Positions 1 to 64,000 of a DNA stretch of 64,000 nt are shown here, in pieces; within the stretch, counting starts at the first letter, position 1, and each line of letters opens with the position of its first letter. The stretch covers positions 62,001 to 126,000 of the forward strand of contig JAJPIK010000068.1 of NCBI GenBank assembly GCA_021324795.1, given 5' to 3'. The notes below the pieces were generated by a model. It did not search any database. It had not been told where the DNA came from and saw only the letters and a list, made by a program, of their open reading frames with translations. This stretch comes from Chloroflexota bacterium (GTDB taxonomy: Bacteria; Chloroflexota; UBA6077; FW602-bin22; CADDYW01). The translations under genes and the position numbers were made by a program.

Positions 1-708
1 ACCGCGGTCTACGGGATCCCTGATCACCATCCTCTGCTCGAAGACGACAAGCTCGACGGTGTCGGCCCTTACGGCAAGGCAAAGATCATGGCGGAAGAGG
101 TCTGCGCCGCCTATCGCCGCCGTGGCATGTGCGTGACAATCATCCGACCGAAATCGTTCGTTGGACCGGAGCGGCTAGGGGTCTTCGCATTGCTCTATGA
201 TTGGGCGAAAGATGGCAGAGGCTTCCCGATGATCGGTGACGGTAAGAACCGCTACCAGCTTCTCGACGTCGAAGACCTGTGCCAGGCGATCTACCTCGCG
301 GCGACCGGGCCAAAGGACAAGGTGAGCGACACCTTCAACGTTGGTGCTAAAGAGTTCACCACGATGGGCGAAGACTACCAAGCCGTGCTCGACTACGCCG
401 GCTTTGGCAAAAAGATCCGTCCTTTCCCGGCCTGGCCAGTCATCTGGGCGCTGCGCGTCCTCGAGTTTTATCATCTCTCGCCGCTCTACAAATGGGTCTA
501 CGAAACTGCTTCGAAGGACTCCTTTGTGTCGATTGAGAAAGCCGAGCGAGTTCTCGGCTACCAGCCGAGGTACTCGAACAAAGATGCCCTGGTGCGGAAC
601 TTCCAATGGTACCTGGCGAACCTTCACAAGTTCGAGCATCGCTCTGGCGTCTCGCATCGGGTGCCCTGGAGGCAGGGAGCATTGGGACTGGCAAAACTAC
701 TCTTTTAG
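1..708 (+). CDS. NAD-dependent epimerase/dehydratase, 5' end outside window
   Basis: The frame is open from base 1, so the N-terminal Rossmann motif lies before the window. The visible part holds the extended-SDR active-site motif YGKAK (about residues 25-29 of the visible frame), then IIRPKSFVGPERLG and a substrate-binding C-terminal half with DVEDLCQAIYLA, as in nucleotide-sugar epimerases and related SDRs. The first internal ATG is at 88, but it lies after the catalytic Tyr-Lys pair and so cannot be the true start. The substrate cannot be told from this fragment. Confidence 0.85.
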   Translation, partial: TAVYGIPDHHPLLEDDKLDGVGPYGKAKIMAEEVCAAYRRRGMCVTIIRPKSFVGPERLGVFALLYDWAKDGRGFPMIGDGKNRYQLLDVEDLCQAIYLAATGPKDKVSDTFNVGAKEFTTMGEDYQAVLDYAGFGKKIRPFPAWPVIWALRVLEFYHLSPLYKWVYETASKDSFVSIEKAERVLGYQPRYSNKDALVRNFQWYLANLHKFEHRSGVSHRVPWRQGALGLAKLLF

Positions 709-829
709 GCTTTCGGCCGGCGTGAGCCCTGTTGACCAGCGCTATAATAAGCAGGGAAAACAGACGTCTGATAAAGACAGAACCCGGCATGAACTGACCA
801 ACATTCCAACACCCAAACGGGAGACAACG

Positions 830-1723
830 ATGGCTGATAAGCTCGGATTCATTGGTTTGGGGCTGATGGGCAAGCCCATGGCACGGAACTTACTCAAGGC
901 AGGATTCTCCCTCACTGTCCACAACCGGAGTCAGGGAGCGGTTCGGGAGTTGGTCGCCGAGGGAGCGACCGCCGCGGATTCGCCGGCTGCCTTGGCCGAG
1001 CAGGTGGATGTGGTGTTCACTTGTTTGCCGATGCCTGCCGATGTCGAACAAGTCTACCTCGGCGAGCGGGGTGTGCTGAGCGGCGTGCAGCCGGGTAGCG
1101 TTCTGGTCGATATGAGCACGATCGATCCGTCGACTCATCAGAAAATCGCTGCCCAAGCCGCGGAAAAGAAGGTCAGCTACCTCGACGCACCGATCAGCGG
1201 TGGGACGACCGGCGCACGTGATGGCACTTTGTCGATCATGGTTGGCGGCGAGGCGGCAGCGGTCGAGCGTGTCCGACCCGCCTTGAATGCGATGGGCCAG
1301 CGGATCTACCACATCGGGCCAGTGGGCTCAGGGGCGGTTGTCAAGATAGTTAACAATATGATGTCGGCGATCAACGCGGTTGGTGTCTGCGAAGGTCTGG
1401 TTCTTGGTGCGAAGTTTGGGATCGATCCCGAACTGCTGCTCGAAGTGACGAACAATAGCTCGGCGGCCAGCCGGACCCTTGCTTCGACTGGTCGAGCGAT
1501 CATCGACCGCAATTTCGATCCTGGCTTCATGATCGACCTGATGCATAAAGATGTTGGCCTGGCCGTCGATCTGGGCAAGCAGCTCAAAGTGCGCACGCTC
1601 GCCGCTGCGCTGACCCAGCAGGTGTTGCAGGAAGCCCAAGCGGCTGGCCTTGGCCGGGCCGGCACTCCAGCCCAGATTATTCCGCTGGAACGGAGCGCGG
1701 GGATCGAGGTCAAGAAGAAGTAA
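830..1723 (+). CDS. NAD(P)-dependent beta-hydroxyacid dehydrogenase (3-hydroxyisobutyrate dehydrogenase / tartronate semialdehyde reductase family)
   Basis: This 297-residue protein starts at the ATG at 830, after GGGAG with 6 bp spacing. The frame is open far upstream, but that part is not protein-like. Residues 4-30 form the Rossmann motif GFIGLGLMGKPMARNL. The family signature DAPISGGTTGARDGTL follows near residue 120, and the catalytic lysine is in VVKIVNNMM near residue 170. The family oxidises 3-hydroxyisobutyrate or reduces tartronate semialdehyde; sequence alone does not separate these. A good -10 hexamer, TATAAT, is at 743-748 with no convincing -35. It converges on purE with only 30 bp between stops. 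Confidence 0.88.
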   Translation: MADKLGFIGLGLMGKPMARNLLKAGFSLTVHNRSQGAVRELVAEGATAADSPAALAEQVDVVFTCLPMPADVEQVYLGERGVLSGVQPGSVLVDMSTIDPSTHQKIAAQAAEKKVSYLDAPISGGTTGARDGTLSIMVGGEAAAVERVRPALNAMGQRIYHIGPVGSGAVVKIVNNMMSAINAVGVCEGLVLGAKFGIDPELLLEVTNNSSAASRTLASTGRAIIDRNFDPGFMIDLMHKDVGLAVDLGKQLKVRTLAAALTQQVLQEAQAAGLGRAGTPAQIIPLERSAGIEVKKK

Positions 1724-1753
1724 TTCAGGAAACTGGAATTCACCACTTCTCAA

Positions 1754-2266
1754 TCACTCGTGGCTCTGCAGCCTCTGGTCCGCAGTGCGGGCGTCCGCGG
1801 CGCGGGCGGCCTTGTAGGCGAGGATCTTGTCCAAGAGGGCAGGATTACTCGTCGCGAGGATCTGAACGGCGAGGAGGCCGGCGTTGGTTGCATTACCGAT
1901 CGCCACGGTTGCAACTGGCACACCGCGTGGCATCTGGACAATCGAGAGGAGCGAGTCCATCCCTCCGAGGTGACTGAGCGGCACCGGTACGCCGATGACC
2001 GGCAGTGGCGAGAGCGCGGCTAGCATACCGGGGAGGTGGGCGGCGCCCCCCGCCCCGGCTATGATCACTTTGATTCCACGTTCGTGGGCAGTCCTCCCAT
2101 ACTCCGCCATGTCAAGGGGCGTGCGGTGAGCGGAAATTACGCGGACTTCGTGAACGATGCCAAAGGATGCGCAAACCTCGGCTGCTGCTTTCATCACCGG
2201 CCAATCGGAGTCGCTACCCATGACAATGCCGACCAAAGGATTGGTCTCGGTGTTCTGACTCCTCAT
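1754..2266 (-). CDS. purE: PurE, N5-carboxyaminoimidazole ribonucleotide mutase
   Basis: This 170-residue protein catalyses the rearrangement of N5-CAIR to CAIR in de novo purine synthesis, working after PurK. The whole protein matches class I Pur[17 protein letters not shown] near residue 13 forms the nucleotide-binding loop, VISAHRTP carries the catalytic histidine region, [16 protein letters not shown] follows, and [10 protein letters not shown] is near the C-terminus. It lies downstream of purK on the same strand, about 200 bp away, with a dispersed repeat element between them. Confidence 0.96.
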
Positions 2267-2313
2267 ACTAGTTTTCCTCTCGTTAATTCTAGAATGCCCC
2301 GCTATGCTATGCG

Positions 2314-2369
2314 CTCTCCCCTCTCATGCCGGGACGGAGAGGGGCAGTCGCAGCCGACGGGGTGAGGGA
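2314..2369. repeat. Dispersed palindromic intergenic repeat, family 1
   Basis: The sequence between purK and purE contains CTCTCCCCTCTC facing GGAGAGGGG, followed by the tail GCAGCCGACGGGGTGAGGG. The same tail, GCNGCCGACGGGGTG, recurs near 48220, and shorter arms recur at 9001, 12341, 19752, 50354 and 59370. It could fold into a hairpin in the purK-purE transcript. Confidence 0.6.
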
Positions 2370-2468
2370 CTTGCAAGTCTGCTCCTTCGTCTATTGCCAC
2401 GATTTTTAGGAGTTGGCCATGCAGACTGCATCCTGATCGTCTCTCAGATGGGGAGAGAATCGGCATTC

Positions 2469-3659
2469 TCACCAAACGATACACCTGGCAGCACGTCGGG
2501 CTAGCTCCAATGCCTTTTCAGGCGAGTCACCGAGCGCTGTCACGTGGCCCATCTTCCGTCCCGGCCGGACTTCACGCTTCCCATACAGATGAAGGTGAGC
2601 CTGGTCGAAGGATTGTGCCGCGGCAGTGCCACCGGGGTTGGCCGGTCCCTGACGCGTGCCGAGCAGGTTCACCATCGCCGCGCCGGGGGCGATCAGGTCA
2701 ACGGGCCCGAGCGGCCAGCCGAGGATGGCCCGGAGGTGATTGGCAAACTGGGAGGTCCGACAGGCTTCGATGGTGTAATGGCCGGAATTGTGGGGACGCG
2801 GGGCGAGCTCGTTCAGCAATATGGGGCCGTCTGCCAGGTGGAAGAGCTCGACGCCGACTACGCCAACCGCGTCGACTGCTTCGACTGCCGCCACGGCAAT
2901 CTCGGCAACCTGCGTGCTCACGGCTGATGGCAGTCGGGCTGGAACGACGACTTCGTGGCAGATGTGGTCGCGCTGGACGGTTTCCACCACCGGATAAACG
3001 GCAAGCGAGCCATTGCGTCCCCGGGTGACCATGACGGCAAGCTCGCCCACGAACGGCACAAACGCTTCGGCGTAGAGATCGTAGCTGCCTTCGCTGGCAT
3101 GGCGTCGCTCGACCGGCCCGAGCAGGCGCGTGAGCGCCGCTTCGGCCTCACTCGGGCCAGCGACCGTTGCATTGCCGTGGCCATCGTAGCCCAGTCGGCG
3201 GGTCTTCAGGACCAGCGGCCAACCCAGCTTCTCGCCGGCCTCCAGCAGCTCGGCGGTTGACCGCACCGGGCGGAAGCGCGGCACCGGTAAGCCGGCCATG
3301 GCGAGCGTTTCCTTCTGTTTCAGCTTATCTTGAATGATCCGTAAGGTGGCCGGACCGGGGTAGACAGGGGTGCCGTGATCGACAAACCATTGCAGGATCT
3401 CGGCGTCGACGAACTCGCTCTCGAGCGTAATCAGATTGACCCGATCGGCAATTGCCTGCCGCTTTTCCATCTCGTCCCAATGGCCGACGATCTCGTGATC
3501 GGCACCGACGATCTGGCCGGCCGGCGATTGGGCTTCGCGCTCGAGAATCGTGATCTCGACGCCAAGCCCAATCGCTGCCTCGGCGGTCATCCGAGCGAGC
3601 TGACCTCCGCCAAGGATCCCAACGTGAGGAGCAATCTTCAGTGTCTCTTTCATGGTCAT
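2469..3659 (-). CDS. purK: PurK, N5-carboxyaminoimidazole ribonucleotide synthetase
   Basis: This ATP-grasp enzyme of about 396 residues makes N5-CAIR from AIR, bicarbonate and ATP, upstream of PurE. The N-terminus has GILGGGQLARM, the PurK hallmark. The ATP-grasp core includes LKTRRLGYDGHGN, and the C-terminal part has ELAPRPHNSGHYTIEA and the NLLG segment. Three starts lie close together (GTG 3665, ATG 3659, ATG 3653), and none has a Shine-Dalgarno sequence. A TATAAT lies only 12 bp before the ATG at 3659, so translation may be leaderless. It converges on nothing; the next gene upstream is on the same strand. Confidence 0.95.
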   Translation of the reverse strand: MTMKETLKIAPHVGILGGGQLARMTAEAAIGLGVEITILEREAQSPAGQIVGADHEIVGHWDEMEKRQAIADRVNLITLESEFVDAEILQWFVDHGTPVYPGPATLRIIQDKLKQKETLAMAGLPVPRFRPVRSTAELLEAGEKLGWPLVLKTRRLGYDGHGNATVAGPSEAEAALTRLLGPVERRHASEGSYDLYAEAFVPFVGELAVMVTRGRNGSLAVYPVVETVQRDHICHEVVVPARLPSAVSTQVAEIAVAAVEAVDAVGVVGVELFHLADGPILLNELAPRPHNSGHYTIEACRTSQFANHLRAILGWPLGPVDLIAPGAAMVNLLGTRQGPANPGGTAAAQSFDQAHLHLYGKREVRPGRKMGHVTALGDSPEKALELARRAARCIVW

Positions 3660-3670
3660 CGTCACTGCAG

Positions 3671-3676
3671 ATTATA
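3671..3676 (-). promoter_or_regulatory. -10 element of purK, possible leaderless start
   Basis: On the minus strand, TATAAT at 3676-3671 would place transcription initiation near 3664, at or just before the candidate start codons of purK. No Shine-Dalgarno sequence is present. No clear -35 box was identified. Confidence 0.4.
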
Positions 3677-3699
3677 CGGCATGCATACGATCGATCAGC

Positions 3700-4905
3700 T
3701 CAGCGATGCGGCGTGGTGGCCACTTTCTGAATCTGATGCGCGGTGGTTTCGTCGCGATGCTTTTTCAGGTAAGGCATGAATGGCGTGCCGCCAGTGCCAT
3801 ACGTCGTCGAGTTGTAGGGGCTATAAGCACTCTGTTTCTGGATGTAGGCAGCGGCGTATTCGAGATGTCTCTGCCGAAAAGCCTCGAGCCAGTGGACTGC
3901 CTCATTGTAGGCGTCGACGAGGACCCCCTCCTTTTGGTGCTCGAGCACGTAGGCACGAATCGAAGGCCCGGCCTCAATGGCTGCTAGGAAAGCGCGATGC
4001 TCCGGAGGCATGTAATCGCGCATGTAATTTAAGTAGACTCGGAGCTCGTCCGGTCGGTGCTCGATGCCGAGCCCGGCGTCGAGGGACGGAATGATCGTGC
4101 TCTGCGCGCCAGTTTCGCCGTAAAAAGCTCGCGGCTCGCCTTGATAGGCGGCAACGCCTTCGTAGATCACCGGATGTTGGCTGAATCCGTGGATGTAGGG
4201 GCGCACGCGGTTGTAGTAAATGTACGGGTCGCAATGCTCTGGCATTCTCGCCAGGGTCTGACCCAGCCGTTCGACGACCGCGGCGATCCGCTCGAGATAG
4301 CTGGTGAGCAGATCGAGATCCCCGCGCGCTACCGCGGCTTGGGCGCGGGTGAGCGCCTCTAAAGCTGGGCCGGCTTTCGCTTCGATGTCGATGTGAACGG
4401 TGACAAACCATTCCTCGTCGACTCCGCCGAGAAAATTCTGGAGCAGCGCGAGGTTACCAAGCTCGATTGGGCCATTGGGGTCCAGACGGCGCCAATTGTC
4501 GAGCGCGTAGGAGGCGTAGGCGAGCACGGGGGGGCGCCCGAGACGCTGTGCGACCTGATACCACGGCACGGCAAGGTTCGCCGGCAGGCGATCACGCTGC
4601 TCGGTTTGCCATTTTTCCCAGACGTAGCCGTGGCCAATGAAGGAAAGGAGCAGCATCGCCCGGCGCAAGGCGGCACCGTCGAGCCCGGACGGATCCAGAA
4701 CCGGCAGTCGAGCGACCACCCGCTCGAGGGCAGTCTGCGCGAGGAGCTTCGGCAAGTCGGCGGCGACCTCCTCCCAAGTGGCGAAAGTCGGCGGAAGCTG
4801 GCGGAGGGGATCGCGCGGGGGCAGAAAGCCTCGCTCCGGATCGACGGCGAACCGGTGGAGGTCAACCCCGAAACCAACCCCATCGTTCGTTTCGGTGAGA
4901 CTCAT
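3700..4905 (-). CDS. Indoleamine 2,3-dioxygenase family heme protein
   Basis: This protein of about 401 residues matches indoleamine 2,3-dioxygenase (IDO) along its length. The N-terminus has HRFAVDPERGFLPPRDPL, the middle has GAQSTIIPSLDAGLGI, then YMRDYMPPEHRAFL, and the C-terminus has GTGGTPFMPYLKKHRDET. The histidine in FRQRHLEYAAAYI aligns with the proximal heme ligand (His346 in human IDO1). The family opens the indole ring of L-tryptophan to N-formylkynurenine, or acts on related indoles. I chose the ATG at 4905 because AAGGAAA lies 7 bp upstream; a TTG at 4926 is less likely. No other kynurenine-pathway gene is adjacent. Confidence 0.92.
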   Translation of the reverse strand: MSLTETNDGVGFGVDLHRFAVDPERGFLPPRDPLRQLPPTFATWEEVAADLPKLLAQTALERVVARLPVLDPSGLDGAALRRAMLLLSFIGHGYVWEKWQTEQRDRLPANLAVPWYQVAQRLGRPPVLAYASYALDNWRRLDPNGPIELGNLALLQNFLGGVDEEWFVTVHIDIEAKAGPALEALTRAQAAVARGDLDLLTSYLERIAAVVERLGQTLARMPEHCDPYIYYNRVRPYIHGFSQHPVIYEGVAAYQGEPRAFYGETGAQSTIIPSLDAGLGIEHRPDELRVYLNYMRDYMPPEHRAFLAAIEAGPSIRAYVLEHQKEGVLVDAYNEAVHWLEAFRQRHLEYAAAYIQKQSAYSPYNSTTYGTGGTPFMPYLKKHRDETTAHQIQKVATTPHR

Positions 4906-5052
4906 CGGAGTTTTCCTTTTAGACAACGGACATTACTTCAATTATATTCCCGACCGGATGGTCATGTGGTGAAACGGGCAGGATGAGGGCCATCTCCCCA
5001 AAATGTGATCTGGCAGTGGTAGGATCGTCTCATCCCGAGTCTCTCCCTCGTC

Positions 5053-6003
5053 TCAGCCGGGCTTTTCGCCTCGAACAATGGCTATCAGGTCGTCGACCAT
5101 AGATTCAATAGTGTAGGCGGGACGCCAGTTTAGCTCGCGCTCGGCGGCGGCGATGCTGAGCTGCCACTCGCGAGAGATCCGACTGACCGGCGCAAGTTGC
5201 GGATCGGGTTTGAAGGTAAACTGAGCGTTCGGGACGCGTTGCTTAACGATCTTGATCAGTCCATCCGCAGTGGCGAGGCCGGTGCTAACGTGGTAGATCC
5301 TCTGGGGAGCGCTCGGGGCAGTGGCGAGCGTGGCCAGGGCCCGGGCGGCGTCCTTGGCATAGCAGACCGGCGTGCCAGCCTCGGGATCGACGTCGATTTC
5401 GTAAGGCTGGCCCAGCGCGGCGCGCTCGATGATCAGTGAGGTGTACATCGTTGCTGAACCGGAAGCGGCATTGCGGGCGGGACCGACAATCGCGGCGAGG
5501 CGCGCGGCGCGAAAGTCGAGACCGAAGCGACGTTGGTAGTAGAGCCCGAGTTGCTCGGCCATCAGCTTGCTCTGGCCATACCAGGTCAATGGCCGGGCCG
5601 GCGTCGCCTCGGTCATCGGCTGCTCGACGTCCGGACCGTAAACTGAAATCGTGCTCGCGAAGACGAAGCGCGGAATGCCAGCCAGCCGGGCCGCCTCGAG
5701 GGCGTTATGCGTGCCGCCAAGGTTGACGCGCATGCCGAGGTCCGGGTTCTGCTCGCAGCCCATGGTGACGATACCAGCGAGGTGAATGATCGCGCTGTAG
5801 TCGCCGGCACGGCAGATCTTGATGAAGCTTTCACGGTCGGTGATGTCGCCGACGACCGAGCGCGCCGAGGCGGGCAGATCCGGCTTGGCGGCCGGGTCCG
5901 GGGGAACGCGGTCGAAGGTCGTCACGTCGATCTGATGATCGAGAAGCTCGTGTGCTAGCCAGCGGCCGATGTAGCCATTGCCGCCGGTAATCAGGATAGC
6001 CAT
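5053..6003 (-). CDS. NAD-dependent epimerase/dehydratase (extended SDR)
   Basis: This 316-residue protein starts at the ATG at 6003, directly after a strong GGAGGACAG site. It begins with the Rossmann motif LITGGNGYIGRWLA, has HLAGIV near residue 70 and the catalytic WYGQSK motif near residue 145. The C-terminal part resembles UDP-glucose 4-epimerase-like and dTDP-glucose dehydratase-like proteins. The substrate is not determined. It is divergent from hemE, with a 119 bp shared promoter region. Confidence 0.9.
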   Translation of the reverse strand: MAILITGGNGYIGRWLAHELLDHQIDVTTFDRVPPDPAAKPDLPASARSVVGDITDRESFIKICRAGDYSAIIHLAGIVTMGCEQNPDLGMRVNLGGTHNALEAARLAGIPRFVFASTISVYGPDVEQPMTEATPARPLTWYGQSKLMAEQLGLYYQRRFGLDFRAARLAAIVGPARNAASGSATMYTSLIIERAALGQPYEIDVDPEAGTPVCYAKDAARALATLATAPSAPQRIYHVSTGLATADGLIKIVKQRVPNAQFTFKPDPQLAPVSRISREWQLSIAAAERELNWRPAYTIESMVDDLIAIVRGEKPG

Positions 6004-6122
6004 CTGTCCTCCGCGAACAATAGTTTCGTTTCTTTGCAGCCGATGCCAAGGCCGATTATACTTCCAACGAACATAGCACAATGGGGCAGGTCGAGTCACC
6101 AGCCAGGAAAGATAAAAGCATT

Positions 6123-7175
6123 ATGCCCGCGATGACTTCAGAAACCCGTTTTCTGGCGGCTTGTCGTCGCCAATCTGTCGACATGACGCCGGTTTGGTTC
6201 ATGCGCCAGGCCGGACGTTGTCTACCGGCTTACCGCGAGCTCCGGACCCGCTACGATATCATGACGCTCGCCAAGACGCCGGAACTCTGTTCCCAGGTCA
6301 CGTTGATGCCGGTCGACCGCTTCAAGGTCGACGGTGCGGTGATGTTCGCTGACATTATGCTGCCGGTCGAGGCAATGGGCGTATCACTGGAGATTCAGCC
6401 CGAGATCGGGCCGATCATTCATCAGCCGATCCGTAGCCGTGCCGCGGTCGATGCGCTCCAGGTGCGCGAGGCCGAGGAAGCGACGCCATTCGTCTTCGAG
6501 GCGATTCGCATGGTCCGTCGCGAACTGGCCGGCGGCAAGGCCGCCTTGATCGGCTTTTCGGGAGCGCCGTTTACCATCGCCTGCTACTTGATCGAAGGCC
6601 GTCCGTCGCGCGACTATACCAAGGCCAAGGCGCTCATGTTCGGCGAGCCGGAGCTTTGGCATGCGCTTTTGAGTAAAGTCTCAGAGGTCGTCGTCCGTTA
6701 TCTGCGCGCCCAGATCGCAGCCGGGGCACAGGTGGTCCAGCTCTTTGATAGCTGGGTCGGGGCGCTCGCTCCTCAGGACTACGAGGAATACGTCCTGCCG
6801 CACACCAGGTACATCTTCGATGGCTTGGGTAACGCCGGGGTGCCGACGATCCATTTTGGCACCGGCACGGCGACGTTGCTGGACGGGATGACCCGAGCCG
6901 GCGGTGACGTGATTAGCGTCGACTGGCGAATTCCCTTGGATCATGCCTGGGCGCAGATCGGCACGGACCGGGGCATCCAGGGTAATCTGGATCCCGTGCT
7001 CTTACTTGCGCCCTGGGAGCGGCTCGAAAAGGGCATGCAAGACGTTTTGCAGCGCGCCGGCGGGCGACCGGGCCACATCTTCAATCTGGGCCACGGCGTG
7101 CCTGCCGAAACCGATCCAGACGTGCTCACGCGCGTCGTCGAGGCGGTCCATCGGGCGACCGCCCGGAAGGGATGA
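6123..7175 (+). CDS. hemE: HemE, uroporphyrinogen decarboxylase
   Basis: This 350-residue enzyme converts uroporphyrinogen III to coproporphyrinogen III in heme synthesis. The signature PVWFMRQAGRCLPAYRELR lies near residue 20. ADIMLPVEAMGV holds the catalytic aspartate, GFSGAPFTIACYLIEG is near residue 155, and FGTGTATLL and QGNLDP follow. The ATG at 6123 lies 12 bp after AGGAAAG; the ATG at 6132 is an alternative. Its stop codon overlaps the hemH start (ATGA), so the two are translationally coupled. Confidence 0.96.
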   Translation: MPAMTSETRFLAACRRQSVDMTPVWFMRQAGRCLPAYRELRTRYDIMTLAKTPELCSQVTLMPVDRFKVDGAVMFADIMLPVEAMGVSLEIQPEIGPIIHQPIRSRAAVDALQVREAEEATPFVFEAIRMVRRELAGGKAALIGFSGAPFTIACYLIEGRPSRDYTKAKALMFGEPELWHALLSKVSEVVVRYLRAQIAAGAQVVQLFDSWVGALAPQDYEEYVLPHTRYIFDGLGNAGVPTIHFGTGTATLLDGMTRAGGDVISVDWRIPLDHAWAQIGTDRGIQGNLDPVLLLAPWERLEKGMQDVLQRAGGRPGHIFNLGHGVPAETDPDVLTRVVEAVHRATARKG

Positions 7176-8161
7176 TGATGAGCGACGTACTGACGAAATC
7201 AACCAGTAAGCCAACCATCGCCACCATCGGGGTTCTCTTGATGACCTTCGGCTCGGCTCCGAAGCCAGAGGACGTGCCGGCCTACCTCGCCAGCGTGCGC
7301 GGTGGTCGGCCTGCTCCGGACGATCTGGTGGCCGAGTTTCAGCGACGTTATCGGGTCGTCGGTGGCTCGCCACTCATTGAGATTACCCGCCAGCAGGCAG
7401 CGGTGTTACAGACCGAACTAGCCCACGAGCGGCCGGGTGGCCCGCGTTTCGTCGTCTCGATCGGCATGCGCCACTCGCCGCCTTTCATCGGCGAGGCCAT
7501 GCGCGAGCTGGCCGAGCGAGGCATCTCCGAGGTTATCGCGGTGATCCTCTCGCCGCAGTATTCCCCCTACATTATGAGTGGCTACCATAAAGCGGTCGAA
7601 AATGCCTGCGCTCAGCTCGCCGCCGAGGGCAAACCGGTCAAAGCGCGGGTGGCCGGAGCTTGGCATCTCAATCCTCACTTCCTCGACGCCTTGGCGGAGC
7701 GGGTACAGGAAGCGCTCGCGAGCTTCCCTCCTGATCTGCGAGACCGCGTGCCGCTGTTGCTCACCTCGCACAGTCTGCCCAAGCGGGTCGTCGATCACGA
7801 GCCGGACTACCTCAACCAGCTTCAAGAAACGGTGCGCGCGCTCGCCACGCGTGTCGGTCTGTCCGACGATCGCTGGCAATTTGCCTATCAGAGCGCCGGC
7901 CACACTCCGGAGGAATGGCTCAAGCCGGATATGAAAGATCTACTGCCCGGGCTTCGCGAGCGTGGTCATCGTCATGTCCTGATGGTGCCGGTCCAATTTC
8001 TGAGCGATCACCTGGAGATTCTCTACGATATCGACGTCGCGGCACGCGAAGAAGCGGAATCCCTCGGCATCGCCTTCAAGCGGATCGAGTCGCTGAACCT
8101 CTCGCCGCGGTTTATCCAGGCACTAGCCGACGTGGTACTGGGCGAGTACGACCGGAGGTAG
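7172..8161 (+). CDS. hemH: HemH, ferrochelatase
   Basis: This 329-residue ferrochelatase inserts Fe2+ into a porphyrin. The N-terminus has GVLLMTFGSAPKPEDV and the conserved GGSPL. IGMRHSPPFIGEAM holds the catalytic histidine, LLTSHSLPKRV follows, and FAYQSAGHTPEEWLKPD carries the catalytic glutamate region. It shares ATGA with hemE. In Gram-positive bacteria the enzyme acts on coproporphyrin III (CpfC), and that route is plausible here, but no coproporphyrinogen oxidase or decarboxylase gene is in view to decide. Confidence 0.94.
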   Translation: MMMSDVLTKSTSKPTIATIGVLLMTFGSAPKPEDVPAYLASVRGGRPAPDDLVAEFQRRYRVVGGSPLIEITRQQAAVLQTELAHERPGGPRFVVSIGMRHSPPFIGEAMRELAERGISEVIAVILSPQYSPYIMSGYHKAVENACAQLAAEGKPVKARVAGAWHLNPHFLDALAERVQEALASFPPDLRDRVPLLLTSHSLPKRVVDHEPDYLNQLQETVRALATRVGLSDDRWQFAYQSAGHTPEEWLKPDMKDLLPGLRERGHRHVLMVPVQFLSDHLEILYDIDVAAREEAESLGIAFKRIESLNLSPRFIQALADVVLGEYDRR

Positions 8162-8165
8162 GTAT

Positions 8166-8933
8166 GTGAGCTTACCGACGGGCGCATCTGACTGGACGAA
8201 CTCGCTTCACCCTCTTCACCTAGGGGAGGCCCGCATTGAACGCACTGATGCGGGTCTCCGCCTGATCCGCCTGCCGTCCACTGCTGCGATCTATTCCGAC
8301 GCCGAGCTACTTGGCCGCGAGCCGAATCGCTGGCGACCGCCGCTCAGTTTGATCGTCCGGGCCCGCTTCAGTCACCCGGTGGAGTGGCTACGGGGCACGG
8401 CTGGCTTCGGCTTTTGGAACGCCGGAATCGGCCCGACCGTGCGCCGTCCGCGTCCGCCTCGCGCGGTGTGGTTTTTCTTTGGCGGACCGCCATTCGACGT
8501 TCCTTTGGCACTGGGCGTGCCGGGGTATGGCTTCAAGGCTGCCGTACTCGATGCGCAGCGCCTGCTGTTCTTTGCTCTCCTTCCGTTTGCACCACTCGGC
8601 TTCCTCTTGATGCGTCAGCCAACGCTCTACCGCTGGTTCTGGCCGATCGTTCAGACAGCGATCGGCGTCGCCGAGGTCGACTTGAGTGAACTCGATCTGA
8701 CGGCCACTCACTCGTACAGGCTCGACTGGCGTGACGGTACCGCGACCTTTGGAGTCGACGGTCAAGAGGTGATGACCGCACCAGCACCGGCCGGACCGCT
8801 CGAATTAGTGATCTGGATTGATAACAGCTATGCCATCGCCACGCCCCAGGGACGCTTTAGCCTCGGACTCGTCGCGGCGTCGGAAACGCAGTGGTTAGAG
8901 ATCGAGAATGTCGAGGTACGAGTAGAAGGATGA
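8166..8933 (+). CDS. Unknown protein, third gene of the hemE-hemH operon
   Basis: This 255-residue protein starts at a GTG 4 bp after the hemH stop, with GGAGGTAGG just upstream, so it is almost certainly co-transcribed. I do not recognise a family with certainty. The alternating strands (GFGFWNAGIGP, SYRLDWRDGTATFGVDGQEV, LELVIWIDNSYA, WLEIENVEVRVEG) look like a concanavalin A-like beta sandwich. A hydrophobic stretch lies at about residues 130-155 (LLFFALLPFAPLGFLLM). No catalytic motif is evident. A role linked to heme is suggested only by position. Confidence 0.72.
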   Translation: MSLPTGASDWTNSLHPLHLGEARIERTDAGLRLIRLPSTAAIYSDAELLGREPNRWRPPLSLIVRARFSHPVEWLRGTAGFGFWNAGIGPTVRRPRPPRAVWFFFGGPPFDVPLALGVPGYGFKAAVLDAQRLLFFALLPFAPLGFLLMRQPTLYRWFWPIVQTAIGVAEVDLSELDLTATHSYRLDWRDGTATFGVDGQEVMTAPAPAGPLELVIWIDNSYAIATPQGRFSLGLVAASETQWLEIENVEVRVEG

Positions 8934-9000
8934 CCAAGCCAGGAATCAGATTTTTCACCACCGACGATACATACACTGACCCCTTAGCCAAGTAGCCTTC

Positions 9001-9030
9001 ACCTTAACCTTCTCCCCAGGAAAGGGAATA
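9001..9030. repeat. Short copy of dispersed repeat family 1
   Basis: CCTTCTCCCCAGGAAAGGG lies in the gap between the convergent ends of the hem operon and the MBL-rhodanese gene. It resembles the arms of the repeats at 2314 and 48185. It may act as a terminator stem. Confidence 0.35.
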
Positions 9031-9041
9031 CCCAGGCGGGC

Positions 9042-10166
9042 TCAGCGGTTGTGGCCAATTACCCCCGCGTGTGCCCATTCCGACTCGGCGACCCGTGGCT
9101 TTTCGAGCGTGGTGTCTCCGTAGGAAACGGGCTTGCCGGCGTTGATCCAGGCTTCGGTCCCTCCTCGCATACTAACGACATGCCCTATGCCGACTTGCTT
9201 GAGAAACTGCGCGGCGCGCAGCGAGCGGACTCCGCCCTGACAGATCGCAAAAACTGGCCGGTCGCGAGGAATCTCCGCCAGACGGGTTGCGAGATCCGCT
9301 TGGGGTAGATTGATCGCGCCGGGCACATGGCCGTGGGCGTATTCTTCTGGCTCCCGGACGTCAAGAAGGAAGGCATTGTCCGGGCGCGACTCGAGCGCAG
9401 CGAGGTCGACTTCCTCGACCGATGGCGCGGTGGTCAACATCGCCCAGGGGAGATCGGCCAGGCCACGGTTGGTAGCTTCGATCGCGGTGATGTTCAACGG
9501 ACGGGCCGGCACCTCGCTGATCAGCTTGGCGATGAAAGGCGTTTTGTCGAGCCGCGCGAGCGGGTTATAGAGACGCTCGAATCCAACGGTCGTGCTCGGC
9601 CGCCCGCACATGCCGGCGCCACAGGGGCCTTCGAAGTGACCGGGAAAAACCGCGACCCAGTCCGGTAGCCGCAGCAGGCGATTCAGGCTTTCGTACTGCT
9701 GCCCGGCGTCGCCGCCTCCGAAGTCCGGCCGCCCGACGTCGCCGACGAGCAGCGAGTCGCCAGTCAGTACCATTGAAGGCTCCGGGCTGCGAGGCGGGTT
9801 GATGATCAAGATCGAGATCATTTCGGGGCGATGCCCCGGGGTGTGAAGAATCCGGAGCCGGAGCTGGCTAAGGGATAGCTCTTCGCCATCTTTGAGACCC
9901 CGGAACGCATAGGAGACCTGCGCGGCTTCGTGGAGGCAGAGGGTCGCGTTGTGGGCCGTGGCCATCTGCCGAGCACCGGATATATGATCAGCGTGGACGT
10001 GGGTGTCGATGACGTAGCGCAAGCGAAAGCGGCGCTCCCGGAGCAAAGCCTCGTACTGCTCGGTCATGATCGACGGATCGACAATGGCGGCTTCGTAGGT
10101 CTGGCGCGACGCGATGACGTAGGACGCGCAGCCACACCGCTCGTCGAGGATCTGCTTGAAGTACAT
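9042..10166 (-). CDS. MBL-fold hydrolase fused to a rhodanese domain (persulfide dioxygenase-like)
   Basis: This 374-residue protein starts at the ATG at 10166, after GGAGG. Residues 1-230 are a metallo-beta-lactamase fold of the ETHE1/glyoxalase II-like type: DTHVHADHISGA gives the HxHxDH motif, and HTPGHRPEM, LTGDSLLVGDVGRPDF and FPGHFEGPCGAGM supply the other ligands. Residues 265-350 are a rhodanese domain with LLDVREPEEYAHGHVPGA and the active-site loop ICQGGVRS. Such fusions oxidise glutathione or low-molecular-weight persulfides and move sulfane sulfur. The thiol used here is unknown. No sulfur gene is adjacent. Confidence 0.9.
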   Translation of the reverse strand: MYFKQILDERCGCASYVIASRQTYEAAIVDPSIMTEQYEALLRERRFRLRYVIDTHVHADHISGARQMATAHNATLCLHEAAQVSYAFRGLKDGEELSLSQLRLRILHTPGHRPEMISILIINPPRSPEPSMVLTGDSLLVGDVGRPDFGGGDAGQQYESLNRLLRLPDWVAVFPGHFEGPCGAGMCGRPSTTVGFERLYNPLARLDKTPFIAKLISEVPARPLNITAIEATNRGLADLPWAMLTTAPSVEEVDLAALESRPDNAFLLDVREPEEYAHGHVPGAINLPQADLATRLAEIPRDRPVFAICQGGVRSLRAAQFLKQVGIGHVVSMRGGTEAWINAGKPVSYGDTTLEKPRVAESEWAHAGVIGHNR

Positions 10167-10311
10167 CGTCGGCCTCCTGGCAGTGTGAATCAATAGCCAC
10201 GCTCGCGAGCACCGAGTTCTCTCTGCCATTCTAGCATGTCGATGTAAAAAGTGTTGTACCTAAGGCAATAGGCATATTCAACTCATTAGGAATGGATCTT
10301 GCGCTCCTATC

Positions 10312-10779
10312 ATGTTCCCTCAACTGGCGTCGCTGATAATCCGTGGGGTGGCGAGGCTGACCTTGAAATCACTCTTGTACTTCCTATTGCTCGGCGGGGT
10401 CAACCACCAAATTACCATCATCGTAGTCGAGTCGCTCCTGTTCCGTGGCTTTCGACAATGGCTCGTCCGTCGCTCGCGCTGGCTGGGCGAGCTCGTGCGC
10501 TGCCACCTCTGCTTTGGCATGTGGGTCGGCTTCTTCATGGCACTGATCTTCCGTCCGCGCTTTGTCGACGTCCCACCCGTGCCCGGCGCTTCGCCAGGAA
10601 TCGATCGCGGTGTCCAAGCGCTGGCGACCTTTGTCGGCGATGCCTGCGCGATTGCCGTAGGAGGACGCATCTTTAACGAGCTGCTTGGCATTGCCCGGCG
10701 CGAGGTTGGCTTGCTGGAGGAGGAGACCGAACTGGTCGAAGAAGAGCGTGAGATGCTCGAACACGGCGGGGCGAGATGA
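10312..10779 (+). CDS. Small membrane-associated protein, DUF1360-like
   Basis: This 155-residue protein has hydrophobic segments at about residues 15-40 and 62-80. Its central CHLCFGMWVGFFMA motif resembles the C-x2-C, W-x-G pattern of DUF1360 proteins. The C-terminus is a highly acidic helix (EEETELVEEEREMLE) that may form a coiled coil. The start is uncertain because no clear Shine-Dalgarno sequence precedes the ATG. It is followed 70 bp later by the FAD oxidase gene. The function of the family is unknown to me. Confidence 0.6.
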   Translation: MFPQLASLIIRGVARLTLKSLLYFLLLGGVNHQITIIVVESLLFRGFRQWLVRRSRWLGELVRCHLCFGMWVGFFMALIFRPRFVDVPPVPGASPGIDRGVQALATFVGDACAIAVGGRIFNELLGIARREVGLLEEETELVEEEREMLEHGGAR

Positions 10780-10849
10780 CGCTAGTCGTGCCGCGCCGGT
10801 TTTGCTTTCTCGCTCACTCCATGGTAGAAAACCAGAGGAGTGACCAGTA

Positions 10850-12277
10850 ATGAGTCGACACAATTCCAGTACAACTGCTGCTTCCGCGGTTATCGCAACT
10901 CTCCAATCCAAGCTTGGCCCCGAGCAGGTCTTGACCAGCCCGGAGGCAATCGCCCGCTACCCGGGCTTTGTCTGGTTTCCGCCTCGGCCGCGCATGCCGT
11001 TGCCATATCCACTTGGCACCCCGGCGGCAATCGTCCGTCCACGCGCGACCGACGACGTCGCGATGGTGCTTCATCAAGCAACCGCGGCCGGCGTGCCGGT
11101 CGTCCCTTATGGCGCGGGGACCGGCGTCATGGGTGGCGCTTTGCCGATTCGCAATGGTATCATCCTCGACGTCGGGGCAATGAATCGTATCCGCTCGATC
11201 GAGCCGGGTAATCGCTTAGCCCGGGTCGAAAGCGGCGTCATCCTCGGCGAGCTTGCCCAGGCTGCCGAACGCCAAGGACTGCTATTTGCCCACGATCCTT
11301 GGAGTCAGCCAATCGCCACCGTCGGCGGTGCGGTGTCGACGAACGGTGTGGGATACCTCGCCGCCGGTTACGGAGCGATGGAAGACCAGGTACGTGGTCT
11401 CGAGGTCGTTCTGCCGACCGGCGAGGTAGTGAGCTGGGCCGGCGCGGCGAAGCGGTCAGCCGGGCCGGATCTCTGGCCGATGTTCGTTGGTGCCGAGGGT
11501 ACACTCGGGGTAATCACCAGTATCGTCGTTCAGCTCTTTCCCTGGCCGGAGGCGCGTGCGCTGACGGGAGTTCGCTTCCCCAAATTCGCCGATGGGTTTC
11601 GAGCGATCGATCGTTTGGTTGGCGTCGGCTTGCAGCCGGCGATGATCGACTACGAGGAAGAAGAGGGCGAGCCATTGGCAGCGCCCTCTCGGTTATTCCT
11701 GGTCTTCGACGGTCCTGCCGAGGTCGTCAGCGCCGCGACCAGTCTAGCACTGCGGATCGCGTGCGACTATCAGGGAACCGATCTCGGCGTGGCCGCGGCA
11801 GCCCATTTCTGGGAGCATCGCCACGACAGCGCGCTCCGCTTTCTCAACCGTGATGCCTCGCTACTGCCTCGCCGCCGACCGCGTTACGGTAGCCGCTACC
11901 TCGACGTTGCCGTGCCGATTGAGCGTGTACTTGACTACTGCGCGGCGGTCGTTCAACTCGCGCAGGAGCACGGCGTCGCCGCCCATTCGTTTGGAATCTG
12001 GGGGCGGCCGGAGCTCGTTTCGGTGATCCTCGAAGGCTCGGATGTCGCCCCTGTTAAGAACGGCGGGCTCTCACCGCTCGACCAGGCCACCGACGCTGCT
12101 CTGCGTCTGGCGCGCGCCCAAGGTGGCTCGATTGAATACTGCCACGGCGTTGGTATTCGTTTCGCCCACCTGCTTCCCGAAGAGCTTGGCCACGGCTACG
12201 CTCTCTTCCGCCATCTCAAGGCTACCTTGGACCCGGCGGGAATTCTCAATCCGGGCAAGCTGAGCACGGGTGACTAA
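10850..12277 (+). CDS. FAD-linked oxidase, GlcD / D-lactate dehydrogenase type
   Basis: This 475-residue protein starts at an ATG 10 bp after GAGGAG. It has an N-terminal FAD-binding PCMH domain with the pattern VPVVPYGAGTGVMGGALP (about residues 78-96) and WSQPIATVGGAVSTNGVGYLA. The C-terminal FAD-oxidase domain ends with GSIEYCHGVGIRFAHLLPEE and LDPAGILNPGKL. The family oxidises 2-hydroxyacids such as glycolate and D-lactate. GlcE and GlcF partners are absent here, so it is probably a single-subunit enzyme. The acceptor and substrate are not known. Confidence 0.9.
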   Translation: MSRHNSSTTAASAVIATLQSKLGPEQVLTSPEAIARYPGFVWFPPRPRMPLPYPLGTPAAIVRPRATDDVAMVLHQATAAGVPVVPYGAGTGVMGGALPIRNGIILDVGAMNRIRSIEPGNRLARVESGVILGELAQAAERQGLLFAHDPWSQPIATVGGAVSTNGVGYLAAGYGAMEDQVRGLEVVLPTGEVVSWAGAAKRSAGPDLWPMFVGAEGTLGVITSIVVQLFPWPEARALTGVRFPKFADGFRAIDRLVGVGLQPAMIDYEEEEGEPLAAPSRLFLVFDGPAEVVSAATSLALRIACDYQGTDLGVAAAAHFWEHRHDSALRFLNRDASLLPRRRPRYGSRYLDVAVPIERVLDYCAAVVQLAQEHGVAAHSFGIWGRPELVSVILEGSDVAPVKNGGLSPLDQATDAALRLARAQGGSIEYCHGVGIRFAHLLPEELGHGYALFRHLKATLDPAGILNPGKLSTGD

Positions 12278-12295
12278 GAAAAAGGAACCCAACCG

Positions 12296-12371
12296 GACCG
12301 CAGAGGTGCAGAGACACAGGAGCAGAGAGTCCCTCGCAGATTCTCTCTCACTGGAGGAGAGTTAGGGGGGC
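12296..12371. repeat. Composite of two dispersed repeat families
   Basis: Bases 12296-12330 (ACCGCAGAGGTGCAGAGACA and following) match a second family also present at 22645-22676. Bases 12341-12371 (TCTCTCACTGGAGGAGAGTT) match family 1 arms. Both lie between the convergent FAD-oxidase and SDR genes. Confidence 0.5.
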
Positions 12372-12451
12372 TACCTGCCGATGTCATCTGCTCTACTCGC
12401 CCCGCGGATCAGGTGTAACTCAGGAATTCTGCCCGTCGTTCCCCAGTAGCC

Positions 12452-13249
12452 CTACCAGGCGAGATAGCCACCATCCATCGCAACAGTGAAGCCGGTCATG
12501 AGGTTCGAGGCGGCCGAGGCCAGGAAAACGGCAACCCCCTTGAGCTCTTCCGGAGTGCCGATCCGTCCAATGGGCGTCCGCTCGGCAATTTCGGCGAGAT
12601 ATTGGCGCGATTCCGCGGTCTCGCCGCGCAGCATTCCCCCGGCAATGTTTGTCCGGACAAATGTCGGGGCGATCGCGTTCACCTGAATATTGTAGGGAGC
12701 GAGTTCGATCGCCAGGCTACGTGTCAGGTTGACCACGCCGGCTTTCGCCGCGGCGTACGCCCGACCTCGGCCCGGGCGCAAGTTCGCGACGAAACCGTAG
12801 ATCGACGCGGTGCTAATAATCTTGCCATGGCGTCGCGGCACCATCACTTTCGCTGCCTCTCGAGCTGTCAGGTAAACGCCGGTGAGGTCGACGTCGATGA
12901 CCTTTTGCCAGGTCTCCAGCGTCGATTCGATCAGCGGTTGTGACGTCCCGGCGATCCCGGCATTAGCAAACGCAATGTCCAGCCCACCGAGAGCTTGAAC
13001 TGCCGACCGGACCATCTCCGAGGTATCTACCTCGCGGCTGACGTCGGCCGCGATAGCTACCGCGCGTCGACCCAGCGCCTGGATCTGCCGAGCCGTAGCC
13101 TCGGCGGCCTCGCGCTGAACGTCGACGCAAGCCACGTCCGCCCCCGCTTCGGCCAGAGCGAGCGAAAACGCTTCCCCCAGTCCACTCCCGGCGCCGGTTA
13201 CCAGCGCTACTTGTCTATCTAACCGAAATGACTCGAGAACATTTGCCAC
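12452..13249 (-). CDS. SDR-family oxidoreductase (classical)
   Basis: This short-chain dehydrogenase of about 265 residues has VALVTGAGSGLGEAFSLALA for NAD(P) binding, the structural motif NAGIAG, the catalytic Ser in STASIYG, and the Tyr-Lys pair in YAAAKAGVVNLTRSL. The C-terminal GGYLAW is typical. An acidic residue after the second strand (CVDVQ) suggests NAD preference. A GTG at 13258 lies inside a perfect GGAGGTGATC anti-16S match, so I prefer the GTG at 13249, which has correct spacing. The substrate is unknown; gluconate or ketoacyl-type assignments are both possible. Confidence 0.88.
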   Translation of the reverse strand: MANVLESFRLDRQVALVTGAGSGLGEAFSLALAEAGADVACVDVQREAAEATARQIQALGRRAVAIAADVSREVDTSEMVRSAVQALGGLDIAFANAGIAGTSQPLIESTLETWQKVIDVDLTGVYLTAREAAKVMVPRRHGKIISTASIYGFVANLRPGRGRAYAAAKAGVVNLTRSLAIELAPYNIQVNAIAPTFVRTNIAGGMLRGETAESRQYLAEIAERTPIGRIGTPEELKGVAVFLASAASNLMTGFTVAMDGGYLAW

Positions 13250-13404
13250 TGTGATCACCTCCGCGCGAATGATAGCAGATTACAGCCTTGCCTAAATCGC
13301 GGCTCAGCGTGCCGGAGAGGTTACGATCTGAACGGTGAAGAGCCGATCTCTGCCTAGGCTGCTCCTGAGAGACGCGGTTGACCAAAGGGACCATCACGGG
13401 CGCA

Positions 13405-13530
13405 GCCCTCCTCGCTCTCACTCGTTGCCGAGACGAAGCGACCCAGGTAATCGTGGTCCGAGTAGTACAGCGTCGTACCCTGCTTCATGGCGATTGGCAC
13501 GCCGTCGAAGAGATAATAGGCCGTTGCCCC
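13405..13530 (-). pseudogene. Rhs / YD-repeat protein remnant
   Basis: Read on the minus strand, this stretch encodes TAYYLFDGVPIAMKQGTTLY followed by YSDHDYLGRFVSATSE. It closely follows the Rhs core pattern YYYFDGQ-IAMR-G-TLYY-DHLGS, which precedes the polymorphic toxin tip. The frame is closed by stops on both sides and has no start, so it is a fragment of a lost large gene. Known Rhs proteins are over 1000 residues. Confidence 0.55.
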
Positions 13531-13654
13531 TTGTCGTCACGTTATACTCATACCAGTCGTTAATGAAAAGAGTAGTCTATTCGGCTTTGGTTTGGTCCGT
13601 CCGGACTAGCCGTCTACCATCCCCATCATCGGTATTCTGGAGGGGAGGATTCAG

Positions 13655-14126
13655 TCAGCTTCCTCCCCTGCCCGTTTTCGGAAGGTCGCAACTCGGAGAG
13701 TGAGTGACAATCGAATGATAGACGCGCAATACGTCATCAGGGGGAACTGTCACCACGAGCTGAATCACCGTTCCACTCTGAATCCACTCCAGCGGCGCCG
13801 AGCCGATGCGCGTGTCACCGTCGACCTCTATCCCATCTAGGATGCAGCGCTCGCCACTCTGGATCACGATGGGCTGGCTGAGATATCGAGCCCGCCTGCG
13901 TAGGAAAACCTTGGAGTGGTTAGGAATCTCATGGTCGAACCCAGTATATGGGGCGAGTTCGCCCTTGTCGGGCGAGGTAAGTGGTATCGATGAAGCTAAG
14001 GTCGATCGGTCCGATTTCCACCGAGACAGAGCGGATGGCACGGGCGGCGTTTCCGAAGGGCAGTCGGGTGATGCAAAATGCGTGATCGATTGATCGGGGG
14101 CAGGACGGCGATGTCGAATAAGCCAA
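13655..14126 (-). pseudogene. Decayed coding block of unknown family
   Basis: Two protein-like stretches lie in different minus-strand frames. The first (14100-13960) has RAIRSVSVEIGPIDLSFIDT. The second (13955-13740) has GFDHEIPNHSKVFLRR and IGSAPLEWIQSGTVIQLVVT. They abut near 13960, as expected if a frameshift split one gene. I do not recognise the family. With the neighbouring Rhs piece, the whole 13250-14144 stretch holds no intact gene and looks like degraded mobile or accessory DNA. Confidence 0.35.
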
Positions 14127-14144
14127 CGGAATCTGGCTTTTACA

Positions 14145-14531
14145 TTAGTCAAGGACCGCGATCGCCTCGATCTCCAGCAGAAACTCCGGCCACGCCAACC
14201 CGGCCACCACGACGAACGTGCTCGCGACCGGATCCGGCCGACCAAGGTAGCGGGCGCGGACCTCGGCGATCGGGCGCAGAAAGCTCACGTCAGTGGCGAA
14301 GACAGTGATCTTCGCCAGGTTCGAGAAGTTCGCCCCGACCGCGGCCAGCGCCGTCCGAAGATTCTCGAAGACCTGGGCGGCCTGCGCCGTGATGTCTCCG
14401 CGCCCCACGACCTGACCGTCTGTGTCCAGCGCGACCTGCCCGGCGAGATACACCGTGTTTCCGGCCTTGACAACGTGGGTGAAAAGCGGCAGATTCTTCA
14501 GCCCGGCGGGCTGGATGCGTTCGAGCGGCAT
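14145..14531 (-). CDS. RidA-family protein lacking the catalytic arginine
   Basis: This 128-residue protein starts after GGAGG with 4 bp spacing. It has the YjgF/RidA/UK114 fold pattern: TVYLAGQVALDTDGQVVG, QAAQVFENLRTALAAVGA, and C-terminal FLLEIEAIAVLD. In RidA enzymes with 2-imino-acid deaminase activity, an arginine sits in the motif PARST. Here that motif reads PVAST, so the arginine is absent. Proteins of this kind belong to other Rid subfamilies with poorly known roles. It is 36 bp downstream of the SnoaL-like gene and probably in the same operon. Confidence 0.88.
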   Translation of the reverse strand: MPLERIQPAGLKNLPLFTHVVKAGNTVYLAGQVALDTDGQVVGRGDITAQAAQVFENLRTALAAVGANFSNLAKITVFATDVSFLRPIAEVRARYLGRPDPVASTFVVVAGLAWPEFLLEIEAIAVLD

Positions 14532-14566
14532 CGCGCCTCCAATTCCTGAACTCTCGCGACTGTAGA

Positions 14567-15016
14567 TCAGCCGGCCGTTGGCTGCTTTGCTCGGAAGGCG
14601 AAGCCGATCTGCCCCAACGCCTCGTCGAGGGATCCCTCGCCCCAGCTCTCCACGATGCGCCCATTGTCCAACCGGAATATCTCGTTCTCCGTCCAGGCGA
14701 TCCGCTTGCCGGTCGGGGGGATGCCCATCGCTTCGCCGGTGTGAGTGGCCTCGCCGCGCACGCGCACCGCGACCAGATCCCCCTCGCCAATGAGCTGCTC
14801 AACCTTCAGCCGGGCATCCGGAAGCGCTGTCAACAGAGCAGATAGGGCCCGCTCCAACGCGGCTCGCCCGTGCACCGGATCGGGGCCATCGTGGTCCACG
14901 AAGGACGGCGCGATCACCGTGTCCATCTCGGCAAGCAGCGTTGCCCGGTCGATCTTCCCGTTCACGATCTCTTCGAACCAGTGCCGAATGATCTCTTTGT
15001 TCTGCTCACGCTCCAC
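14567..15016 (-). CDS. SnoaL-like ester cyclase family protein
   Basis: This 149-residue protein starts at a GTG at 15016, after GGAGG with 7 bp spacing. The open frame extends upstream but is not protein-like there. It has the NTF2/SnoaL pattern: NKEIIRHWFEEIVNGK, then FVDHDGPDPVHGRAALERAL, LPDARLKVEQLIGEGDLVAV and GKRIAWTENEIFRLDNGRI. Members include polyketide cyclases and many small-molecule isomerases of unknown substrate. It is divergent from the LuxR-type regulator, which may control it and the RidA gene. Confidence 0.85.
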   Translation of the reverse strand: MEREQNKEIIRHWFEEIVNGKIDRATLLAEMDTVIAPSFVDHDGPDPVHGRAALERALSALLTALPDARLKVEQLIGEGDLVAVRVRGEATHTGEAMGIPPTGKRIAWTENEIFRLDNGRIVESWGEGSLDEALGQIGFAFRAKQPTAG

Positions 15017-15167
15017 GTCGGTCCTCCACGGATCATCTTCTACGAAGAAGCATAACCGAGCGCGTCCGTGTCTCCCATCCCAGATTTCTGGGATTTCGGG
15101 CGATCTCTCCTGCGGTATACTGGACCACGTGCGACATAGGTGGGCGTTCTCCGGACCGAGGTGACCA

Positions 15168-16247
15168 ATGAACACCAGGATGACGACGAGTAAAACTGAA
15201 CGGATCGTGCGCGAGGTGATGGCGAGCTGCTACGCAGGGTTATCGATGGCAGCACTGTGGGAACGGGTGCTCGCGGCTCTCCACCCCTCCGTCGGCTGGG
15301 ACCGCCATTGTCTGGTCGAGTTCGACCCGGCCAGCCGACTCATCGTTGGGGCCGATTCCCATACCGGCGATTTAACGACAATGCGCCGCTATTTCGCCGA
15401 TGTGTACTTTGATCAAGACGCCGAGCTCTTCGCCCGCCTGATCCACGACGGACGGCGGGTCATCTTGCCGAGCGGTCGTGACGCACCGTCGTTTTCGGCC
15501 CGACGTGCCTTCTTGTCCGCGCACGGCATTCGTCAGGATCTGATCGCGCTGGCTGCGGTGAGTGGTGAGCCGTGGGGCGGCTTAGTACTCTTTCGCGATA
15601 GCCACGCGCGAGAGTTCGCCCCGGAGACCATCTCCCTGCTGCGGCGCCTGGCTCCGCATCTTGGCGCCGGCTTTCGATCGGCAACGCTGAGGAGTGCCGC
15701 TGAGGCTAGTCCGTTTGCGGAGACAGGCCCCGCCGTTCTCGTCCTAGATCGCCATGGCAACACCGTGCAGCGGACCGCGGCGGCCCAGCAGTACTTGGGG
15801 GAGTTGGGCGCTTTCGATGGCGATGGCCAAATGGGGCAGAACCTTCCAGCCGCGGTCTGGCTTGCGATCGGCGCCGTTCGTCGGGTGATGGCAGGGCCTC
15901 TCTCCGATGCGGTGCCCAGCATCCACGCCCGTGGACGGACCGGATGCTGGATTCGGCTGCAAGCAGCGGCGGGTGAAGGAGTCGAGGGACGAACGGGGGA
16001 CACGATCATCGTGATGGAGCCGTTAGAGCCACGGGAGATCTCATGGCTTCGGCCCGCGACCTACGGGCTCACCCCGCGCGAGCAAGAGGTGGTTGATCTG
16101 GTGATCCGAGGGGCCTCGACACGAGAGATTGCCGCCGCTCTGATCATCGCGGAATCCACGGTGCAGGATCATCTCAAGCACGTTTTCGAGAAGGTTGGGG
16201 TCCGGCACCGACGCGGCCTCGTCCAGCGCCTCCTCTGCAATCAATGA
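15168..16247 (+). CDS. LuxR-family transcriptional regulator with GAF-like sensor region
   Basis: This 359-residue protein starts after GAGGTGACC. Residues 1-170 look like a GAF-type sensing domain (GWDRHCLVEFDPASRLIVGA, LRRLAPHLGAGF), residues 180-280 resemble a PAS-like region, and residues 300-355 form the LuxR helix-turn-helix (LTPREQEVVDLVIRGASTRE and TVQDHLKHVFEKVGVRHR). It is divergent from the SnoaL-RidA pair across a 151 bp region, which is its most likely target. The signal is unknown. Confidence 0.88.
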   Translation: MNTRMTTSKTERIVREVMASCYAGLSMAALWERVLAALHPSVGWDRHCLVEFDPASRLIVGADSHTGDLTTMRRYFADVYFDQDAELFARLIHDGRRVILPSGRDAPSFSARRAFLSAHGIRQDLIALAAVSGEPWGGLVLFRDSHAREFAPETISLLRRLAPHLGAGFRSATLRSAAEASPFAETGPAVLVLDRHGNTVQRTAAAQQYLGELGAFDGDGQMGQNLPAAVWLAIGAVRRVMAGPLSDAVPSIHARGRTGCWIRLQAAAGEGVEGRTGDTIIVMEPLEPREISWLRPATYGLTPREQEVVDLVIRGASTREIAAALIIAESTVQDHLKHVFEKVGVRHRRGLVQRLLCNQ

Positions 16248-16406
16248 GATGGATCGTGGCGTTCAAACCGTTTGGGGCTCGGTTGACTGACGCTGTGGAC
16301 CTCTCTTACAGCCACCGATCGGTACCAGGATGCCCGTCGAAATCCGGATGCGCTTGACGGGATTCTGTCTGACGACTTTGGTCTTTCGGCAGCCGGATTC
16401 CCGCTG

Positions 16407-16435
16407 TTGACATTCTTCTGCTAAGATACTATGCT
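16407..16435 (+). promoter_or_regulatory. Sigma-70-type promoter of the HtrA-like gene
   Basis: TTGACA (16407-16412) and TATGCT (16430-16435) are separated by 17 bp. This is the best housekeeping promoter in the window. Initiation would fall near 16442, at the edge of the inverted repeat at 16443-16465. Confidence 0.65.
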
Positions 16436-16442
16436 TGAGAAT

Positions 16443-16465
16443 ATTACTACGATAAAAGTAGTAAT
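16443..16465. promoter_or_regulatory. Perfect inverted repeat at +1, operator candidate
   Basis: ATTACTAC and GTAGTAAT form a perfect 8 bp inverted repeat separated by GATAAAA. It starts at the predicted transcription start of the protease gene, where a bound repressor would block initiation. It could also be a 5' stem-loop in the mRNA. Confidence 0.5.
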
Positions 16466-16517
16466 GTCTCGGTCGATCCGATCGAGGCTTACCCTCCGAA
16501 AGGAGTAACGAACAAAG

Positions 16518-17567
16518 TTGAATAATTTGAATAATTTCGCTGAGCTGGTGCCGGCGGTTGGTCCATCGGTCGGAGGCGCGGGCGCTAGCTCTGGCCCATC
16601 GATTGATGACGACGAGGCACTGGATGCTTATTCGCGGACAGTCGTTGGCGTCGTCGACAAGGTCGGACCAGCGGTGGTCAAGATCTCGGCGCTGCACCGG
16701 GGCGTGGCGCGTACGCCGCGGGGACCTGTTCCGTTCGAGGCGCCCGGCGCGGGATCCGGGGTGATCATTGCCCCCGACGGCTATGTGCTCACGAATAGCC
16801 ATGTCGTCCACGAGGCAACCCAGCTCGAGGTGACGCTGGCCGATGGACGGTCCTTACCCGCTCGACTGGTCGGCGAAGATCCGGCGACTGATCTGGCGGT
16901 GATTCGGATCGATGCCACTGGCTTGCCCGCGGCGACCCTGGGCGATTCCGATCGCTTGCGGGTGGGGCAGCTCGTCGTTGCGATTGGCAACCCCCTGGGC
17001 TTTCAGGCGACGGTAACGGCCGGCGTCGTTTCGGCGCTGGGACGCTCGCTCCGTGGTCAGAGCGGCCGACTCATCGAGAACGTCATTCAGACCGATGCCG
17101 CGCTCAACCCGGGGAACTCCGGCGGACTGCTGGTCGATTCGCGGGGCCGGGTGGTCGGAATCAACACCGCGATTATCCAGGGGGCTCAAGGAATCTGTTT
17201 CGCGGTGCCAGTGAACACGGCGCGCTGGGTGGCCGGTCTGTTGATCCGCGACGGTCGGGTGCAGCGGTCCTTCCTGGGGATCTCGGGCGAAACTCGCCCC
17301 TTGAATCCGCGTATTGCCCGAGAGCACGGCCTTCCTAACTCGACTGGCGTCGGTGTGGTTCAGGTACTGGCCGGGAGTCCCGCCGAGCGCGCCGGCCTGC
17401 GGGTCGGCGACGTGATCGTCAGCTTCGACGGGGTCCCGGTCAGAACAATTGACGACGTCCACCGCCTCCTGACTGGCGTGGCGATCGGAAGCACGGCGCG
17501 GCTAGGGATTCTGCGCCAGAATCAGCGGATTGATCTGGCGGTCGCGCTGGGCGTAGCAACGGAGTGA
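16518..17567 (+). CDS. HtrA/DegP-type serine protease with PDZ domain, no visible signal peptide
   Basis: This 349-residue protein has the trypsin-like triad His95 (TNSHVVH), Asp125 (TDLAVIRI) and Ser201 (NPGNSGG), followed by one PDZ domain at about residues 255-345 (STGVGVVQVLAGSPAERAGL, GDVIVSFDG). HtrA proteases degrade or refold damaged proteins, normally outside the membrane. The first 40 residues are polar and lack a membrane anchor or signal peptide, so this copy is probably cytoplasmic or begins elsewhere. The start is a TTG with GGAG about 13 bp upstream and is therefore not certain. Confidence 0.9.
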   Translation: MNNLNNFAELVPAVGPSVGGAGASSGPSIDDDEALDAYSRTVVGVVDKVGPAVVKISALHRGVARTPRGPVPFEAPGAGSGVIIAPDGYVLTNSHVVHEATQLEVTLADGRSLPARLVGEDPATDLAVIRIDATGLPAATLGDSDRLRVGQLVVAIGNPLGFQATVTAGVVSALGRSLRGQSGRLIENVIQTDAALNPGNSGGLLVDSRGRVVGINTAIIQGAQGICFAVPVNTARWVAGLLIRDGRVQRSFLGISGETRPLNPRIAREHGLPNSTGVGVVQVLAGSPAERAGLRVGDVIVSFDGVPVRTIDDVHRLLTGVAIGSTARLGILRQNQRIDLAVALGVATE

Positions 17568-17734
17568 CGCGGCGGTGCATGATCCGTGATTAGAGCACTG
17601 GGCGGACCGTCGGAGCCGGCGGATGGAGCCTTCCCGGCGGCCGCCCGGGGGAGGGAGTTGGGCATGACGCCCATCCAGTCTACTCAAAGCCTTAGGATAG
17701 ATTGTACTGGCGTGGCAGTGGAAAAGGTAAGAAC

Positions 17735-18703
17735 GTGAACATGATCATTCCAGGGATTCACCACGTCACGGCGATTGCCGGCGACGCGCAACGAAACCTG
17801 GATTTTTATACCGGTGTGCTTGGCCTACGGCTGGTGAAGCTGACGGTCAATTACGACGCGCCGGATACCTATCATCTCTATTACGGTGATGGCCAGGGGC
17901 GGCCAGGGACCATTCTGACTTTCTTTCCCTGGCCAGGCGCGCCTCGGGGACGATTGGGAACCGGCCAGGCGACGCTGGTTTCGTTCTCGGTCCCTGCCCT
18001 GTCGCTCGATTATTGGCAACAGCGTTTGAGCGAGCGTGGAATCGAAGCTCGAGGATCCTACCAGCGATTTGGCGAAGCGTCGATCAAGTTTGCCGATCCA
18101 GACGGCTTGCCACTCGAGTTAGTAGCCAACGGCGACTCGGATTCCCAGTTCGTCTGGGAGAAAAGCACGGTTCCCGTGGAGTTTGCGATCCGTGGGTTCT
18201 CGGGCGTGACACTAACTGAAGCGGGCTACGAGCAAACGGCGGCCTTACTCGGCGAGGTGCTTGGGTTCCGGGTGCAGGGCGAGGCGGGCAGTCGGTTCCG
18301 CTTCGAAGCAGGGGCGGGTGGTCCGGGGACGCGGGTCGATGTCGAATCCGTTTCAGACGAAGCGCGGGGTCGGGTGGCGGTCGGGACCGTGCATCACGTC
18401 GCCTGGCGAGTGACCGACGACGACGCGCAGCGATTCTGGCTCGAGGATCTGGACCGACGTGGTTACAACGTCTCGGCCGTCCGCGACCGTCTCTATTTCC
18501 ACTCGATCTACTTTCACGAGCCGGGTGGCGTGCTCTTCGAGATCGCGACCGATCCGCCTGGCTTTGCGGTCGATGAGCCGAGCGAGGCGTTGGGCAGTAA
18601 GCTGGTGCTGCCAAGCTGGTACGAGTCTCAGCGCGATCTGATCGAAGCGACGCTGCCGCGGCTAATTCTCCCACTGACCGCAGAGAATCCTTGGCGCTCG
18701 TAG
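17735..18703 (+). CDS. Ring-cleaving dioxygenase of the VOC (glyoxalase) family
   Basis: This protein of about 322 residues has two vicinal-oxygen-chelate modules. The first starts IPGIHHVTAIAGDAQRNLDF and includes YHLYYGDGQGRPGTILTFFP; the second has VGTVHHVAWRVTDDDAQ and FHSIYFHEPGGVLFEIATD. The two HH pairs and the final glutamate match the metal ligands of MhqO/LinE-like hydroquinone dioxygenases. The GTG at 17735 has AAGGT with 6 bp spacing; the ATG at 17741 is the alternative. It stands alone as a transcription unit, and the natural substrate is unknown. Confidence 0.88.
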   Translation: MNMIIPGIHHVTAIAGDAQRNLDFYTGVLGLRLVKLTVNYDAPDTYHLYYGDGQGRPGTILTFFPWPGAPRGRLGTGQATLVSFSVPALSLDYWQQRLSERGIEARGSYQRFGEASIKFADPDGLPLELVANGDSDSQFVWEKSTVPVEFAIRGFSGVTLTEAGYEQTAALLGEVLGFRVQGEAGSRFRFEAGAGGPGTRVDVESVSDEARGRVAVGTVHHVAWRVTDDDAQRFWLEDLDRRGYNVSAVRDRLYFHSIYFHEPGGVLFEIATDPPGFAVDEPSEALGSKLVLPSWYESQRDLIEATLPRLILPLTAENPWRS

Positions 18704-18786
18704 CGTTTACTCCCCGGAATGACAATGAGTGGCCTTCGCAAGAATCACTTGAGCGGGTTCCGACGCTCGATTTGCCGCCATCGCGT

Positions 18787-19794
18787 TCACAGCCGATACC
18801 TCCCGAAGCTTCGGGTTTCGTAGCGCTGCAGCGACGAGGTCGCGATCATCCCCGCGGCCTGCTCGCGCTCCAAGAGAGCGATGCCGCGCTTGGGGCCGAG
18901 GACGAATGCCGCTGTTGAAAGGGCATCGGCTAACATGGCCGTTGGGCCGATCACCGTGACGCTAGCGACGCCTTCGACTGGTTTTCCGGTTCGCGGATCA
19001 AGCAGATGGTGCTCGTCTGGGTAGCCGTTGGCGACTCGCTCGTAATCGCCCGACGTGCAGACTGCTTCGTCGACGACTTGCACTGTGTCGAGTAGTTCGC
19101 TGGGCTGGCGGGGATGCCGGATACCGATCCGCCAGGGCTGGCCGTCTGGATTACGGCCGTGAAGGAAAAGGTCGCCACCGGCGTCGATCGCGTAGCTATC
19201 AAACGCCGCGAGCTCGCGCGCCGCCAGGTCGATGGCGAGTCCTTTGGCTACTGCGCCGAGGTCGAGGATCAGGGGTTTCTGCAAGGTAATCGTCCGGCGC
19301 GTGAGGTCGACTCTGACGTCGCGATAGCTGACCTGACTGTTCGTGGGAAGCGACGTTCTGACGATTCGCCCGGTGCGATAGTTCCGGTTGAAGCCTCGCT
19401 GCTCTTGGCGCTGGCCAATCGTTGGATCGAATGCCCCGCTGCTGCGCCGGGCAACTTCGCAGGCAAAGCGAACCATCTCGAAAAGCAGTGGGCTGACTTC
19501 GACCGGCACGCCGACCCGACCGGTTAGCTGCATGACCTCGCTGCTCGGATCGAAACGGCTGGCACATCGCTCGACCGTTTGGAACCATTCCACGGCACGC
19601 TGGACCGCCTGGGCCGAGCGGACGGTAGTGCCGACGACGGTGAAGCTGACCAACGTATCCATCAGGATCACACTGCGCCGATAGACGCCGGTCGTAGTGC
19701 TGTCGATCTGGTCGTAAGACCTGCCCAGATTGGCGATCTCGACTGGAATCTCCTCTCCCCATAGGGGAGGATTAGGGTAAGGGCGGCCTGCCAA
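18787..19794 (-). CDS. apbE: ApbE-family FAD:protein FMN transferase
   Basis: The family attaches FMN to a threonine of target flavoproteins. The core motifs are LDLGAVAKGLAIDLAAREL, YAIDAGGDLFLHG, CTSGDYER and HHLLDPRTGKP near the C-terminus. There is no N-terminal signal peptide or lipobox, unlike most secreted ApbE proteins. The only upstream ATG (19794) lies inside a dispersed repeat, so the first 15 or so residues are repeat-derived. A GTG near 19671 or ATG at 19662 would cut into the conserved first strand, so I keep 19794 with doubt. No NqrB/RnfG-type target gene is nearby. Confidence 0.85.
   Translation of the reverse strand: MAGRPYPNPPLWGEEIPVEIANLGRSYDQIDSTTTGVYRRSVILMDTLVSFTVVGTTVRSAQAVQRAVEWFQTVERCASRFDPSSEVMQLTGRVGVPVEVSPLLFEMVRFACEVARRSSGAFDPTIGQRQEQRGFNRNYRTGRIVRTSLPTNSQVSYRDVRVDLTRRTITLQKPLILDLGAVAKGLAIDLAARELAAFDSYAIDAGGDLFLHGRNPDGQPWRIGIRHPRQPSELLDTVQVVDEAVCTSGDYERVANGYPDEHHLLDPRTGKPVEGVASVTVIGPTAMLADALSTAAFVLGPKRGIALLEREQAAGMIATSSLQRYETRSFGRYRL
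19752..19786. repeat. Dispersed repeat family 1, overlapping the apbE start
   Basis: CCTCTCCCCATAGGGGAGG followed by ATTAGGGTAAGGGCGG forms a short perfect palindrome and tail. It supplies the predicted start region of the ApbE gene. Confidence 0.55.
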
Positions 19795-19896
19795 TTTTCC
19801 CTGCTGTCGTGACCTAACGGCCTATATGTAACTCTTCTGTTAAAAGAGCCAACGCTACTATAGAACGTCAAAATTAAGTTTTTCTGAGAACGCATC

Positions 19897-19926
19897 TTGA
19901 TCGCATACTCGGCCGTTGGTTATACT
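19897..19926 (+). promoter_or_regulatory. Promoter of the lactonase gene
   Basis: TTGATC (19897-19902) and TATACT (19921-19926) are 18 bp apart, with initiation expected near 19933. The lactonase start codon at 19958 follows with GGAGG in between. Confidence 0.5.
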
Positions 19927-19957
19927 CTGGCCCACAAGCCAGTGGAGGATAATCACG

Positions 19958-21061
19958 ATGCCAGAGAGTGGTGGCTATTTCGTCTACGTGGGGTGCTATA
20001 CCAAGAGCGGGAGGCGCGGGCACGGGAATGCCGAGGGCATTGGCGTCTACCGGCTCGATCCGCAGACCAGCGCACTGACGTTTGCGAGCGTTGCGACCGA
20101 GCCGATTAATCCTTCGTTTCTTACTTTGCATCCGAATAAGCGTTTTCTGTACTCGGTCAACGAAACGCATGAGACCGACGGGCAGATTGGTGGGGCAGTA
20201 TGTGCCTTCGCGGTCGATCAATCAACCGGCGCTTTGACCTACCTCAACAAGCAATCGTCGAACGGCGTCGGCCCGTGCCACGTCAGCGTTGAGCAGACCG
20301 GTCGCTTCGTGCTGGTGGCCAATTATCAGAGTGGTAGCGTTGCCATGCTGCCGATTCAGAACGATGGCAGTCTCGCTCAGGCGAGCGATTTTCATCAGCA
20401 CCAGGGCTCGAGCGTGAATCCGCAGCGTCAGGAAGGACCGCACGCCCACTCGATCAACGTCGATCCAAACAACCGCTTTGCGCTCGTCCCAGACCTCGGC
20501 ATGGACAAGGTCATGGTCTACCACCTGGATCTAGAGAACGGCAAGCTGGTTCCGAACGACGTTCCCTGGGCGACCCTCGCTCCTGGCTCTGGGCCGCGTC
20601 ACCTGGACTTCCACCCGAATCAACGCTGGGTCTACGTCATCAATGAGCTCGCTTCGACACTCTCCGTCTTCGACTACAACGCCAATCAGGGGACACTCCG
20701 GGAGATTCAAACCATCTCGACACTGCCGTCCGATTTCACTGGCCAGAGCACCTGCGCCGATGTGCACGTCCACCCGTCTGGCCGGTTCGTCTACGGCTCG
20801 AACCGCGGCCACGACAGCATCGCGATCTTTGCGATCGATGGCGCCACCGGGCGTATGACCCCGATCGGCCATGAATCGACCCAAGGTCGGATCCCGCGCA
20901 ATTTTACCTTGAATGCCGAGGGAACGTTCCTCTGGGCCGCGAACCAGGCGACTGATAACATCGTCCACTATCGTATCGATCAAGCGACCGGCAAGCTGAC
21001 GCCAACCGGCCAGGTGACAGCCTCGCCAACGCCGGTCTGCCTGAAGATCGTGCGACTCTAA
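19958..21061 (+). CDS. Lactonase family beta-propeller protein (6-phosphogluconolactonase type)
   Basis: This 367-residue protein starts after GGAGG with 8 bp spacing. It consists of repeated propeller blades with the family pattern, for example FVYVGCYTKSGRRG, PSFLTLHPNKRFLYSVNE, GPCHVSVEQTGRFVLVANYQ, GPRHLDFHPNQRWVYVINEL and ADVHVHPSGRFVYGSNRGHD. The conserved His and Asn positions match the YbhE/Pgl lactonase family, which hydrolyses 6-phosphogluconolactone or other sugar lactones. No other pentose-phosphate gene is adjacent, so a different lactone is possible. Confidence 0.88.
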   Translation: MPESGGYFVYVGCYTKSGRRGHGNAEGIGVYRLDPQTSALTFASVATEPINPSFLTLHPNKRFLYSVNETHETDGQIGGAVCAFAVDQSTGALTYLNKQSSNGVGPCHVSVEQTGRFVLVANYQSGSVAMLPIQNDGSLAQASDFHQHQGSSVNPQRQEGPHAHSINVDPNNRFALVPDLGMDKVMVYHLDLENGKLVPNDVPWATLAPGSGPRHLDFHPNQRWVYVINELASTLSVFDYNANQGTLREIQTISTLPSDFTGQSTCADVHVHPSGRFVYGSNRGHDSIAIFAIDGATGRMTPIGHESTQGRIPRNFTLNAEGTFLWAANQATDNIVHYRIDQATGKLTPTGQVTASPTPVCLKIVRL

Positions 21062-21141
21062 GGACGGATGGACTGGGCGGCAACCAGCTTCTCGCTGGCA
21101 CAAGTCTCGTCGTGCCGCCGGGAAGGCGGTGCTCTCAGTTT

Positions 21142-21876
21142 CTACCCCCTTGCGGTTCTTTCTCGGCCATTGGGATCCGCGTACCAGGCCTGGTTGAAAC
21201 GGAGGTCGTCCGATAGGACCTTGGCCGCGCCCACACCGTCGCCGGCGATCAAGAGATCTAGAATGCGGCGGTGGTGGGCCGCAGTTTCGGTCAAGGGGAT
21301 CGGTCGAGGCGGAAGCTGATCTTCGATAGCGAGGAAGACATCCCAGAAAACGTTGAGAAGCTGAAGGATCAGGGTATTGTTCAACGGCCGGTGCAGCGCC
21401 TCGTGGAAAGCGCGGTCGGCCGTGGCGATGGATTCACCGCGCATGGCCCGCTCTTCCATCTCGGTGACGTGGGCTTCCAGCTCGGCTTGCTGCTCCGGAG
21501 TGAGGTGGCCGGCCAGTCGCATCACCATGGCTGATTCGAGCAGGTCGCGTAGCTCGAGCATCTCGCGCACCGTGCGCAGGTCGCGCTGGAACTCGACGAG
21601 GATCCGCATTGCTAGACCCTCGGCCAGATGGTCGAGCGAGAGTTTGCCAACAAACATGCCGTGGCCGTGGCGGATCTCGATGATGCCGAGTGTTTGGAGT
21701 GCCTTCACTGCCTCGCGGAGCGAGTTGCGGCCGACGCCGAGCTGATGTGCCAGCTCAGCCTCGCTCGGGAGAGGGTCGCCCGGTCGTAGCCGCGAATCGA
21801 GGATGTGGCGCTTGATTCGCTCTTGAATCGCTTCGTAAAGAAGCTCCCCTCGCAAGGGCGATAATGCGCTTTCCAA
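21142..21876 (-). CDS. FadR/GntR-family transcriptional regulator
   Basis: This 244-residue protein has an N-terminal winged helix-turn-helix (PLPSEAELAHQLGVGRNSLR, then EAVKALQTLGIIEIRHGHGM) and a C-terminal all-helical FCD domain (LRTVREMLELRDLLESAMVM, ADRAFHEALH, HHRRILDLLIAGD) whose His and Asp residues bind a metal and an acid effector. The family usually represses genes for organic acid or sugar acid use. It is downstream of the P-loop protein gene on the same strand, 49 bp apart. The adjacent lactonase or sialidase-like gene could be its target. Confidence 0.9.
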   Translation of the reverse strand: MESALSPLRGELLYEAIQERIKRHILDSRLRPGDPLPSEAELAHQLGVGRNSLREAVKALQTLGIIEIRHGHGMFVGKLSLDHLAEGLAMRILVEFQRDLRTVREMLELRDLLESAMVMRLAGHLTPEQQAELEAHVTEMEERAMRGESIATADRAFHEALHRPLNNTLILQLLNVFWDVFLAIEDQLPPRPIPLTETAAHHRRILDLLIAGDGVGAAKVLSDDLRFNQAWYADPNGRERTARG

Positions 21877-21924
21877 TCAGATCCTCCCGACCCGGCGCGC
21901 CGGGCAAAGAATTGTCGCTTTGCT

Positions 21925-22548
21925 CTAACCAACTGCTTGCCAGCGCAGAAGGTCACGGGTATCGAGAAGTGGCTTCACCTGGCGCATGAAAGTCGCGAGA
22001 AGATCTTCGGGACGCAGGTCACTCGTGTCGATCCGCAGCTTGCGCTCGATCCAGGAGGCCCGGAACTCTGCCTCGAACTGGCGGCTGATCTCCTCGACGT
22101 CCTCCGATGGAACTACCGAGAAGGCGTGTGGTGACTCCTTCATGCGCTGGCGGAGGACCTCCGGAGATGCCGTCAAGAGTAAGAGAATGGTGTCCGCGGG
22201 CAGATGAGTCTCGATCCGTCGCTGGTAGGGAGGCCAGGCATGGCCCGGGTAGTAGTAGCGTGGGCCGTAGATTGCTTCCTCGATGTGAAAACCGGCAAGA
22301 AGCACGTCGGGGTGATTGGCAGCGACGTCAAGGTGATAGTAGATCTGGAAACGCTGAAATCGCTCCTTGATCGTGGGCGGCAGGGCAAGCATCGCCCGTT
22401 GGTCGTCGGGGCTCAAGAAAAACTGGTCGGGAATGGTGAAATGGTCGTCGAGGTGAAAGTTGATGCCACGACTTTTGCCCCAAGCGGATAAGGCGTCGAC
22501 GAGGGTAGTCTTGCCGGCGTATTCACAGCCAATGAGAACCAAGCGCAT
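21925..22548 (-). CDS. P-loop nucleoside/nucleotide kinase-like ATPase
   Basis: This 207-residue protein starts at the ATG at 22548, 9 bp after GGAGG. It opens with a strand and Walker A motif, MRLVLIGCEYAGKTTLVDAL, and has an LID-like arginine-rich part (EVLRQRMKESPHAFSVVPSE). LLLLTASPEVL resembles the strand that carries DTxPE motifs in thymidylate kinases. The substrate is not recognisable. It may phosphorylate a nucleoside or small molecule. It precedes the FadR-type regulator and may share its transcript. Confidence 0.75.
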   Translation of the reverse strand: MRLVLIGCEYAGKTTLVDALSAWGKSRGINFHLDDHFTIPDQFFLSPDDQRAMLALPPTIKERFQRFQIYYHLDVAANHPDVLLAGFHIEEAIYGPRYYYPGHAWPPYQRRIETHLPADTILLLLTASPEVLRQRMKESPHAFSVVPSEDVEEISRQFEAEFRASWIERKLRIDTSDLRPEDLLATFMRQVKPLLDTRDLLRWQAVG

Positions 22549-22644
22549 TTTAGCTTCCTCCAAGCTCCGTTTTATTTGCGGAGAACGCTTCCCGTGGAAT
22601 TGCTCAGTATCGTTTTTGATACGTTATAAAGCCTACCAGAATTC

Positions 22645-22676
22645 AACCGCAGAGATGTTCAGAATACAGAGTCTAC
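22645..22676. repeat. Dispersed repeat family 2
   Basis: AACCGCAGAGATGTTCAGAA and following bases resemble 12296-12330. The pattern ACCGCAGAG-GCAGAG-ACAGAG is repeated in both. It lies in a 184 bp gap upstream of the P-loop protein gene. Confidence 0.45.
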
Positions 22677-22732
22677 TCAGTGTATCTACCGAGATCTCCA
22701 CGTCGTCGGTGCCGCGGTAGTTTCGTATGTCC

Positions 22733-23842
22733 TTACCCTTCCCTCTCATCGATGCTCAATCGCCCATACCGGATCATGGTTCGCGGCCGGTCCGGGCTGT
22801 CCGAGCTATCCCAGACGGCGTGGAACTGCCCCGGGGCATATTCGAGCAAAGTCGGGTATGAATTCTTTACACCCGTGTCAAAGAAGGCACGGGCCTCGCT
22901 CCATGGCTGGCCAGGCCGCTTCACTTTGTAGGCGAGGCCACGCCGTTCGCCGTAGGGGCCGACGCTATAGACGTAGACCGCTCGGCCACGGCGATCACGA
23001 CCGAAGAAGGCCTTGCTCGCCGCGTTGTGCAGCGCGAGTTCCGGACTGGCCATCGACCAGGTATGGCCGCCGTCACGGCTGACCGAGGAGAAGGCGACGG
23101 GCGGATCCAAGGCGCCACGCCGCGCGCCGCCTTGAGCGGTACGCATGACGATCTGAATCACCCCGGGCTGCTCACCCAGGGCGAGGTTGCCCTCATGGAG
23201 AAATACCTCGCCCGAGCCCGGCGCCGGGATATAGCCGATCAAACGCCATTCCAAGAGGTTACTGCTTTCGAGGACCAACTGGTCTTGGGAGCCGCGCGGA
23301 TCGTGGCGTAAGGTATTGCGGTGGACCGGCAGCAGATAGCGAGTGGTGCCGTCGTCGGTGCGCGTTTCGAGAACGCCAGCGCAGGTAATCAATGGTGAAT
23401 GGTAGTCGACGGTGAGCTCGACCGGCTGCCAAGAGAGACCACCATCACGGGAGTAAGCAGCGCAGAGCTGGCTATCCTCGCTATCCCGGTAATGCAAGGG
23501 GCAGCGCATCGCGAAACACCAGATCACCGCTTGTCCAGGCGGGCGATAGAGAACGGGATTGGCGTAGGCGACGCGCAGCGGACCAAGCGGTAGGCGGTGA
23601 TCGAAAATGGCGACTGGCTCGGACCAACTGATCCCACCGTCCATACTCACGCAGCAAAGGATGTCGCCCATGTCGGTCTTACCTGCCAGGTGGCCGCCGA
23701 AGGCGACGACGAGGTGTGCATCGGACCATTGGGCAATGTAGGGCTGCCAGAGACGGTCGTAGTTGGAGCCGGGCTGTTTCTCGAGGCACCGAATCACTTG
23801 GAGATTGGTCACGTCGCCGTGGTTTCTTGACAACTGATCCAT
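22733..23842 (-). CDS. BNR-repeat sialidase-like glycosidase
   Basis: This protein of about 369 residues is a six-bladed propeller of the sialidase superfamily. Three Asp-boxes are visible: SMDGGISWSEP, SRDGGLSWQPV and SRDGGHTWSMA. No signal peptide is seen, so it may be cytoplasmic. The arginine triad of true sialidases cannot be placed with confidence, and the protein may act on another glycan. Starts at 23905 (MALDSL) and 23923 are possible; none has a good ribosome binding site. It is divergent from the glycan transporter genes that begin at 24111. Confidence 0.78.
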   Translation of the reverse strand: MDQLSRNHGDVTNLQVIRCLEKQPGSNYDRLWQPYIAQWSDAHLVVAFGGHLAGKTDMGDILCCVSMDGGISWSEPVAIFDHRLPLGPLRVAYANPVLYRPPGQAVIWCFAMRCPLHYRDSEDSQLCAAYSRDGGLSWQPVELTVDYHSPLITCAGVLETRTDDGTTRYLLPVHRNTLRHDPRGSQDQLVLESSNLLEWRLIGYIPAPGSGEVFLHEGNLALGEQPGVIQIVMRTAQGGARRGALDPPVAFSSVSRDGGHTWSMASPELALHNAASKAFFGRDRRGRAVYVYSVGPYGERRGLAYKVKRPGQPWSEARAFFDTGVKNSYPTLLEYAPGQFHAVWDSSDSPDRPRTMIRYGRLSIDEREG

Positions 23843-24110
23843 CCTAACGTTCTCACCAGCGTGAATGAACCTAAAATCCACTGTTGACAGACTATCGAGC
23901 GCCATGGTATCACAGATCCGCATGTGAGGGATAGCGGACATAGGATAACCTATATCCCTCGTGGAAATGTCCTCAGGCGGAGTCTGGTCAATGCTCTTTC
24001 CTTTCGGGTGGATTTTGGATACAGTAACGGTGTTCGTGGCCGAGGATCCGTGGCGCCCCTATCGGTCCGGTTGAACGTCAGCGTAGATTCGCCAATCGAA
24101 GGAGGGTTCA

Positions 24111-25745
24111 ATGCTTGGCCAGGTCAGTCGTCGTGACTTCGTGAAAATCGGTCTTGCTATCCTCGGCCCAATCGTCGTCGCTGGCTGCCAGGGGCAGTCG
24201 GCGATGCCGCCGGCTGCCGCGGCCAAGCCGTCCTCGGCCGCGGCTCCGACCGTTGCGCCCGCTGCCCAGCCGGCTCAGGGTGTGAGTGCCGGTCCGAGCA
24301 ATCTGCCCACGGTGACCATTTGGGCTGGCCTTATCGCTTTGACCCGTGCCTCGGGAAGCGATGCCAAAAAGATGGGCGACGTGCGTCGCACGATCGAAGC
24401 CGACGCGAAGGTCTCGCCGTATGGCATCATTCCTCCTCCGGGCAATGCCGGCCAGGAGAAACTGAATCTGATGCTGGGCTCGTCTGCTGAACAGCTCGAC
24501 ATCTTCCAAGGAGATTGGGGGCAATACCAGCAGGCGATCGTGCCGATCAACGATCTCCTTGATAAATATGGACCCAACGTCAAGAAGAGCGCCAAGCCAA
24601 ACTGGTGGGCGCGGATGACCGATACCCAGGGCAAGATCTGGGGCCTGCCGCGACTTGTCCCGGAGCTGCATACTCACCCAACCTGGCTCCGCACCGACTG
24701 GCTGGCCAAGGCCAATCTTCCCCAACCGTCGACGTTCGATGAATTGGAAACGACGATCACGGAGTTTCGGAAGATCGACCCGAACGCCGTCGTGCTCACC
24801 AGCGGCCTGAACGATTTTCGCTACGCGACCGTCGGCGGATTCACGACGCTCGGGTACACCAACTGGCTGGATCCAAACGACAATCTCCTCAAGCCACCCG
24901 AGCTTCAGCCCGACTTCAAAGACTGGGTCGCCAAAATGGCGGATTGGTACAAAAAAGGGTGGCTGCACCCGCAGAGCTTTGCCACCCACAACGATCAGGA
25001 CATCGCTCGGCAGGGGCACGTGGGCGTATTTCAGGGGTGGTACTCGCGGGTCACGATCCTCTTCCAGGAGATTCTCAGCGCTGTTCCCGGCATGGACTTC
25101 GCTTTCAATGAGAAGGGCATCAAAGGGCCAAAGGGTTTCCTCGAGACGTTCTCACTCGGCGGCAGCACCGCGATCATGATTACCAAGAAGGCAAAGAATC
25201 CGGAAGCCTGCATGCAGTACTGGGACTGGACCTGTGCCAAGGTCGAGAACTATACGACCGAGGTGTACGGGATCAAGGGAACGGACTGGGACTGGGCGGA
25301 CGACCAGCACTTCTGGGTAAAGCGATTGAACCTGGATGGCTCGAAAGGCGGTTACTACGCCGGCGAGCTCGTCGGTGTGAACGGGCCACTCGTCGAAACC
25401 GCCATGGCTCCCGACGACCCCTTGTTGAAGAAGCACTACCAGTACATCATCGACGAGATCGAAGGCTCCAAGGTCGACTACACGACGTTGCCCGGCAAGC
25501 AACCCTTAGATTATAGCGTCCCTTATGACCAGACGGCGATCAAAAAGCAGGTGCCCGGACTGGCGGATCTGAGCCGCCTGATTGATGAGGAGACGACGAA
25601 GTTCATTACCGGTGTCCGCTCTTTGAGCGAGTGGGACGCCTTCCTGGGGCAGCTCAAGAGCGCCGGTCTGAATGATTGGATGAAGGCGTACACCGCTCAA
25701 TATCTCGCGTTCAAGAATGCACCGACGCCAACGAAAACGCCCTAA
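24111..25745 (+). CDS. ABC transporter substrate-binding lipoprotein (sugar, LplA type)
   Basis: This 544-residue binding protein starts 4 bp after GGAGGG. The N-terminus has a Tat-like SRRDF motif and a lipobox ending in VVAGC (Cys26), followed by a 50-residue Ala/Pro/Ser-rich linker. The mature part resembles family 1 extracellular solute-binding proteins used with LplB/LplC permeases (for example WWARMTDTQGKIWGLPRLVP and TAIMITKKAKNPEACMQYWD). It delivers a complex sugar or oligosaccharide. It overlaps the next gene by one base (TAATG). Confidence 0.93.
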   Translation: MLGQVSRRDFVKIGLAILGPIVVAGCQGQSAMPPAAAAKPSSAAAPTVAPAAQPAQGVSAGPSNLPTVTIWAGLIALTRASGSDAKKMGDVRRTIEADAKVSPYGIIPPPGNAGQEKLNLMLGSSAEQLDIFQGDWGQYQQAIVPINDLLDKYGPNVKKSAKPNWWARMTDTQGKIWGLPRLVPELHTHPTWLRTDWLAKANLPQPSTFDELETTITEFRKIDPNAVVLTSGLNDFRYATVGGFTTLGYTNWLDPNDNLLKPPELQPDFKDWVAKMADWYKKGWLHPQSFATHNDQDIARQGHVGVFQGWYSRVTILFQEILSAVPGMDFAFNEKGIKGPKGFLETFSLGGSTAIMITKKAKNPEACMQYWDWTCAKVENYTTEVYGIKGTDWDWADDQHFWVKRLNLDGSKGGYYAGELVGVNGPLVETAMAPDDPLLKKHYQYIIDEIEGSKVDYTTLPGKQPLDYSVPYDQTAIKKQVPGLADLSRLIDEETTKFITGVRSLSEWDAFLGQLKSAGLNDWMKAYTAQYLAFKNAPTPTKTP

Positions 25746-26725
25746 TGGTTCCGTACAGTCACCCCCCGGCGCTTGTCACCAAGCGGCAGCAGGGCCGGAT
25801 CGGCGTCCAGCTCACGAGAACTCTGAAGGCGGTTCGCAAGAACTCCTTCTATTACCTGATGGCGCTGCCCGGGATACTTTATTTTCTCGTCTTCCACTAC
25901 GTTCCGATGTTCGGGATCATCATCGCCTTCAAAGACGTTACTCCCTTCTCGAGCGTCGACGAGATTCTCGCCGGTCCCTGGGTCGGCTTCGCACACTTTC
26001 AGGAGTTCTTTCAAACCTACTTCTTTTGGAACGTGCTGGAGAATACGTTGATCATCAGTGCCCTCAAGCTGATCGTCGGCTTTCCGGCCCCGATCATCCT
26101 CGCGCTGCTGATCAACGACGTCCGGCATATCCTGTTCAAGCGAACGGTTCAAACCATCTCCTATCTGCCCCATTTCCTTTCGATGGTGATCGTCGCCGGG
26201 CTGGTGATTAGTCTGCTGTCCCCAGAGGGGGGGCTCGTCAACCAGCTCGTCGTGCTTTTCGGCGGCAAACCTCACCCGTTCCTGGGTGATCCGCGCTACT
26301 TCCGTGCCATTCTGGTCGGAACGAGTCTCTGGCAAGATGTTGGCTGGGGAAGCATCCTCTACCTGGCGGCGATGGTCAACATCGATCCGCAGCTCTACGA
26401 GGCCGCGATGATCGACGGCGCGAACAAATGGCAGCAGGCCTGGGCAGTGACATTACCGGGCATCCGCTTGGTCATCGTGATCCTCTTGATCTTTGCGATC
26501 GGCGGTATTCTCAATGCCGGCTTCGAACAGGTCCTCTTGCTCTACTCGCCGCCAGTCTATTCGGTTGGCGACATCATCGACACCTACGTCTACCGGCGTG
26601 GTCTGTTGGAGATGCAGTATTCATTCGCGACCGCGGTCGGCCTGTTCAAGTCGGTGCTGGCTATGCTCCTGCTCCTCGGCGCGAACTGGGCTGCCCATCG
26701 ACTTGGCGAGGAGGGGATCTGGTAA
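25745..26725 (+). CDS. Carbohydrate ABC transporter permease, LplB type
   Basis: This 326-residue membrane protein has six predicted transmembrane segments, beginning YYLMALPGILYFLVFHYVPM. The EAA loop is in LYEAAMIDGANKWQQAWAVT, which contacts the ATPase. The start ATG overlaps the preceding stop as TAATG, so translation is coupled. It should pair with the following permease. The ATPase is not encoded in the window. Confidence 0.94.
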   Translation: MVPYSHPPALVTKRQQGRIGVQLTRTLKAVRKNSFYYLMALPGILYFLVFHYVPMFGIIIAFKDVTPFSSVDEILAGPWVGFAHFQEFFQTYFFWNVLENTLIISALKLIVGFPAPIILALLINDVRHILFKRTVQTISYLPHFLSMVIVAGLVISLLSPEGGLVNQLVVLFGGKPHPFLGDPRYFRAILVGTSLWQDVGWGSILYLAAMVNIDPQLYEAAMIDGANKWQQAWAVTLPGIRLVIVILLIFAIGGILNAGFEQVLLLYSPPVYSVGDIIDTYVYRRGLLEMQYSFATAVGLFKSVLAMLLLLGANWAAHRLGEEGIW

Positions 26726-27618
26726 TGAAGCTCTCGCCAGGCGAGCGCGTCTTCGAAATTGTTAACTACGTCTTTCTGACTATCGCCAGTGCGCTCTTCC
26801 TGATTCCGGTCCTCTCCGTCCTGAGCACGTCGCTGATCAGCCGGGCCGAGTATGCCCGGCGCGGCGCCTTCATCCTCGTGCCCCAGGCGATCAGTCTCGA
26901 GGCGTATAAGCTCCTGCTCGCCCAAGGCTCGATCATCTACAGCGCTTACCTCGTCACGTTCTTTCGGACGTTTGTTGGGACGTTTCTGAATCTCGTTTTC
27001 ACCGCTTCCTTGGCCTACGTTCTCGCCCGGAAGCAGTTGCCAGGACGAACCTTTCTCACCCTGATCGTCTTCTTCACGATGCTCTTCAGTGGTGGTCTCA
27101 TTCCGACGTTCGTCCTGGTCGGATCCCTTGGCCTCTTGAACAGCGTCTGGTCGTTGATCCTCCCCGGCCTGATCAACCCCTGGTATCTGCTGATCATGCG
27201 TAACTTCTTCATGGGGATTCCCCAGGAGCTGGAGGAAGCCGCCACGGTCGACGGCGCGAATCCACTGACGATCTTCTGGCAGATTGTGCTTCCGCTCTCG
27301 CTGCCCTCGGTCGCGACGATCGGCCTGTTCTACGCCGTCTGGCACTGGAACTCCTGGTTTGACGCCGCGATCTACATCAAGGACCAGGACAAGATGCCGA
27401 TTCAGGTCATCCTGCGCAGCCTGCTTGACCAGTCGCAGGTGTTTCAGACCCAGATCCAGGATCCGGCGCTCGCCAACGCTGATCCACTGGTCGTCCCACC
27501 GGGACCGGTCCTCGACGCCGCGATGATCATCATTTCGACGGTTCCGATTCTGATCGTCTATCCCTTCATCCAAAAGTACTTTGTCAAGGGTGCCCTGATT
27601 GGCTCGGTCAAAGGGTAA
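26725..27618 (+). CDS. Carbohydrate ABC transporter permease, LplC type
   Basis: This 297-residue protein begins MKLSPGERVFEIVNYVFL at another TAATG overlap. It has six membrane segments, an LplC/YtcP-like large loop, and an EAA motif in ELEEAATVDGANPLTIFWQI. It ends KGALIGSVKG, as usual for this family. The upstream open frame is a shadow of the first permease. Together with 24111 and 25745 it forms a complete importer that lacks only an ATPase. Confidence 0.94.
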   Translation: MKLSPGERVFEIVNYVFLTIASALFLIPVLSVLSTSLISRAEYARRGAFILVPQAISLEAYKLLLAQGSIIYSAYLVTFFRTFVGTFLNLVFTASLAYVLARKQLPGRTFLTLIVFFTMLFSGGLIPTFVLVGSLGLLNSVWSLILPGLINPWYLLIMRNFFMGIPQELEEAATVDGANPLTIFWQIVLPLSLPSVATIGLFYAVWHWNSWFDAAIYIKDQDKMPIQVILRSLLDQSQVFQTQIQDPALANADPLVVPPGPVLDAAMIIISTVPILIVYPFIQKYFVKGALIGSVKG

Positions 27619-27644
27619 TCTCAGGGTAATCTCAGGGTAATCTC
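27612..27644 (+). repeat. Three perfect tandem copies of an 11 bp unit
   Basis: The unit AGGGTAATCTC occurs three times in direct contact. The first copy contains the TAA stop of the permease gene, so the repeat expands from its 3' end. Each copy carries a TAA. It may be a slipped-strand product. Confidence 0.85.
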
Positions 27645-27777
27645 ACATCAACAGAAGATGCACGTGGTCTGCAGTCTGTCAAGGACGCTCGAAAAGTTAC
27701 GATCTATCAGCATCTGACGTGTTATCCCTGTCAGGTCAAGAGCCATGATTGGACAATGGCTCCTTGGGCTCCTTGCC

Positions 27778-27806
27778 TTGTTCGACTCGATCCAGTCCGC
27801 TATACT
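27778..27806 (+). promoter_or_regulatory. Promoter of the sulfatase-like gene
   Basis: TTGTTC (27778-27783) and a perfect-looking TATACT (27801-27806) are 17 bp apart, 30 bp before the start codon. This gives the hydrolase its own promoter in addition to readthrough. Confidence 0.45.
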
Positions 27807-27835
27807 CGCGGACAGCCGTTAAGTGGGAGAGACAG

Positions 27836-29362
27836 ATGCCAGGACGTCGAAGAAGCCGCAAGCCGAACATCATTCATCTGGGGATCGATTCACTGCGTGC
27901 TGACCACATGAGCTGTTACGGTTACCACCGCCTGACGACACCGCACATCGATCACTTTGCTCAAGGCGGAACGCTGTTCGAGCAAACCTATAGTGCCCAC
28001 ATTCCGACGACCTCGGCCTATGCTTCGATGCTGACCGGGCGCGACGCTTTTGGCACTCAGGTTGTCGCACTGCGCCATAAAGGGGAGATGCGCCCGGAAG
28101 CGCGATCCCTCCCCGAGATTCTGCGCGACGAAGGGTATACCTCGACCTGTGTTGGCTTCAGTGGTAATCCGGCGTCACGCGGCTTCGACAATTACCTGAC
28201 CTTTGAAGGCTGGGGAAGCTGGGCCGAAGGGCGCAGCCCGAAGGCGCAAAATCTGAACAAAGTCGCGATTCCCGAGCTCGAGCGATTGGCGAAGCAGAAA
28301 CAGCCTTTTTACCTGTTTCTGCGTCACATGGATCCCCACGCGCCTTATCTCCCCCCGGAGCCGTTCGAGCGCATGTTCTATCACGGGAACGAGTGTGATC
28401 CGAACAACAAGTCGATGGAACCGGTCATGTCGTTCAAACCGTTCCGTGATTTCTTCGCGGCCTGGATGCCGCCCGGGATCACCGATAAGGATTACGTAAT
28501 CGCCCAGTACGACGGTGCGCTTGCCTACATGGACGCGGCGATCCAGACGATTTTCAACGCGATCGAGACGCTCGGACTGGTCGAGAACTCGATCGTTGTC
28601 GTGAACGGCGATCACGGCGAAACCCTCTACGAGCACGAGTGCTACTTCGATCATCATGGACTGTATGATCCCACGCTCTACGTTCCGCTGATCATCCGCT
28701 ATCCAGGAAAACTTCCAACCGGAAAGCGCGTGGCCGGTTACAACCAGCACAAAGATCTAGTGCCGACGCTGCTTGAATTGGCGGAGCTTGAGCCAGTGGG
28801 CGTGACTTTCGAAGGTCGCAGCCTGCTGCCGATGGTTCGCGGCGAAGAGGCTTCCCACGAAAGTGAGTTCTACATTACCGAGTGCACCTGGATGCGGAAG
28901 CACGGCTGGCGTACACCAGAATGGAAGCTGATCGTCGCGCTCGAGCCGGACTTTCACTTTAAGCCGGAAATCGAGCTGTATAACCTGATCGAAGATCCGA
29001 TGGAGAATGTCAACCTTGCCGAAAGCGAGCCGGGAATCGTTGCGATGCTCCGCGACCGCATGGAGCGTTGGATCGCCAGGCGCGAAGCGGAAACCGGCCT
29101 GCCAAACCCGATGTATCATCAGGGTGACTGGCATGGGAAAGCGGGCGTTGGCTCGTTTACCAGTTCGCAACAAGCCTACGACACGCTCTACATTGGTAGT
29201 ACTCGACAAGCGGCAAAGATCCAGGCAGAGTCGCGCCAAGAGGGGAGTGAGACGAACGAGGCCACGCCGGTCGAGGCAAAAACAGGAAGTGGCCGTGCCA
29301 AGGCGAATGGGAAGCGACGGACGAAAATTACCCCGAACGTAGGCGTAGAAGGAGCGAAATGA
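27836..29362 (+). CDS. Sulfatase-fold hydrolase without the formylglycine motif
   Basis: This 508-residue alkaline-phosphatase-superfamily protein starts at ATG 27836 after GGGAG. The metal site motifs are present: IIHLGIDSLRADH near residue 12 and VVVNGDHGETLYEHECYFDH near residue 255. At the place of the sulfatase motif C-x-P-S-R the protein reads T58-T-S-A-Y before ASMLTGR, so it cannot form formylglycine. A threonine nucleophile would fit a phospho- or phosphonate hydrolase, or an unusual sulfatase. The last 60 residues are a basic, low-complexity tail rich in Lys, Ala and Glu. No signal peptide is present, so it acts in the cytoplasm. Confidence 0.88.
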   Translation: MPGRRRSRKPNIIHLGIDSLRADHMSCYGYHRLTTPHIDHFAQGGTLFEQTYSAHIPTTSAYASMLTGRDAFGTQVVALRHKGEMRPEARSLPEILRDEGYTSTCVGFSGNPASRGFDNYLTFEGWGSWAEGRSPKAQNLNKVAIPELERLAKQKQPFYLFLRHMDPHAPYLPPEPFERMFYHGNECDPNNKSMEPVMSFKPFRDFFAAWMPPGITDKDYVIAQYDGALAYMDAAIQTIFNAIETLGLVENSIVVVNGDHGETLYEHECYFDHHGLYDPTLYVPLIIRYPGKLPTGKRVAGYNQHKDLVPTLLELAELEPVGVTFEGRSLLPMVRGEEASHESEFYITECTWMRKHGWRTPEWKLIVALEPDFHFKPEIELYNLIEDPMENVNLAESEPGIVAMLRDRMERWIARREAETGLPNPMYHQGDWHGKAGVGSFTSSQQAYDTLYIGSTRQAAKIQAESRQEGSETNEATPVEAKTGSGRAKANGKRRTKITPNVGVEGAK

Positions 29363-29365
29363 ACT

Positions 29366-30355
29366 ATGGCACTTAAAGTAGCGATCGTTGGAATGGGGCA
29401 CATCGGGAACATTCACGCTGGAGTGTATCAGAGACACCCGCAGGTGGAGATCGTCGCGGTGTGCGATGCCATTCCAGAAAAAGCGGACGAGGCAGCCCGT
29501 CGCTACCACTGCCGCGCTTTCTATTCAGTCAAGGACATGCTGCAAAGTGGTCTCCAGATCGACGCGGCGAGCGTCGCCACGGCCGGTGAAGAGAATGGAA
29601 GTCATCATTATGCACCGACGATGGAATTGCTCGGGGCTGGCATCCCGGTGCTGGGTGAAAAACCAATCTCCAACAAAGTGTCCGAGGCGCGGGAGATGGT
29701 CGCGCTAGCTCGTGAGAAGAAGTTGAGATATGGCATCGATCTCAACCATCGCTTTACGCCGGCTGCGCTCCGGGCGAAGCAATGGGTTGAGCAAGGCCGA
29801 CTGGGCGAGCTGAACATCATCAATATGACGATGTGGATCAACAATCCCCAAGAAAGCTCGCCTTGGTACCACATCAAGGCGCTTCATCCCCACTCGCTCG
29901 ACGTGATGCGCTACTTTGCCGGCGAGGTCGACAAGGTCCAGGCGTTTTTCAAGAAAGGCAAGGGCCGCCAGATCTGGTCGAACGTCCAGGTAAACTTGCT
30001 CTACAAAAATGGCATCATCGGCCATCTGACTGGTAGCTACGATGCCGGTGGCAGCTATGGACTCGAAACGCTCGAAGTCGTCGGCTCGGATGCGCGCTTC
30101 GTTCTCCGCGAGGCTTGCCAAAGGTTAGAGTTCTATCCTCGGTTCTCGCGCGAAGTCGAAAGCTACGATTACCTCGGTGGGATGCTAAGCTTCAACGAGA
30201 CCTTCGCCAGTCGCATCAACAAGTGGATCGAGCAGAATCTCGCAAACGCCAAACCCGAAGAAATTGATGCCTCCGGCGAAGATGCGCTCAAAGTGCAAAC
30301 GATCATTGAGGCGATTATCGAGTCCTGGGAGACCGGGAAAGTGGTTAGCTTGTAA
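29366..30355 (+). CDS. Gfo/Idh/MocA-family oxidoreductase
   Basis: This 329-residue NAD(P)-dependent enzyme begins KVAIVGMGHIGNIHAGVY and has the family motif VLGEKPISNKVSEAREM with the EKP lysine. The histidine of the catalytic region is in HPHSLDVMRYFAGEVDKV. The family oxidises or isomerises sugars and inositols. It starts 4 bp after the sulfatase-like gene stop and is clearly in the same operon, so it probably acts on the product of the imported glycan. Confidence 0.93.
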   Translation: MALKVAIVGMGHIGNIHAGVYQRHPQVEIVAVCDAIPEKADEAARRYHCRAFYSVKDMLQSGLQIDAASVATAGEENGSHHYAPTMELLGAGIPVLGEKPISNKVSEAREMVALAREKKLRYGIDLNHRFTPAALRAKQWVEQGRLGELNIINMTMWINNPQESSPWYHIKALHPHSLDVMRYFAGEVDKVQAFFKKGKGRQIWSNVQVNLLYKNGIIGHLTGSYDAGGSYGLETLEVVGSDARFVLREACQRLEFYPRFSREVESYDYLGGMLSFNETFASRINKWIEQNLANAKPEEIDASGEDALKVQTIIEAIIESWETGKVVSL

Positions 30356-30501
30356 TGGACTTTGACACGCCTCCGCGCTCGACGGGTTCTTCAACGGCGA
30401 CCTCTCCGAGAAATCGCTAAACGGACCGCGCCAGGCGTGTTCCATCGGTATTTGATAATTGCGGGGTCGACCTCAGATCGAAGAGGCCAACCCCGCTGGC
30501 G

Positions 30502-31794
30502 TCATTGGCGCGATACGACCTGGTAGCTTTGTAAGCATTGCAAAAGAATCGGTTCGTAGCTTGACCAGACGTCAGGGTCTGACATTGCGCCCATGTAGTA
30601 GACGTTGTCACCGGCTTGAATAACCATTGCAATGCCTTTGGTCGGTCTATCCCCGGTCGTGGAATACCACTGCAGGATCGCCGGATGGCCATTGATCTGA
30701 GTCACTTCCTGCTTTTCCGGGTAGAAATTCCCCTGGGCCACGAGTGCTTTGACGAAGCCCGAAATGAAGTCCGGGAGCTTGAAGTTTGGCCCCATACCGT
30801 ACTTCGCTAAATAGTAAATCGAAGCGGCGCCGGACGGCGACTGGTAGTAGTTATGCGCCATGTTGTCACGCATGACGGTAACAGCAGTCCACCCGGCTGG
30901 GTAGTTGAACTGCTTCTCCTCGTCGCTGTGCTGGGCGAAAGCGACCGCGCCAAGAACGGACTGGACATTGGGAGCGAGGGTAGGTTGGAGAGCAGAAGGG
31001 TCAGGTAGGATACCCGCTTCTTTAGCAATGTCACCACCGAGCGCCACCGTGACTTCACCCTTTTTCGCCCAGGGCTCGTCCTGCTTCCACTCTTGGAAGA
31101 CGACTCGTTGTGCGCGAAGGGCGTAGAATGCGCCTTCGTCGACCACGTCTGAGGTGGGAAGACCGTTTGCTTGGACTGGATCCCCGACTGCTGCCTGATA
31201 GGCTTTCTTGATCGCCGGATGTGTGTCAAGCGTGGCAAGGCGGTTCTGGACGATTGTCCCCCATGCCTGCCCTGTCTCGTTCCATGCCTTTGGCGGAGGA
31301 ATGCTCTTCGTCTGGCTCAAGAAGTCATCCTTTCCGAGATCGTGCAAGCGGTCAAACACGTTGACGAAAGCGACCTGTGCTGTCTCCGGATGCCACTGGA
31401 AAATCACGCGCTGAAAGACCTGAACGGTGAACCCATCCCATTGGAAGCGCTGAGAGGCTGGGTAACCGACTGCCTGAACTCCACCCAGCCGATTGAACTC
31501 GGACCAGAATTTTGCCTGCTCGTCGTCGACCACGGCGTAGCCAAGTCCTTTGCCGCCACCGGTCTGAGTAAAGAAGTGCCCATTGGGAATGTTCCAATCG
31601 GGTGCCGACGACGCTGACTGCGCCGGTCCCGAGAACTGGAAGTCATACTGGAGACCGCGTGGGCCTGCCGCTTTGGCTGGCGGAAGGAGGGATGTGGCTT
31701 GAGGCATCTTAAATGCGTCACCGCCGCCTTCGCAGGCGGTGAGAATAAATCCGAGGATGACCAGCCATATTACCGATACACAGCGCCTATCCAT
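30502..31794 (-). CDS. Secreted lipoprotein of unknown function with a WG/LGFP-like repeat region
   Basis: This 430-residue protein starts 5 bp after GAGGAGAGG. The N-terminal signal ends in LTAC (Cys21), a lipobox. The segment at about residues 90-145 (FWSEFNRLGGVQAVGYPASQ then RFQWDGFTVQVFQRVIFQWH) is a repeat type common in exported Chloroflexota proteins, similar to LGFP repeats that bind cell-wall sugars. A second copy (QANGLPTSDVV and ALRAQRVVFQEWK) lies near residue 220. The C-terminal 130 residues resemble a photosystem II-like or NTF2-like stress domain but I do not assign it. It lies opposite to its neighbours. Confidence 0.75.
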   Translation of the reverse strand: MDRRCVSVIWLVILGFILTACEGGGDAFKMPQATSLLPPAKAAGPRGLQYDFQFSGPAQSASSAPDWNIPNGHFFTQTGGGKGLGYAVVDDEQAKFWSEFNRLGGVQAVGYPASQRFQWDGFTVQVFQRVIFQWHPETAQVAFVNVFDRLHDLGKDDFLSQTKSIPPPKAWNETGQAWGTIVQNRLATLDTHPAIKKAYQAAVGDPVQANGLPTSDVVDEGAFYALRAQRVVFQEWKQDEPWAKKGEVTVALGGDIAKEAGILPDPSALQPTLAPNVQSVLGAVAFAQHSDEEKQFNYPAGWTAVTVMRDNMAHNYYQSPSGAASIYYLAKYGMGPNFKLPDFISGFVKALVAQGNFYPEKQEVTQINGHPAILQWYSTTGDRPTKGIAMVIQAGDNVYYMGAMSDPDVWSSYEPILLQCLQSYQVVSRQ

Positions 31795-31943
31795 ACCTCT
31801 CCTCGATTGACTGGAATGCTCTGATTATACGCGAAGCATATCGAGGGTGCAACACCCTGGTAGCTTTATAGTTCGTCCTGTACTAATCTCTTGGTGTAGC
31901 CTGACGAATTTGACAGAGGTGTCGGAATTGCGTCTGATAAGGA

Positions 31944-31973
31944 TTGATGTCGAAGGAGCCCAGTCGTTATAGA
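31944..31973 (+). promoter_or_regulatory. Promoter of the GH4 glycosidase gene
   Basis: TTGATG (31944-31949) and TATAGA (31968-31973) are 18 bp apart, with initiation near 31980. The GTG start codon at 32020 follows. Confidence 0.45.
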
Positions 31974-32019
31974 ATGGGGCGCGACGGATATTACGGATAT
32001 CGTCAAGAGGGACTGCACC

Positions 32020-33342
32020 GTGACCAAGATCGCATTCATCGGAGCGGGGAGCTTTGGTTTCACTCGCAAACTCATTCGGGATATTCTTACATTCCCCTTG
32101 CTGCAAGATAGCACGCTCATGCTGATGGACGTCAACGCCGAGCGGTTGGATTTTGCGAAGCGCGCGGCTGAGCGGCTCGTGAGAGAAAGCGGAGCTCCAG
32201 CCCAGGTTGTCGCCACGATGAATCGCCGCGAAGCTCTCGAAGGCGCTGACGCGGTGGTTTGTACAATTCTCGCGGGAGGAGTCAATGTTTGGAAATACGA
32301 TGTGCTTATTCCGGAGAAGTACGGCGTCTCGATCAACGTTGGTGACACCCGCGGACCGTCGGGCATCTTCCGGGCGCTCCGGACCATTCCCGTCATGCTT
32401 GAGATCTGCCGTGACATTGAAGAGGTGGCGCCAAAGGCGTCTCTCTTAAACTACACCAATCCGATGGCGATGCTCTGCCGAGCGATCCAGCGGGAAAGCA
32501 GTGTGCCAACGACCGGCCTCTGCCATTCCGTTCAAGGAACGGCGGCGATGCTAGCCCGGTGGATCGGTGCGCCGCTCGATGAGATTACCTACACCTGCGC
32601 TGGGATCAACCATATGGCCTGGTACCTCGAGTACAAGTGGAATGGCGAGGACGCCTATCCACTGATTCGCGAGGCTATTACAACGCGGCCAGAGGTCTAC
32701 AACGAGGAGCAGGTGCGGAATGAGATGTTCCTTGCCTTCGACTACTACGTCACCGAGTCGAGCGGCCACGCCTCCGAGTATAATCCCTGGTTCCGCAAGC
32801 GGCCCGATCTCATCGAAAAGTATTGCACCCACGGCACCGGCTGGAATCCTGGTCATCCGCATTACATTCTCGACGAGTACACTGCTCGCGAGCATAATTG
32901 GCGCGACGAAATCACCGCCTGGTTCGAAGCACCGGTCGATCTCCAGCGCGGTCACGAATACGCGGCGTCGATCATCAATGCACTGTGCGGAGGCGAGCCA
33001 TTCGCGTTCAATGGCAACGTGCGCAACACCGGTTTGGTGACTAATCTGCCACCAGATGCTTGCGTCGAGGTTCCCGTCTTTGCGACGAAGAAAGGCTTCA
33101 GCCCGGTACACGTGGGCGCGCTGCCTTCCCAGGTAGCCGCGATCACCAATCTGAGTGCCCAGATCGAGGAGATGGCGGTTGAAGCGGCGATCACCGGAAA
33201 CCCCCGTCTGGTCTATCAGGCGATCTGCCACGATCCGTTGACCGCCGCGGTCTTGTCGTTGGCCGAGATTCGCTCGATGGTGAATGAGATGCTCGCCCAA
33301 AACCGCGATTATCTGCCGCAGTTCAAGCGATTCGAAGCGTAG
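32020..33342 (+). CDS. Glycoside hydrolase family 4 protein (alpha-galactosidase / alpha-galacturonidase type)
   Basis: This 440-residue enzyme begins with the NAD-binding motif [20 protein letters not shown]. The GH4 metal motif Cys in GLCHSVQGT and the catalytic region [16 protein letters not shown] (Asn-His) are present. GH4 enzymes use NAD+ and Mn2+ with a redox-assisted mechanism and act on intracellular glycosides, consistent with the lack of a signal peptide. The variant AGINHM is typical of LplD/MelA-like members. It starts with GTG. It probably cleaves the sugar brought in by the 24111-27618 importer. Confidence 0.92.
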
Positions 33343-33355
33343 GTGAGGTGGGGAA

Positions 33356-36067
33356 TCAAGAGTCAGGAGTCAGGGACGGAGGATCACGAGTGGCACTTTC
33401 GGTCCCTCGACCCCTTTGGTCCACTCCCTCTTCTTCGGTCTTGATGAGCCACTCAAAGATCGGCAAAGAGTTGATGTCCGCGGAATAGGCCGGAGCATTC
33501 GGGTTGTTACCGAGGAGCCGGTCCATGCTACCGTAGCCATCAAGCCAGGCCGCGAGGCTGCGCCCTTCTCCGAGGATCTGCCGGGCGGGCGTTAGATATT
33601 CGCGGAGGATGACGTGCCATGCCGGCATGGTCAACACCTCACTGTGGTCGCTAAGCAGCGTGGCGCCACCGGCCAGTCGCAGCGCTCGCTCGGCATGGCC
33701 CTGGATCGCGGCTAACTCGGTGAAGCCTTCGACCATCAGAATCGTCCCCAATGGGTCGTTGAGCGACTGCGCTTGCCACAAGGCTTGCTCCAAGAGGGCG
33801 TGAGCAGTTGCCGCGTTACCTTGGTGCATGGCAGTCCGCGCCAAAACCCAAGTGGCGTAGGTGGAATATTGCCAGTCTCCGATATCTTGAAAGAGGGTAA
33901 GGCTATCGTCAGCTTGGAGATTAGCAGCGGCAAAGTCTCCCACCAAGCTGGCGACGATGCCGACGTTCAGGAGAAGCCAAGCGGCACGCCACTTTGCGTC
34001 GTGGATGCGCGAGCCGCTCGATGTCTCAGCATTGTTGGTCGACCGCTTCGCGGGAGCTTGCAGAGAGCCAAAGCCATCAGCCAGGAGTGGCAAGGGCAGC
34101 GCGACCTCGTACTTCTCCAGCCATTCACGATACTTGCTGGCTAGTAGCTCAACCGGTGAGGTTGCGCTCGCCAGATCCTGAGCCGAGGCGCCAACCGAAT
34201 CGGGGACGGAGAGTTGTTCAGCCTGCAGCGCGCCACCGTCAGTCAAGTAGGTTAGTTGGAGATCTGTCTTGGCGACCTGCATTTGAGCAAGCCAGAGCTG
34301 TCCTTCTTGCAGGTACCGTCGACTCCACCAGCTTTTCCAGAGGGCCTCTCCTAATCGCCAGCAGGTATCGGTATCTCCCGCGGCATTTGCCCAGAGGTAA
34401 CCAAGGCGAATGTCATTGTAGCGTCGCTCGATCCAACCCGTATGTGTGCCTCGCCACCAGCTTTCCATGAGGTGCCAGCGAGTAACGTCAACGATATTCC
34501 GAAGATAGAGGGCGTGCCGTCGCTGAACCGCGTTTGCTTCCCCACTTGTCACCAGACGATCCCAAGCGTATAAGCGCTCAGTTGGCAGGAGGCGATACCA
34601 AGCTCGCCCTGCTTTAGGGGTATCGATGGTGACGAGCGACTTGTCGACGAGGCGGGAAATGAGGGGTAAGACGTCCTTGACTTCGATGCCGTCGCCGGCA
34701 CACACTGCTTCGGCGTCACGCAATTCAAAAGGGTCGGAAAAGACTGACAAGCGACTGAAGAGCCGTTGCTCGGCTGAGCTAAGACGCTGATAGGACCATT
34801 CGACACAGGCTTGAAAGGCTTGGTGCCGAATCGGCGCCACTCGGCTTCCGAGGGCAGGCATATGAAAGCGATCGCCCAAACGTGCCGCGACCTGATCAAC
34901 GGCCAAGACTCTCATCTGAGCAGCCGCTAACTCGATCGCTAAGGGACTCCCATCGAGTTGTCGGCAAACCTGAAGCACGGCACGGGCATTGTGTTCGGTG
35001 AGGATGAAGGTCGGGTCGTGCCTGCGAGCCCGATCGACGAAGAGCTGAACTGCCTCAAACCGGGCGAGGTTTTCGCCGAAGCGTAAGGGAAGCTCGGGCA
35101 GCGAGAGCGGTGGCACGCAAAAGCGTGTCTCAGCGTCAATTCGTAACGCTTCTCGGCTAGTCACGACCACTTGCAGCCCAGGACAGGCCCTCAATAGACC
35201 GTCGACGAACCGTGCGGTTTCTTCCACCAGATGCAGGCAATTGTCCAGCACTAAGAGGGCCAACTGACTTTGCAAATGCTGGAGCAGCGCCGAATACACT
35301 TCGGATAGGCCACTTGAAATCCCCAACGCGGTGGCGACGATCGCCGGCAACTGCTTCCCATCGTCAATCGTTGACAGATCGGCGTACCAGATCGCACCGG
35401 GATACTTTCCCTTCAAACCATGGGCCACGTGCAGCGCTAGTCGGCTCTTGCCGATGCCAGCGGGGCCAGTCAGCGAAAGGAGCCGGCTCGTCGCGAGAAG
35501 TCGAGCTACCAGCGCGCTTTCCCGCTCTCGACCAATCAGGGGCGTAACCGGCGACGGTAAGGTCGAAGGACCACGAGCGGGAGCGATGCTCCTTGGCAGG
35601 GCCGGGTGAGCAGCCGCCGGGTATGTCGGGCCGTCCAAGCCGACATCGGCCGGCTTGCTCAACGTTCCAGTGAGCAGCGAGAGCACCGCGGCGAGACTTT
35701 GGTGGTGCTCTCGATAGTACTGTGTCTGGCTGATGCCAAGACGCGCCAGGACGGTCGACACACTGAGCCCTTCAACATAGCGCAAGAAGAGCAAGAGGTA
35801 GCCCCGAGGCGCCTTTTTCAGATCTCCGGGCGGACCAGGATGGAGACTCTGGATCGCCGCGAGGAGCCGCTGCTGGAGCAGTCGACCGTGATTGCTGCGT
35901 TTCTGTTCGGCCTCGGATAAGAGAACGCGTGTCAGGGGATGCGTTTGCAAATAAGGGAGATCGTGGAGATGAATGAGTGCATCGCGGACCATGCGCGTGA
36001 GGTGACCGTCGCCAACGTCCGAATCAGGGTCATCAAGAAAGCCCTGCCCGAGAATGTTCGACGGCAC
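33356..36067 (-). CDS. Large STAND (NB-ARC) ATPase regulator
   Basis: This 903-residue protein has an N-terminal region with a sigma-70 r4-like helix-turn-helix (LRYVEGLSVSTVLARLGISQ), a short linker, an NB-ARC ATPase at about residues 185-450, and C-terminal helical repeats of TPR type. Walker A is LTGPAGIGKSRLALHVAHGL, Walker B is LALLVLDNCLHLV, and VVTSREALR is the sensor 1 arginine. STAND proteins act as signal-triggered switches and often regulate secondary metabolism (AfsR, MalT). The GTG start has GAGG 6 bp upstream, but a better-looking N-terminal extension lies in another frame (see 36068-36240). It is divergent from the lasso operon, which it may control. Confidence 0.9.
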   Translation of the reverse strand: MPSNILGQGFLDDPDSDVGDGHLTRMVRDALIHLHDLPYLQTHPLTRVLLSEAEQKRSNHGRLLQQRLLAAIQSLHPGPPGDLKKAPRGYLLLFLRYVEGLSVSTVLARLGISQTQYYREHHQSLAAVLSLLTGTLSKPADVGLDGPTYPAAAHPALPRSIAPARGPSTLPSPVTPLIGRERESALVARLLATSRLLSLTGPAGIGKSRLALHVAHGLKGKYPGAIWYADLSTIDDGKQLPAIVATALGISSGLSEVYSALLQHLQSQLALLVLDNCLHLVEETARFVDGLLRACPGLQVVVTSREALRIDAETRFCVPPLSLPELPLRFGENLARFEAVQLFVDRARRHDPTFILTEHNARAVLQVCRQLDGSPLAIELAAAQMRVLAVDQVAARLGDRFHMPALGSRVAPIRHQAFQACVEWSYQRLSSAEQRLFSRLSVFSDPFELRDAEAVCAGDGIEVKDVLPLISRLVDKSLVTIDTPKAGRAWYRLLPTERLYAWDRLVTSGEANAVQRRHALYLRNIVDVTRWHLMESWWRGTHTGWIERRYNDIRLGYLWANAAGDTDTCWRLGEALWKSWWSRRYLQEGQLWLAQMQVAKTDLQLTYLTDGGALQAEQLSVPDSVGASAQDLASATSPVELLASKYREWLEKYEVALPLPLLADGFGSLQAPAKRSTNNAETSSGSRIHDAKWRAAWLLLNVGIVASLVGDFAAANLQADDSLTLFQDIGDWQYSTYATWVLARTAMHQGNAATAHALLEQALWQAQSLNDPLGTILMVEGFTELAAIQGHAERALRLAGGATLLSDHSEVLTMPAWHVILREYLTPARQILGEGRSLAAWLDGYGSMDRLLGNNPNAPAYSADINSLPIFEWLIKTEEEGVDQRGRGTESATRDPPSLTPDS

Positions 36068-36240
36068 TGCTCAACCTCAGTTTCTTCAAACGGCCTAGCG
36101 ATTGTGGCTTTGTTGTTTACGGCGTTGCCAAAGTATAGGTGGTTGAGGAGGTTACTGTCAAGGTGGGGCGAAGCGGCCTGGAGAACAAGCGTAACCGCCC
36201 GCGGGTAGTACTTCTGGGCTAGCTGGAATGGCACATTCAT
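36068..36240 (-). pseudogene. Out-of-frame N-terminal extension of the STAND gene
   Basis: A minus-strand frame starting at ATG 36240 encodes MNVPFQLAQKYYPRAV, SNLLNHLYFGNAVNNK and TIARPFEETEVEQC. It reaches the STAND GTG start in a different frame (offset by one or two bases). Its composition and position suggest the ancestral N-terminus of the STAND protein, split by a frameshift near 36067. The present GTG may have been recruited since then. Confidence 0.4.
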
Positions 36241-36280
36241 GGTAATTAGCCGGTAATTTTACGGACAAGGAGGGCTTGTC
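36241..36280. promoter_or_regulatory. Direct repeat and inverted repeat upstream of the two-component genes
   Basis: GGTAATT occurs at 36241-36247 and 36252-36258, 11 bp apart, the spacing used by OmpR-type response regulators. Next, GACAAG (36264-36269) and CTTGTC (36275-36280) form a perfect inverted repeat with a 5-base gap. Both lie in the divergent region between the STAND gene and the lasso operon. The rest of the region (36281-36439) holds no clear gene. Confidence 0.4.
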
Positions 36281-36439
36281 GCCACAACCAAATTCACCGT
36301 TAATCTACAACAAGCGTTACGAGCGTCGCGGCTTAGGTCAGAGCGGCCAATATGCTTTACAACAATTTCACGAGCGCTCAACCTTTTCTCAACGCCGTTG
36401 TAGTAAAAAATTCGTAAAGCTAGAGCTGGTCTGGAGGAT

Positions 36440-37309
36440 GTGGCAAGAGTGAGTGTGGTCGCAGCGTTGTCGGAGAATATATCCGCCAAATCCAGGTATC
36501 TTACCCTAGATCCTCGTGCGCTCGCTCAGAAGGTCGTGGGCGAGCCGGCGAAAACTCTTGAACTCCAGATTCTCGAGCTCGTTGACTGGATGATCCATGA
36601 GCTTGCAACACCACTCGCTTCGCTGACGATTAGTGCCGAGGTGCTCGCGAGCAGTTTTGAGACAATGGAGCCAGACGAAGCTCGTGAGGCTCTTCGGCGC
36701 ATTCACCGCAATACATTCTGGTTGAAAGCACTCGTCGACAACTTCAAGCAATCGGTCCGAGCGAGTCGAACTGAGCCGAATTTTCGTCTGGTTGATTTGA
36801 GCACGTGTTTGGAGACGGCCTGTTCTTTGGTTCAACCAATCATTGACTCCCGAGGGCAAACGGTGCTGGTCGGTGGAATGCCGGACCAGCCATTGGTTTG
36901 GGGGGATTGTCACTGGATCGAGCACATTCTCGTAAACTTGCTCATGAATGCGAGCAAGTATTCGAACAAAGGTGGCTCGATCTGGCTTGATATCGTCGAG
37001 GTCGAAAATGCCTTCCAGGTTCGGGTAATCGACTCGGGGCCTGGTATTCGCCTTCACGACCAGGCGCGTATCTTTCGACCCTATACGCGGGGCGCGGCAG
37101 CGAAACGTGGGGGGGTGGAAGGCATGGGATTGGGGCTGCACGTTGTCAAGAGCCTGGTTGAAGCACAGGGGGGATCGGTTGGCGTCCAGAGCGTCCTCGG
37201 GAGGGGATCAGTCTTCTGGGTTGCATTGCCAGGCTATCGGCGCGACGAGACAGCAACGCCGGTTACGTCCGCGCTTGCTGGATGTGCTGCTGCTTCAGAG
37301 CAAATGTAA
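36440..37309 (+). CDS. Cytoplasmic sensor histidine kinase, first gene of the lasso operon
   Basis: This 289-residue kinase has the H-box WMIHELATPLASL (His53), N-box LVNLLMNASKYS near residue 165, G1 DSGPGI and G2 GMGLGLHVV. It has no transmembrane segment and no recognised sensor domain, only about 45 residues before the H-box, so its input must be cytoplasmic or a partner. GTGs at 36440, 36449 and 36455 are all possible starts; GGAGG at 36433-36437 is best spaced for 36449. The response regulator follows 67 bp later. The pair begins the operon that carries the lasso proteases, which implies signal-controlled peptide production. Confidence 0.9.
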   Translation: MARVSVVAALSENISAKSRYLTLDPRALAQKVVGEPAKTLELQILELVDWMIHELATPLASLTISAEVLASSFETMEPDEAREALRRIHRNTFWLKALVDNFKQSVRASRTEPNFRLVDLSTCLETACSLVQPIIDSRGQTVLVGGMPDQPLVWGDCHWIEHILVNLLMNASKYSNKGGSIWLDIVEVENAFQVRVIDSGPGIRLHDQARIFRPYTRGAAAKRGGVEGMGLGLHVVKSLVEAQGGSVGVQSVLGRGSVFWVALPGYRRDETATPVTSALAGCAAASEQM

Positions 37310-37376
37310 TGGGCAGGTAATCAATCCGTCACGGATGATCGTTGATAGTGGTTAATTTGGGGATGAGGTGTTTGTG

Positions 37377-38072
37377 ATGAAGATTCTGCTGGCGGACGAT
37401 GACTCCGACATGTTGGATGTGACGGCCTATGCGTTACGGCGGGAAGGCTTCAACATCATCGTTGCTACGAATGGTGCCCAAGCTCTCCGGCGATGGCAAT
37501 CAGATGATCCTGACTTGGTTTTACTCGATGTGAGCATGCCCCGAGGAAATGGCTTCGAGGTATGCCGAAAAATACGCCAAACGTCCACGACTCCGATCAT
37601 TATGCTCACCGGAGCTGATGACGAAGAGCATGTTGTCAAAGGTTTTTTGCACGGCGCGGACGACTATGTTACCAAGCCTTTTAGCGCGAAGCAGTTGGCG
37701 TTGCGCATTCGGGCGGTGTTGCGTCGTTGCTCGACCAATCCGATACGTGAAGCCGTCCCAGAGTTGCGCGTTGGCGACTACGTCTTGGACGTGGAATCCT
37801 GCCAGGCACATCGAGAGGGTGAAATCGTCCAGCTCACTGCGCTGGAATTCCGAATTCTGCATGCGTTGACGGTAAATGAAGGACATGTCGTGAGCTTTCG
37901 CCGCCTGGTCGAGCGAGCTTGGGGATACGATGGCGGCGATGCGTCGATGCTCAAGACTCATGTAAGTCATATTCGGAAAAAGCTTCACTTGCAGCCGGGC
38001 TGCCCGGGCTATATTGGTGTCGTGCATGGCGTTGGCTACTATCTCTTACGCTCGTCGCAAGGGGCAGCCTAG
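37377..38072 (+). CDS. OmpR-family response regulator
   Basis: This 231-residue protein has a receiver domain with acidic residues ADDDSD, phosphoacceptor Asp51 in VLLDVSMP, and the lysine in YVTKPF. The C-terminal winged helix of OmpR/PhoB type has LTALEFRILHALTVNEGHVV and HVSHIRKKL. The ATG at 37377 has GAGG 8 bp upstream; a GTG at 37368 would add three residues. It is the partner of the kinase just upstream. Its likely targets are its own promoter and the promoter of the cyclase-precursor operon. Confidence 0.93.
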   Translation: MKILLADDDSDMLDVTAYALRREGFNIIVATNGAQALRRWQSDDPDLVLLDVSMPRGNGFEVCRKIRQTSTTPIIMLTGADDEEHVVKGFLHGADDYVTKPFSAKQLALRIRAVLRRCSTNPIREAVPELRVGDYVLDVESCQAHREGEIVQLTALEFRILHALTVNEGHVVSFRRLVERAWGYDGGDASMLKTHVSHIRKKLHLQPGCPGYIGVVHGVGYYLLRSSQGAA

Positions 38073-38171
38073 CTAATCGCGATTTTGTTCGCTCACCGGT
38101 GAGGTTTAGCCAGAGCGAAACACGGAGTGCGCCAGTTTCTGAACGGCGTACAATGGGAGATGGATGAGACC

Positions 38172-38627
38172 ATGCAGGGCATTCGCCTCATTCGCCGTTT
38201 TTGGGGATTGGCGCCATCGGATCGCCGATTGTTAGTGCTTGCCGTCTGGCAGCTTTGCTGGGTTGGCATGCTGGCGAGAATATTCGGTTTTCAGTCGCTT
38301 GTGCGCCAGGCGCAAGGAATCCGTCCGCCCAACGATTACACCCCAAGCCCGGTCGAGCTAGAACGGGCATACGTTTATGCCCACTGGCTCGAGTCGGCTG
38401 CCCGCCGACGGCTCATTAACGCGTACTGCCTCCAACGTTCACTCGCTCTCCACCGATGGCTCCAACGGGAAGGGATGCCCAGTGTGCTCCAGATCGGCGT
38501 TTGGAAAGGGGGAGACGTCTTGCACGCCCACGCTTGGGTCGAACTTGGGAATCACGTGGTGAACGATCGACCCGCCGCGATCGCCTCGTTTGTTCCTTTA
38601 GCTCAAAATCTTCCCAAGCAAGTGTGA
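38172..38627 (+). CDS. Lasso peptide leader peptidase B2 (transglutaminase-like)
   Basis: This protein of about 151 residues belongs to the Transglut_core3 family that removes the leader from lasso precursors. The Cys-His-Asp catalytic residues are Cys86 (NAYCLQRSLALHRWL), His120 (VLHAHAWVEL) and Asp132 (VVND). An N-terminal amphipathic part, VLAVWQLCWVGMLARIFGF, is typical of B2 proteins. It needs the B1 protein (40140) to present the leader. Start choice between ATG 38160 and 38172 rests on spacing from GGGAG; a GTG at 38127 is also open. It is transcribed with the two-component genes. Confidence 0.9.
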   Translation: MQGIRLIRRFWGLAPSDRRLLVLAVWQLCWVGMLARIFGFQSLVRQAQGIRPPNDYTPSPVELERAYVYAHWLESAARRRLINAYCLQRSLALHRWLQREGMPSVLQIGVWKGGDVLHAHAWVELGNHVVNDRPAAIASFVPLAQNLPKQV

Positions 38628-38971
38628 GATCGCTTGTTATTGCAGTCGGATCTCAACCCCTTCGTAACCCAGCCTTTACTCGCATTGCACACCACTCTCT
38701 GAAGATATTCTCCAGATAGTGCCTGGGCGGACGACGAAGCTGTTCGACGACGAACAGAAGCTTGTTGGAGTGCGAAGCTCGAAAACGGCAGTGGTCCTTT
38801 CCCCCAAGGGGCGTCAGCCGGATTTACGAGTGTCTTTGTCTGGCCTGTGGATTGGCTGATGAAGAGATGGCGGTACGAGGGCGGCATTTCAACGTCGAAT
38901 CCTTCACCACATTGGAGGCAGGATTCCGAAGTTGGCCCACCAGAAGACTGCAAGGAGGCGAGGCAACCGGG
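38628..38971 (+). other. 344 bp gap between B2 and the DegT-like gene
   Basis: No gene is supported here. The DegT-like frame stays open upstream to 38762, with an in-frame ATG at 38867 (MAVRGRHFNVES), but this part lacks homology to the family N-terminus. A short stem CCCC-AA-GGGG lies at about 38802-38811. The stretch may be a remnant of a lost gene or a long leader region. Confidence 0.4.
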
Positions 38972-40108
38972 ATGCGCGTTCCATTCGTAGATCTCAAGGC
39001 GCAGTATGCGACGATCAACAATGAGATCGTCAAAGAGGTCATGACTGTGCTCAAGGGGATGAATCTGCTGCTTGGACCAAACGTTACGGCATTCGAAACC
39101 GAGTTCGCCGCCTACTGTCAGACACAGTACGCGATTGGGGTCGGCTCAGGAACTGATGCTCTCCATTTGGCGCTCCGCGCGTGCGGTGTCCGCGCCGGAG
39201 ACGAAGTCATTACGGTCTCCCATAGCTTCATCGCCACGGCGGAAGCGATTGTTATGGTGGGAGCAACGCCAGTCTACGTCGACATCGATCCCCATACATA
39301 CACGATGGACCCCGCTCAAATCGAGGCGGCGATTTCCGAGCGCACGCGCGCGATTGTGCCAGTCCATTTGTACGGCCAGATGGCCGATATGGATGCAATC
39401 ATGGCGATTGCGCGACACCATGGCCTGGCCGTGGTCGAAGATGCTTGTCAAGCAGCTGGCGCGAGCGATCATGGGCGAAAGGCAGGCGGCATCGGCGATG
39501 CCGCGGCTTTTAGCTTCAGTCCGACGGCGAACTTAGGAGCATATGGGGATGGCGGTGCAGTCACGACGAATTCTCGGGCAATTGCCGAGGAAGTGCGACG
39601 ATTGCGCAGTCACGGCCTATTGGCAGAGGATGAATGCGAGGAAATGGGGGTTAATTCGCGGCTTGACGAGCTTCAGGCAGCCATTTTGCGGGTGAAGCTG
39701 CGTCACCTCGACCGGTGGAATGATCTGCGTCGCCTCCACGCCGAGACGTATCGTCAATTGCTCAGCGATTCGCGAAAGTTGCGACTCCCGCATACCCGTT
39801 CCGGCGCTTCGCACGTCTATCGGCATTACGTAGTCCAAATCGAGGACCGAGACTACGTTCGCCAGTCACTTGGCGCGCTCGGGATCGAATCGGGTGTTCA
39901 CTATCCAATCCCGATTCACTTGCAGAAGGCATCCGAGGCGATCGGGAGGACGGTCGGTATGTTGCCGGAAACACTCCGCATTTCCCAGCACATTCTCTCT
40001 CTTCCAATGTACGCCGAGCTCGAACCGGAGCACTTATCCTATGTCGCGGCATGCTTACGGACGGTAACGGGGTTGGAACGGTCCAAGTTGCGGGTAAACT
40101 TCGGTTAG
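38972..40108 (+). CDS. DegT/DnrJ/EryC1/StrS-family protein with Ala at the PLP lysine position
   Basis: This 378-residue protein starts at ATG 38972, after GGAGGCGAGG. It is full length and keeps the family's PLP pocket: GSGTDALHLAL, the aspartate in VVEDACQAAGA, NSRLDELQAAIL and HVYRHYVVQ. At the Schiff-base motif, normally FSFxPTKNLG, it reads FSFSPTANLGAYGDGGA, with Ala186 encoded by GCG at 39527-39529. Without this lysine it cannot hold PLP as an internal aldimine or perform ordinary sugar transamination. It may have another chemistry, a structural role, or be inactive. Family members usually make aminosugars, and no sugar gene is nearby. It sits inside the lasso operon between B2 and B1. 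Confidence 0.93.
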   Translation: MRVPFVDLKAQYATINNEIVKEVMTVLKGMNLLLGPNVTAFETEFAAYCQTQYAIGVGSGTDALHLALRACGVRAGDEVITVSHSFIATAEAIVMVGATPVYVDIDPHTYTMDPAQIEAAISERTRAIVPVHLYGQMADMDAIMAIARHHGLAVVEDACQAAGASDHGRKAGGIGDAAAFSFSPTANLGAYGDGGAVTTNSRAIAEEVRRLRSHGLLAEDECEEMGVNSRLDELQAAILRVKLRHLDRWNDLRRLHAETYRQLLSDSRKLRLPHTRSGASHVYRHYVVQIEDRDYVRQSLGALGIESGVHYPIPIHLQKASEAIGRTVGMLPETLRISQHILSLPMYAELEPEHLSYVAACLRTVTGLERSKLRVNFG

Positions 40109-40139
40109 GGCCGTAAGAGACGAGGATCAATTGGGAGGA

Positions 40140-40430
40140 ATGAGGTTGCGGCAAGTCAGTCGAGTGCCAGCGATCGAGGAAACAGTTGCTTGGGCTGATC
40201 TCGAAGGGGAGTCGGTCCTTTTGAACGTCCTCGAAGGCCTCTATTTTGGTCTAGACGAAGTGGGGACGATGATCTGGAAGCTGGTCTCAGAAGGACTCGC
40301 CGCAGACCAAATCGTCGCGCGACTGCTCGAAGAGTTCGAGGTGGCGCCTGAGCAACTCGAAGGTGACGTCGCGGATTTCTTGCTGACACTCGAAGCGAAG
40401 AAGTTGATCCACTTCGTCGAACAGCATTGA
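40140..40430 (+). CDS. Lasso peptide B1, PqqD-like RiPP recognition element
   Basis: This protein of about 96 residues is a stand-alone PqqD-type recognition element. The patterns VAWADLEGESVLLNVLEGLY, FGLDEVGTMIWKLVSEG and FEVAPEQLEGDVADFLLTLE are typical: a beta-hairpin then a three-helix bundle. In lasso systems it binds the YxxPxLxxxG leader and hands it to B2. Three starts are close (TTG 40131, ATG 40140, TTG 40146), with GGGAGG at 40133-40138. Its stop codon is 9 bp from that of the convergent kinase gene. Confidence 0.92.
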   Translation: MRLRQVSRVPAIEETVAWADLEGESVLLNVLEGLYFGLDEVGTMIWKLVSEGLAADQIVARLLEEFEVAPEQLEGDVADFLLTLEAKKLIHFVEQH

Positions 40431-40439
40431 AGCATCCGA

Positions 40440-41411
40440 TCATGCGCTCCACCCGGTCAATGGATCCGGTTGGCACCTACGCGGCTTCGTACACTGCATC
40501 TGCTCTTCCACGAGCCGTGCTCCCTCGGAGAGCAACGCGAGCGAACGCGGCCGCGCGAGGTCGAAGACGGGCACGGTCCGGACCAGAGCAGTGCATTGTC
40601 GCAGGTGTTGAGAAGCCGCTTTGCCTCGCAGTAACATTGCCCCAAAGCGCGCGGCATAGGAGTTACTGATCAGACGGAGAATCGCGTCGCGAGGCGGAAG
40701 CAGGGTAAGCTTACTCTCCGTGGCCACGGAGAGTAAGTATATTCCGGCAAGCGGAATGGGGTGGCTCTCGAAGCTCTCGGCCATCCGGCGAGAACGCTTC
40801 TCGTATCCCGGTGCGACCCGAGGAAGCAGGGCCGGATCGCCGCCAACCGATCTGACCGCATCGGGCCACAGCTTGACTTGCGGGAAGCCCGAGAGCACGA
40901 TCGGTCGTTCGCCGCTGACGTCCAACGCGACAACGTCGTCCGCCAGCAGACTGTGACCTCTCGCGCATAACGTCGCCGCCATGGTTGACTTGCCATTTCC
41001 CTTACCCGCGACGAAGACCACGGCCTGGCCACCGACCGCCACGGCGCTGGCGTGGAGAACGAGGTGTCCTCGTTGCTGGAGGAGAAGCGCCATGATGGTA
41101 CCCAGGAGAGGCAAACGAACGATTGATTCGTCGTCTTCCGAGCATGGCTCGACCACGATTTCATTGCCGTGTCGGACCAGATAGGCCCCGACGCCAGCCC
41201 AGGCCAGATAAGCCTGGTCGGCGCCGACGAGATAGCGCTCTTGCTCCCTGCCATCGCTCGATAGAGAAAAACCGACCTTCCCTCGCCGGATGTTCACGTC
41301 GGGGTTGTCGCTGGGAGACGGTTGCAGCTCTGGTAGAACGAGTGCCGAGCGGATGCCCAGTCCGTAGGCGGTGTAGTGATGCATCGATTTCTCACGTGCC
41401 TTTATTGTCAC
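40440..41411 (-). CDS. HPr kinase-like protein of the lasso cluster
   Basis: This 323-residue protein resembles the C-terminal domain of HPr kinase/phosphorylase. The P-loop is VAGKGNGKSTMAATL near residue 135, followed by LLADDVVALD (Walker B). The N-terminal 120 residues have a beta-rich pattern as in lasso-cluster kinases. In paeninodin-type systems such a kinase phosphorylates the C-terminal serine of the precursor, and the precursor here ends in serine. It follows the exporter stop by 3 bp; the GTG at 41411 and ATG at 41384 are possible starts. Phosphorylation is inferred, not shown. Confidence 0.88.
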   Translation of the reverse strand: MTIKAREKSMHHYTAYGLGIRSALVLPELQPSPSDNPDVNIRRGKVGFSLSSDGREQERYLVGADQAYLAWAGVGAYLVRHGNEIVVEPCSEDDESIVRLPLLGTIMALLLQQRGHLVLHASAVAVGGQAVVFVAGKGNGKSTMAATLCARGHSLLADDVVALDVSGERPIVLSGFPQVKLWPDAVRSVGGDPALLPRVAPGYEKRSRRMAESFESHPIPLAGIYLLSVATESKLTLLPPRDAILRLISNSYAARFGAMLLRGKAASQHLRQCTALVRTVPVFDLARPRSLALLSEGARLVEEQMQCTKPRRCQPDPLTGWSA

Positions 41412-41414
41412 CGT

Positions 41415-43211
41415 TTAGACCCCATCTGAGACCATCGTATCGAGATATGCCGAGGACGCGGGCGGGAGCGCGTCTCGGAGACGCCAGTCTCCACCAAATT
41501 GCAGTTCGTAGAGTTCGCGGAAGAGTCCCGGACGTCTCAGTAGCTCCGCCGGTGTCCCCTGCTGGACAACTTTTCCTTCGCTAAGGACCAGGACTCTATC
41601 GGCTTGCTGAACCGTCGTCAGGCGATGGGCAATGACGAATGTCGTGCGGCCGCGGGTAAGATCAGCTAACGCGGCTTGGAGAAGCGTTTCGGAACGCGCG
41701 TCGAGCGCCGAGGTGGGTTCATCGAGGACGAGAATGCGTGGATCGCGTAGGAATGCGCGCGCAATCGCCAGGCGCTGCTTCTGTCCCTCTGAGAGCTGAA
41801 AACCCCGCTCGCCCACGTTCGTGTCTAGCCCATTGGGAAGTCCCTCGATAAATTCCCAGGCATTCGCGGCGCGGAGCGCGGCAATAATTTGCGCATCGTT
41901 GGCATCCTCGTACCCCAGGCATACGTTTTCGCGAATCGTCCGGGCGAACAGAAATGTATCCTGGAAGACCACTCCAATCTGGCGTCGGAGACCCTCCAGT
42001 GTTAAGTCGCGGAGATCCTGGCCATCGAGAAGCACCCGCCCGCAGGTCGGATCGTAAAAGCGACAGATGAGACTGGCGATAGTCGTCTTTCCCGCGCCGC
42101 TCGGACCAACGAGAGCGATCATCTGCCCGGGCCAAGCGGTGAAAGAAATGTCTTGGAGCACGGGATGATCCGACGTGTAGGCGAAACCAACGCCCTGGAA
42201 CTCAATCCGCCCTTCGACGTTACTGGGCCAGCGGGCATCCGGGCTTTCCGGAACGCGAGGGGTCTGATCGAGAAAGGACTGGAGGCGATCTGCCGTGCCC
42301 CGCGCTTTCTGGAGCGTACCGACCAGACCAAAGATTTGACTGGCCGGGGTGAAGGCGTAGCCGAAGAGTGAGCGCATCGCGATGAGTGTCCCGAGAGTCG
42401 TTTCGCTGCGAATGACGAGATAGCCGCCGTAGCCAAGGATAATCGCGCTTACCGCGAGTGACAGGACCAATTGGCCGGTCCCGAGCCCGGTCTCCAGCAT
42501 TGCGATGCGCATACGCAGGCGAAGCAGGTCCCCCAGACTTCGACTGAGATCCCTTCGTTGTCGGTTCTCTTCTCCGAAGGTGACGAGCTCGCGCAGGCCG
42601 GCTAACCCTTCGTGCAGCCGTTCGTTTACTTCCGCGGCCTTCGCTTGCGCACGCCGCATGGCGGGCCGTAGGGGCCGGGTGGCAAACCAGAGACAGACGA
42701 CTACCAGCGGGGGCAGTATCCCGCTAGTCACTGCAAGCTGCCAGTTCAACGAGAACATGAAGGCCAGCGCTAGTACGAGGGTCACAACGTTGCCCAGTAT
42801 GCCGAGCAGTCCGTTACCCAGCAGGCTTGTCAAATTGGGAATGTCATTCACGAAAAGGGAGAGCGTCCTCCCACTGTGTTCCTGCCGAGAGAAGGCAAGC
42901 GACAGCATCTCGACGTGGGCGAATAGTCGTTCCTGAAGCCGTTTAGTCAGCCGCTCGGCGAAGTATTTCTGGAGTAGTCGTCCGGACGTCGAAAGGCAGG
43001 TCGAGCCGAGCCAGAGACCAACGTAAAGGGTCAGAAGTGGCGGCAGCAGGCTGAGTCGCTGGCCCAGGATCACTGCGTCGATCAGTTGCTTTTCGACAAG
43101 TGGGAGTCGCAACGTTATCAGCGGCGTCAAGACTGCGATAAGAACGAGGCCTGCCAGCAGCCACCAGGCACCGGGCTCTTCGCCAAAGAGCAAGCGTCGA
43201 ATCAGTTGCAT
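41415..43211 (-). CDS. ABC transporter (lasso peptide exporter, D protein)
   Basis: This 598-residue half-transporter has six membrane segments in residues 1-320, then an ATPase domain with Walker A GPSGAGKTTIASL, Q-loop FQDTFLFA, signature LSEGQKQRLAIARAF, Walker B ILVLDEPTSALD and switch IAHRLTT. It lacks an N-terminal C39 peptidase domain, as expected because B2 removes the leader. It should export the mature lasso peptide and give self-immunity. It lies about 205 bp downstream of the precursor gene, with a strong hairpin between. Confidence 0.95.
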   Translation of the reverse strand: MQLIRRLLFGEEPGAWWLLAGLVLIAVLTPLITLRLPLVEKQLIDAVILGQRLSLLPPLLTLYVGLWLGSTCLSTSGRLLQKYFAERLTKRLQERLFAHVEMLSLAFSRQEHSGRTLSLFVNDIPNLTSLLGNGLLGILGNVVTLVLALAFMFSLNWQLAVTSGILPPLVVVCLWFATRPLRPAMRRAQAKAAEVNERLHEGLAGLRELVTFGEENRQRRDLSRSLGDLLRLRMRIAMLETGLGTGQLVLSLAVSAIILGYGGYLVIRSETTLGTLIAMRSLFGYAFTPASQIFGLVGTLQKARGTADRLQSFLDQTPRVPESPDARWPSNVEGRIEFQGVGFAYTSDHPVLQDISFTAWPGQMIALVGPSGAGKTTIASLICRFYDPTCGRVLLDGQDLRDLTLEGLRRQIGVVFQDTFLFARTIRENVCLGYEDANDAQIIAALRAANAWEFIEGLPNGLDTNVGERGFQLSEGQKQRLAIARAFLRDPRILVLDEPTSALDARSETLLQAALADLTRGRTTFVIAHRLTTVQQADRVLVLSEGKVVQQGTPAELLRRPGLFRELYELQFGGDWRLRDALPPASSAYLDTMVSDGV

Positions 43212-43350
43212 TGACTTCGGTAACTCCCTAAGAGGTAACGGTACGAGACTGCCATGCCCTGACCCTGTCGCCCGGACGTGAACGTCCGGCGGAATTTGTT
43301 TAACGGATATCGCTTACCTGCAGCTTGTCAGTGATTACGTGCAGAATCTG

Positions 43351-43383
43351 GCCATAGCGGCGCCCATCAGGCGCCGCTATGGC
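43351..43383 (-). terminator. Perfect 14 bp hairpin downstream of the lasso precursor gene
   Basis: GCCATAGCGGCGCC and its exact reverse complement are separated by CATCA. No T-tract follows on the minus strand, so it is more likely an attenuator or an mRNA-stabilising 3' stem that sets precursor expression above that of the exporter. A smaller stem, GCGGCG-CTT-CGCCGC, lies at 43401-43415, right after the precursor stop. Confidence 0.65.
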
Positions 43384-43416
43384 AGGCGAACGACGGAATC
43401 GCGGCGCTTCGCCGCC

Positions 43417-43587
43417 CTAGGAGCAGATCAGACCGGGATGCGGCTCGCTGGGGTTGCAGACGTTGTTGACACTGATCAACTGCCCATTGACAATAATGTT
43501 GTCCGGGCTTCCTCCCGTCTGTCCAGCCGTGATCTGTTCCAGCCGGCCATACTCGACCAGCGTTGGAGGCCGGTAGGCTCTCTTCAT
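43417..43587 (-). CDS. Lasso peptide precursor A (56 residues)
   Basis: This short gene starts at ATG 43587, 7 bp after a near-perfect AGGAGGTGA site. The leader is 21 residues and has the motif YxxPxLxxxG as Y5, P8, L10, G14 (YRPPTLVEYG). Thr20 is at position -2, the lasso signature. The 35-residue core begins GQTGGSPD: Gly1 and Asp8 would close an 8-residue macrolactam ring. The tail has Cys23 and Cys34, which could form a disulfide, and ends in Ser35. The core is long for a lasso peptide. It sits between the cyclase and exporter genes on the same strand. Confidence 0.93.
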   Translation of the reverse strand: MKRAYRPPTLVEYGRLEQITAGQTGGSPDNIIVNGQLISVNNVCNPSEPHPGLICS

Positions 43588-43630
43588 CTATTCACCTCCT
43601 TTCGCCATGCTTCACGCCGTGAACCAGCCT

Positions 43631-43651
43631 CGCCGCGACTTGTTCGCGGCG
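43631..43651 (-). promoter_or_regulatory. Stem-loop in the leader of the precursor gene
   Basis: CGCCGCGA and TCGCGGCG form a perfect 8 bp stem with loop CTTGT, 44 bp upstream of the precursor start. It lies between the cyclase stop and the precursor and could be a processing site or attenuator. No promoter with good -35 and -10 boxes was found here. Confidence 0.45.
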
Positions 43652-43729
43652 GCCCGGGCATGAGGTTTAGCTTTATCACTGTCTTTCCCTGGACGTCGTC
43701 TAAGCGCAAGAGCGACCGGTCTGATGGCT

Positions 43730-45736
43730 TTAGGCCTCTGCCGTCGCAAGACAGAAATCGGGCTCAGAAGGAAAGTCTGAATTCCAAGGTGGAGGGACGG
43801 TCACTCGTTCGGGCCGCGGCAAGGTGAGTGCCCGCAGCCAGGTCTCCAGCCCCACTAGCTGCATCAGATAGACAATGTCCGGGGCCGGCCCGCCGGCCCG
43901 TATCGCCTCCAGTCGGGACCAGAAGCGCTGCTGATCCACGTAGCCTCGACGGGCAATCTCCGACCGCCCGGTCGGACCGAAGGCGGCTTCGTAGAGCGGC
44001 CACTGACGCTTGATCTCGCTCTCGAGGACACCATGAAAAACAGTCTTCGACGTTCGAGTGCGAATGCTCTCCGGGAGGATTCCGCGCATCGCCTGGCGAA
44101 CCAGTCGCTTCGACCCGGCATAGAAAGCATCGCTCTCGGGATGTGGGGCAAACTTCAGCTCCGGTGGAATCGCGAGCAGAAACTCGTGGAGCCGCCGATC
44201 CGCGAACGGTCGCCAGAACTCAAGCGGCCAGGGCACGGGATGTCGCGCGACCTCGGGCGGGTAAAGGATGCGGAACTCGGCCTCCCGCGTCGGATTTGAA
44301 AAGTATCGTCCTCTTTCCATCTCAAGAGCAAGTTGCCGGTGGCGTCGGACCAACTCCTGGCGCAGTGGTTCGGGTATCCAGAGTGGCAGGAAGGCCTCTT
44401 GGTTCCGTGCGATGGACCGTGCGAGATAGCTCGAATTGATCCACCGTTGCAGTGGAAGCGGCAAGAGGGGCGCCAAACAGTATAGGGCGATGATCTTGCG
44501 CAGCGATTCATCTGACCGCCGCCGATACGTCGAGAAGTACTGCCAGAAAGCCCTCAGTTGACCTCGGCGCAACAAAGAGTCGAAAACGAGCCAGGATCCG
44601 CCGACACACCCATCGGCAAGATCGCCGGTGAGGAGCGCACGCACGCCACTTTGGCAAGCTGTGCCGAAGAGCGCGTCGCGTCCTTCGCTGATGCCCAGGT
44701 TAGGGGCCTCTAGGAAGCCGCGTGGCTCGAGCTGTAATCGCCCTGCGAACTGACCACAGGAAATGTACCGTGCCGTGAATCCGTACTTCGCCTGAACTTC
44801 TTCTACCAGGGAGCGCTCGTCGCAGTCTAGGTGGTCGAAGACAAAGCTGAAGCTCGTGAAGCCGCGATCCTCAGCCTGCCCGGCGCGAAAGATCTCCTGG
44901 GCAACACTAACAACCGCTGAGGAGTCTAGTCCACCACTCAGCAACGCTCCGACCGGGGGTGAGCTCCGAAGTCGCACCTTTACCACATCGAAGAAGAGCG
45001 AGCGATAGTGCTCGGCATACTCCTCCTCCCGACGGTAACGCAGCTCGGCCGGTGCCTCGAATGTCCAATAGCGTCGAGTGTGCAAGGTGTTGCAATCGGC
45101 GAGGAGGAGATGTCCGGCCGGCAACGCCCAGATATCTCGGTAGAAGGTAGCCGCTTGGTCTTTCTCGTTTCGGAACATGTTGAGGGGAACGAGAAAGTCG
45201 AGGATGCGCTCGTCGTTCGATTCGATCGGGACCGACGGGTCTTGGAGAAGCTGCTGAATCTCGGATGCCACTGCGAGGACGCGAGCGTCGGCTCGATAGA
45301 AGAGTGACCGCTGACCACTGGTATCACGCGCGGCAATCAGACGCTGCTGTCGCGGATCCCAAACCACGAGGGCGAAGTCACCAAGCAGACGCTCGAACCC
45401 TCTCAGGCCCCACGTTTCATAGACCCGTAGGATGATCTCCGCGTCACTCGTCGATGCGGGCGGGGAGTCAGGCAGCCTTCCTAACAATTCCTCGCGATTG
45501 TCGAGGCGCACGTCGGCAATCACGACGCAACTGGTTCGTGGGCTGACCAGCGGCTGCTGCTCCCGAAGCTCCTCCGGGGTGATTGCTAGCTTACCGAATC
45601 CGAGGCTGACGATACCAAAATCGCGGACCCATTGACCGTCAATGGCCCGATAGGGGGCTGCCGCGAGCATCGCGCGAACAGCGGCCGGGTCGGCATTCTG
45701 CCCGTCGCGGCAGAGGAGAGCGGTGAGACTGCTCAC
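43730..45736 (-). CDS. Lasso cyclase C (asparagine synthetase B-like)
   Basis: This 668-residue protein has an N-terminal glutaminase-like domain and a C-terminal asparagine synthetase domain. The ATP pyrophosphatase loop is GALLSGGLDSSAVVS near residue 265. The start GTG at 45736 has GGAGG just upstream; it gives Ser at position 2 (MSSLTALLCRDGQ) instead of the catalytic Cys2 of asparagine synthetase, so glutamine hydrolysis is lost, as in lasso cyclases. LLTGDLADGCVGG replaces the usual GDGGDELFGG. It would adenylate Asp8 of the core and close the ring with the Gly1 amine. The precursor gene follows directly. Confidence 0.93.
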   Translation of the reverse strand: MSSLTALLCRDGQNADPAAVRAMLAAAPYRAIDGQWVRDFGIVSLGFGKLAITPEELREQQPLVSPRTSCVVIADVRLDNREELLGRLPDSPPASTSDAEIILRVYETWGLRGFERLLGDFALVVWDPRQQRLIAARDTSGQRSLFYRADARVLAVASEIQQLLQDPSVPIESNDERILDFLVPLNMFRNEKDQAATFYRDIWALPAGHLLLADCNTLHTRRYWTFEAPAELRYRREEEYAEHYRSLFFDVVKVRLRSSPPVGALLSGGLDSSAVVSVAQEIFRAGQAEDRGFTSFSFVFDHLDCDERSLVEEVQAKYGFTARYISCGQFAGRLQLEPRGFLEAPNLGISEGRDALFGTACQSGVRALLTGDLADGCVGGSWLVFDSLLRRGQLRAFWQYFSTYRRRSDESLRKIIALYCLAPLLPLPLQRWINSSYLARSIARNQEAFLPLWIPEPLRQELVRRHRQLALEMERGRYFSNPTREAEFRILYPPEVARHPVPWPLEFWRPFADRRLHEFLLAIPPELKFAPHPESDAFYAGSKRLVRQAMRGILPESIRTRTSKTVFHGVLESEIKRQWPLYEAAFGPTGRSEIARRGYVDQQRFWSRLEAIRAGGPAPDIVYLMQLVGLETWLRALTLPRPERVTVPPPWNSDFPSEPDFCLATAEA

Positions 45737-45930
45737 TCGGCCTCCAGGCACGCCCAGCTTGCTCCACATCGTACCGAGTTGACGATGTGCCTATCGTGGC
45801 AGGAACCATCGCAGCGGTTCTCACTTACCCCTTGCTCATCTGGTCGGGGATCTGCCGTGCTGGACACGCGCCCAACCTGTTCTCTAGTCGAAGTTACCAT
45901 CATCAACTACTCACCACCACTTTTCCCCAA

Positions 45931-45966
45931 TAGAGCGAATGATCACAAGATTGGTCACTCGCTCTA
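45931..45966. promoter_or_regulatory. Imperfect 14 bp inverted repeat upstream of the cyclase operon
   Basis: TAGAGCGAATGATC and GGTCACTCGCTCTA face each other across 8 bp, pairing at 12 of 14 positions. It lies about 200 bp upstream of the cyclase start in a 670 bp gap. It may be the operator for the operon or a stem-loop in the leader. Confidence 0.5.
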
Positions 45967-46120
45967 TGAGCCCGAAGGAGACTCCCTTTTTGATTTTTCA
46001 GGAGAACGATCTCGCCATCATTCAGACCGGGGGACTGATCTAGATTCGAGACGAGTCGCCAGCCGAGGCGAAATTTGTTTGCGCACAGTCAAATTATGGG
46101 CGGTTCGGGTGAGAACCCAG

Positions 46121-46305
46121 TTAATCCCAGGTTGTGAAACTGTTGACCTCGGCCCAGCCGTTCTCCACAAGTCTCGCGACGTTATCGGCTGTGCTCCAGT
46201 AAGCTACGCCTGACGTATAGATACCATTCCAGGGTGTGCACACGGTGCAGACCGTGTTGTGATGAGGTTGAAAATGGAAATGGTTGGAATGGTTGATGGC
46301 AAGCC
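46121..46305 (-). pseudogene. Orphan coding-like block without a start
   Basis: On the minus strand a frame bounded by TGA near 46308 and TAA at 46121 encodes NTVCTVCTPWNGIYTSG and NVARLVENGWAEVNSFTT. It looks like the C-terminal part of a small Cys/Trp-rich protein, but no ATG, GTG or TTG stands at a useful place. I do not recognise it. It may be a decayed gene. Apart from this and the inverted repeat, the stretch 45737-46359 shows nothing else. Confidence 0.3.
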
Positions 46306-46359
46306 TTGTCTCTCAGGTTTTTCCGTGGTACGCTGAGCCGAGTTGGCGAAAAGGGGGCT

Positions 46360-46388
46360 GCTGCCCGGGCGGTTGGAAACCGGGCAGC
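46360..46388 (-). terminator. Rho-independent terminator candidate
   Basis: GCTGCCCGG and CCGGGCAGC form a perfect 9 bp stem with an 11-base loop. On the minus strand it is followed by AGCCCCCTTTTCG with a short T-run. It ends the small gene at 46411-46515. Confidence 0.6.
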
Positions 46389-46410
46389 AATTGAGGGAAC
46401 GATTTTCCGG

Positions 46411-46515
46411 CTATTCGCGGTCGTCCTCGACCGGAACACTGACGACGCTGTCAGCGGCGAATAGCTCACTTACTCCTGGATAATGCCTGACGTTCTGGAA
46501 ACAACGCATGAACAC
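46411..46515 (-). CDS. Possible 34-residue peptide gene
   Basis: A GTG at 46515, 6 bp after AAGG, opens a frame of 34 codons that encodes a peptide with RHYPGVSELFAADSVVSV and the acidic end EDDRE. It lies 64 bp after the stop of the sugar-binding protein gene and is followed at once by a strong terminator stem. It does not have the lasso leader motif. It could be a small regulatory or leader peptide, or chance. No family is recognised. Confidence 0.35.
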   Translation of the reverse strand: MFMRCFQNVRHYPGVSELFAADSVVSVPVEDDRE

Positions 46516-46579
46516 CGTCTACCTTCTGTGAACGTCGTGTGAATTTCTCCTCAAGCTCGTTGCACCTGTAAGGAAAGAC

Positions 46580-48148
46580 TTAGCTGTTCTTTGGCGCATT
46601 GTCTTTCAGGATCTGGTTCGCCTTGACGACCGCGGCATCAAGGAGTTGCTTTGGATCGACCTTGAAATCGGTGATCACACGACTCATCACATCTTTGTCA
46701 ATCAGCGTGCGGACCGGATCGTAGCCCGCGACCGGTGACTCGACCATCGCGTATTGGAACCAATCAAACATCTTCGCGTAGGAATCCGCCGCCGAGCCCC
46801 ACTTGGGGTCCGCTTTATAGGCGTCGACGACTTGCTGCTTGGCGCTCTGGCGAACTGGTAAGTATCCGGTGTTGATCGCCCACTTGGCGGTTTGGGGCGT
46901 TTCGCCGAGGAATTTAATGACCAACCAGGCCGCGAGCTCTTTTTCCGGGGTAGTCTTGTACACCGAGATGCTGGCGCCGTAGAGATTCACCCCCGGTTTC
47001 TCGCTGTACGGCAGGAGGCTGATGTCCCATTTGAATTTACCGCCCTTGGCCACCGCGTCTTGGTAGAAAGGCAGGCCAGATGACGAGGCGAAGACATAGG
47101 CAACTTGGCCGCTTGCAAAGCGGGTTTGCTCACCAAAGTTCTCACTCGGAAGGATTTCCAGCGCCTGCTTGTTCTTGAAGAGCCGCTGTTCCAATGCGAT
47201 GCTATCAATGCCGGCTTGACTGTTGAAAACGTAGGCCGAGCCATCGGGCGCCAAGATCCGTCCGCCGCGGGAAAAGACTTCGGAGGCGAAGTTCGATGCA
47301 TCGTGCTTGAAAGCGAAGGCATACTTCTTCTTGCTCGCGTCGCTCGCTTTGCCGGCCGACTCTTCCCAGGTCTTCCAGTCTTTCGGCGGTGCCTCGTAGC
47401 CGATCTGCTTTAGCCAGTCGACGTTGTAGTACATCACTTCGATTGACCGCTGGGTTGGGAATCCAAGGCGTTCGCCCTTGAACTGCGGGTTGGCATCGCT
47501 GTTCAGGAAGGTTTGGAAGTAATCCTTCAGATCCTCGGCGCTCAGGCCGTATTTTTTGCTATTGATGAAAGGATTGAGATCGATGACCGCACCCTGGGCC
47601 CGGTAGAAAGCGGCCTGATTCTGGTAGGCAACCGATAGCTCTGGCGGCTGGCCGGCTTGAATTGCGGCATTCACCTTATTGTACACGTCCGAGTAGGCTG
47701 CCCCGGCGATCTCTGCCCGGGCCTTGATACCGTAAGGATTCGACTTGTTGAAGTCGTCAAACATAGCCTGGAGCAGATCTTGATCCTTTTGCGGACGGTT
47801 ATGCCAATAGGTAACCTGGACGTTCTTACCGGTCAGATCAATGCTATCTACCATATCCGGACTTGTCGGCGGGTTGCTCACTGCGACCGGAGCGCTGGAT
47901 GCGACGGCGGTCGTCGGTTGGGGCGCAGCGGTTGGTTGTGCAGCGGCTGGAGTGGGCTGAGAAGTGGATCTCGTTGACTGGGCCGCCGCTGATGGAGCCG
48001 TAGCTGGTACGGTTGGCTGGGCGGGGGGTGGCGCGGTAGTCGGAGAAGTGGCGGGCGCCTGTTGACACGCCGCGACCACACTGACCGCGATCAAGCTGCC
48101 AATGCCCGCGAGAGCCTTTCGTCGTGATACCGAGCTTTGAAATGACAC
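46580..48148 (-). CDS. ABC transporter sugar-binding lipoprotein (second importer)
   Basis: This 522-residue protein starts at a GTG at 48148, 7 bp after GGGAGGG. It has a twin-arginine SRRKALAGIG signal and the lipobox VVAAC (Cys28), then a long Pro/Thr/Ala/Ser/Gln-rich linker up to about residue 100. The mature domain resembles UgpB/MalE-type family 1 binding proteins (VQVTYWHNRPQKDQDLL, RLGFPTQRSIEVMYYNVDWL). The open frame upstream of the GTG runs into a dispersed repeat and is not coding. It should act with the two permeases that precede it in the transcript. Confidence 0.93.
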   Translation of the reverse strand: MSFQSSVSRRKALAGIGSLIAVSVVAACQQAPATSPTTAPPPAQPTVPATAPSAAAQSTRSTSQPTPAAAQPTAAPQPTTAVASSAPVAVSNPPTSPDMVDSIDLTGKNVQVTYWHNRPQKDQDLLQAMFDDFNKSNPYGIKARAEIAGAAYSDVYNKVNAAIQAGQPPELSVAYQNQAAFYRAQGAVIDLNPFINSKKYGLSAEDLKDYFQTFLNSDANPQFKGERLGFPTQRSIEVMYYNVDWLKQIGYEAPPKDWKTWEESAGKASDASKKKYAFAFKHDASNFASEVFSRGGRILAPDGSAYVFNSQAGIDSIALEQRLFKNKQALEILPSENFGEQTRFASGQVAYVFASSSGLPFYQDAVAKGGKFKWDISLLPYSEKPGVNLYGASISVYKTTPEKELAAWLVIKFLGETPQTAKWAINTGYLPVRQSAKQQVVDAYKADPKWGSAADSYAKMFDWFQYAMVESPVAGYDPVRTLIDKDVMSRVITDFKVDPKQLLDAAVVKANQILKDNAPKNS

Positions 48149-48184
48149 TTCAATTCCCTCCCTTTTGAAATTCCCGCACCCCTG

Positions 48185-48240
48185 GTCTCTCTCCGCTTCG
48201 AGGGGGAGAGGGATAGCGGCCGCGGCCGACGGGGTGGGGC
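48185..48240. repeat. Dispersed palindromic repeat, family 1, full copy
   Basis: TCTCTCTCCGCTTCGAGGGG with GAGAGGG and the tail GCGGCCGACGGGGTGGGG matches the copy at 2314-2369. It lies between the permease and the binding-protein gene on the same strand and could change relative expression within the operon. Confidence 0.6.
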
Positions 48241-49187
48241 TACGCTTTGATTCCAGACGTGAGGATTGCGTCGGTGAAATGCTTTTGAGTGAAGATATAA
48301 AATACCAAGACTGGTGCGACGACAAGCGTCGCAAGCGCCATGAGCAATTGAGCGTTATTGCCTCCCTCGCCGACCATGAATTGCTGCAAGCCAACCCCGA
48401 GCACGCGCATGTTGGTGTCACGGGTGACCAGAAGTGGCCATTTGAATTCGTCCCACGACCAGACGAAGGTGAAGAGCGCAAGGGTGATGACTGCCGGGTA
48501 GCTCAGCGGCAACATGACCGATCGCAAATAGCGCACGTGACCTGCGCCGTCGATGCGTGCCGCGTCGTAGAGATCTCGCGGGACTTGGCGGAAGAACTGG
48601 CGAAGCAAAAAGATGCCAAAGACGCTGACGAGAAAGGGAACGGTCAAAGCCGCGTAGGTGTTATACCAGCCTAGATCAAACATCAAGACGACTTTGGGAA
48701 CGAGAACCAGATCACTCGGCACCATGACCGTGGCGAGCACAAGGAGGAACAAGGCGTTCTTTCCCGGCAGGTCCATCTGGGCAAAGGCATAGGCCGCCAG
48801 CGACGAGGTCAGCAAGACTCCGGTGAGCGTAGCAGCAGCGACGATGATGCTATTGGCAGCGTAACGGACAAACAGCCACGTCCCCCACTGTGGATCCCAA
48901 CCAACCTCTTGAATCGCATCGGGGTAGTTGTGCCATTGAAGCGCTTCGCTCCCGAGCGGTGGCCAGGGCCAGAAGTTATTGTTGATCAAACTGCCATACG
49001 ACTTGAAAGCGGTCATAATCATAAAGAGAAAAGGCGCCAGCGAGATGCATGCCCCGACGATAAGAATAGCGTAGATCAGGAATGAGAAGCGGGGCGCACC
49101 AGAGCGCTCGTGGGATTGCGACCGTACCACGCTCCTTACCAGCGTTGATCCGAACGTCGACGCATTTCCCCGAGTTGAATTAGCCAT
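48240..49187 (-). CDS. Carbohydrate ABC transporter permease, MalG type
   Basis: This 315-residue protein begins MANSTRGNAST and has six membrane segments. The EAA loop is in DLYDAARIDGAGHVRYLRSV, and it ends HFTDAILTSGIKA. It overlaps the upstream permease gene by 8 bp. With 46580 and 49180 it forms the second ATPase-less sugar importer in this window. Confidence 0.94.
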   Translation of the reverse strand: MANSTRGNASTFGSTLVRSVVRSQSHERSGAPRFSFLIYAILIVGACISLAPFLFMIMTAFKSYGSLINNNFWPWPPLGSEALQWHNYPDAIQEVGWDPQWGTWLFVRYAANSIIVAAATLTGVLLTSSLAAYAFAQMDLPGKNALFLLVLATVMVPSDLVLVPKVVLMFDLGWYNTYAALTVPFLVSVFGIFLLRQFFRQVPRDLYDAARIDGAGHVRYLRSVMLPLSYPAVITLALFTFVWSWDEFKWPLLVTRDTNMRVLGVGLQQFMVGEGGNNAQLLMALATLVVAPVLVFYIFTQKHFTDAILTSGIKA

Positions 49188-50142
49188 ACACGACCCGTCG
49201 GCCGACAAGCCAATTCTGGAGAACGGTCAAGACCAGGATGATGAAGAACAGGAGGAAGGAAAGGGCCGCGCTGTAACCGTAGCGATTGTTCTCGAAGAGT
49301 TGCTTGAAGATATAGATGCTTGCTGTCGTCGTCGCGTCGCCGGGCCCGCCTTTCGTCATCACGTAGATGTGGTTGAATGCCTTGAACGTGCCAATAACCA
49401 TGAAAATTAGGAGAAAGTAGGTCGTTGGCGAAAGCAGAGGCAGAGTGATCAGTCGAAAGACCTGCCAGCCGTTCGCACCGTCGACTCGTGCTGCTTCGTA
49501 GAGCTCTTTCGGGATATTGGCTAAGCCCGCGAGAAAGATCGTCGCGCTGTAGCCGGTGAATACCCACGTGGTAAAGGCGATCAGCGCTAACAGTGCCAGG
49601 CTCGGCCCAGCCGCCCAATCTGGCAGATCTACGCCAAAATCACCGGCGATCAAGGCAAAGATTCCCTGTGGCTCTCCGAGCCAGCGGAGTGGTTGGAGGC
49701 CGACCAACTCGATCACTGCGTTGATTGGCCCTTGGTCAGGGCTGTAAAGATAACTCCAAACCGCCGCCGCGGCGACGCTGGAGGTGATGTAGGGTAGAAA
49801 ATAGATGAGGCGAAAGATTGCCCGACCATGAATCCGCTGGAACAAAAGATAGGCGATCAGTAGGCCCAGCGCCAATTGGATGGGAATTGAGATGACTGCG
49901 TAGCTCGCAGTGACAGCGAGTGAATGCCAGGCGTCTGGATCCTGCAGGGCCTGGGTATAATTGCCAAGCCCGAGGAAGCTGACACAACGGAGACGCCAAT
50001 CGCAGCTACTGATGTAGAGGCCATAAAAGATCGGGAAGAAATCGAAAATGAGTAGCAGAAAAAAGGCTGGCGCTAAGAAAGCGTAGCCCAAAGCAATTTC
50101 GCGCTGCCGTCGCGCTCGGCGCGCCGATCCAACTCGCTCCAC
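49180..50142 (-). CDS. Carbohydrate ABC transporter permease, MalF type
   Basis: This 320-residue protein has six membrane segments beginning ALGYAFLAPAFFLLLIFDFF, and the EAA loop ELYEAARVDGANGWQVFRLI. A GTG at 50142 with AGGG 8 bp upstream is preferred; a TTG at 50166 is also open. It is the first gene of the operon 50142 to 46580. GLPYITSS-like motif is seen as YFLPYITSSVAAAAVW. Confidence 0.93.
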   Translation of the reverse strand: MERVGSARRARRQREIALGYAFLAPAFFLLLIFDFFPIFYGLYISSCDWRLRCVSFLGLGNYTQALQDPDAWHSLAVTASYAVISIPIQLALGLLIAYLLFQRIHGRAIFRLIYFLPYITSSVAAAAVWSYLYSPDQGPINAVIELVGLQPLRWLGEPQGIFALIAGDFGVDLPDWAAGPSLALLALIAFTTWVFTGYSATIFLAGLANIPKELYEAARVDGANGWQVFRLITLPLLSPTTYFLLIFMVIGTFKAFNHIYVMTKGGPGDATTTASIYIFKQLFENNRYGYSAALSFLLFFIILVLTVLQNWLVGRRVVYG

Positions 50143-50655
50143 CTCGTTTGCCCTACAATCCGCCAAGATCGTTAGCGTTTCTCAACTGATCTGACGCCGT
50201 GGATTGAGCCACGCACCGATTTTAACAAACCTTTTCAAAGAGCATAATACTCTCCGGTTGGAAGAGGAGCAACAGATATCAATTCACCATTAACGCTCGA
50301 TAAACTCTGGAGCGCTTAGCGTGCTGGCGATTGCCTTCTTGGAAATGCCCGCTTTCTCTGAGAGAAGGTTAGCTCTTGCCCCGAGCTTCGCGAAGGGGTG
50401 AGACCTGCTTGCCAATTTCATCTACCAGGGTGACTCGATGGAAGGAGCTTTTACTAAGATGCACCAGCGAGACTCACTGGCCTGATTCTGACTGAAAATC
50501 GAGAAAGGCGCCGGCGGCTACCGGCCCCCACTGGTGCCGCCGGCTGGAGCGAGGAAGAACGGGATCTGATGATAATATCGTGGAATTTTCAAGAGTTGGT
50601 CACACTGCGATTCAGTGAAGGCACTTTGTGTCCTGTGCTCAAACGGCTAGCGGGC
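50143..50655. other. Gene-free divergent region with a repeat copy
   Basis: This 513 bp stretch between the MalF-type permease and the membrane protein gene holds no supported coding sequence. At 50354-50404 it has a family 1 repeat (CTCTGAGAGAAGG, then CTTGCCCCGAGCTTCGCGAAG). GCCGGCGGCTACCGGC near 50508-50530 adds a GC-rich stem. It must carry the divergent promoters. Confidence 0.6.
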
Positions 50656-50683
50656 TTGACGGAAGATCTGGAACGTCTAAGAT
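50656..50683 (+). promoter_or_regulatory. Promoter of the membrane protein gene at 50730
   Basis: TTGACG (50656-50661) and TAAGAT (50678-50683) are 16 bp apart, with initiation near 50690. The Shine-Dalgarno GGAGGAAAG follows before the ATG at 50730. Confidence 0.5.
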
Positions 50684-50729
50684 GAGCGGACACGTTTATT
50701 CGCGGCGAAACCACGGAGGAAAGTGAGAA

Positions 50730-51845
50730 ATGCTGGTCGGACAGTCGACGTTGAAGCATTCCAGAGGGTCTGTCCCGACCGTTTTAAGACAGGGAATCTG
50801 GTCCGGGGCAGTGGTTTTTGTCGTGATGGCTGAAATACTTGGCCTCCTGGCCGTTCTCCTTGGGCCATCACGTTTTGAGCTTTCTACTAGGCGTCTGGTC
50901 GCCGGGATCGAATGGGCAATCTTCTGCTACGGCAAGTTTGGACCCTGGACCGGCGCATCAACCAAAGGTGCGGCGCCGGGATCGATCCTCCAGACGTTGA
51001 TTACCCTGACGAAGAATGGTGATACCACCGAGGCCGAGGCGCTGTTTGCAGATGATGTTGTAATCGATACCCGCATGAACGGTCAAAGGTTATTACCAAC
51101 GTCGTTACCACCGTTGGTAGCAATTCATCGTGATGGCGTGGCGCACTGGTTAGAGACAGTCGCTAGATATGAGAGCATCGATGCCGACCGGGTCGAGGAA
51201 CGGCCGGGAGGGGTATCGGAAACGGTGTTGGTGACGACCGAACAACTCAAGGGCGTGGGCATACCAACTGTGCAAGGGGTTTATGAGCTGACAGTGCAGA
51301 GAGGCAAGATAACGTCGGTCGTTGCGACCTATGCGCCCGGCACGGGCACGCAAATCGGCGCGCAGAGCTTGCTCGGACGCCCAATCTTTGGCTTTTCCAT
51401 GATCGTCGCGGCGGTCACGCTGCCATGCGGCCTCCTGCTGGTGGTACCTGGCCGCCAGCGGTTCCGTTTGGCGTTGCTCCTGGTTGGTGTACCGCTCCTC
51501 GCCGCTGCGCTGACGATTATCGCAACGCTGGACGATCCACAATATGGCGCGATCGGGCAGGTGGTTCCGGGGGCGATCCTTTTCCAGGTGCACGCTCTCT
51601 TAGGAAGCATCCTGAACTTGCTTGATGGCTCGCCGTTAGCAGCGGCCCTCCAGTGGATCAAAGCGGCGAGCCATGCTGGCTCGCCGGCCGAAGTTGATCA
51701 GGCCGCGCAAGGGATCGCGGTCGCTGTCCAACGCAGTCGCGGCGATCCGGATGTGACGGCCGCGGTCTGTACGGCTTTCGATCACGGCTCTCCGTCGGTT
51801 CAAGATGCCGTCGCCCGGGCGGGCATCAATTGGAAAGCATGCTGA
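50730..51845 (+). CDS. Membrane protein with a central NTF2/SnoaL-like domain
   Basis: This 371-residue protein starts 7 bp after GGAGGAAAG. A membrane segment lies at about residues 25-45 (SGAVVFVVMAEILGLLAVLL) and two or more at 225-275 (MIVAAVTLPCGLLLVVPG, LALLLVGVPLLAAALTIIA). Between them, residues 85-215 look like a SnoaL/NTF2-type fold (LITLTKNGDTTEAEALFADD, VAHWLETVARY, GVYELTVQRGKITSVVATY), which would face outside. No catalytic motif is seen. The family is unknown to me. Confidence 0.7.
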   Translation: MLVGQSTLKHSRGSVPTVLRQGIWSGAVVFVVMAEILGLLAVLLGPSRFELSTRRLVAGIEWAIFCYGKFGPWTGASTKGAAPGSILQTLITLTKNGDTTEAEALFADDVVIDTRMNGQRLLPTSLPPLVAIHRDGVAHWLETVARYESIDADRVEERPGGVSETVLVTTEQLKGVGIPTVQGVYELTVQRGKITSVVATYAPGTGTQIGAQSLLGRPIFGFSMIVAAVTLPCGLLLVVPGRQRFRLALLLVGVPLLAAALTIIATLDDPQYGAIGQVVPGAILFQVHALLGSILNLLDGSPLAAALQWIKAASHAGSPAEVDQAAQGIAVAVQRSRGDPDVTAAVCTAFDHGSPSVQDAVARAGINWKAC

Positions 51846-51917
51846 GACAAGAAAACAAGGAGTTGATTGTCTCGATCAGTTTATTTTCTTCTTCCAGCCT
51901 GTACCCTAATCATACCC

Positions 51918-52892
51918 TCAATCCGCCTTTAGCTTCGGCACGACCTCACGGGCGAAGCGCTGTGCGCCTTCGAGGCGCGGGAAGTCAGCGAAGCGCAAGA
52001 TGAAGTCGCGCACACCGACGTCGACGAAAGCCTGGAGGCGAGCGGTGACCTGCTCCGGAGTGCCGAGAATCGCCGAATTTGGCCCATGCTGATAGAGAGC
52101 GTTGTTTTCGACCAAGCGGCATGCCTCGGCTTCGCTATCGGCGATCGCTACGACCTGACACTGCCAGTTGAGCAAGATATCCTCGACATCTCGCCCCACC
52201 TTTTGGCAATGCTCAGTTAGGACGCCGAGCTTACGGCGCAGCTCCTCGGGAGTTGGAGCAGTCGTATTCCACCAGTCGGCGTACTTCGCGACGATGCGCA
52301 GGCCGAGCTGCTCGCCAGAGGCGCCGATCATGATCAGTGGTGGCTTCGCGGGGCGAGGCTCGGCATACGCTTCCTCGATCCTGAAGTGTTTGCCGATCAG
52401 AGTGGCCGGACTCTCCGTCCAGATTGCTCGGCAGATCTGTACCGCGTCGGCGAGCTGCTCCATGCGAATCTTCGGCACCGGGTACGGATAGCCATACATC
52501 CGGTATTCGCTCTCCATCCAACCGGCGCCGATGCCGAGAATTAGCTCGGCACCGGTGAGCGCCTGGAGCGTCGAGAACATTTTCGCCAGGAGGGAAGGCG
52601 GCCGAAAAGAATTACCGATGACGATCTGTCCGTAGCGATAGCGTGGGAAAAGTGTCGCGAAATGGATCATGGTGGTCATACATTCGAGCTGATCCCAGCT
52701 CGGATTTGCCCAGGTGCTGCCAGGAATGAGGTGATCGGAGAGCCAAACCGTTTGAAAGACGCTATTCTGCAAAGCGGCCATGTGCTCATGGACGTGCGGC
52801 AGCCAGGTTTCGAGCTTGGCCCCGGCAGGATCCCACATTGGTATGCGCCAACCAAAGGTTATCTGATTCGGACGGCCTCTCGGGTTCGACAC
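51918..52892 (-). CDS. LLM-class F420-dependent (or flavin) oxidoreductase
   Basis: This 324-residue TIM-barrel protein starts at a GTG at 52892 with AAGGAGG 13 bp upstream. It has the luciferase-like pattern: ITFGWRIPMWD, VWLSDHLIPGSTW, LTGAELILGIGAGWMESEYR and KPPLIMIGASGEQLGLRIVAKYA. SEYR in GAGWMESEYR is typical of F420-dependent members. Chloroflexota make F420, so this cofactor is likely, but FMN cannot be excluded. The substrate is unknown. It is convergent with the gene at 50730. Confidence 0.88.
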   Translation of the reverse strand: MSNPRGRPNQITFGWRIPMWDPAGAKLETWLPHVHEHMAALQNSVFQTVWLSDHLIPGSTWANPSWDQLECMTTMIHFATLFPRYRYGQIVIGNSFRPPSLLAKMFSTLQALTGAELILGIGAGWMESEYRMYGYPYPVPKIRMEQLADAVQICRAIWTESPATLIGKHFRIEEAYAEPRPAKPPLIMIGASGEQLGLRIVAKYADWWNTTAPTPEELRRKLGVLTEHCQKVGRDVEDILLNWQCQVVAIADSEAEACRLVENNALYQHGPNSAILGTPEQVTARLQAFVDVGVRDFILRFADFPRLEGAQRFAREVVPKLKAD

Positions 52893-53018
52893 GTTGCTAC
52901 CATCCTCCTTTTGGGAAATTGGGATACCCCGCCCCCTGGGGGCACCGGCAAGTGCCGATTCCCTCCGACAATACCACATTCATAATTGGCGGTCACTTTG
53001 GCCGATAGCACCGCCGCG

Positions 53019-53046
53019 TTGACAATTCGGAACACTCACTTATCAT
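53019..53046 (+). promoter_or_regulatory. Promoter of the third sugar importer operon
   Basis: TTGACA (53019-53024) and TATCAT (53041-53046) are 16 bp apart. Initiation near 53053 leaves a leader of about 115 bases before the binding-protein gene. Confidence 0.6.
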
Positions 53047-53167
53047 AGGATCATAAGATTTGACCTCGGCTGCAGCTTGGGTTCGGCGTACAAAGCTCTG
53101 GACAAGATGCTATCGAGCTTCTCTCAATCACTTCAAGTTTGTGGCCTCGAGGAAGGAGATTGCCGCC

Positions 53168-54610
53168 ATGTCGAAGCCCCAAGGTTTCTACACCCCGTCT
53201 CGACGCCAGTTTCTCGTCGCTGGTATTAGCTTAGGCACTACCATGCTGGCGTCCGCTTGCTCTTCGGAAGCTCCCGCTTCTCCTCCACCGGCCGCGACGT
53301 CGGCACCCGTCGCCTCAACCCCAGCCCCAGCTCCAGCGAAAGCTTCTTCCCAGTCAACCGCCGTGCCGGCGACGCCGGTGGCTCAGGCGAATGCATCCCA
53401 ATCGTCGCTGAAGGGAACGCTCTCCTGGTGGGGCCCGGTTCATCATCCCTTGGTTGATACCGCGGCCGGATTTCAAAAGCACAATCCGGACGTCAAGCTT
53501 GACTGGCAGCATCCGACGGATTGGAAGACGAAGTTCAAGGCAACACTGGCTTCGGGCACTAACGTGCCCGACTTAATGTGGATGGAAGCCTTCGAGATCC
53601 AAGATCTTGGTTCGAAGGACGTGCTCCTCGACCTGACTGAGCGCATCAAACCAATCAAGGATCAGTTCTCACCGGGCAAACTGGCCGAGACGTTTCTGGT
53701 CAAGAAGCAACAGTACGTGGCGATGCCCGGTGATACCGGCTTGGTTGGCCTCTGGTACCGTCCCGATGTGCTCGCAAAAGCTGGCTTGAAAGACTTCACG
53801 CCGGATCTCGCCTTCGACCCGGATTTCTTAAACTATGCTGGCGAGATCCATCAAAAGGCAGGCGCGTCAGCGTTCTTCTTCCCTAGCGCTGGCTATGCCC
53901 AGCCGTTCGAGATTTTCTTGGCTCAACTGGGTGGGAGTATCACCAGCTCGGACGGCTCGCAAGTCACGGTCGACGATGACAAAGGGGTCGCGGCCATGAA
54001 CCTGGTGAAGTCGCTCTGGCAGACGAAGGCGAATCTCGATACAACGTTCCAATCTCCTGATTACTGGGGAGCGATCAAGGCGGGAAAGCTCGCGTCTGAC
54101 TTCATGCCGGCTTGGATGCGCGGCTTCATTGAGACCGAAGTGAAGACGGCGGCAGATGGGGCAGGTCAGTGGAGGCTCATGCCGCTCCCGACGTTGAAGA
54201 ACGGAGAATCGCGCACCGCTCAGATCGGGGGCGCCAGCCTCATTTCGACGAAGTTCACCAAGGTGCCGGATCTGGTTTGGAGCTTCATGCAATATAGCCT
54301 TGGCTCGATGGAAGGTTGTACAATCGCCGGCAACTGGGGGATCATCCCGGCTTATCTCCCCTACCTCGGAAGCTCGGCATTCACCGACATCAAGTCACCG
54401 CTCTTCGGCGACTTTCAGTTTGCGAAAGTATGGGCGCAGCTTGCCAAAGAGCTATCGCCCAAGTATGCGCGGACGGCGGTATTCGGCGAGGCGGATACCG
54501 AGATTACCAACGACATTATGCCAATTTTGCAAGGGAAAACGACCGTGGTGGAAGGTATGCATACCATGGCTGACAAGATCCGGCAAGCAAATCAGCGCTA
54601 CCAGTCGTAA
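53168..54610 (+). CDS. ABC transporter sugar-binding lipoprotein (third importer)
   Basis: This 480-residue protein starts at ATG 53168 after AAGGAGA. The signal has twin arginines (SRRQFLVAGIS) and a lipobox ending LASAC (Cys31), then an Ala/Pro/Ser linker to about residue 90. The mature part is a family 1 solute-binding protein (LSWWGPVHHPLVDTAAGFQK, LVGLWYRPDVLAKAGLKDF). The open frame upstream (from 53060) is not protein-like. The operon continues with two permeases. Confidence 0.93.
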   Translation: MSKPQGFYTPSRRQFLVAGISLGTTMLASACSSEAPASPPPAATSAPVASTPAPAPAKASSQSTAVPATPVAQANASQSSLKGTLSWWGPVHHPLVDTAAGFQKHNPDVKLDWQHPTDWKTKFKATLASGTNVPDLMWMEAFEIQDLGSKDVLLDLTERIKPIKDQFSPGKLAETFLVKKQQYVAMPGDTGLVGLWYRPDVLAKAGLKDFTPDLAFDPDFLNYAGEIHQKAGASAFFFPSAGYAQPFEIFLAQLGGSITSSDGSQVTVDDDKGVAAMNLVKSLWQTKANLDTTFQSPDYWGAIKAGKLASDFMPAWMRGFIETEVKTAADGAGQWRLMPLPTLKNGESRTAQIGGASLISTKFTKVPDLVWSFMQYSLGSMEGCTIAGNWGIIPAYLPYLGSSAFTDIKSPLFGDFQFAKVWAQLAKELSPKYARTAVFGEADTEITNDIMPILQGKTTVVEGMHTMADKIRQANQRYQS

Positions 54611-54622
54611 TCAGGAGGAAGC

Positions 54623-55555
54623 GTGGCTAGGGTTGGGTCTCGGCCGACGCCTACCATGGCGACGAGACCGTTGCTCCCCCCAATCTGGAGGGAAATCTGG
54701 CGACACCGACTGGAATACCTGTTTGTGTCGCCATTCTTTGTCATTTTTGGCATTTTTCATCTGTACCCATTGCTCTGGGCGTTCTATTTGAGCTTCCAGC
54801 GCTGGTCTGGGTTCGGTCCAATGGTCTTTGTTGGCCTCGACGACTACCGCGCCGTCTTCACCGAGGCGCAAGTCCAGCAGGCCCTCCTAAATACGCTGAT
54901 CTTCGCGGTGGTTCTCGTCCCGACCGGCATTTTGCTATCGCTAACCTTCGCGGTGCTGCTGAATCGGCGAGATCTGCGGGGCCGAGGAGTTCTCCGTACG
55001 ATTTATTTTCTGCCTTTCATCACCTCGGCAGTCATCGTGGCGTTCGTCTTCCAGATGCTCTTCGATAATAGCTACGGCTGGATCAACGACTTACTCAAAG
55101 CTCTGAACCTGACGCCGCTCAAATGGTTTTCGGTGGGAGCCTTGGCGAAGGTCGTCATCGTCGTGCTCGCCCACTGGCGCGGCCTGGGCTACAGCACGTT
55201 GATCATGCTTGGCGGTCTGCAGGGCATTGCTCCGGACGTTTACGAAGCAGCGGCGATTGACGGCGCTGGGCGATGGCGGATTTTCTGGGACGTCACCGTG
55301 CCATTAATGCGGCCGGTGATGTTATTTGTGACGGTTATTGGTACCATCGGCGTTCTGAACATGTTCAACGAGCCGTTCATTCTTACCCAGGGTGGTCCGG
55401 GCAACGCAACCCTGACTCTCACTTTGCGCTTGTATCAGCTCGCCTTCCAAACGACTCGTTATGGCGACGGAGCCGCGCTTGGATTCTTAATCGGCGTTCT
55501 GATCGTGGCGATCACGATGACGCAGATGCGCTTGTTGCGTTCGTGGAGGCAGTGA
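54623..55555 (+). CDS. Carbohydrate ABC transporter permease, MalF type (third importer)
   Basis: This 310-residue protein starts at a GTG 5 bp after AGGAGG, 12 bp after the binding-protein gene. It has six membrane segments, starting YLFVSPFFVIFGIFHLYPLL, and the EAA loop DVYEAAAIDGAGRWRIFWDV. It ends in a basic tail (RLLRSWRQ). It is co-transcribed with the next permease, which begins 4 bp later. Confidence 0.94.
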   Translation: MARVGSRPTPTMATRPLLPPIWREIWRHRLEYLFVSPFFVIFGIFHLYPLLWAFYLSFQRWSGFGPMVFVGLDDYRAVFTEAQVQQALLNTLIFAVVLVPTGILLSLTFAVLLNRRDLRGRGVLRTIYFLPFITSAVIVAFVFQMLFDNSYGWINDLLKALNLTPLKWFSVGALAKVVIVVLAHWRGLGYSTLIMLGGLQGIAPDVYEAAAIDGAGRWRIFWDVTVPLMRPVMLFVTVIGTIGVLNMFNEPFILTQGGPGNATLTLTLRLYQLAFQTTRYGDGAALGFLIGVLIVAITMTQMRLLRSWRQ

Positions 55556-55559
55556 CGAA

Positions 55560-56450
55560 ATGATCGCGACCTCCCGCGCAGATAAGGCGCAGCGTTTAGG
55601 AGTTGGTTCGTTATCCGCTTGGCGCCGTAAGACAGGACGAGCATTTTTGTACCTTTTCCTGTGGCTGTTCGCTTTCATCTTCCTGTTTCCGTTCTATACC
55701 ATGCTCGTTGGCGCATTTATGCCGCTCAATGAGTTATTCGCATTCACCCCAAACCTCTATCCGGCCCACCCCACGCTTGACAATTTCGTGAATCTGTTTC
55801 AGGAATTCCCCTTCTGGCGGAACATCTTGAATAGCCTCTTTCTCGCGGCTGGGCAGACGATTGGCGTTCTTTTCTTCTGCTCACTGGCGGGATTCACCTT
55901 TGCCAAGAGACGTTTCCCTGGCCGCGAGGGTTTGTTCGTCGCCATGCTCGCGAGTATGATGATTCCTCAACAGAGCACGATTATTCCTTGGTACCTCCTG
56001 ATGGCGCGTCTCCACTGGCTCGACACGTTTTTGCCGCTCTGGATTCCCTGGTGGGCGCCGGCCTTTGGCATCTTCTTGATGCGCCAGTTTATCGCGGCCT
56101 CGGTTCCCGACGAGATTCTCGAAGCCGGTATTGCCGACGGCTGCTCGCTCTTTGAGTTGTATTGGCGCATCGTCTTGCCGGTGATCGTGCCCGCGCTGAC
56201 CGTTCTAGGCATTCTCCAGTTTATCGAGGGCTGGAACGCTTTTCTGTATCCTTTGCTCGTGCTCACCTCGAAGGAGATGCTAACGGCCCCGCTCGCTCTA
56301 GCCTTTCTGCTTGGCTCGAGCCTGATGGCGCCGCAGTACACCTGGCTGTTCGCCGGTAGCGCTCTCGCGACCTTTCCTTTGATCGTAGTGTATTTCGTCT
56401 TTCAGCGCCAACTGATGGAAGGCATTATGTCGGGAGCGATCAAAGGGTAG
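55560..56450 (+). CDS. Carbohydrate ABC transporter permease, MalG type (third importer)
   Basis: This 296-residue protein has six membrane segments. The loop reads EILEAGIADGCSLFELYWRI, in which the EAA motif is altered to EAG and the usual DGA to DGC, still in the coupling position. It ends EGIMSGAIKG. With 53168 and 54623 it completes a third importer that also lacks a local ATPase. A shared MsmX/UgpC-type ATPase elsewhere in the genome is expected. Confidence 0.94.
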   Translation: MIATSRADKAQRLGVGSLSAWRRKTGRAFLYLFLWLFAFIFLFPFYTMLVGAFMPLNELFAFTPNLYPAHPTLDNFVNLFQEFPFWRNILNSLFLAAGQTIGVLFFCSLAGFTFAKRRFPGREGLFVAMLASMMIPQQSTIIPWYLLMARLHWLDTFLPLWIPWWAPAFGIFLMRQFIAASVPDEILEAGIADGCSLFELYWRIVLPVIVPALTVLGILQFIEGWNAFLYPLLVLTSKEMLTAPLALAFLLGSSLMAPQYTWLFAGSALATFPLIVVYFVFQRQLMEGIMSGAIKG

Positions 56451-56451
56451 G

Positions 56452-57042
56452 CTATGCGTGCTCAGGAGCGGAAAGGGCGCGCTGGATCGACCGATAGCAT
56501 TGACGGAGCTCAGCCTCGAGCTTCGCCCAATCGGCCTCGACGTCGGCGGAAAGCTTGCCGGTGATCCGGTCCACTGTGTTATTAGCGGCGACCCGTAGCT
56601 CGGCGGATTCGCGCGCTTGCTCGAGAGTGATCCCGAACGTCGCGCTGTGGAGCTCGGTCATGGTCTGGATGAAGGCGGCCTTATCCGGATTGCCAACCAG
56701 GCGGCGGTGGTCGTCGTTGTAGCGTAGCTCCAAGGCGGCCACTTGGACCGGATCAAAGTCAAGGCCGGAGTAGCGGCGGGCGATTCGGTAGAATTTCTCG
56801 TAGAAGGCCTGGACGACCTTAGGGGCGTGGTTGATCGGCACCCAGGCAGCCGCGGCGCGCGTCACGTAATAGGCGGCGAGGAGCGACACCGGGAAGGGAA
56901 TCCGAAACTGTTCCTGGCATAGGCGGACGATCAGCCAAAGTAGCTTCAGCCATGCCCGGTCGTAATAGGCGCGCCAGCCGGCCGCCTCGAAGTAGGCGAC
57001 GCGATCGGGATTGAATCTGAAAGTATTTGCCACTTCGATCAC
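56452..57042 (-). CDS. Conserved protein of unknown function
   Basis: This 196-residue, largely helical protein has DRVAYFEAAGWRAYYDRAWL, RIPFPVSLLAAYYVTRAAAA, YRIARRYSGLDFDPVQVAAL and ELRVAANNTVDRITGK. Part of residues 25-75 may be a hydrophobic helix but it is not a clear membrane protein. Family-level similarity to uncharacterised proteins of actinobacteria and Chloroflexota is likely but I cannot name it. The start is a GTG with a weak ribosome binding site; the next GTG three codons later is possible. It converges on the third importer operon with 1 bp between stops. Confidence 0.7.
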   Translation of the reverse strand: MIEVANTFRFNPDRVAYFEAAGWRAYYDRAWLKLLWLIVRLCQEQFRIPFPVSLLAAYYVTRAAAAWVPINHAPKVVQAFYEKFYRIARRYSGLDFDPVQVAALELRYNDDHRRLVGNPDKAAFIQTMTELHSATFGITLEQARESAELRVAANNTVDRITGKLSADVEADWAKLEAELRQCYRSIQRALSAPEHA

Positions 57043-57232
57043 TTACATACGACCAGATCTCATCTAGAATCCGGGCGTGCCTCAATTGTATCGCATCATT
57101 CATCTCATTCTGAACTCAGATAAAGACGAAATTAAACAAAAAGGCTCTGGCTTGGTCTGATTCCTGCCAAGTAGTCTCGTCTTTGTCGTTGGCGGGAGCC
57201 CGGGGCTACTTTGTCTCATACGGAGGATAGTC

Positions 57233-57454
57233 GTGCTGGAGCAATTCGAAGCGTTGAGTGAGCAAGTGTGGGCAAGACGCAGGCTGCTCGAAGAAGGTAC
57301 CCACGCCCTCGGGGGCATTGGGGTCGGGCTGCTGGCATGCTCGCTTTTTGGTCGGTCGACGCGTCGTAGCCTTGGCTACAGTCTGATCGCCCTTTCGGCC
57401 GCCCTGCATGTTTACGCACTCGTGGCGGCGCAGCAACGACCTACGAAGTCATGA
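57233..57454 (+). CDS. Small membrane protein
   Basis: This 73-residue protein starts at a GTG 6 bp after GGAGG. The first 25 residues are charged and helical (FEALSEQVWARRRLLEEGTH). Two hydrophobic helices follow (GGIGVGLLACSLFG and SLGYSLIALSAALHVYALVA). It has no recognised family. The clear Shine-Dalgarno sequence and good codon use make it a likely real gene. Confidence 0.6.
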   Translation: MLEQFEALSEQVWARRRLLEEGTHALGGIGVGLLACSLFGRSTRRSLGYSLIALSAALHVYALVAAQQRPTKS

Positions 57455-57494
57455 TTAGCGGCGCTTTTTGGCGAACGGTAGCGGATTGGGATCG

Positions 57495-57740
57495 CTACGC
57501 GAACATCTGCAATTTTTCCCAGTTGGCGGCGATGGCGGGCGTAAAGCCGCGGGCGCAGCGCGGCGCTCCGTCGTCGGCATAACAGATCCATGAGCCGGCG
57601 GGAGTTCGCTCGCACACCAGCTCAGTGCCTTGAGCGATAAGACGGACCCGCTCCGGCAAGGAGTCGGCGTGGGACTGTTTGTTCAATTTCCAGGCTGACT
57701 TAGGCTCGGTTTCCCTTGTCCGGCCCTCCCTAGAAATCAA
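57495..57740 (-). CDS. Possible small protein with two Cys-rich turns
   Basis: This frame of about 81 codons encodes VRLIAQGTELVCERTPAGSW and CYADDGAPRCARGFTPA with strong GC3 bias, which suggests coding. The only starts are TTGs (57740 and one near 57682), and no good Shine-Dalgarno sequence is at the right distance, so the start is unsure. No family is recognised. It is separated from the next minus-strand gene by a terminator. Confidence 0.4.
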   Translation of the reverse strand: MISREGRTRETEPKSAWKLNKQSHADSLPERVRLIAQGTELVCERTPAGSWICYADDGAPRCARGFTPAIAANWEKLQMFA

Positions 57741-57804
57741 TAACTTTGGTGCAGTATTTTAGATATCTTTGGAAAGCTATCAATGGGGCGAGCTACCTGA
57801 AAAA

Positions 57805-57837
57805 GCAAGGGCGGCATTAGGATGATGCCGCCCTTGC
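57805..57837 (-). terminator. Strong rho-independent terminator
   Basis: GCAAGGGCGGCAT and ATGCCGCCCTTGC form a perfect 13 bp stem with loop TAGGATG. On the minus strand it is followed by TTTTTCAGG. It ends the zinc-ribbon gene at 57848. Confidence 0.85.
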
Positions 57838-57847
57838 AAAACACCAC

Positions 57848-58234
57848 TTAGTAGCGGCGACTTCCGCCGTTTCTCCCGCCGTAGGATGAGCCGCCTCGGC
57901 TCCCGTAAGAGCCGGCGCCGCTGCGCTCACGTGGAGTGTAGCAGTCGCGACAGTAAACCGGCTTGTCCAGGCGCGGCTCGAAGGGGACTTCGGTGGCCTT
58001 GCCGCAACTCGAGCAAACCGCCGGATACATTTGGCGCGGAGGTCGGTCGTATCCACCAGCATTGGCGTAGCCGCCAGAGCTCACGTTACGCCGGGCCTTG
58101 CTTGCCGCGCGGCACTCCGGACACCGGCCGGGTTCGTTCATGAACCCCTTCTCAAGGTAAAAGTCCTGCTCGCTCGCGGTGAAGGCGAAGGACGTTCCAC
58201 AGTCACGACAGATGAGGGTCTTATCAGCAGACAA
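57848..58234 (-). CDS. Zinc-ribbon protein with CxxC motifs
   Basis: This 128-residue protein has paired zinc-binding motifs: CRDC and CPEC in the N-terminal half (residues 9-42) and CSSC and CRDC in the second (residues 74-98). The tail is rich in Gly, Ser, Tyr and Arg (GSYGSRGGSSYGGRNGGSRR), resembling RGG-type RNA- or nucleic-acid-binding tails. The family is found widely in bacteria as a small CxxC zinc-ribbon protein of unknown role. It starts with a TTG that has GGGAG 10 bp upstream. A strong terminator follows. Confidence 0.85.
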   Translation of the reverse strand: MSADKTLICRDCGTSFAFTASEQDFYLEKGFMNEPGRCPECRAASKARRNVSSGGYANAGGYDRPPRQMYPAVCSSCGKATEVPFEPRLDKPVYCRDCYTPRERSGAGSYGSRGGSSYGGRNGGSRRY

Positions 58235-58412
58235 AAGGGTAAATCTCCCAGTTCAAATTGTTGGCGGGACGGTCGGTTCCGAGAAGCTTAGGCAAGATGA
58301 TCGAGAGAGGATGTATCTCACGAGCAACGTGCGACAGGCTGATGGAAACAGCGTTTAACGCCACGATACGAGTATAGCACAGTTAGGTGGAGTTCGTCGA
58401 CATTTTGGGCGT

Positions 58413-59330
58413 CTAGCGAACCAGGGATCGCGCCCGGTCGATCGCCGCCTTCAAGCCGGCGAACGAGTGTCGGCTTGATTCTTCCTTGCTCAGCCCTTCG
58501 CCACGCCAGTGGGTCTCCAGGAGGACCGGCCCGCTGAAACCGTCGCGGAGCAAGTCAGCGACCTGGTTATCCACGTCCACCGCGCCCTGGCCAATCGGCA
58601 TCCAAGCGGTGAGGCCGATCGCCGGATCGATCAGCTTGGCGTCCTTGAAGTGAACGCAGACAGTGTACGGCTTGGTGGCGAGGTAGCCTTCCCGATAGTG
58701 CTTACCGCAGGAGACCCAGTCGTTGGCGACGTCCCAGATAATCTTCAGCTCGGGGCGATTCGTCGCGTCGAGGATGCGCACGGTGTTGAGCCCGGTGTTG
58801 CCCCAGCACGAGCGCACGTTCTCGATGAGCAGCCGGACTCCCTCGTCGCGGGCGACATCGCAAACCCGTTGCAGGCCATAGACGATCTTTTCCAGCGTCG
58901 CCTCGCTAATGCTGCCCCCGTCTGGCAGGATTGGCGAAGGGTTGCCCAGCCCTTCCATCGGCTCGCGTCGAAAAGAGAAAATGCGCACGCCTGGCTCGAG
59001 CGACACGTCCGCTAAAGCGCGGGCGATCCGCGCTGCTCGGCGGACGGTATCGAGATGCTCGGCGAATTCCTCGGAATGATCGAGGTCCGGGTTCTTGCCA
59101 AATTCGAGCCCTTTCAGCGCCAGCGTTCCAATCACGTCGATCCGTAGCTCGTGACGACGCACGATCTCACGGACCTGGTTCACTTCTGCAGGCTCGAGCT
59201 CGTCGACCGGCTTGCCCCAGATGCTGTTCATCTCAACTACTTCCATGTCGAGCTCGCGCGCTACCTGACAAGCGCGCTCGAGATCCTGGTCAATTTCGTC
59301 AGTCACGACGCCGAGCTGTAATTGTGTCAT
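58413..59330 (-). CDS. TIM-barrel sugar phosphate isomerase/epimerase
   Basis: This 305-residue protein has the AP endonuclease 2/xylose isomerase-like barrel pattern: LQLGVVTDEIDQDLERAC, MEVVEMNSIWGKPVDEL, VRLLIENVRSCWGNT, LKIIWDVANDWVSCG and VCVHFKDAKL. The metal ligands are likely Glu (LIENV), Asp (IWDVAN), His (VHFKD) and Glu near VLLETHW. It starts at ATG 59330. It is the last gene of a minus-strand operon of sugar enzymes and probably isomerises a keto sugar or inosose. The substrate is unknown. Confidence 0.88.
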   Translation of the reverse strand: MTQLQLGVVTDEIDQDLERACQVARELDMEVVEMNSIWGKPVDELEPAEVNQVREIVRRHELRIDVIGTLALKGLEFGKNPDLDHSEEFAEHLDTVRRAARIARALADVSLEPGVRIFSFRREPMEGLGNPSPILPDGGSISEATLEKIVYGLQRVCDVARDEGVRLLIENVRSCWGNTGLNTVRILDATNRPELKIIWDVANDWVSCGKHYREGYLATKPYTVCVHFKDAKLIDPAIGLTAWMPIGQGAVDVDNQVADLLRDGFSGPVLLETHWRGEGLSKEESSRHSFAGLKAAIDRARSLVR

Positions 59331-59364
59331 GGTTACATTTTCCTTTCCCATCAGGGCGAACAAG

Positions 59365-60246
59365 CTATTTCCCTCTCCGAGAGGGATTTTCACAGGAGGG
59401 ATTGTCAAGGATCTGGCACATGAACTCTAAGCTCTCTCGGGCGTACGTCCACGGATCCGGCACGATTGGCCGCCAGATCGCAGTCGCCGCGGCGATCTCC
59501 GGAATGGTGCCGGCGAACGTTTCCGCGGTGATCCAGCGATCCGAGCTGAGATAGCCGATCGCGGCCAGCGCGTCACGGACACCTCGCCAATCGACGTGGC
59601 CACTGCCGACGATGCCGCGATCGTTCTCGGAAAAGTGGACGTGGCGCAAATGTGATCCGGCTAACCGAATCGCTTGAGCCAGGCTTTTCTCTTCGACGTT
59701 CATGTGAAAGGTATCGAGGTGTATTCCCACCGCCGGCTGATCGACGGCGGCGAGCAAGCGGACGGCATCGGCGGCTGTATTCAAAAAATGGGTCTCGAAG
59801 CGATTCAAGACCTCGAGGGCGATGGTCATCCCACGATCCGTTGCCCGCTTCCCAACCTCGCGCAGACCGATGACACAAGAGTCCCATTCCTCGTTCGTTG
59901 GCGCGCGTCCTGGTAGATCGCCAACCGGCGTGCAGAACGGACCGCAGAGCACCATCGCGCCGCAGGCCGCGGCGAGCGCCAGGCAGCGATCGATCCAGGC
60001 GACGCCCCGCACCCGCTCATTGGGGTTGAGCAAGCTCGCACCGGGGGGCACAGCTCCAGAGGCTGTGCATGCGAGGCCGGCGTCGGCGAGAGCCGTCCGG
60101 ACCCGCTCGGCGTCGACACGGTCCGGATCGAGCAAGGGAAGCTCGACGCCATCGTAGCCGAGCTCGGCCAGACGCGGCAGGAGCGACATCTCCACGGGCC
60201 CGATCTCTGCCGACCAAGCCATCAGATTGATACCTAAACGCGCCAT
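59365..60246 (-). CDS. TIM-barrel isomerase/epimerase, ketose 3-epimerase-like
   Basis: This 293-residue protein has the four metal ligands of D-tagatose/D-psicose 3-epimerases: Glu in IALEVLNRFETHFLNT, Asp in VGIHLDTFHMNVEE, His in LRHVHFSENDRG and Glu in WITAETFAG. It starts 13 bp inside the end of the amidohydrolase gene, so translation is coupled. The last 10 residues (NPSCENPSRRGK) are encoded by a dispersed repeat, so the original C-terminus was probably shorter or different. It likely epimerises a ketose in the pathway of this operon. Confidence 0.9.
   Translation of the reverse strand: MARLGINLMAWSAEIGPVEMSLLPRLAELGYDGVELPLLDPDRVDAERVRTALADAGLACTASGAVPPGASLLNPNERVRGVAWIDRCLALAAACGAMVLCGPFCTPVGDLPGRAPTNEEWDSCVIGLREVGKRATDRGMTIALEVLNRFETHFLNTAADAVRLLAAVDQPAVGIHLDTFHMNVEEKSLAQAIRLAGSHLRHVHFSENDRGIVGSGHVDWRGVRDALAAIGYLSSDRWITAETFAGTIPEIAAATAIWRPIVPDPWTYARESLEFMCQILDNPSCENPSRRGK
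59370..59388. repeat. Dispersed repeat family 1 arm at a gene end
   Basis: CCCTCTCCGAGAGGG is a perfect palindrome in the 3' end of the epimerase gene, where it encodes its last residues. It may also act as a stem between two genes of the operon. Confidence 0.45.
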
Positions 60247-61265
60247 TCTCCGCCCTGTCGATAGGCCGCACCGACCTCGGTTCCGAGAAGCTTCCAGGCG
60301 GTCCGCCAGAGAATGTTATCACGATCGGCCACGCTGAGGCCGGGCGCCTCACGGACAATCGCCGTTGGATCCTGCGGACCGATGTCAAAAGGGTAATCGC
60401 TGCCGACGACGACGTGGTCACTGCCGAGCTCGCCGACGAGCCAGGTCAACGCTGACGGAATGTAGATCATGTTGTCGACGTAGATGCGGTCCAGGTAGGC
60501 GCTGGGCGGTTGGGCGACGTCGAAGCATGGCGTTTTCAAGAAGTGGAAACCGTGCTCGGCGCGCCCTCGCAGCCAGGGAAAGCTGCCCCCGGCGTGGGCG
60601 AAGTAGGTCTTCAGACGCGGCAATCGGTCGTAAACGCCGCCGAAGACGAGCGATTCGATCGCCACGCAGGTCTCGGTCACCATGCCGATCAAGTTCCACA
60701 TATAGTAATCCTGGAGCCGCTCGCTGCCGAGAACCTCGTACGGGTGAATGAAAACACAGGCGTCGAGGGCCTGGCAGGCTTCGAAGAATGGCAAGAAGTA
60801 GGGGTGATTCAGATTTTTCTCGCCAAGGTGAGAGGTGATCATCACGCCCCGAAACTCCGGCCGCTTCATTGCCCGTTCAAGCTCGGCGATGGCCCGCGGC
60901 ATGTCTTGCAGGGGGACGGTGCATAGGCCGACGAAGCGATCGGGACGATCCTGGACGACCGCGGCGATGCTGTCGTTGTTCGCTGCCGAGATCTCGGCAG
61001 CCAGGCCGGCCTCGGCCCAGTATGAGAGGGTGGGCGGGGCAACCGAGAGCGCGGCGCCGACCACGTTGCGCTTTTCCAGCGAGGCGATCAGCGCCGGCAC
61101 CGACCAGAGATCCTCGGTGAGCGGGTAGTCAAAGTCGCCGGGCGCCTGAAGGAACTCCTGTCCGTTATCACGGCGGTAGATCCGTGCGCCGATCCGTGGA
61201 CCGTCGATTCGCGCCAACCGGATGTACTCTGGCGGAAAGATGTGGCAGTGTAGGTCGATCGCCAT
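60234..61265 (-). CDS. Amidohydrolase-2 family protein (ACMSD-like)
   Basis: This 343-residue metal-dependent hydrolase has the N-terminal DLHCHIFPPEY motif, GVMITSHLG, ACVFIHPYEVLG, YFAHAGGSFPWL and VVVGSDYPFDIG. These give His-x-His, His, His and Asp ligands of the ACMSD/amidohydrolase-2 type. The family decarboxylates or hydrolyses compounds such as aminocarboxymuconate semialdehyde or lactones. In this operon a sugar lactone or acid is a likely substrate. It starts 5 bp after the preceding gene. Confidence 0.9.
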   Translation of the reverse strand: MAIDLHCHIFPPEYIRLARIDGPRIGARIYRRDNGQEFLQAPGDFDYPLTEDLWSVPALIASLEKRNVVGAALSVAPPTLSYWAEAGLAAEISAANNDSIAAVVQDRPDRFVGLCTVPLQDMPRAIAELERAMKRPEFRGVMITSHLGEKNLNHPYFLPFFEACQALDACVFIHPYEVLGSERLQDYYMWNLIGMVTETCVAIESLVFGGVYDRLPRLKTYFAHAGGSFPWLRGRAEHGFHFLKTPCFDVAQPPSAYLDRIYVDNMIYIPSALTWLVGELGSDHVVVGSDYPFDIGPQDPTAIVREAPGLSVADRDNILWRTAWKLLGTEVGAAYRQGGEWRV

Positions 61266-61270
61266 CGTGC

Positions 61271-62245
61271 TCAGGCCTCGTCCGGAAGGGTGATTGGCTG
61301 GCCGGTCTCAGCCGAGCGATTCGCCGCGATGACGACCCGCTGGGTGCGCAAAGCATCGGAATAATCGGAGAGGATGCCGGTGCGGTCGCCGGTCGCGATC
61401 GCCCGGAGGAAGGCAACGTTTTCGGCCAGTCCGGCGTCGTTCGAACGCTCGATTCTTTCGATCCCACCCGGGCCATCGATCTCGGTTGCCTCGTCTCGGA
61501 TGCGATACATCCGTTTCTTACAGAGCACGTCCAGCCCTACGTTGTAGCGGCGGTGGAGGATCGAGCAGGTCGACAGATTGCCAATGGCGCCGCTCCGGAA
61601 CCGGAGATTTACGGTATAGACGTCGTCAGACGCGTGGCCGGGCTCGTCGTAATTGCCCCGCTCAGCGTACTCGGCTGACACCCGCTCGACCTCGCCTATC
61701 AGGTAGCGGGCCAGATCGACCACGTGAATGGCCTGTTCGACGATCTGGCCTCCCGAGCGCACCTTCACGCGCCACCACGGCGATCCTGGGAGCGCATTCA
61801 GGAAGTAGCCGAGCACCATGCCGACGCGCTCGTCGGCGAGCGCCGTCCGCACCTGCTTGACGTGATTCCAGTGGCGCCAGTGGTAGCCAACGTTGGTGAC
61901 GATGCCGGCCTCACGCGCGCGACGAGCGATGAATTCGGCCTTCGCGAGATCAAGTGGCAACGGCTTCTCAACGAAGAGGTGGATGCCACGTTCGATCGCC
62001 ACGAGCTCCTGGTCGACGTGAGCGTCCGGAGGCAGGCAGACGTAAAGCGCGTCAAGCCTTTCGTGCGCGAGCATCTCCGGAAAGCTCAGATAGACCTTCG
62101 CATCAAACGGCTGCGCCGCGGCGATAGCCCGCTCTTCGATCACGTCGCAAACCGCGACGACCTCAGCCTGATCGCGTAAATGACCGAGCGCCCCGAAGTG
62201 GCGGCGGGTGATGTTACCGGTTCCGACAAAGCCAACACGGATCAC
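61271..62245 (-). CDS. Gfo/Idh/MocA-family oxidoreductase
   Basis: This 324-residue protein begins IRVGFVGTGNITRRHFGALG and has the EKP motif in LFVEKPLPLDLAKAEFI. The catalytic region is GGQIVEQAIHVVDLARYL, where the His and Gln/Glu residues match inositol- and sugar-dehydrogenases. It starts 9 bp after the permease-like gene and is followed 5 bp later by the amidohydrolase, so it belongs to the sugar operon. It probably oxidises the imported sugar. Confidence 0.93.
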   Translation of the reverse strand: MIRVGFVGTGNITRRHFGALGHLRDQAEVVAVCDVIEERAIAAAQPFDAKVYLSFPEMLAHERLDALYVCLPPDAHVDQELVAIERGIHLFVEKPLPLDLAKAEFIARRAREAGIVTNVGYHWRHWNHVKQVRTALADERVGMVLGYFLNALPGSPWWRVKVRSGGQIVEQAIHVVDLARYLIGEVERVSAEYAERGNYDEPGHASDDVYTVNLRFRSGAIGNLSTCSILHRRYNVGLDVLCKKRMYRIRDEATEIDGPGGIERIERSNDAGLAENVAFLRAIATGDRTGILSDYSDALRTQRVVIAANRSAETGQPITLPDEA

Positions 62246-62254
62246 AATTATCCC

Positions 62255-63250
62255 CTATCCTTTTAATCCAGTGAGCACAATTCCTTGAATGAAAGCGCGC
62301 TGGGCGACGAAGAAGATGATAATGATTGGCGTGATCATCATGGTCGACATGGCCATGAGGAGATTCGTCGTGTCGCGCCGGCCGATGGAAGCGTTTTTCA
62401 GCAAGACGACCCCCATCGCCAGCGTCCAAGTATGAAAGTCGTTCAGGTAGATCAATGGCGCGAGAAAGTCATTCCAATGGAAGAGAAAGCTAAAGATCGT
62501 GACGACAATGAGCGCCGGGACCGACAACGGGAGAATGATCCGCCAGTAGATGGTAAGGTAGCCGGCGCCGTCGAGCAGCGCGGCCTCTTCGAGCTCATCT
62601 GGAATCGTGAGGAAGAACTGGCGCAGCAAAAAGACGTTGAAAGCGCCACCCCCGAACCAGAACGGGACGATCAGGGGAAGATACGTGCCGAGCCAGCCGA
62701 ACGCTTTGAACATGATGTAAACCGGGATCAGCGTCACTGCATAGGGCAGCATGAGCGTGGCGAGCAGCGCGCCGAAGGCGACGTCGCGGCCGGGGAAGCG
62801 CAACCGGGCAAAGCCGTAGGCGGCGAGCGACGAGGTCAGCACCTGACCGAGCATCGCTGGAATCGTGATGATCAGGGTATTGCGGGTATAGAGAAAGAAC
62901 GGCAGCTCGGTCACGACCTCGGGATAATTCCCCCATTGGGCCGGATGTGGCAGCCAGATCGGGGGAAAGACGTAGATCTCCTGGGGCGATTTGAGCGAGG
63001 AGGACAGGAGCCAGAAAAATGGCAGGAGCAGAGGGCGGGGATCGCTGAATCGGTCACGCTGTCGGTTGCCGTCTGCCGAATCTGCCGATCCATCTCCTCG
63101 ATCTGTGGCTGGGCCGTTTCCAGAACCGGTCTGAGCAGCACCGCCACCGGGGGCAGCTCGGTTTGCGGTTGCTTCAAGCGCATGCTGGTCTGGCTTAGGC
63201 CTTGGCGGGTCGTCCAATCTTGGCGGCAAGGGTAGCTTGTTGTACACCAT
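62255..63250 (-). CDS. MalG-type sugar permease with a missing first membrane segment
   Basis: From about residue 82 this protein is a normal carbohydrate permease (LLPFFWLLSSSLKSPQEIYV, EELEEAALLDGAGYLTIYW as the EAA loop, ending IQGIVLTGLKG). The first 80 residues are instead polar and low in complexity (ANRAAPGGGAAQTGSGNGPA), so the first transmembrane segment is lost up to its last turn. Upstream genes for a partner permease and binding protein are absent. A deletion joined unrelated DNA near 63040. The product is probably not functional as a transporter. The start is not known; ATG 63250 has no Shine-Dalgarno site. Confidence 0.75.
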   Translation of the reverse strand: MVYNKLPLPPRLDDPPRPKPDQHALEATANRAAPGGGAAQTGSGNGPATDRGDGSADSADGNRQRDRFSDPRPLLLPFFWLLSSSLKSPQEIYVFPPIWLPHPAQWGNYPEVVTELPFFLYTRNTLIITIPAMLGQVLTSSLAAYGFARLRFPGRDVAFGALLATLMLPYAVTLIPVYIMFKAFGWLGTYLPLIVPFWFGGGAFNVFLLRQFFLTIPDELEEAALLDGAGYLTIYWRIILPLSVPALIVVTIFSFLFHWNDFLAPLIYLNDFHTWTLAMGVVLLKNASIGRRDTTNLLMAMSTMMITPIIIIFFVAQRAFIQGIVLTGLKG

Positions 63251-63311
63251 ACTCGCCGATTTGGCATCTAAACCATACAAAGGAGCAGAACTGAAGGAGC
63301 CAGCGCCCAGC

Positions 63312-64000
63312 TTAGCGACCGCGCGACCTCACAATACTCCAGGCGAGGTAGGCGCCAAGCATGCTGGCGGCAAGGAAGCCGCTGGCAAAGATGATTCCGG
63401 CCCAACGTTCGAAACCGGGAGGACGGTAGGTCGAGACGAGCACGGCGAGGCCATTGACGAAGGCAGCGGCGATGATCCCGAGGACGATGCGATTCGCCAA
63501 ACGCTCGAAGCGCTGAATCAGCGGCTCGAAGCCCATTGGCCGCATGCCGACCTCGAAGCCACCGCGTTCGAGATCGCCAAAGATCTGGCGCAACTGCTGG
63601 GGTAGCTCGACTCCCAGTAGCGCAGCGTCTAGGCTAGCCGCACCAAGCCGGCGGGCCCAACGCAGTGGCGAGAACTGTCGCAGGATTAACCCCTGAGCAT
63701 ACGGAACGAGTACCGTCGTCAGGTTGAAGGAGGGATCGAGTTGCCGGGCGAGGCCTTCGCCGACGATTAAGGTCTTGACGAGGAGGGCAAGGTGGGCGGG
63801 CAATCCTAAGCGATGCTCACGAATCAGCGCCAGGGCATCGGTCAAAAGCGCCGCGAAGCTGATCTCGCCCAAAGGCCGGTCATAGTAGCGGGCAATCAGA
63901 TGGTCCAGATCACTCCGCAGATGGAAGCGATCGATTCGTTCCCGAGCGACGCCGAGCTCGATTAGAGTCTCGACGACCCGATCGGTATTGTGCGTTGTGA
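63312..64000 (-). CDS. ABC1/UbiB-family atypical kinase, N-terminus outside window
   Basis: The frame is open to base 64000, so the catalytic N-terminal part is missing. The visible C-terminal part has LIELGVARERIDRFHLRSDL, YYDRPLGEISFAALLTDALA, REHRLGLPAHLALLVKTLIV and two closing membrane helices (IVLGIIAAAFVNGLAVLV and GIIFASGFLAASMLGAYLAW). This is the usual tail of AarF/UbiB kinases linked to isoprenoid quinone or lipid homeostasis. It reads toward the truncated permease, separated by about 60 bp. Confidence 0.9.
   Translation of the reverse strand, partial: TTHNTDRVVETLIELGVARERIDRFHLRSDLDHLIARYYDRPLGEISFAALLTDALALIREHRLGLPAHLALLVKTLIVGEGLARQLDPSFNLTTVLVPYAQGLILRQFSPLRWARRLGAASLDAALLGVELPQQLRQIFGDLERGGFEVGMRPMGFEPLIQRFERLANRIVLGIIAAAFVNGLAVLVSTYRPPGFERWAGIIFASGFLAASMLGAYLAWSIVRSRGR

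Follow-up and report, generated by a model that had tools for sequence, protein, structure and literature searches.

A rearranged, mosaic gene cluster for a predicted class IV-like lasso peptide

The window analysed in this work, a stretch of 64,000 nucleotides, carries a complete set of lasso peptide genes, with B2 and B1 on the plus strand and C, A, D and K on the minus strand, and it is highly probable that these genes constitute a functional lasso peptide pathway within a rearranged, mosaic cluster. To judge from their sequences, the precursor A, the cyclase C, the exporter D and the leader peptidase B2 belong to one lasso lineage and the HprK-like kinase K to another. Among the relatives compared the split of the operon is private to this locus.

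Lasso genes and precursor

All of the genes named in the first-pass annotation are open reading frames where that annotation had placed them, and its description of two convergent operons agrees with the gene coordinates. The left block is read on the plus strand in the order histidine kinase, response regulator, B2, DegT homologue and B1, so that B2 and B1 are, as had been described, parted by the DegT-like gene; the right block, on the minus strand, is composed of C, A, D and K in order of transcription. B1 ends at 40430 and K at 40440, and the gap between the convergent genes is therefore exactly 9 bp. Family matches and the leader of the precursor bear out the presence of the five lasso parts A, B1, B2, C and D, and the HprK-like, DegT-like and two-component genes are likewise in place. 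Rfam and tRNA scans of the 64-kb window gave no matches, and promoter and terminator pattern scans performed no better than on shuffled sequence.

The transglutaminase-like leader peptidase B2 (38127..38627, plus strand) matches the model NF033537 lasso_biosyn_B2 with 66.9 bits against a cut-off of 33, and its Cys and the His of the HAWVE motif are invariant across 25 B2 proteins. B1 (40131..40430, plus strand; the start is possibly the ATG at 40140) is a PqqD-like RiPP recognition element (RRE) which scores 62 bits against a PqqD cut-off of 23 and whose nearest solved structure is TbiB1 (5v1u, E 8e-13); the pairing of an RRE protein with a cysteine peptidase that marks lasso clusters is thus found in B1 and B2. 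Family matching also identifies D (41415..43211, minus strand) as an MsbA-like ABC exporter.

C (43730..45736, minus strand) is predicted to be an ATP-dependent macrolactam cyclase, which keeps SGGLDSS and has no Cys2 glutaminase nucleophile; its start is probably the GTG at 45736, which agrees with the MSGLAA start of its relatives. The best model for C is that of the cyanobacterial lasso cyclases (NF033535, 328 bits, which is below the model's own cut-off of 525), as compared with 174 bits for AsnB. The possibility, raised in the first-pass annotation, that the cyclase would cluster with true asparagine synthetases was not borne out: C falls into a clade of eight cyclases (support 100/100), all of them devoid of Cys2, and the true AsnB of the same genome (L120, MCGICG start) lies in a separate group, also with support of 100/100. 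C had no match among plasmids, and as a single query over named genomes it returned one distant locus, in Erythrobacter.

The precursor A (43417..43587, minus strand) consists of the leader MKRAYRPPTLVEYGRLEQITA and the core GQTGGSPDNIIVNGQLISVNNVCNPSEPHPGLICS, and is preceded by a strong ribosome site (aaaggaggtgaatag-ATG). Its leader matches the lasso leader model NF033521 with 21.3 bits (cut-off 19) and carries the lasso motif YxxPxLxxxG…T, with Thr as the next-to-last leader residue. The core of 35 amino acids starts with Gly1 and has Asp8, in keeping with the small residue at position 1 and the Asp or Glu at positions 7-9 expected of lasso cores, followed by Cys23, Cys34 and a C-terminal Ser35. 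Precursor A is the single open reading frame in the whole 64 kb which matches a strict leader-plus-ring pattern, and 8000 dinucleotide-shuffled versions of the region between C and D gave no match. Between A and D (43212..43416, minus strand) there is a strong hairpin, GCCATAGCGGCGCC...GGCGCCGCTATGGC, the z-score for the whole region being -2.5. A stable hairpin is present at this position in all six loci examined (the window and five related ones) while the sequences differ, as would be expected of a stabiliser or attenuator following the precursor.

The leader Tyr, Gly and Thr as well as Gly1 and Asp8 are invariant in the seven precursors of the cyclase clade, and the ring motif GxxGxxPD is conserved in this small family. 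Each of the seven has exactly two cysteines, both in the tail, and in A the single pair (Cys23, Cys34) lies wholly in the tail as in class IV. These shared features predict a class IV-like lasso, with an eight-residue ring and a putative tail disulfide, and unusually long cores of 29 to 44 residues: 35 in the window, 39 in a second cluster of the same genome, and 38, 37, 44, 43 and 29 in the others. The longest tail listed for a lasso is that of pandonodin, which has 33 amino acids in total (PMC13352647), a length exceeded by six of the seven predicted cores. The long tails are rich in Gly, Asn and Pro and have no obvious bulky plug, which makes threading uncertain.

Gene order in relatives and lineage of the kinase

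Of the 400 genomes compared from the phylum, 25 carry a B2 that exceeds the lasso cut-off, and the genes were found together with a matching short peptide in related genomes, where the first-pass annotation had proposed to look for such co-occurrence. The close relatives show a single operon in one direction, B1-B2-K-C-A-D, in G029, in G022 (with an NTP_transf_5 gene after D) and at a locus of G168 with the tandem arrangement B1-B2-K-C-A-K-C-A-D; partial loci of G301, G003 and G007 agree with this order. The second lasso cluster of the genome studied here (L009, contig C13) comprises B1, K, C, A and D together with a kinase remnant upstream, and has no B2 at the position between B1 and K that this gene occupies in relatives. 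A GT41/TPR glycosyltransferase gene follows D in this cluster and in G003. Searches of the genome (94% complete) with PF13471 and NF033537 returned the window B2 as the sole match, and it may be, as a working hypothesis, that this one peptidase serves both lasso clusters in trans.

The kinase K (40440..41411, minus strand) has a P-loop (GxxGKST) and invariant residues H120, G140, K141 and D159. Its match to PF07475 (E 9e-7, 29 bits) is below the cut-off of 33.3, and an HprK match of this type at E<0.001 is seen in only 7 of 16 relatives. K thus has the HprK-like domain, P-loop and conserved His and Asp of a PadeK-type kinase, with a score below the Pfam gathering cut-off. A structure predicted for K from one sequence reached a pLDDT of 36 and was set aside.

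K shares 43% identity with the kinase of G002 (L084) and 24-29% with the kinases of its own cyclase group. The kinase tree groups it with L084, L094, L085 and L081, loci in which K follows C, and its placement with its own cyclase group was rejected (p-AU 8.4e-6, delta lnL 57) in a test whose group had been named after the first tree had been seen. C, D and B2 all fall with the B1-B2-K-C-A-D relatives (support 100/100, 100/100 and 96/99, respectively); the B1 tree was too weak for use.

PadeK phosphorylates the C-terminal Ser of its precursor (PMC8498205). Precursors near the kinases of the K lineage end in Ser in L081, L084, L085 and one of L094, and in Thr in the other of L094; in the cyclase clade a C-terminal Ser is present in three of seven precursors, or two of six without the window, counts which are too small for a statistical test. 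The pattern is compatible with a kinase that would read the C-terminal Ser as PadeK does. A C-terminal Ser is not general among the kinase-bearing relatives, and Ser35 as the phosphosite is therefore a guess.

DegT homologue, two-component pair and alternative readings

The left block starts with a histidine kinase (36440..37309, plus strand; HisKA/HATPase_c with no recognised sensor domain) and, by family match, an OmpR-type response regulator (37368..38072, plus strand). The DegT/DnrJ/EryC1/StrS aminotransferase homologue (38972..40108, plus strand; the start is probably the ATG at 38972 rather than the first TTG at 38762) aligns along its length with nucleotide-sugar aminotransferases in the PDB. 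The PLP-binding catalytic lysine of this family is missing, however: the site reads SFSPTANLGAYGDGG (Ala186) as against SFYPTKNLGAYGDGG, and the lysine is kept in all 29 homologues compared. Just three of 67 highly conserved columns are changed (Ser183, Ala186 and Leu335), which argues for a loss centred on the active site and not for general decay. The protein thus looks catalytically dead, a putative pseudoenzyme.

The first-pass annotation had inferred one regulated RiPP system. This is partly supported: the lasso genes, which co-occur with their precursors, form a lasso locus, and it is split, but the membership of the two-component pair and the DegT homologue in one such system is not supported. 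A fully integrated system, in which the two-component pair would control both operons and DegT would be a working tailoring or sugar-supplying enzyme, is rather unlikely. It would account for the packing of the five left-hand genes on the same strand, and lasso clusters of Butyrivibrio contain an HprK kinase together with two-component genes (PMC7533575). In the genome the response regulator is closest to a paralogue (66% identical, the next being 46%) situated about 6 kb past D in the second lasso cluster's neighbourhood; the idea that this regulator family is linked to lasso clusters in general was rejected, most of its orthologues in the related genomes having no lasso genes nearby. Against an integrated system, besides the lost lysine, stands the absence of a DegT of this kind near all 26 other lasso loci compared. 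In addition, in other genomes of the class an orthologous two-component pair adjoins DegT in G021 and G028 (in convergent orientation) and lies 3.7 kb from it in G022, in each case without lasso genes, and the lasso cluster of G022 and of G028 is on another contig. A response regulator is also found beside DegT in G016, at the contig end and without lasso genes, and in G028 epimerase and glycosyltransferase genes lie beyond DegT. Taken together, the neighbours without lasso genes elsewhere and the absence of DegT at the 26 loci suggest that the pair and DegT are probably older residents. Most simply, B2 and B1 would have been placed within their neighbourhood, the histidine kinase being probably a neighbour that stands outside the lasso pathway itself.

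It is unlikely that the breakage, the dead DegT and the loss of B2 elsewhere reflect a decaying cluster which no longer makes a product. The lost active site of DegT would fit decay, as would the second cluster with its missing B2 and kinase remnant, but all of the lasso genes in the window are full length, the Cys and His of B2, the SGGLDSS of C and the P-loop of K are kept, and the motifs and ribosome site of the precursor are intact.

It should be noted that the genome assembly comprises 124 contigs and has a contamination of 6%, so that the private rearrangement could partly reflect assembly. GC3 is 0.60-0.64 in the left block, which ranks among the lowest values for genes of the window (two lower values, from open reading frames whose frame or start was set only roughly, were not used), and 0.67-0.69 in K, D and C. 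An artefact joining two loci at the B1/K junction is very unlikely: it would explain the GC3 step from 0.63 to 0.69 exactly at the junction and why no relative shows such a split, but the contig that encloses the window is at least 126 kb long, B2 belongs to the same clade as the B2 of the group to which C and D belong, the lasso set is complete only with both halves together, and no second B2 was found in the genome.

Proposed pathway and comparison with known systems

In the functional, rearranged pathway that we favour, B1 would bind the leader of A through YRPPTL and pass it on to B2; this cysteine peptidase would cut after Thr-Ala and so leave Thr next-to-last in the leader. C, using ATP, would then activate Asp8 and link it, with the tail enclosed, to the amino group liberated on Gly1, to give an eight-residue ring with a 27-residue loop and tail, probably with one disulfide within the tail (Cys23-Cys34). 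K would probably phosphorylate the precursor, most likely at the C-terminal Ser35, and D would export the product. The predicted monoisotopic mass is 3511.68 for the lasso, 3509.67 with the disulfide and 3589.63 with the disulfide and one phosphate. The cluster probably originated by breakage of a single B1-B2-K-C-A-D operon, with B2 and B1 now flanking the DegT gene beside the older two-component pair, and a kinase of a different lasso lineage took the place of the original one. In its most extended form the proposal is tentative and less likely than not: two lasso pathways, each with its own precursor, cyclase, kinase and exporter, might share one B2 in a mosaic cluster. Their class IV-like products, with cores of 35 residues in one and 39 in the other (and up to 44 in relatives), would then surpass in length all lassos listed as known, and the exchange of the kinase would have gone together with a switch to a substrate ending in Ser.

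The locus adds a small family of lasso precursors, from one phylum, in which the ring motif GxxGxxPD is conserved and the tails, each with two cysteines, are very long, and it shows that the tailoring kinase passes from one lasso lineage to another separately from the cyclase and exporter. Together, the exchanged kinase, the single B2 and the differences in C-terminal Ser offer direct tests of which part of a lasso precursor is read by the kinase and of whether two pathways can rely on a single leader peptidase.

Among known systems, the paeninodin-type clusters of Paenibacillus and Bacillus (PadeK, with or without a nucleotidyltransferase) have A, B1, B2, C, D and an HprK-like kinase in common with the window, which differs from them in its predicted ring of eight residues (nine in paeninodin), much longer core, two tail cysteines, absence of a nucleotidyltransferase and arrangement in two convergent operons. 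The Ser end of A matches the residue phosphorylated by PadeK, and the NTP_transf_5 gene of G022 repeats the kinase and nucleotidyltransferase set of these clusters (PMC8498205). The class IV lasso pandonodin has a tail Cys pair and a long C-terminal part, as predicted for the window product, whose disulfide and threading are predictions and whose core is 35 amino acids (up to 44 in relatives) as against 33. The first-pass annotation had called the split unusual for lasso clusters. It is so among relatives; however, HprK-like kinases (PMC8498205), such kinases with two-component genes (PMC7533575) and, as far as the title of that work indicates, a split biosynthetic operon with lasso genes outside one operon, in the cebulassopins (JACS 2026; referenced in PMC13352647 and PMC13381572), have already been published, which makes the combination less unusual than had been stated. 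Four kinase-bearing loci of the same phylum (L010, L012, L095 and L096) share the lineage of precursor, C, D and B2 with the window, but keep B1-B2-K-C-A-D in one operon, have their own kinase lineage and no DegT. What is new in the window is the combination of a mosaic kinase, a lone B2, long two-cysteine cores and a putative DegT pseudoenzyme.

Glycosyltransferases beside lasso exporters

In two genomes the lasso exporter is immediately followed by a GT41 (O-GlcNAc-transferase-like) glycosyltransferase, at 5662-7272 of locus L011 and at 4824-6638 of L009, and it is possible that Ser/Thr-rich tails are glycosylated by these enzymes. L009 carries the second lasso cluster of the window genome (G000 contig C13, 6660-12376), which is without B2 and has a kinase remnant beside it (12579-13184). 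This cluster is flanked by the GT41/TPR glycosyltransferase and methyltransferases, and also by genes that read as SIS-isomerase-like and GHMP-kinase-like from their sequence alone.

Tandem lasso genes

Two near-identical tandem precursors are encoded at 4780-5700 of L094, with C-terminal ends ...LTQRNVSGTKTDKAFPAGTPINQLTFST and ...NQMTFSS; Arg would be the first core residue of both if cleavage falls two residues past Thr. The tandem lasso cluster of L095 (G168 C2, 1319-10655) has two K-C-A sets sharing a single B1-B2 pair, all within one operon.

DegT-family genes

In three loci (L148, L149 and L150) two paired, conserved two-component systems are convergent with a DegT gene, where epimerase and glycosyltransferase genes adjoin; this arrangement resembles that of a surface-glycan locus under regulation, one belonging to the class. 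In the window's DegT-family protein (38972-40108) the PLP lysine is replaced by Ala, the same substitution as in the Lys-to-Ala mutants of this family deliberately made in the laboratory.

Follow-up and report, generated by a model that had tools for sequence, protein, structure and literature searches.

A paeninodin-type HprK-like kinase in a Chloroflexota lasso peptide cluster with a conserved pair of tail cysteines and a serine-ending precursor

Introduction

Paeninodin and related lasso peptides of Bacillota are encoded by clusters in which split B1 and B2 genes are accompanied by an HprK-like kinase, such as PadeK or ThcoK, with a His-Lys-Asp-Asp set of catalytic residues and a precursor ending in serine. 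PadeK, ThcoK, and the SyanK kinase phosphorylate the C-terminal serine of linear precursors, and PadeK fails on the threaded peptide (PMC8498205, PMC9266682). A different site is used by the B1-assisted kinase BsfK of Bradymonas sediminis, which phosphorylates Ser3 in the ring of a precursor ending in Asp and also accepts Thr3; residues H148, G163, K169, S170, D186, and D187 of BsfK were found to be important (PMC10368454). Class IV lasso peptides (LP2006, pandonodin, and the felipeptins) carry two cysteines, both in the tail, and none is reported as phosphorylated in the reviews consulted.

The window analyzed here, 64,000 nucleotides of a Chloroflexota contig, holds a lasso peptide cluster that resembles each of these systems in part. 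With the PadeK/ThcoK clusters it shares the HprK-like kinase (K) and its catalytic residues, the split B1/B2 genes, and the terminal serine of the precursor, and the wider kinase group around K also contains a paeninodin-family kinase from Priestia. In contrast, K is only 29% identical to the Priestia kinase and follows the exporter gene D, with B1/B2 on the opposite strand, and the cyclase, the transporter, and the precursor, with its two tail cysteines, come from another lasso family. The alphaproteobacterial clusters, including that of SyanK, likewise have another cyclase lineage and lack the tail cysteine pair, although the alphaproteobacterial kinases fall in the same wider group as K, and those of Mesorhizobium and Paracoccus, whose precursors end in LTFS, stand close to it in the trees described below. 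K and BsfK are both HprK-like lasso kinases and have the same catalytic spacing. The two cysteines of the window precursor, as in class IV peptides, both lie in the tail, where a disulfide is predicted.

Gene content of the cluster

Profile searches of the window identified a complete lasso peptide cluster (B2, B1, K, D, A, and C) at 38127-45769. The minus strand is transcribed in the order C (45769-43730), an asparagine-synthetase-like macrolactam cyclase; A (43587-43417), the 56-aa lasso precursor; D (43211-41415), an ABC exporter; and K (41387-40440). Converging on these genes from the plus strand are a two-component histidine kinase and response regulator (36440-38072), which possibly regulate the cluster; directly downstream of them B2 (38127-38627), a transglutaminase-like leader peptidase (NF033537, 66.9 bits, above the cut-off); a DegT/DnrJ/EryC1/StrS aminotransferase gene (38972-40108); and B1 (40140-40430), a PqqD-like leader-binding protein (RRE). 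All PqqD, Asn_synthase, and GATase_7 matches exceeded the Pfam gathering scores. The locus thus combines a precursor with a lasso leader (NF033521), a PqqD-like B1, a B2 protease (NF033537), and a C cyclase, the set by which lasso clusters are recognized. The sequence-only reading had placed the kinase gene next to the precursor gene; in fact, the 1.8-kb ABC transporter gene (41415-43211) separates the two, and K adjoins D, directly downstream of it in an apparent operon.

The precursor peptide

The precursor matches the lasso leader profile NF033521 at 21.3 bits (cut-off 19), and a near-perfect Shine-Dalgarno sequence, AAAGGAGGTG, stands immediately 5′ of its ATG. The 21-aa leader, taken as MKRAYRPPTLVEYGRLEQITA with Thr at position -2, fits the pattern YxxPxLxxxG...T. 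The core, GQTGGSPDNIIVNGQLISVNNVCNPSEPHPGLICS, comprises 35 residues with G1, D8, C23, C34, and a C-terminal Ser35 whose codon, TCC (43420-43422, minus strand), is followed by TAG, in agreement with the sequence-only reading. A search of plasmids with the precursor returned no match.

The core has the small first residue and the Asp/Glu at positions 7 to 9 expected of a lasso peptide, and G1 and D8 are present in 7/7 aligned precursors. Six precursors from related clusters have the same type of ring (G1...D8) and two tail cysteines, which are thus conserved in all seven sequences; the second cysteine lies 1 to 5 residues before the C terminus in the six relatives. C23 and C34 probably form a tail-tail disulfide in the product, and such a bond would make it a class IV (tail-tail) lasso peptide. 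The last residues of the six relatives are F, V, P, G, S, and S. Because serine makes up ∼14% of tail residues in the two-cysteine family and two of the six relatives end in it without having a kinase of the type found here, Ser35 is in itself unremarkable, and the proposal that a terminal serine is diagnostic of phosphorylation was rejected on this base rate.

The kinase and its catalytic residues

The kinase open reading frame of the sequence-only reading (40440-41411, minus strand, 323 codons) is genuine, with an HprK-like C-terminal region recognized by Pfam and TIGR profiles. Translation probably starts at the ATG at 41387 (MHHYTAYGL..., matched in relatives), giving 315 aa, rather than at the GTG at 41411. 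K is a distant HprK homolog only and does not pass the curated HprK models: Hpr_kinase_C matched with an E value of 8.9e-7 (29 bits, short of the gathering score of 33.3), TIGR04352 with 9.5e-11, far under its cut-off, and TIGR00679, the curated HprK model, at 26.5 bits against a cut-off of 240. The Priestia paeninodin-family kinase likewise fails the curated models. In a PDB profile search with K, the only match was to HprK, within its P-loop region (E value 3.5e-10, profile positions 118 to 172).

The P-loop had been read as GKGNGKST and called intact. The Walker GK-S is indeed present, but that string has one residue too few for GxxxxGK[ST]; when the homologs are aligned, the motif is A-GKGN-GK-S (AGKGNGKST, 40983-41009, minus strand), in which Ala replaces the first Walker glycine and which fits the looser [AG]x4GK[ST]. 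Ala occupies this position in 11/61 rows (the window and 10 of the 60 other homologs) and Thr in one. The catalytic His112 (ATG numbering; 41052-41054, minus strand) is His in 61/61 homologs, and of the pair Asp150-Asp151 (40935-40940, minus strand), the first is D in 55/61 and E in 6/61, and the second D in 61/61. By spacing, H148, G163, K169, S170, D186, and D187 of BsfK correspond to H112, A127, K133, S134, D150, and D151 of K, so that among these six residues only the first glycine differs. Loss of the catalytic residues on structural alignment had been named as a finding that would refute the proposed phosphorylation; on a sequence alignment of the catalytic columns, His-Lys-Asp-Asp is retained.

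Lineage of the kinase and the last residue of the precursor

When 400 Chloroflexota genomes were scanned, most of the lasso clusters that were readable had an HprK-like gene, and the precursor ends vary widely: HprK-like kinases also accompany lasso precursors whose last residue is G, V, F, P, T, or another. One such case is a second lasso cluster of the same genome (L076, G000:C13:10000-29900, 5660-11376; gene order B1 K C A D), which encodes a precursor with the core GVGGTAPDIPGIPNNICATGTVVNTSGSTVTITCASTSG, ending in CASTSG, and a kinase from another lineage than K. These counterexamples led us to reject the view that all HprK-like lasso kinases act on a C-terminal serine. Since many precursors of other kinases lack a terminal serine and BsfK acts on Ser3, the co-occurrence of a kinase gene and a serine-ending precursor is not diagnostic, and phosphorylation of a C-terminal serine cannot be predicted solely from the proximity of an HprK-like gene to a lasso precursor. 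The sequence-only reading had inferred modification of Ser35 from this co-occurrence and the P-loop; the inference gains support on other grounds, namely, that K belongs to a lineage whose precursors mostly end in serine.

Kinase loci were collected from Chloroflexota, Alphaproteobacteria, Cyanobacteria, Bacillota plasmids, and one haloarchaeal plasmid; a pattern scan with a two-row kinase alignment contributed 10 loci. The trees were built without the characterized enzymes PadeK, ThcoK, SyanK, and BsfK, for which the Priestia paeninodin-family kinase, whose precursor (NF033524) ends in LTFES, served as a stand-in. A quick tree grouped K with the Priestia kinase in a 33-row clade supported at 95*; by way of this stand-in, K groups with the PadeK-type kinases of C-terminal serine. 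A careful tree, with the longest rows left out, gave a broad split into two kinase groups only 78/98 and placed K in a smallest starred clade (98/91) of nine rows, including those of Mesorhizobium and Paracoccus, in which 8/9 have serine-ending precursors.

With the window excluded, precursors end in serine in 7/8 of the nearest clade and 12/38 elsewhere (Fisher p 0.006, a post hoc value that ignores kinship), and among Chloroflexota in 5/5 and 3/14, respectively (p 0.005, likewise post hoc and ignoring kinship). An independent-pairs test yielded just three pairs, two of them agreeing on average, which is too few for significance. Membership in the lineage is no guarantee of the site: precursors are never serine-ending in the cyanobacterial subclade of the wider group, and that of L216, the one exception in the nine-row clade, does not end in serine either.

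Exchange of kinases between lasso families

The cyclase and transporter of the window belong, by sequence, to a lasso family whose peptides share an 8-residue ring and a conserved two-cysteine tail. In the cyclase tree, C falls with the two-cysteine-tail clusters at 100*; it is 50 to 60% identical to their cyclases versus 26 to 36% to others, and D is 49 to 53% identical to their exporters versus 28 to 43% to others. K shows the reverse pattern, with up to 45 to 47% identity to kinases of the other group versus 27 to 32% to those of two-cysteine clusters, and grouping K with the usual kinases of two-cysteine clusters was rejected by the AU test (p 0.017). Cyclase and kinase lineages otherwise mostly agree, the kinase label changing three times on the cyclase tree compared to a mean of 18 for shuffled labels. 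In two-cysteine clusters K lies upstream of C; in the window this slot holds no kinase and K follows D, and the kinase type usual for two-cysteine cyclases is absent from the cluster. A paeninodin-type lasso kinase is thereby placed in a cluster family with a conserved pair of tail cysteines, a natural case of kinase swapping.

The reciprocal exchange was observed at L189 (9048-12825), where a cyclase of the serine group is paired with a kinase from outside it and the precursor ends in Pro. We tentatively suggest that the type of kinase may set the end chemistry of the lasso peptide, that kinases have perhaps been exchanged across families with the last residue of the precursor changing to match, and that the window product would then combine a tail-tail disulfide with a C-terminal phosphoserine adjoining the disulfide cysteine. 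No such combination in one lasso peptide appears in the reviews consulted. Because the two exchanges run in opposite directions and each precursor has the expected last residue, the choice of site by the kinase is directly testable.

Proposed pathway and alternative readings

Since the kinase comes from a terminal-serine lineage and the peptide ends in serine, Ser35 is probably phosphorylated. The product of the cluster is probably a lasso peptide in which an 8-residue ring (Gly1-Asp8) is followed by a long tail bearing the cysteine pair, and K is probably a horizontally acquired, paeninodin-type HprK-like kinase phosphorylating Ser35 of the precursor. As PadeK, ThcoK, and SyanK modify linear precursors, K should by analogy act on Ser35 first, ahead of cleavage and cyclization, and may be assisted by B1, as is BsfK. 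The leader would then be removed by B1/B2, C would close the Gly1-Asp8 ring around a tail predicted to be threaded, and D would export the product, in which C23 and C34 probably oxidize to the tail-tail disulfide. Most likely, the product is a lasso peptide that is both phosphorylated and class IV-like (with a tail disulfide); its phosphorylation would be a new example of known chemistry.

K might instead phosphorylate another hydroxyl residue, such as Thr3 of the ring, with Ser35 incidental. The precedent is BsfK, with its activity on Ser3 and Thr3 (PMC10368454), and the window core has Thr at position 3, as do those of L063a and L068; moreover, within the wider group that includes K, cyanobacterial kinases are paired with precursors lacking a terminal serine. 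We regard this reading as unlikely, however, since the kinases nearest to K serve serine-ending precursors, position 3 varies within the precursor family (other members have H3 and G3), and T3 elsewhere goes with the other kinase lineage.

More doubtful still is that K acts on Ser35 with the phosphate as a handle, so that the peptide is polyphosphorylated or receives a further group as in pseudomycoidin. Polyphosphorylation is known for ThcoK and SyanK and phosphoglycosylation for pseudomycoidin, and the gene between B2 and B1 is of the sugar-aminotransferase type. Against this, profile searches found no nucleotidyltransferase among the genes of the cluster, and the DegT gene is absent from the other loci examined and may for this reason be a chance insertion.

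That K leaves the peptide unmodified, as a recent passenger, an inactive enzyme, or one with another substrate, and that Ser35 is there by chance is similarly improbable: the frequency of serine in the family tails, the Ala at the first Walker position, and the location of K outside its usual place in two-cysteine clusters would fit, but the open reading frame is intact, the four catalytic residues are conserved, and K follows D immediately in a cluster that lacks the usual kinase type.

Among these readings, phosphorylation of Ser35 in the linear precursor is preferred.

Other loci with related kinases

In six cyanobacterial loci (L217, L219, L220, L223, L224, and L225), kinases of the wider paeninodin-type group accompany precursors whose last residue is P, K, Q, N, or I. 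At another cyanobacterial locus (L215, 8332-9060), there are three precursors, one ending in LTFS and two in LTFSGTF; the C-terminal extension could be one that is trimmed or that blocks the kinase. Five alphaproteobacterial loci (L203, L204, L207, L246, and L247) combine the kinase with PqqD-like and asparagine-synthetase-like genes; neither a recognized B2 nor a typical lasso precursor was found in them, and they are possibly other RiPP systems. On a plasmid of the haloarchaeon Halopiger xanaduensis (L095, 7992-14483), the lasso genes B1, B2, C, and D are clustered with a kinase of the wider group to which K belongs; in this record two small hypothetical genes are annotated over the kinase reading frame, and the candidate precursor ends in QPAPT.

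Follow-up and report, generated by a model that had tools for sequence, protein, structure and literature searches.

We report that a 56-codon gene (A) in a 64,000-nucleotide stretch of Chloroflexota DNA (the window) probably codes for a long-tailed lasso peptide precursor of the TbiA family, with a tail that would be closed by a disulfide (class IV) and a terminal serine that would most likely be phosphorylated by the product of a neighbouring kinase gene (K). The family is small and largely uncharacterised within Chloroflexota, and it is not wholly new, since TbiA-alpha and TbiA-beta of Thermobaculum terrenum are among its members. The long tail with its two cysteines is conserved throughout the family, which would extend lasso peptides past pandonodin (33 residues in all), the longest-tailed lasso peptide characterised (PMC13352647). 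Moreover, the family offers a concrete candidate, open to test, for the substrate of TtOGT, a bacterial O-GlcNAc transferase homologue that has been crystallised (PMC4683255).

Gene A and its surroundings

Gene A (43417..43587, minus strand; translation MKRAYRPPTLVEYGRLEQITAGQTGGSPDNIIVNGQLISVNNVCNPSEPHPGLICS) is preceded by AAAGGAGGTGAATAG-ATG, with the ribosome-binding site AGGAGGTG a few bases 5' of the ATG. Its product divides into a predicted 21-residue leader with the pattern Y5xxP8xL10xxxG14 and Thr20 at position -2, and a 35-residue core (GQTGGSPD/NIIVNGQLISVNNVCNPSEPHPGLICS as ring/tail) with Gly1, Asp8, Cys23, Cys34 and a C-terminal Ser. The product thus has the YxxPxL-type leader with Thr at -2, the Gly1 and the Asp within positions 7-9 that are used to recognise lasso precursors, and its only two cysteines both lie in the tail, which is the sequence criterion for class IV. 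The NCBIfam lasso leader model NF033521 scores it at 21.3 bits (curated cut-off 19), and no Pfam family was matched. The first-pass annotation had read a strong ribosome-binding site, the same leader, Thr -2, Gly1 and Asp8, a long core with two tail cysteines and a terminal Ser in a 56-codon frame between the cyclase and exporter genes, and all of this was recovered, as was its predicted 8-residue ring, for which Gly1 and Asp8 are invariant among the relatives. Its two claims of novelty did not survive: the leader is already caught by NF033521, and the TbiA-alpha and -beta precursors, built on the same plan, were known and had solved leader-RRE structures. The NF033521 match, the conserved residues of the relatives and a pN/pS of about 0.25 among paralogues argue that the reading frame is more than chance.

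A complete lasso cluster surrounds A in the window, with a B1 leader-recognition protein (RRE), a B2 peptidase, an Asn-synthetase-like cyclase (C) and an exporter (D). C (43730..45769, minus strand) has the Asn-synthetase/GATase architecture and an SGGLDS motif (PF00733, 3e-32; NF033535, 1e-97, below the exception cut-off), and it is 49-60% identical to the cyclases of related clusters. D (41415..43211, minus strand) is an ABC exporter in which the C39 peptidase domain is absent. The HprK-like lasso kinase gene K (40440..41411, minus strand) starts right after D, and its product carries LHAS..GNGKST..LADD, i.e. the His-Lys-Asp-Asp motif. The other genes lie on the plus strand: B1 (40131..40430), a PqqD-type RRE that matches the solved TbiB1 (5v1u, E 7.5e-13); a DegT/DnrJ-type sugar aminotransferase (38762..40108) between B2 and B1; B2 (38127..38627), a Transglut_core3 leader peptidase; an OmpR-type response regulator adjoining B2 (37368..38072), which may regulate the cluster; and its partner histidine kinase (36440..37309).

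A strong GC-rich hairpin (43349..43385, minus strand; z = -3.2 for the 101-nt stretch) occupies the gap between A and D. It is likely an attenuator or an RNA-stability element, and an attenuator favouring the precursor mRNA is plausible. The DegT gene was considered as a conserved tailoring gene and discarded, because a search for its counterpart in the related clusters gave no match; a sugar epimerase gene is also found just 5' of B1 in another locus (L038). The source genome (assembly about 94% complete) has two lasso clusters and the B2 gene of the window is the only one detected in it, so this B2 may serve both.

A precursor family that includes TbiA

The source genome is 4.9 Mb and its class is sampled by 29 genomes. 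Among 400 Chloroflexota genomes, close cyclases (about 50-60% identical) were found in eight, including the source genome, and relatives of A in at least six further genomes and in the second cluster of the source genome (L040, contig C13). Members of the family are A of the window, the alpha and beta precursors of L039, the precursors of L040 to L044, and L080 to L083; in the Chloroflexota genomes searched, a sample of this one phylum, strong full-length profile matches were confined to these members. Apart from T. terrenum, the genomes are probably represented by draft or metagenome assemblies. A cyclase search of a collection of named genomes gave one distant Erythrobacter locus and nothing else, and a tblastn search of plasmids with the precursor gave no real match.

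Thr(-2), Gly1 and Asp8 are invariant in eight independent precursors, and the ring is mostly GxxGxxPD across the family. All eight have exactly two cysteines, both C-terminal to the ring, compared with one of 16 other Chloroflexota lasso-like precursors (Fisher p = 1.2e-5, with cores delimited by eye at Thr -2). Homologues without Asp8, Thr -2 or the cysteines, named in the first-pass annotation as what would speak against it, were thus sought and not found among these eight. Core length (29-44 residues), the loop between the cysteines (4 to 20 residues) and the C-terminal residue (S, V, F, G or P) vary.

Five paralogous copies in one genome (G300) differ mostly by synonymous changes (pooled pN/pS 0.25 overall and 0.27 in the core) and are under purifying selection. 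Four of the family's precursor genes in this genome (L080, L081, L082 and L083) are extra copies, scattered and with no adjoining cyclase, B1 or exporter gene; maturation of their products probably relies in trans on the C114 cluster.

The family profile matches the leader peptides TbiA(beta) in PDB 5v1u, solved with an engineered Thr(-5)Glu change, and TbiA(alpha) in 5v1v, and these are the L039 precursors. The TbiA leader matches together with the TbiB1 match identify L039 as the tbi cluster, and with the match to 5DJS (see below) they identify its genome as that of T. terrenum. A shares with TbiA the GxxGxxPD ring, the long core, the two tail cysteines and a Tbi-type cyclase. The TbiA product was named therbactin in 2024 (PMC11420955) and was still termed a "putative" lasso peptide in 2025 (PMC12325987); no report of a mature TbiA structure was found in the literature.

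Predicted maturation and alternative readings

In the maturation route that we propose, B1 would bind the YxxPxLxxxG leader of A, B2 would cut after residue 21, one residue past Thr -2, C would join Gly1 to Asp8 around the tail, and D would export the product. The two tail cysteines would then close a second, tail-borne ring, as in pandonodin, and this disulfide probably acts as a stopper; a tail-tail disulfide is what defines class IV (PMC13352647, a 2026 review). Such a pandonodin-like bond in A is supported at the sequence level by the retention of both cysteines in 8/8 precursors although the loop between them varies in length, as expected for cysteines that pair with each other.

The cysteines might instead stay reduced or serve otherwise (in metal binding or a dimer), which would make the product a class II lasso with the tail as a flexible extension. 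The reducing cytoplasm is where maturation occurs, and a scan of cluster genes turned up no thiol oxidoreductase or other disulfide-forming enzyme, but known class IV clusters are likewise without one (PMC9266682), and exactly two cysteines at highly variable spacing in every independent precursor point away from this reading, which we consider rather unlikely. The long tail may be trimmed at its C-terminal end. That a host protease removes the C-terminal part and leaves a short conventional lasso as the mature product would agree with core lengths of 29-44 residues and the variable tail beyond the cysteines; it is nevertheless quite improbable given the purifying selection over the core, the conserved distal cysteine and an exporter that lacks the C39 peptidase domain. 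Finally, A, C, D and K lie on one strand and B2, DegT and B1 on the other, and K differs in type from the kinases of the sister clusters, which shows that the locus has been rearranged and could mean that it is decaying, A being either no substrate or one whose ring closes into an unthreaded branched cycle. With genes and motifs intact, a strong ribosome-binding site and conserved relatives, we regard this as very improbable.

The long-tailed, disulfide-closed lasso is therefore the reading we prefer. It is weakened by one precursor of another genome (G301) that keeps leader and ring and has no in-frame cysteine. In that gene (L058:1-423) the ring (GEGEGGLD) and Thr -2, Gly1 and Asp8 are intact and the tail is overlong; a frameshift or an assembly error is possible.

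The first-pass annotation had noted the C-terminal Ser, which is indeed present in A and is not conserved in the family, and had overlooked K next to D, which would explain this residue. K has the features of a paeninodin-type kinase, being HprK-like with the His-Lys-Asp-Asp motif that lasso kinases require (PMC9266682), and A ends in the corresponding Ser. In the tree K forms a clade (97/95) with the kinases of L049 and L050, where the precursors have a terminal Ser or Thr, while the Tbi-type kinases fall into a clade of their own (99/99), with V, F, G, P or S as the last residue of their precursors. The window therefore looks like a Tbi-type cluster with a paeninodin-type kinase. Phosphorylation of the C-terminal Ser of A is the likeliest role of K, and the co-occurrence of this Ser with a motif-keeping kinase after the exporter makes us lean towards it. 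The motif is no proof of the site, since several Tbi-type partners end without Ser and yet their kinases keep it. As a trait of the family the Ser/kinase pair was rejected, because the relatives' precursors end in S, V, F, G or P though their kinases carry the motif. In L043, where the precursor ends in Ser, a PF14907 nucleotidyltransferase gene (L043:4452-5738, minus strand) adjoins the exporter; it is possibly of the PsmN kind.

GT41 genes of the relatives and comparison with known systems

The first-pass annotation missed a link in the relatives of A to O-GlcNAc transferase (OGT). The gene 3' of D in L040 and L039 encodes a TPR/GT41 glycosyltransferase (OGT/SPINDLY-like), and in the family search GT41 genes were present in four of the eight genomes with Tbi-type clusters, each copy there directly following D. 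The gene starts 13 nt after D in L039 (L039:1864-3450, minus strand) and about 46 nt after it in L042 (L042:5419-7272, plus strand); its ATG overlaps the D stop in L040 (L040:4826-6655, minus strand), and the overlap with the end of D is roughly 19 nt long in L044 (L044:3454-5421, plus strand). Only eight of the 400 Chloroflexota genomes have GT41. The idea that it is always lasso-linked in this phylum was dropped, as the copies in the other four (G018, G202, G244 and G272) lie away from lasso genes. Two of the clusters that contain GT41 also have a gene with a methyltransferase domain, inside the cluster or next to it (L039:5791-7170 and L040:4029-4709, both minus strand).

The L039 enzyme is identical to PDB 5DJS over 529/529 residues. 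We take 5DJS to be the TtOGT structure of PMC4683255, as the matching description also indicates. That study saw no in vitro activity of TtOGT, detected no O-GlcNAc proteins and identified no homologue among the Chloroflexi genomes published by then; its text mentions neither lasso nor operon (PMC4683255). We propose lasso precursors as its substrates. In all four GT41 clusters there is a precursor whose Cys loop is 16-20 residues long and contains 4-11 Ser/Thr, compared with loops of 4-10 residues and 1-3 Ser/Thr in the three clusters without GT41 (Fisher p = 0.03, for seven clusters grouped post hoc), and the simplest reading would be that GT41 glycosylates the Ser/Thr-rich loop. After 5DJS the next best PDB match of the L039 enzyme is SPINDLY, an O-fucosyltransferase (PMC9715652, PMC10027727), so the donor could be GDP-fucose. 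Lasso peptides glycosylated by other routes are known, such as pseudomycoidin (PMC9266682), and a 2025 paper on glycosylated lasso peptides is cited in PMC13352647. We somewhat favour the view that certain TbiA-family lassos are O-glycosylated on a disulfide-closed, Ser/Thr-rich tail loop by the GT41 of their operon, with the window as a sister version that has a Ser kinase in the place after the exporter. If true, this would make a lasso-peptide tailoring enzyme of TtOGT, which has been described as belonging to a bacterial protein O-GlcNAc system.

Among characterised systems, pandonodin, LP2006 and the felipeptins resemble A in having a long tail to which both cysteines are confined, a likeness of architecture. 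Pandonodin and LP2006 also have no dedicated oxidoreductase (PMC9266682, PMC13352647), and none turned up among the genes scanned in the window cluster. Pandonodin has a core of 33 residues, A one of 35, and the longest in the family reaches 44; the disulfide of A is a predicted one. Paeninodin and pseudomycoidin (kinases PadeK, ThcoK and PsmK) share with the window a C-terminal Ser and an HprK-like kinase with the His-Lys-Asp-Asp motif (PMC9266682); paeninodin is a class II lasso with no disulfides, whereas the precursor family and cyclase of the window are Tbi-type.

The closest system is that of T. terrenum. TbiA-alpha and -beta have the leader pattern, GxxGxxPD ring, Asp8 and two tail cysteines of A, and their B1, cyclase and exporter are homologous to B1, C and D of the window. 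The cores are 37 and 44 residues long, compared with 35 in A, and the Cys loop spans 8 residues in TbiA-alpha, 17 in TbiA-beta and 10 in A. The Tbi kinases belong to another clade than the paeninodin-type K and are encoded between B2 and C, or between two precursor/cyclase units, whereas K follows D. TtOGT (5DJS, Tter_2822) is encoded directly downstream of TbiD, and three related clusters have a homologue after D, while the window cluster has no GT41, a precursor that ends in Ser and a DegT gene in addition; the GT41 copy of the source genome belongs to the second of its lasso clusters, on contig C13.
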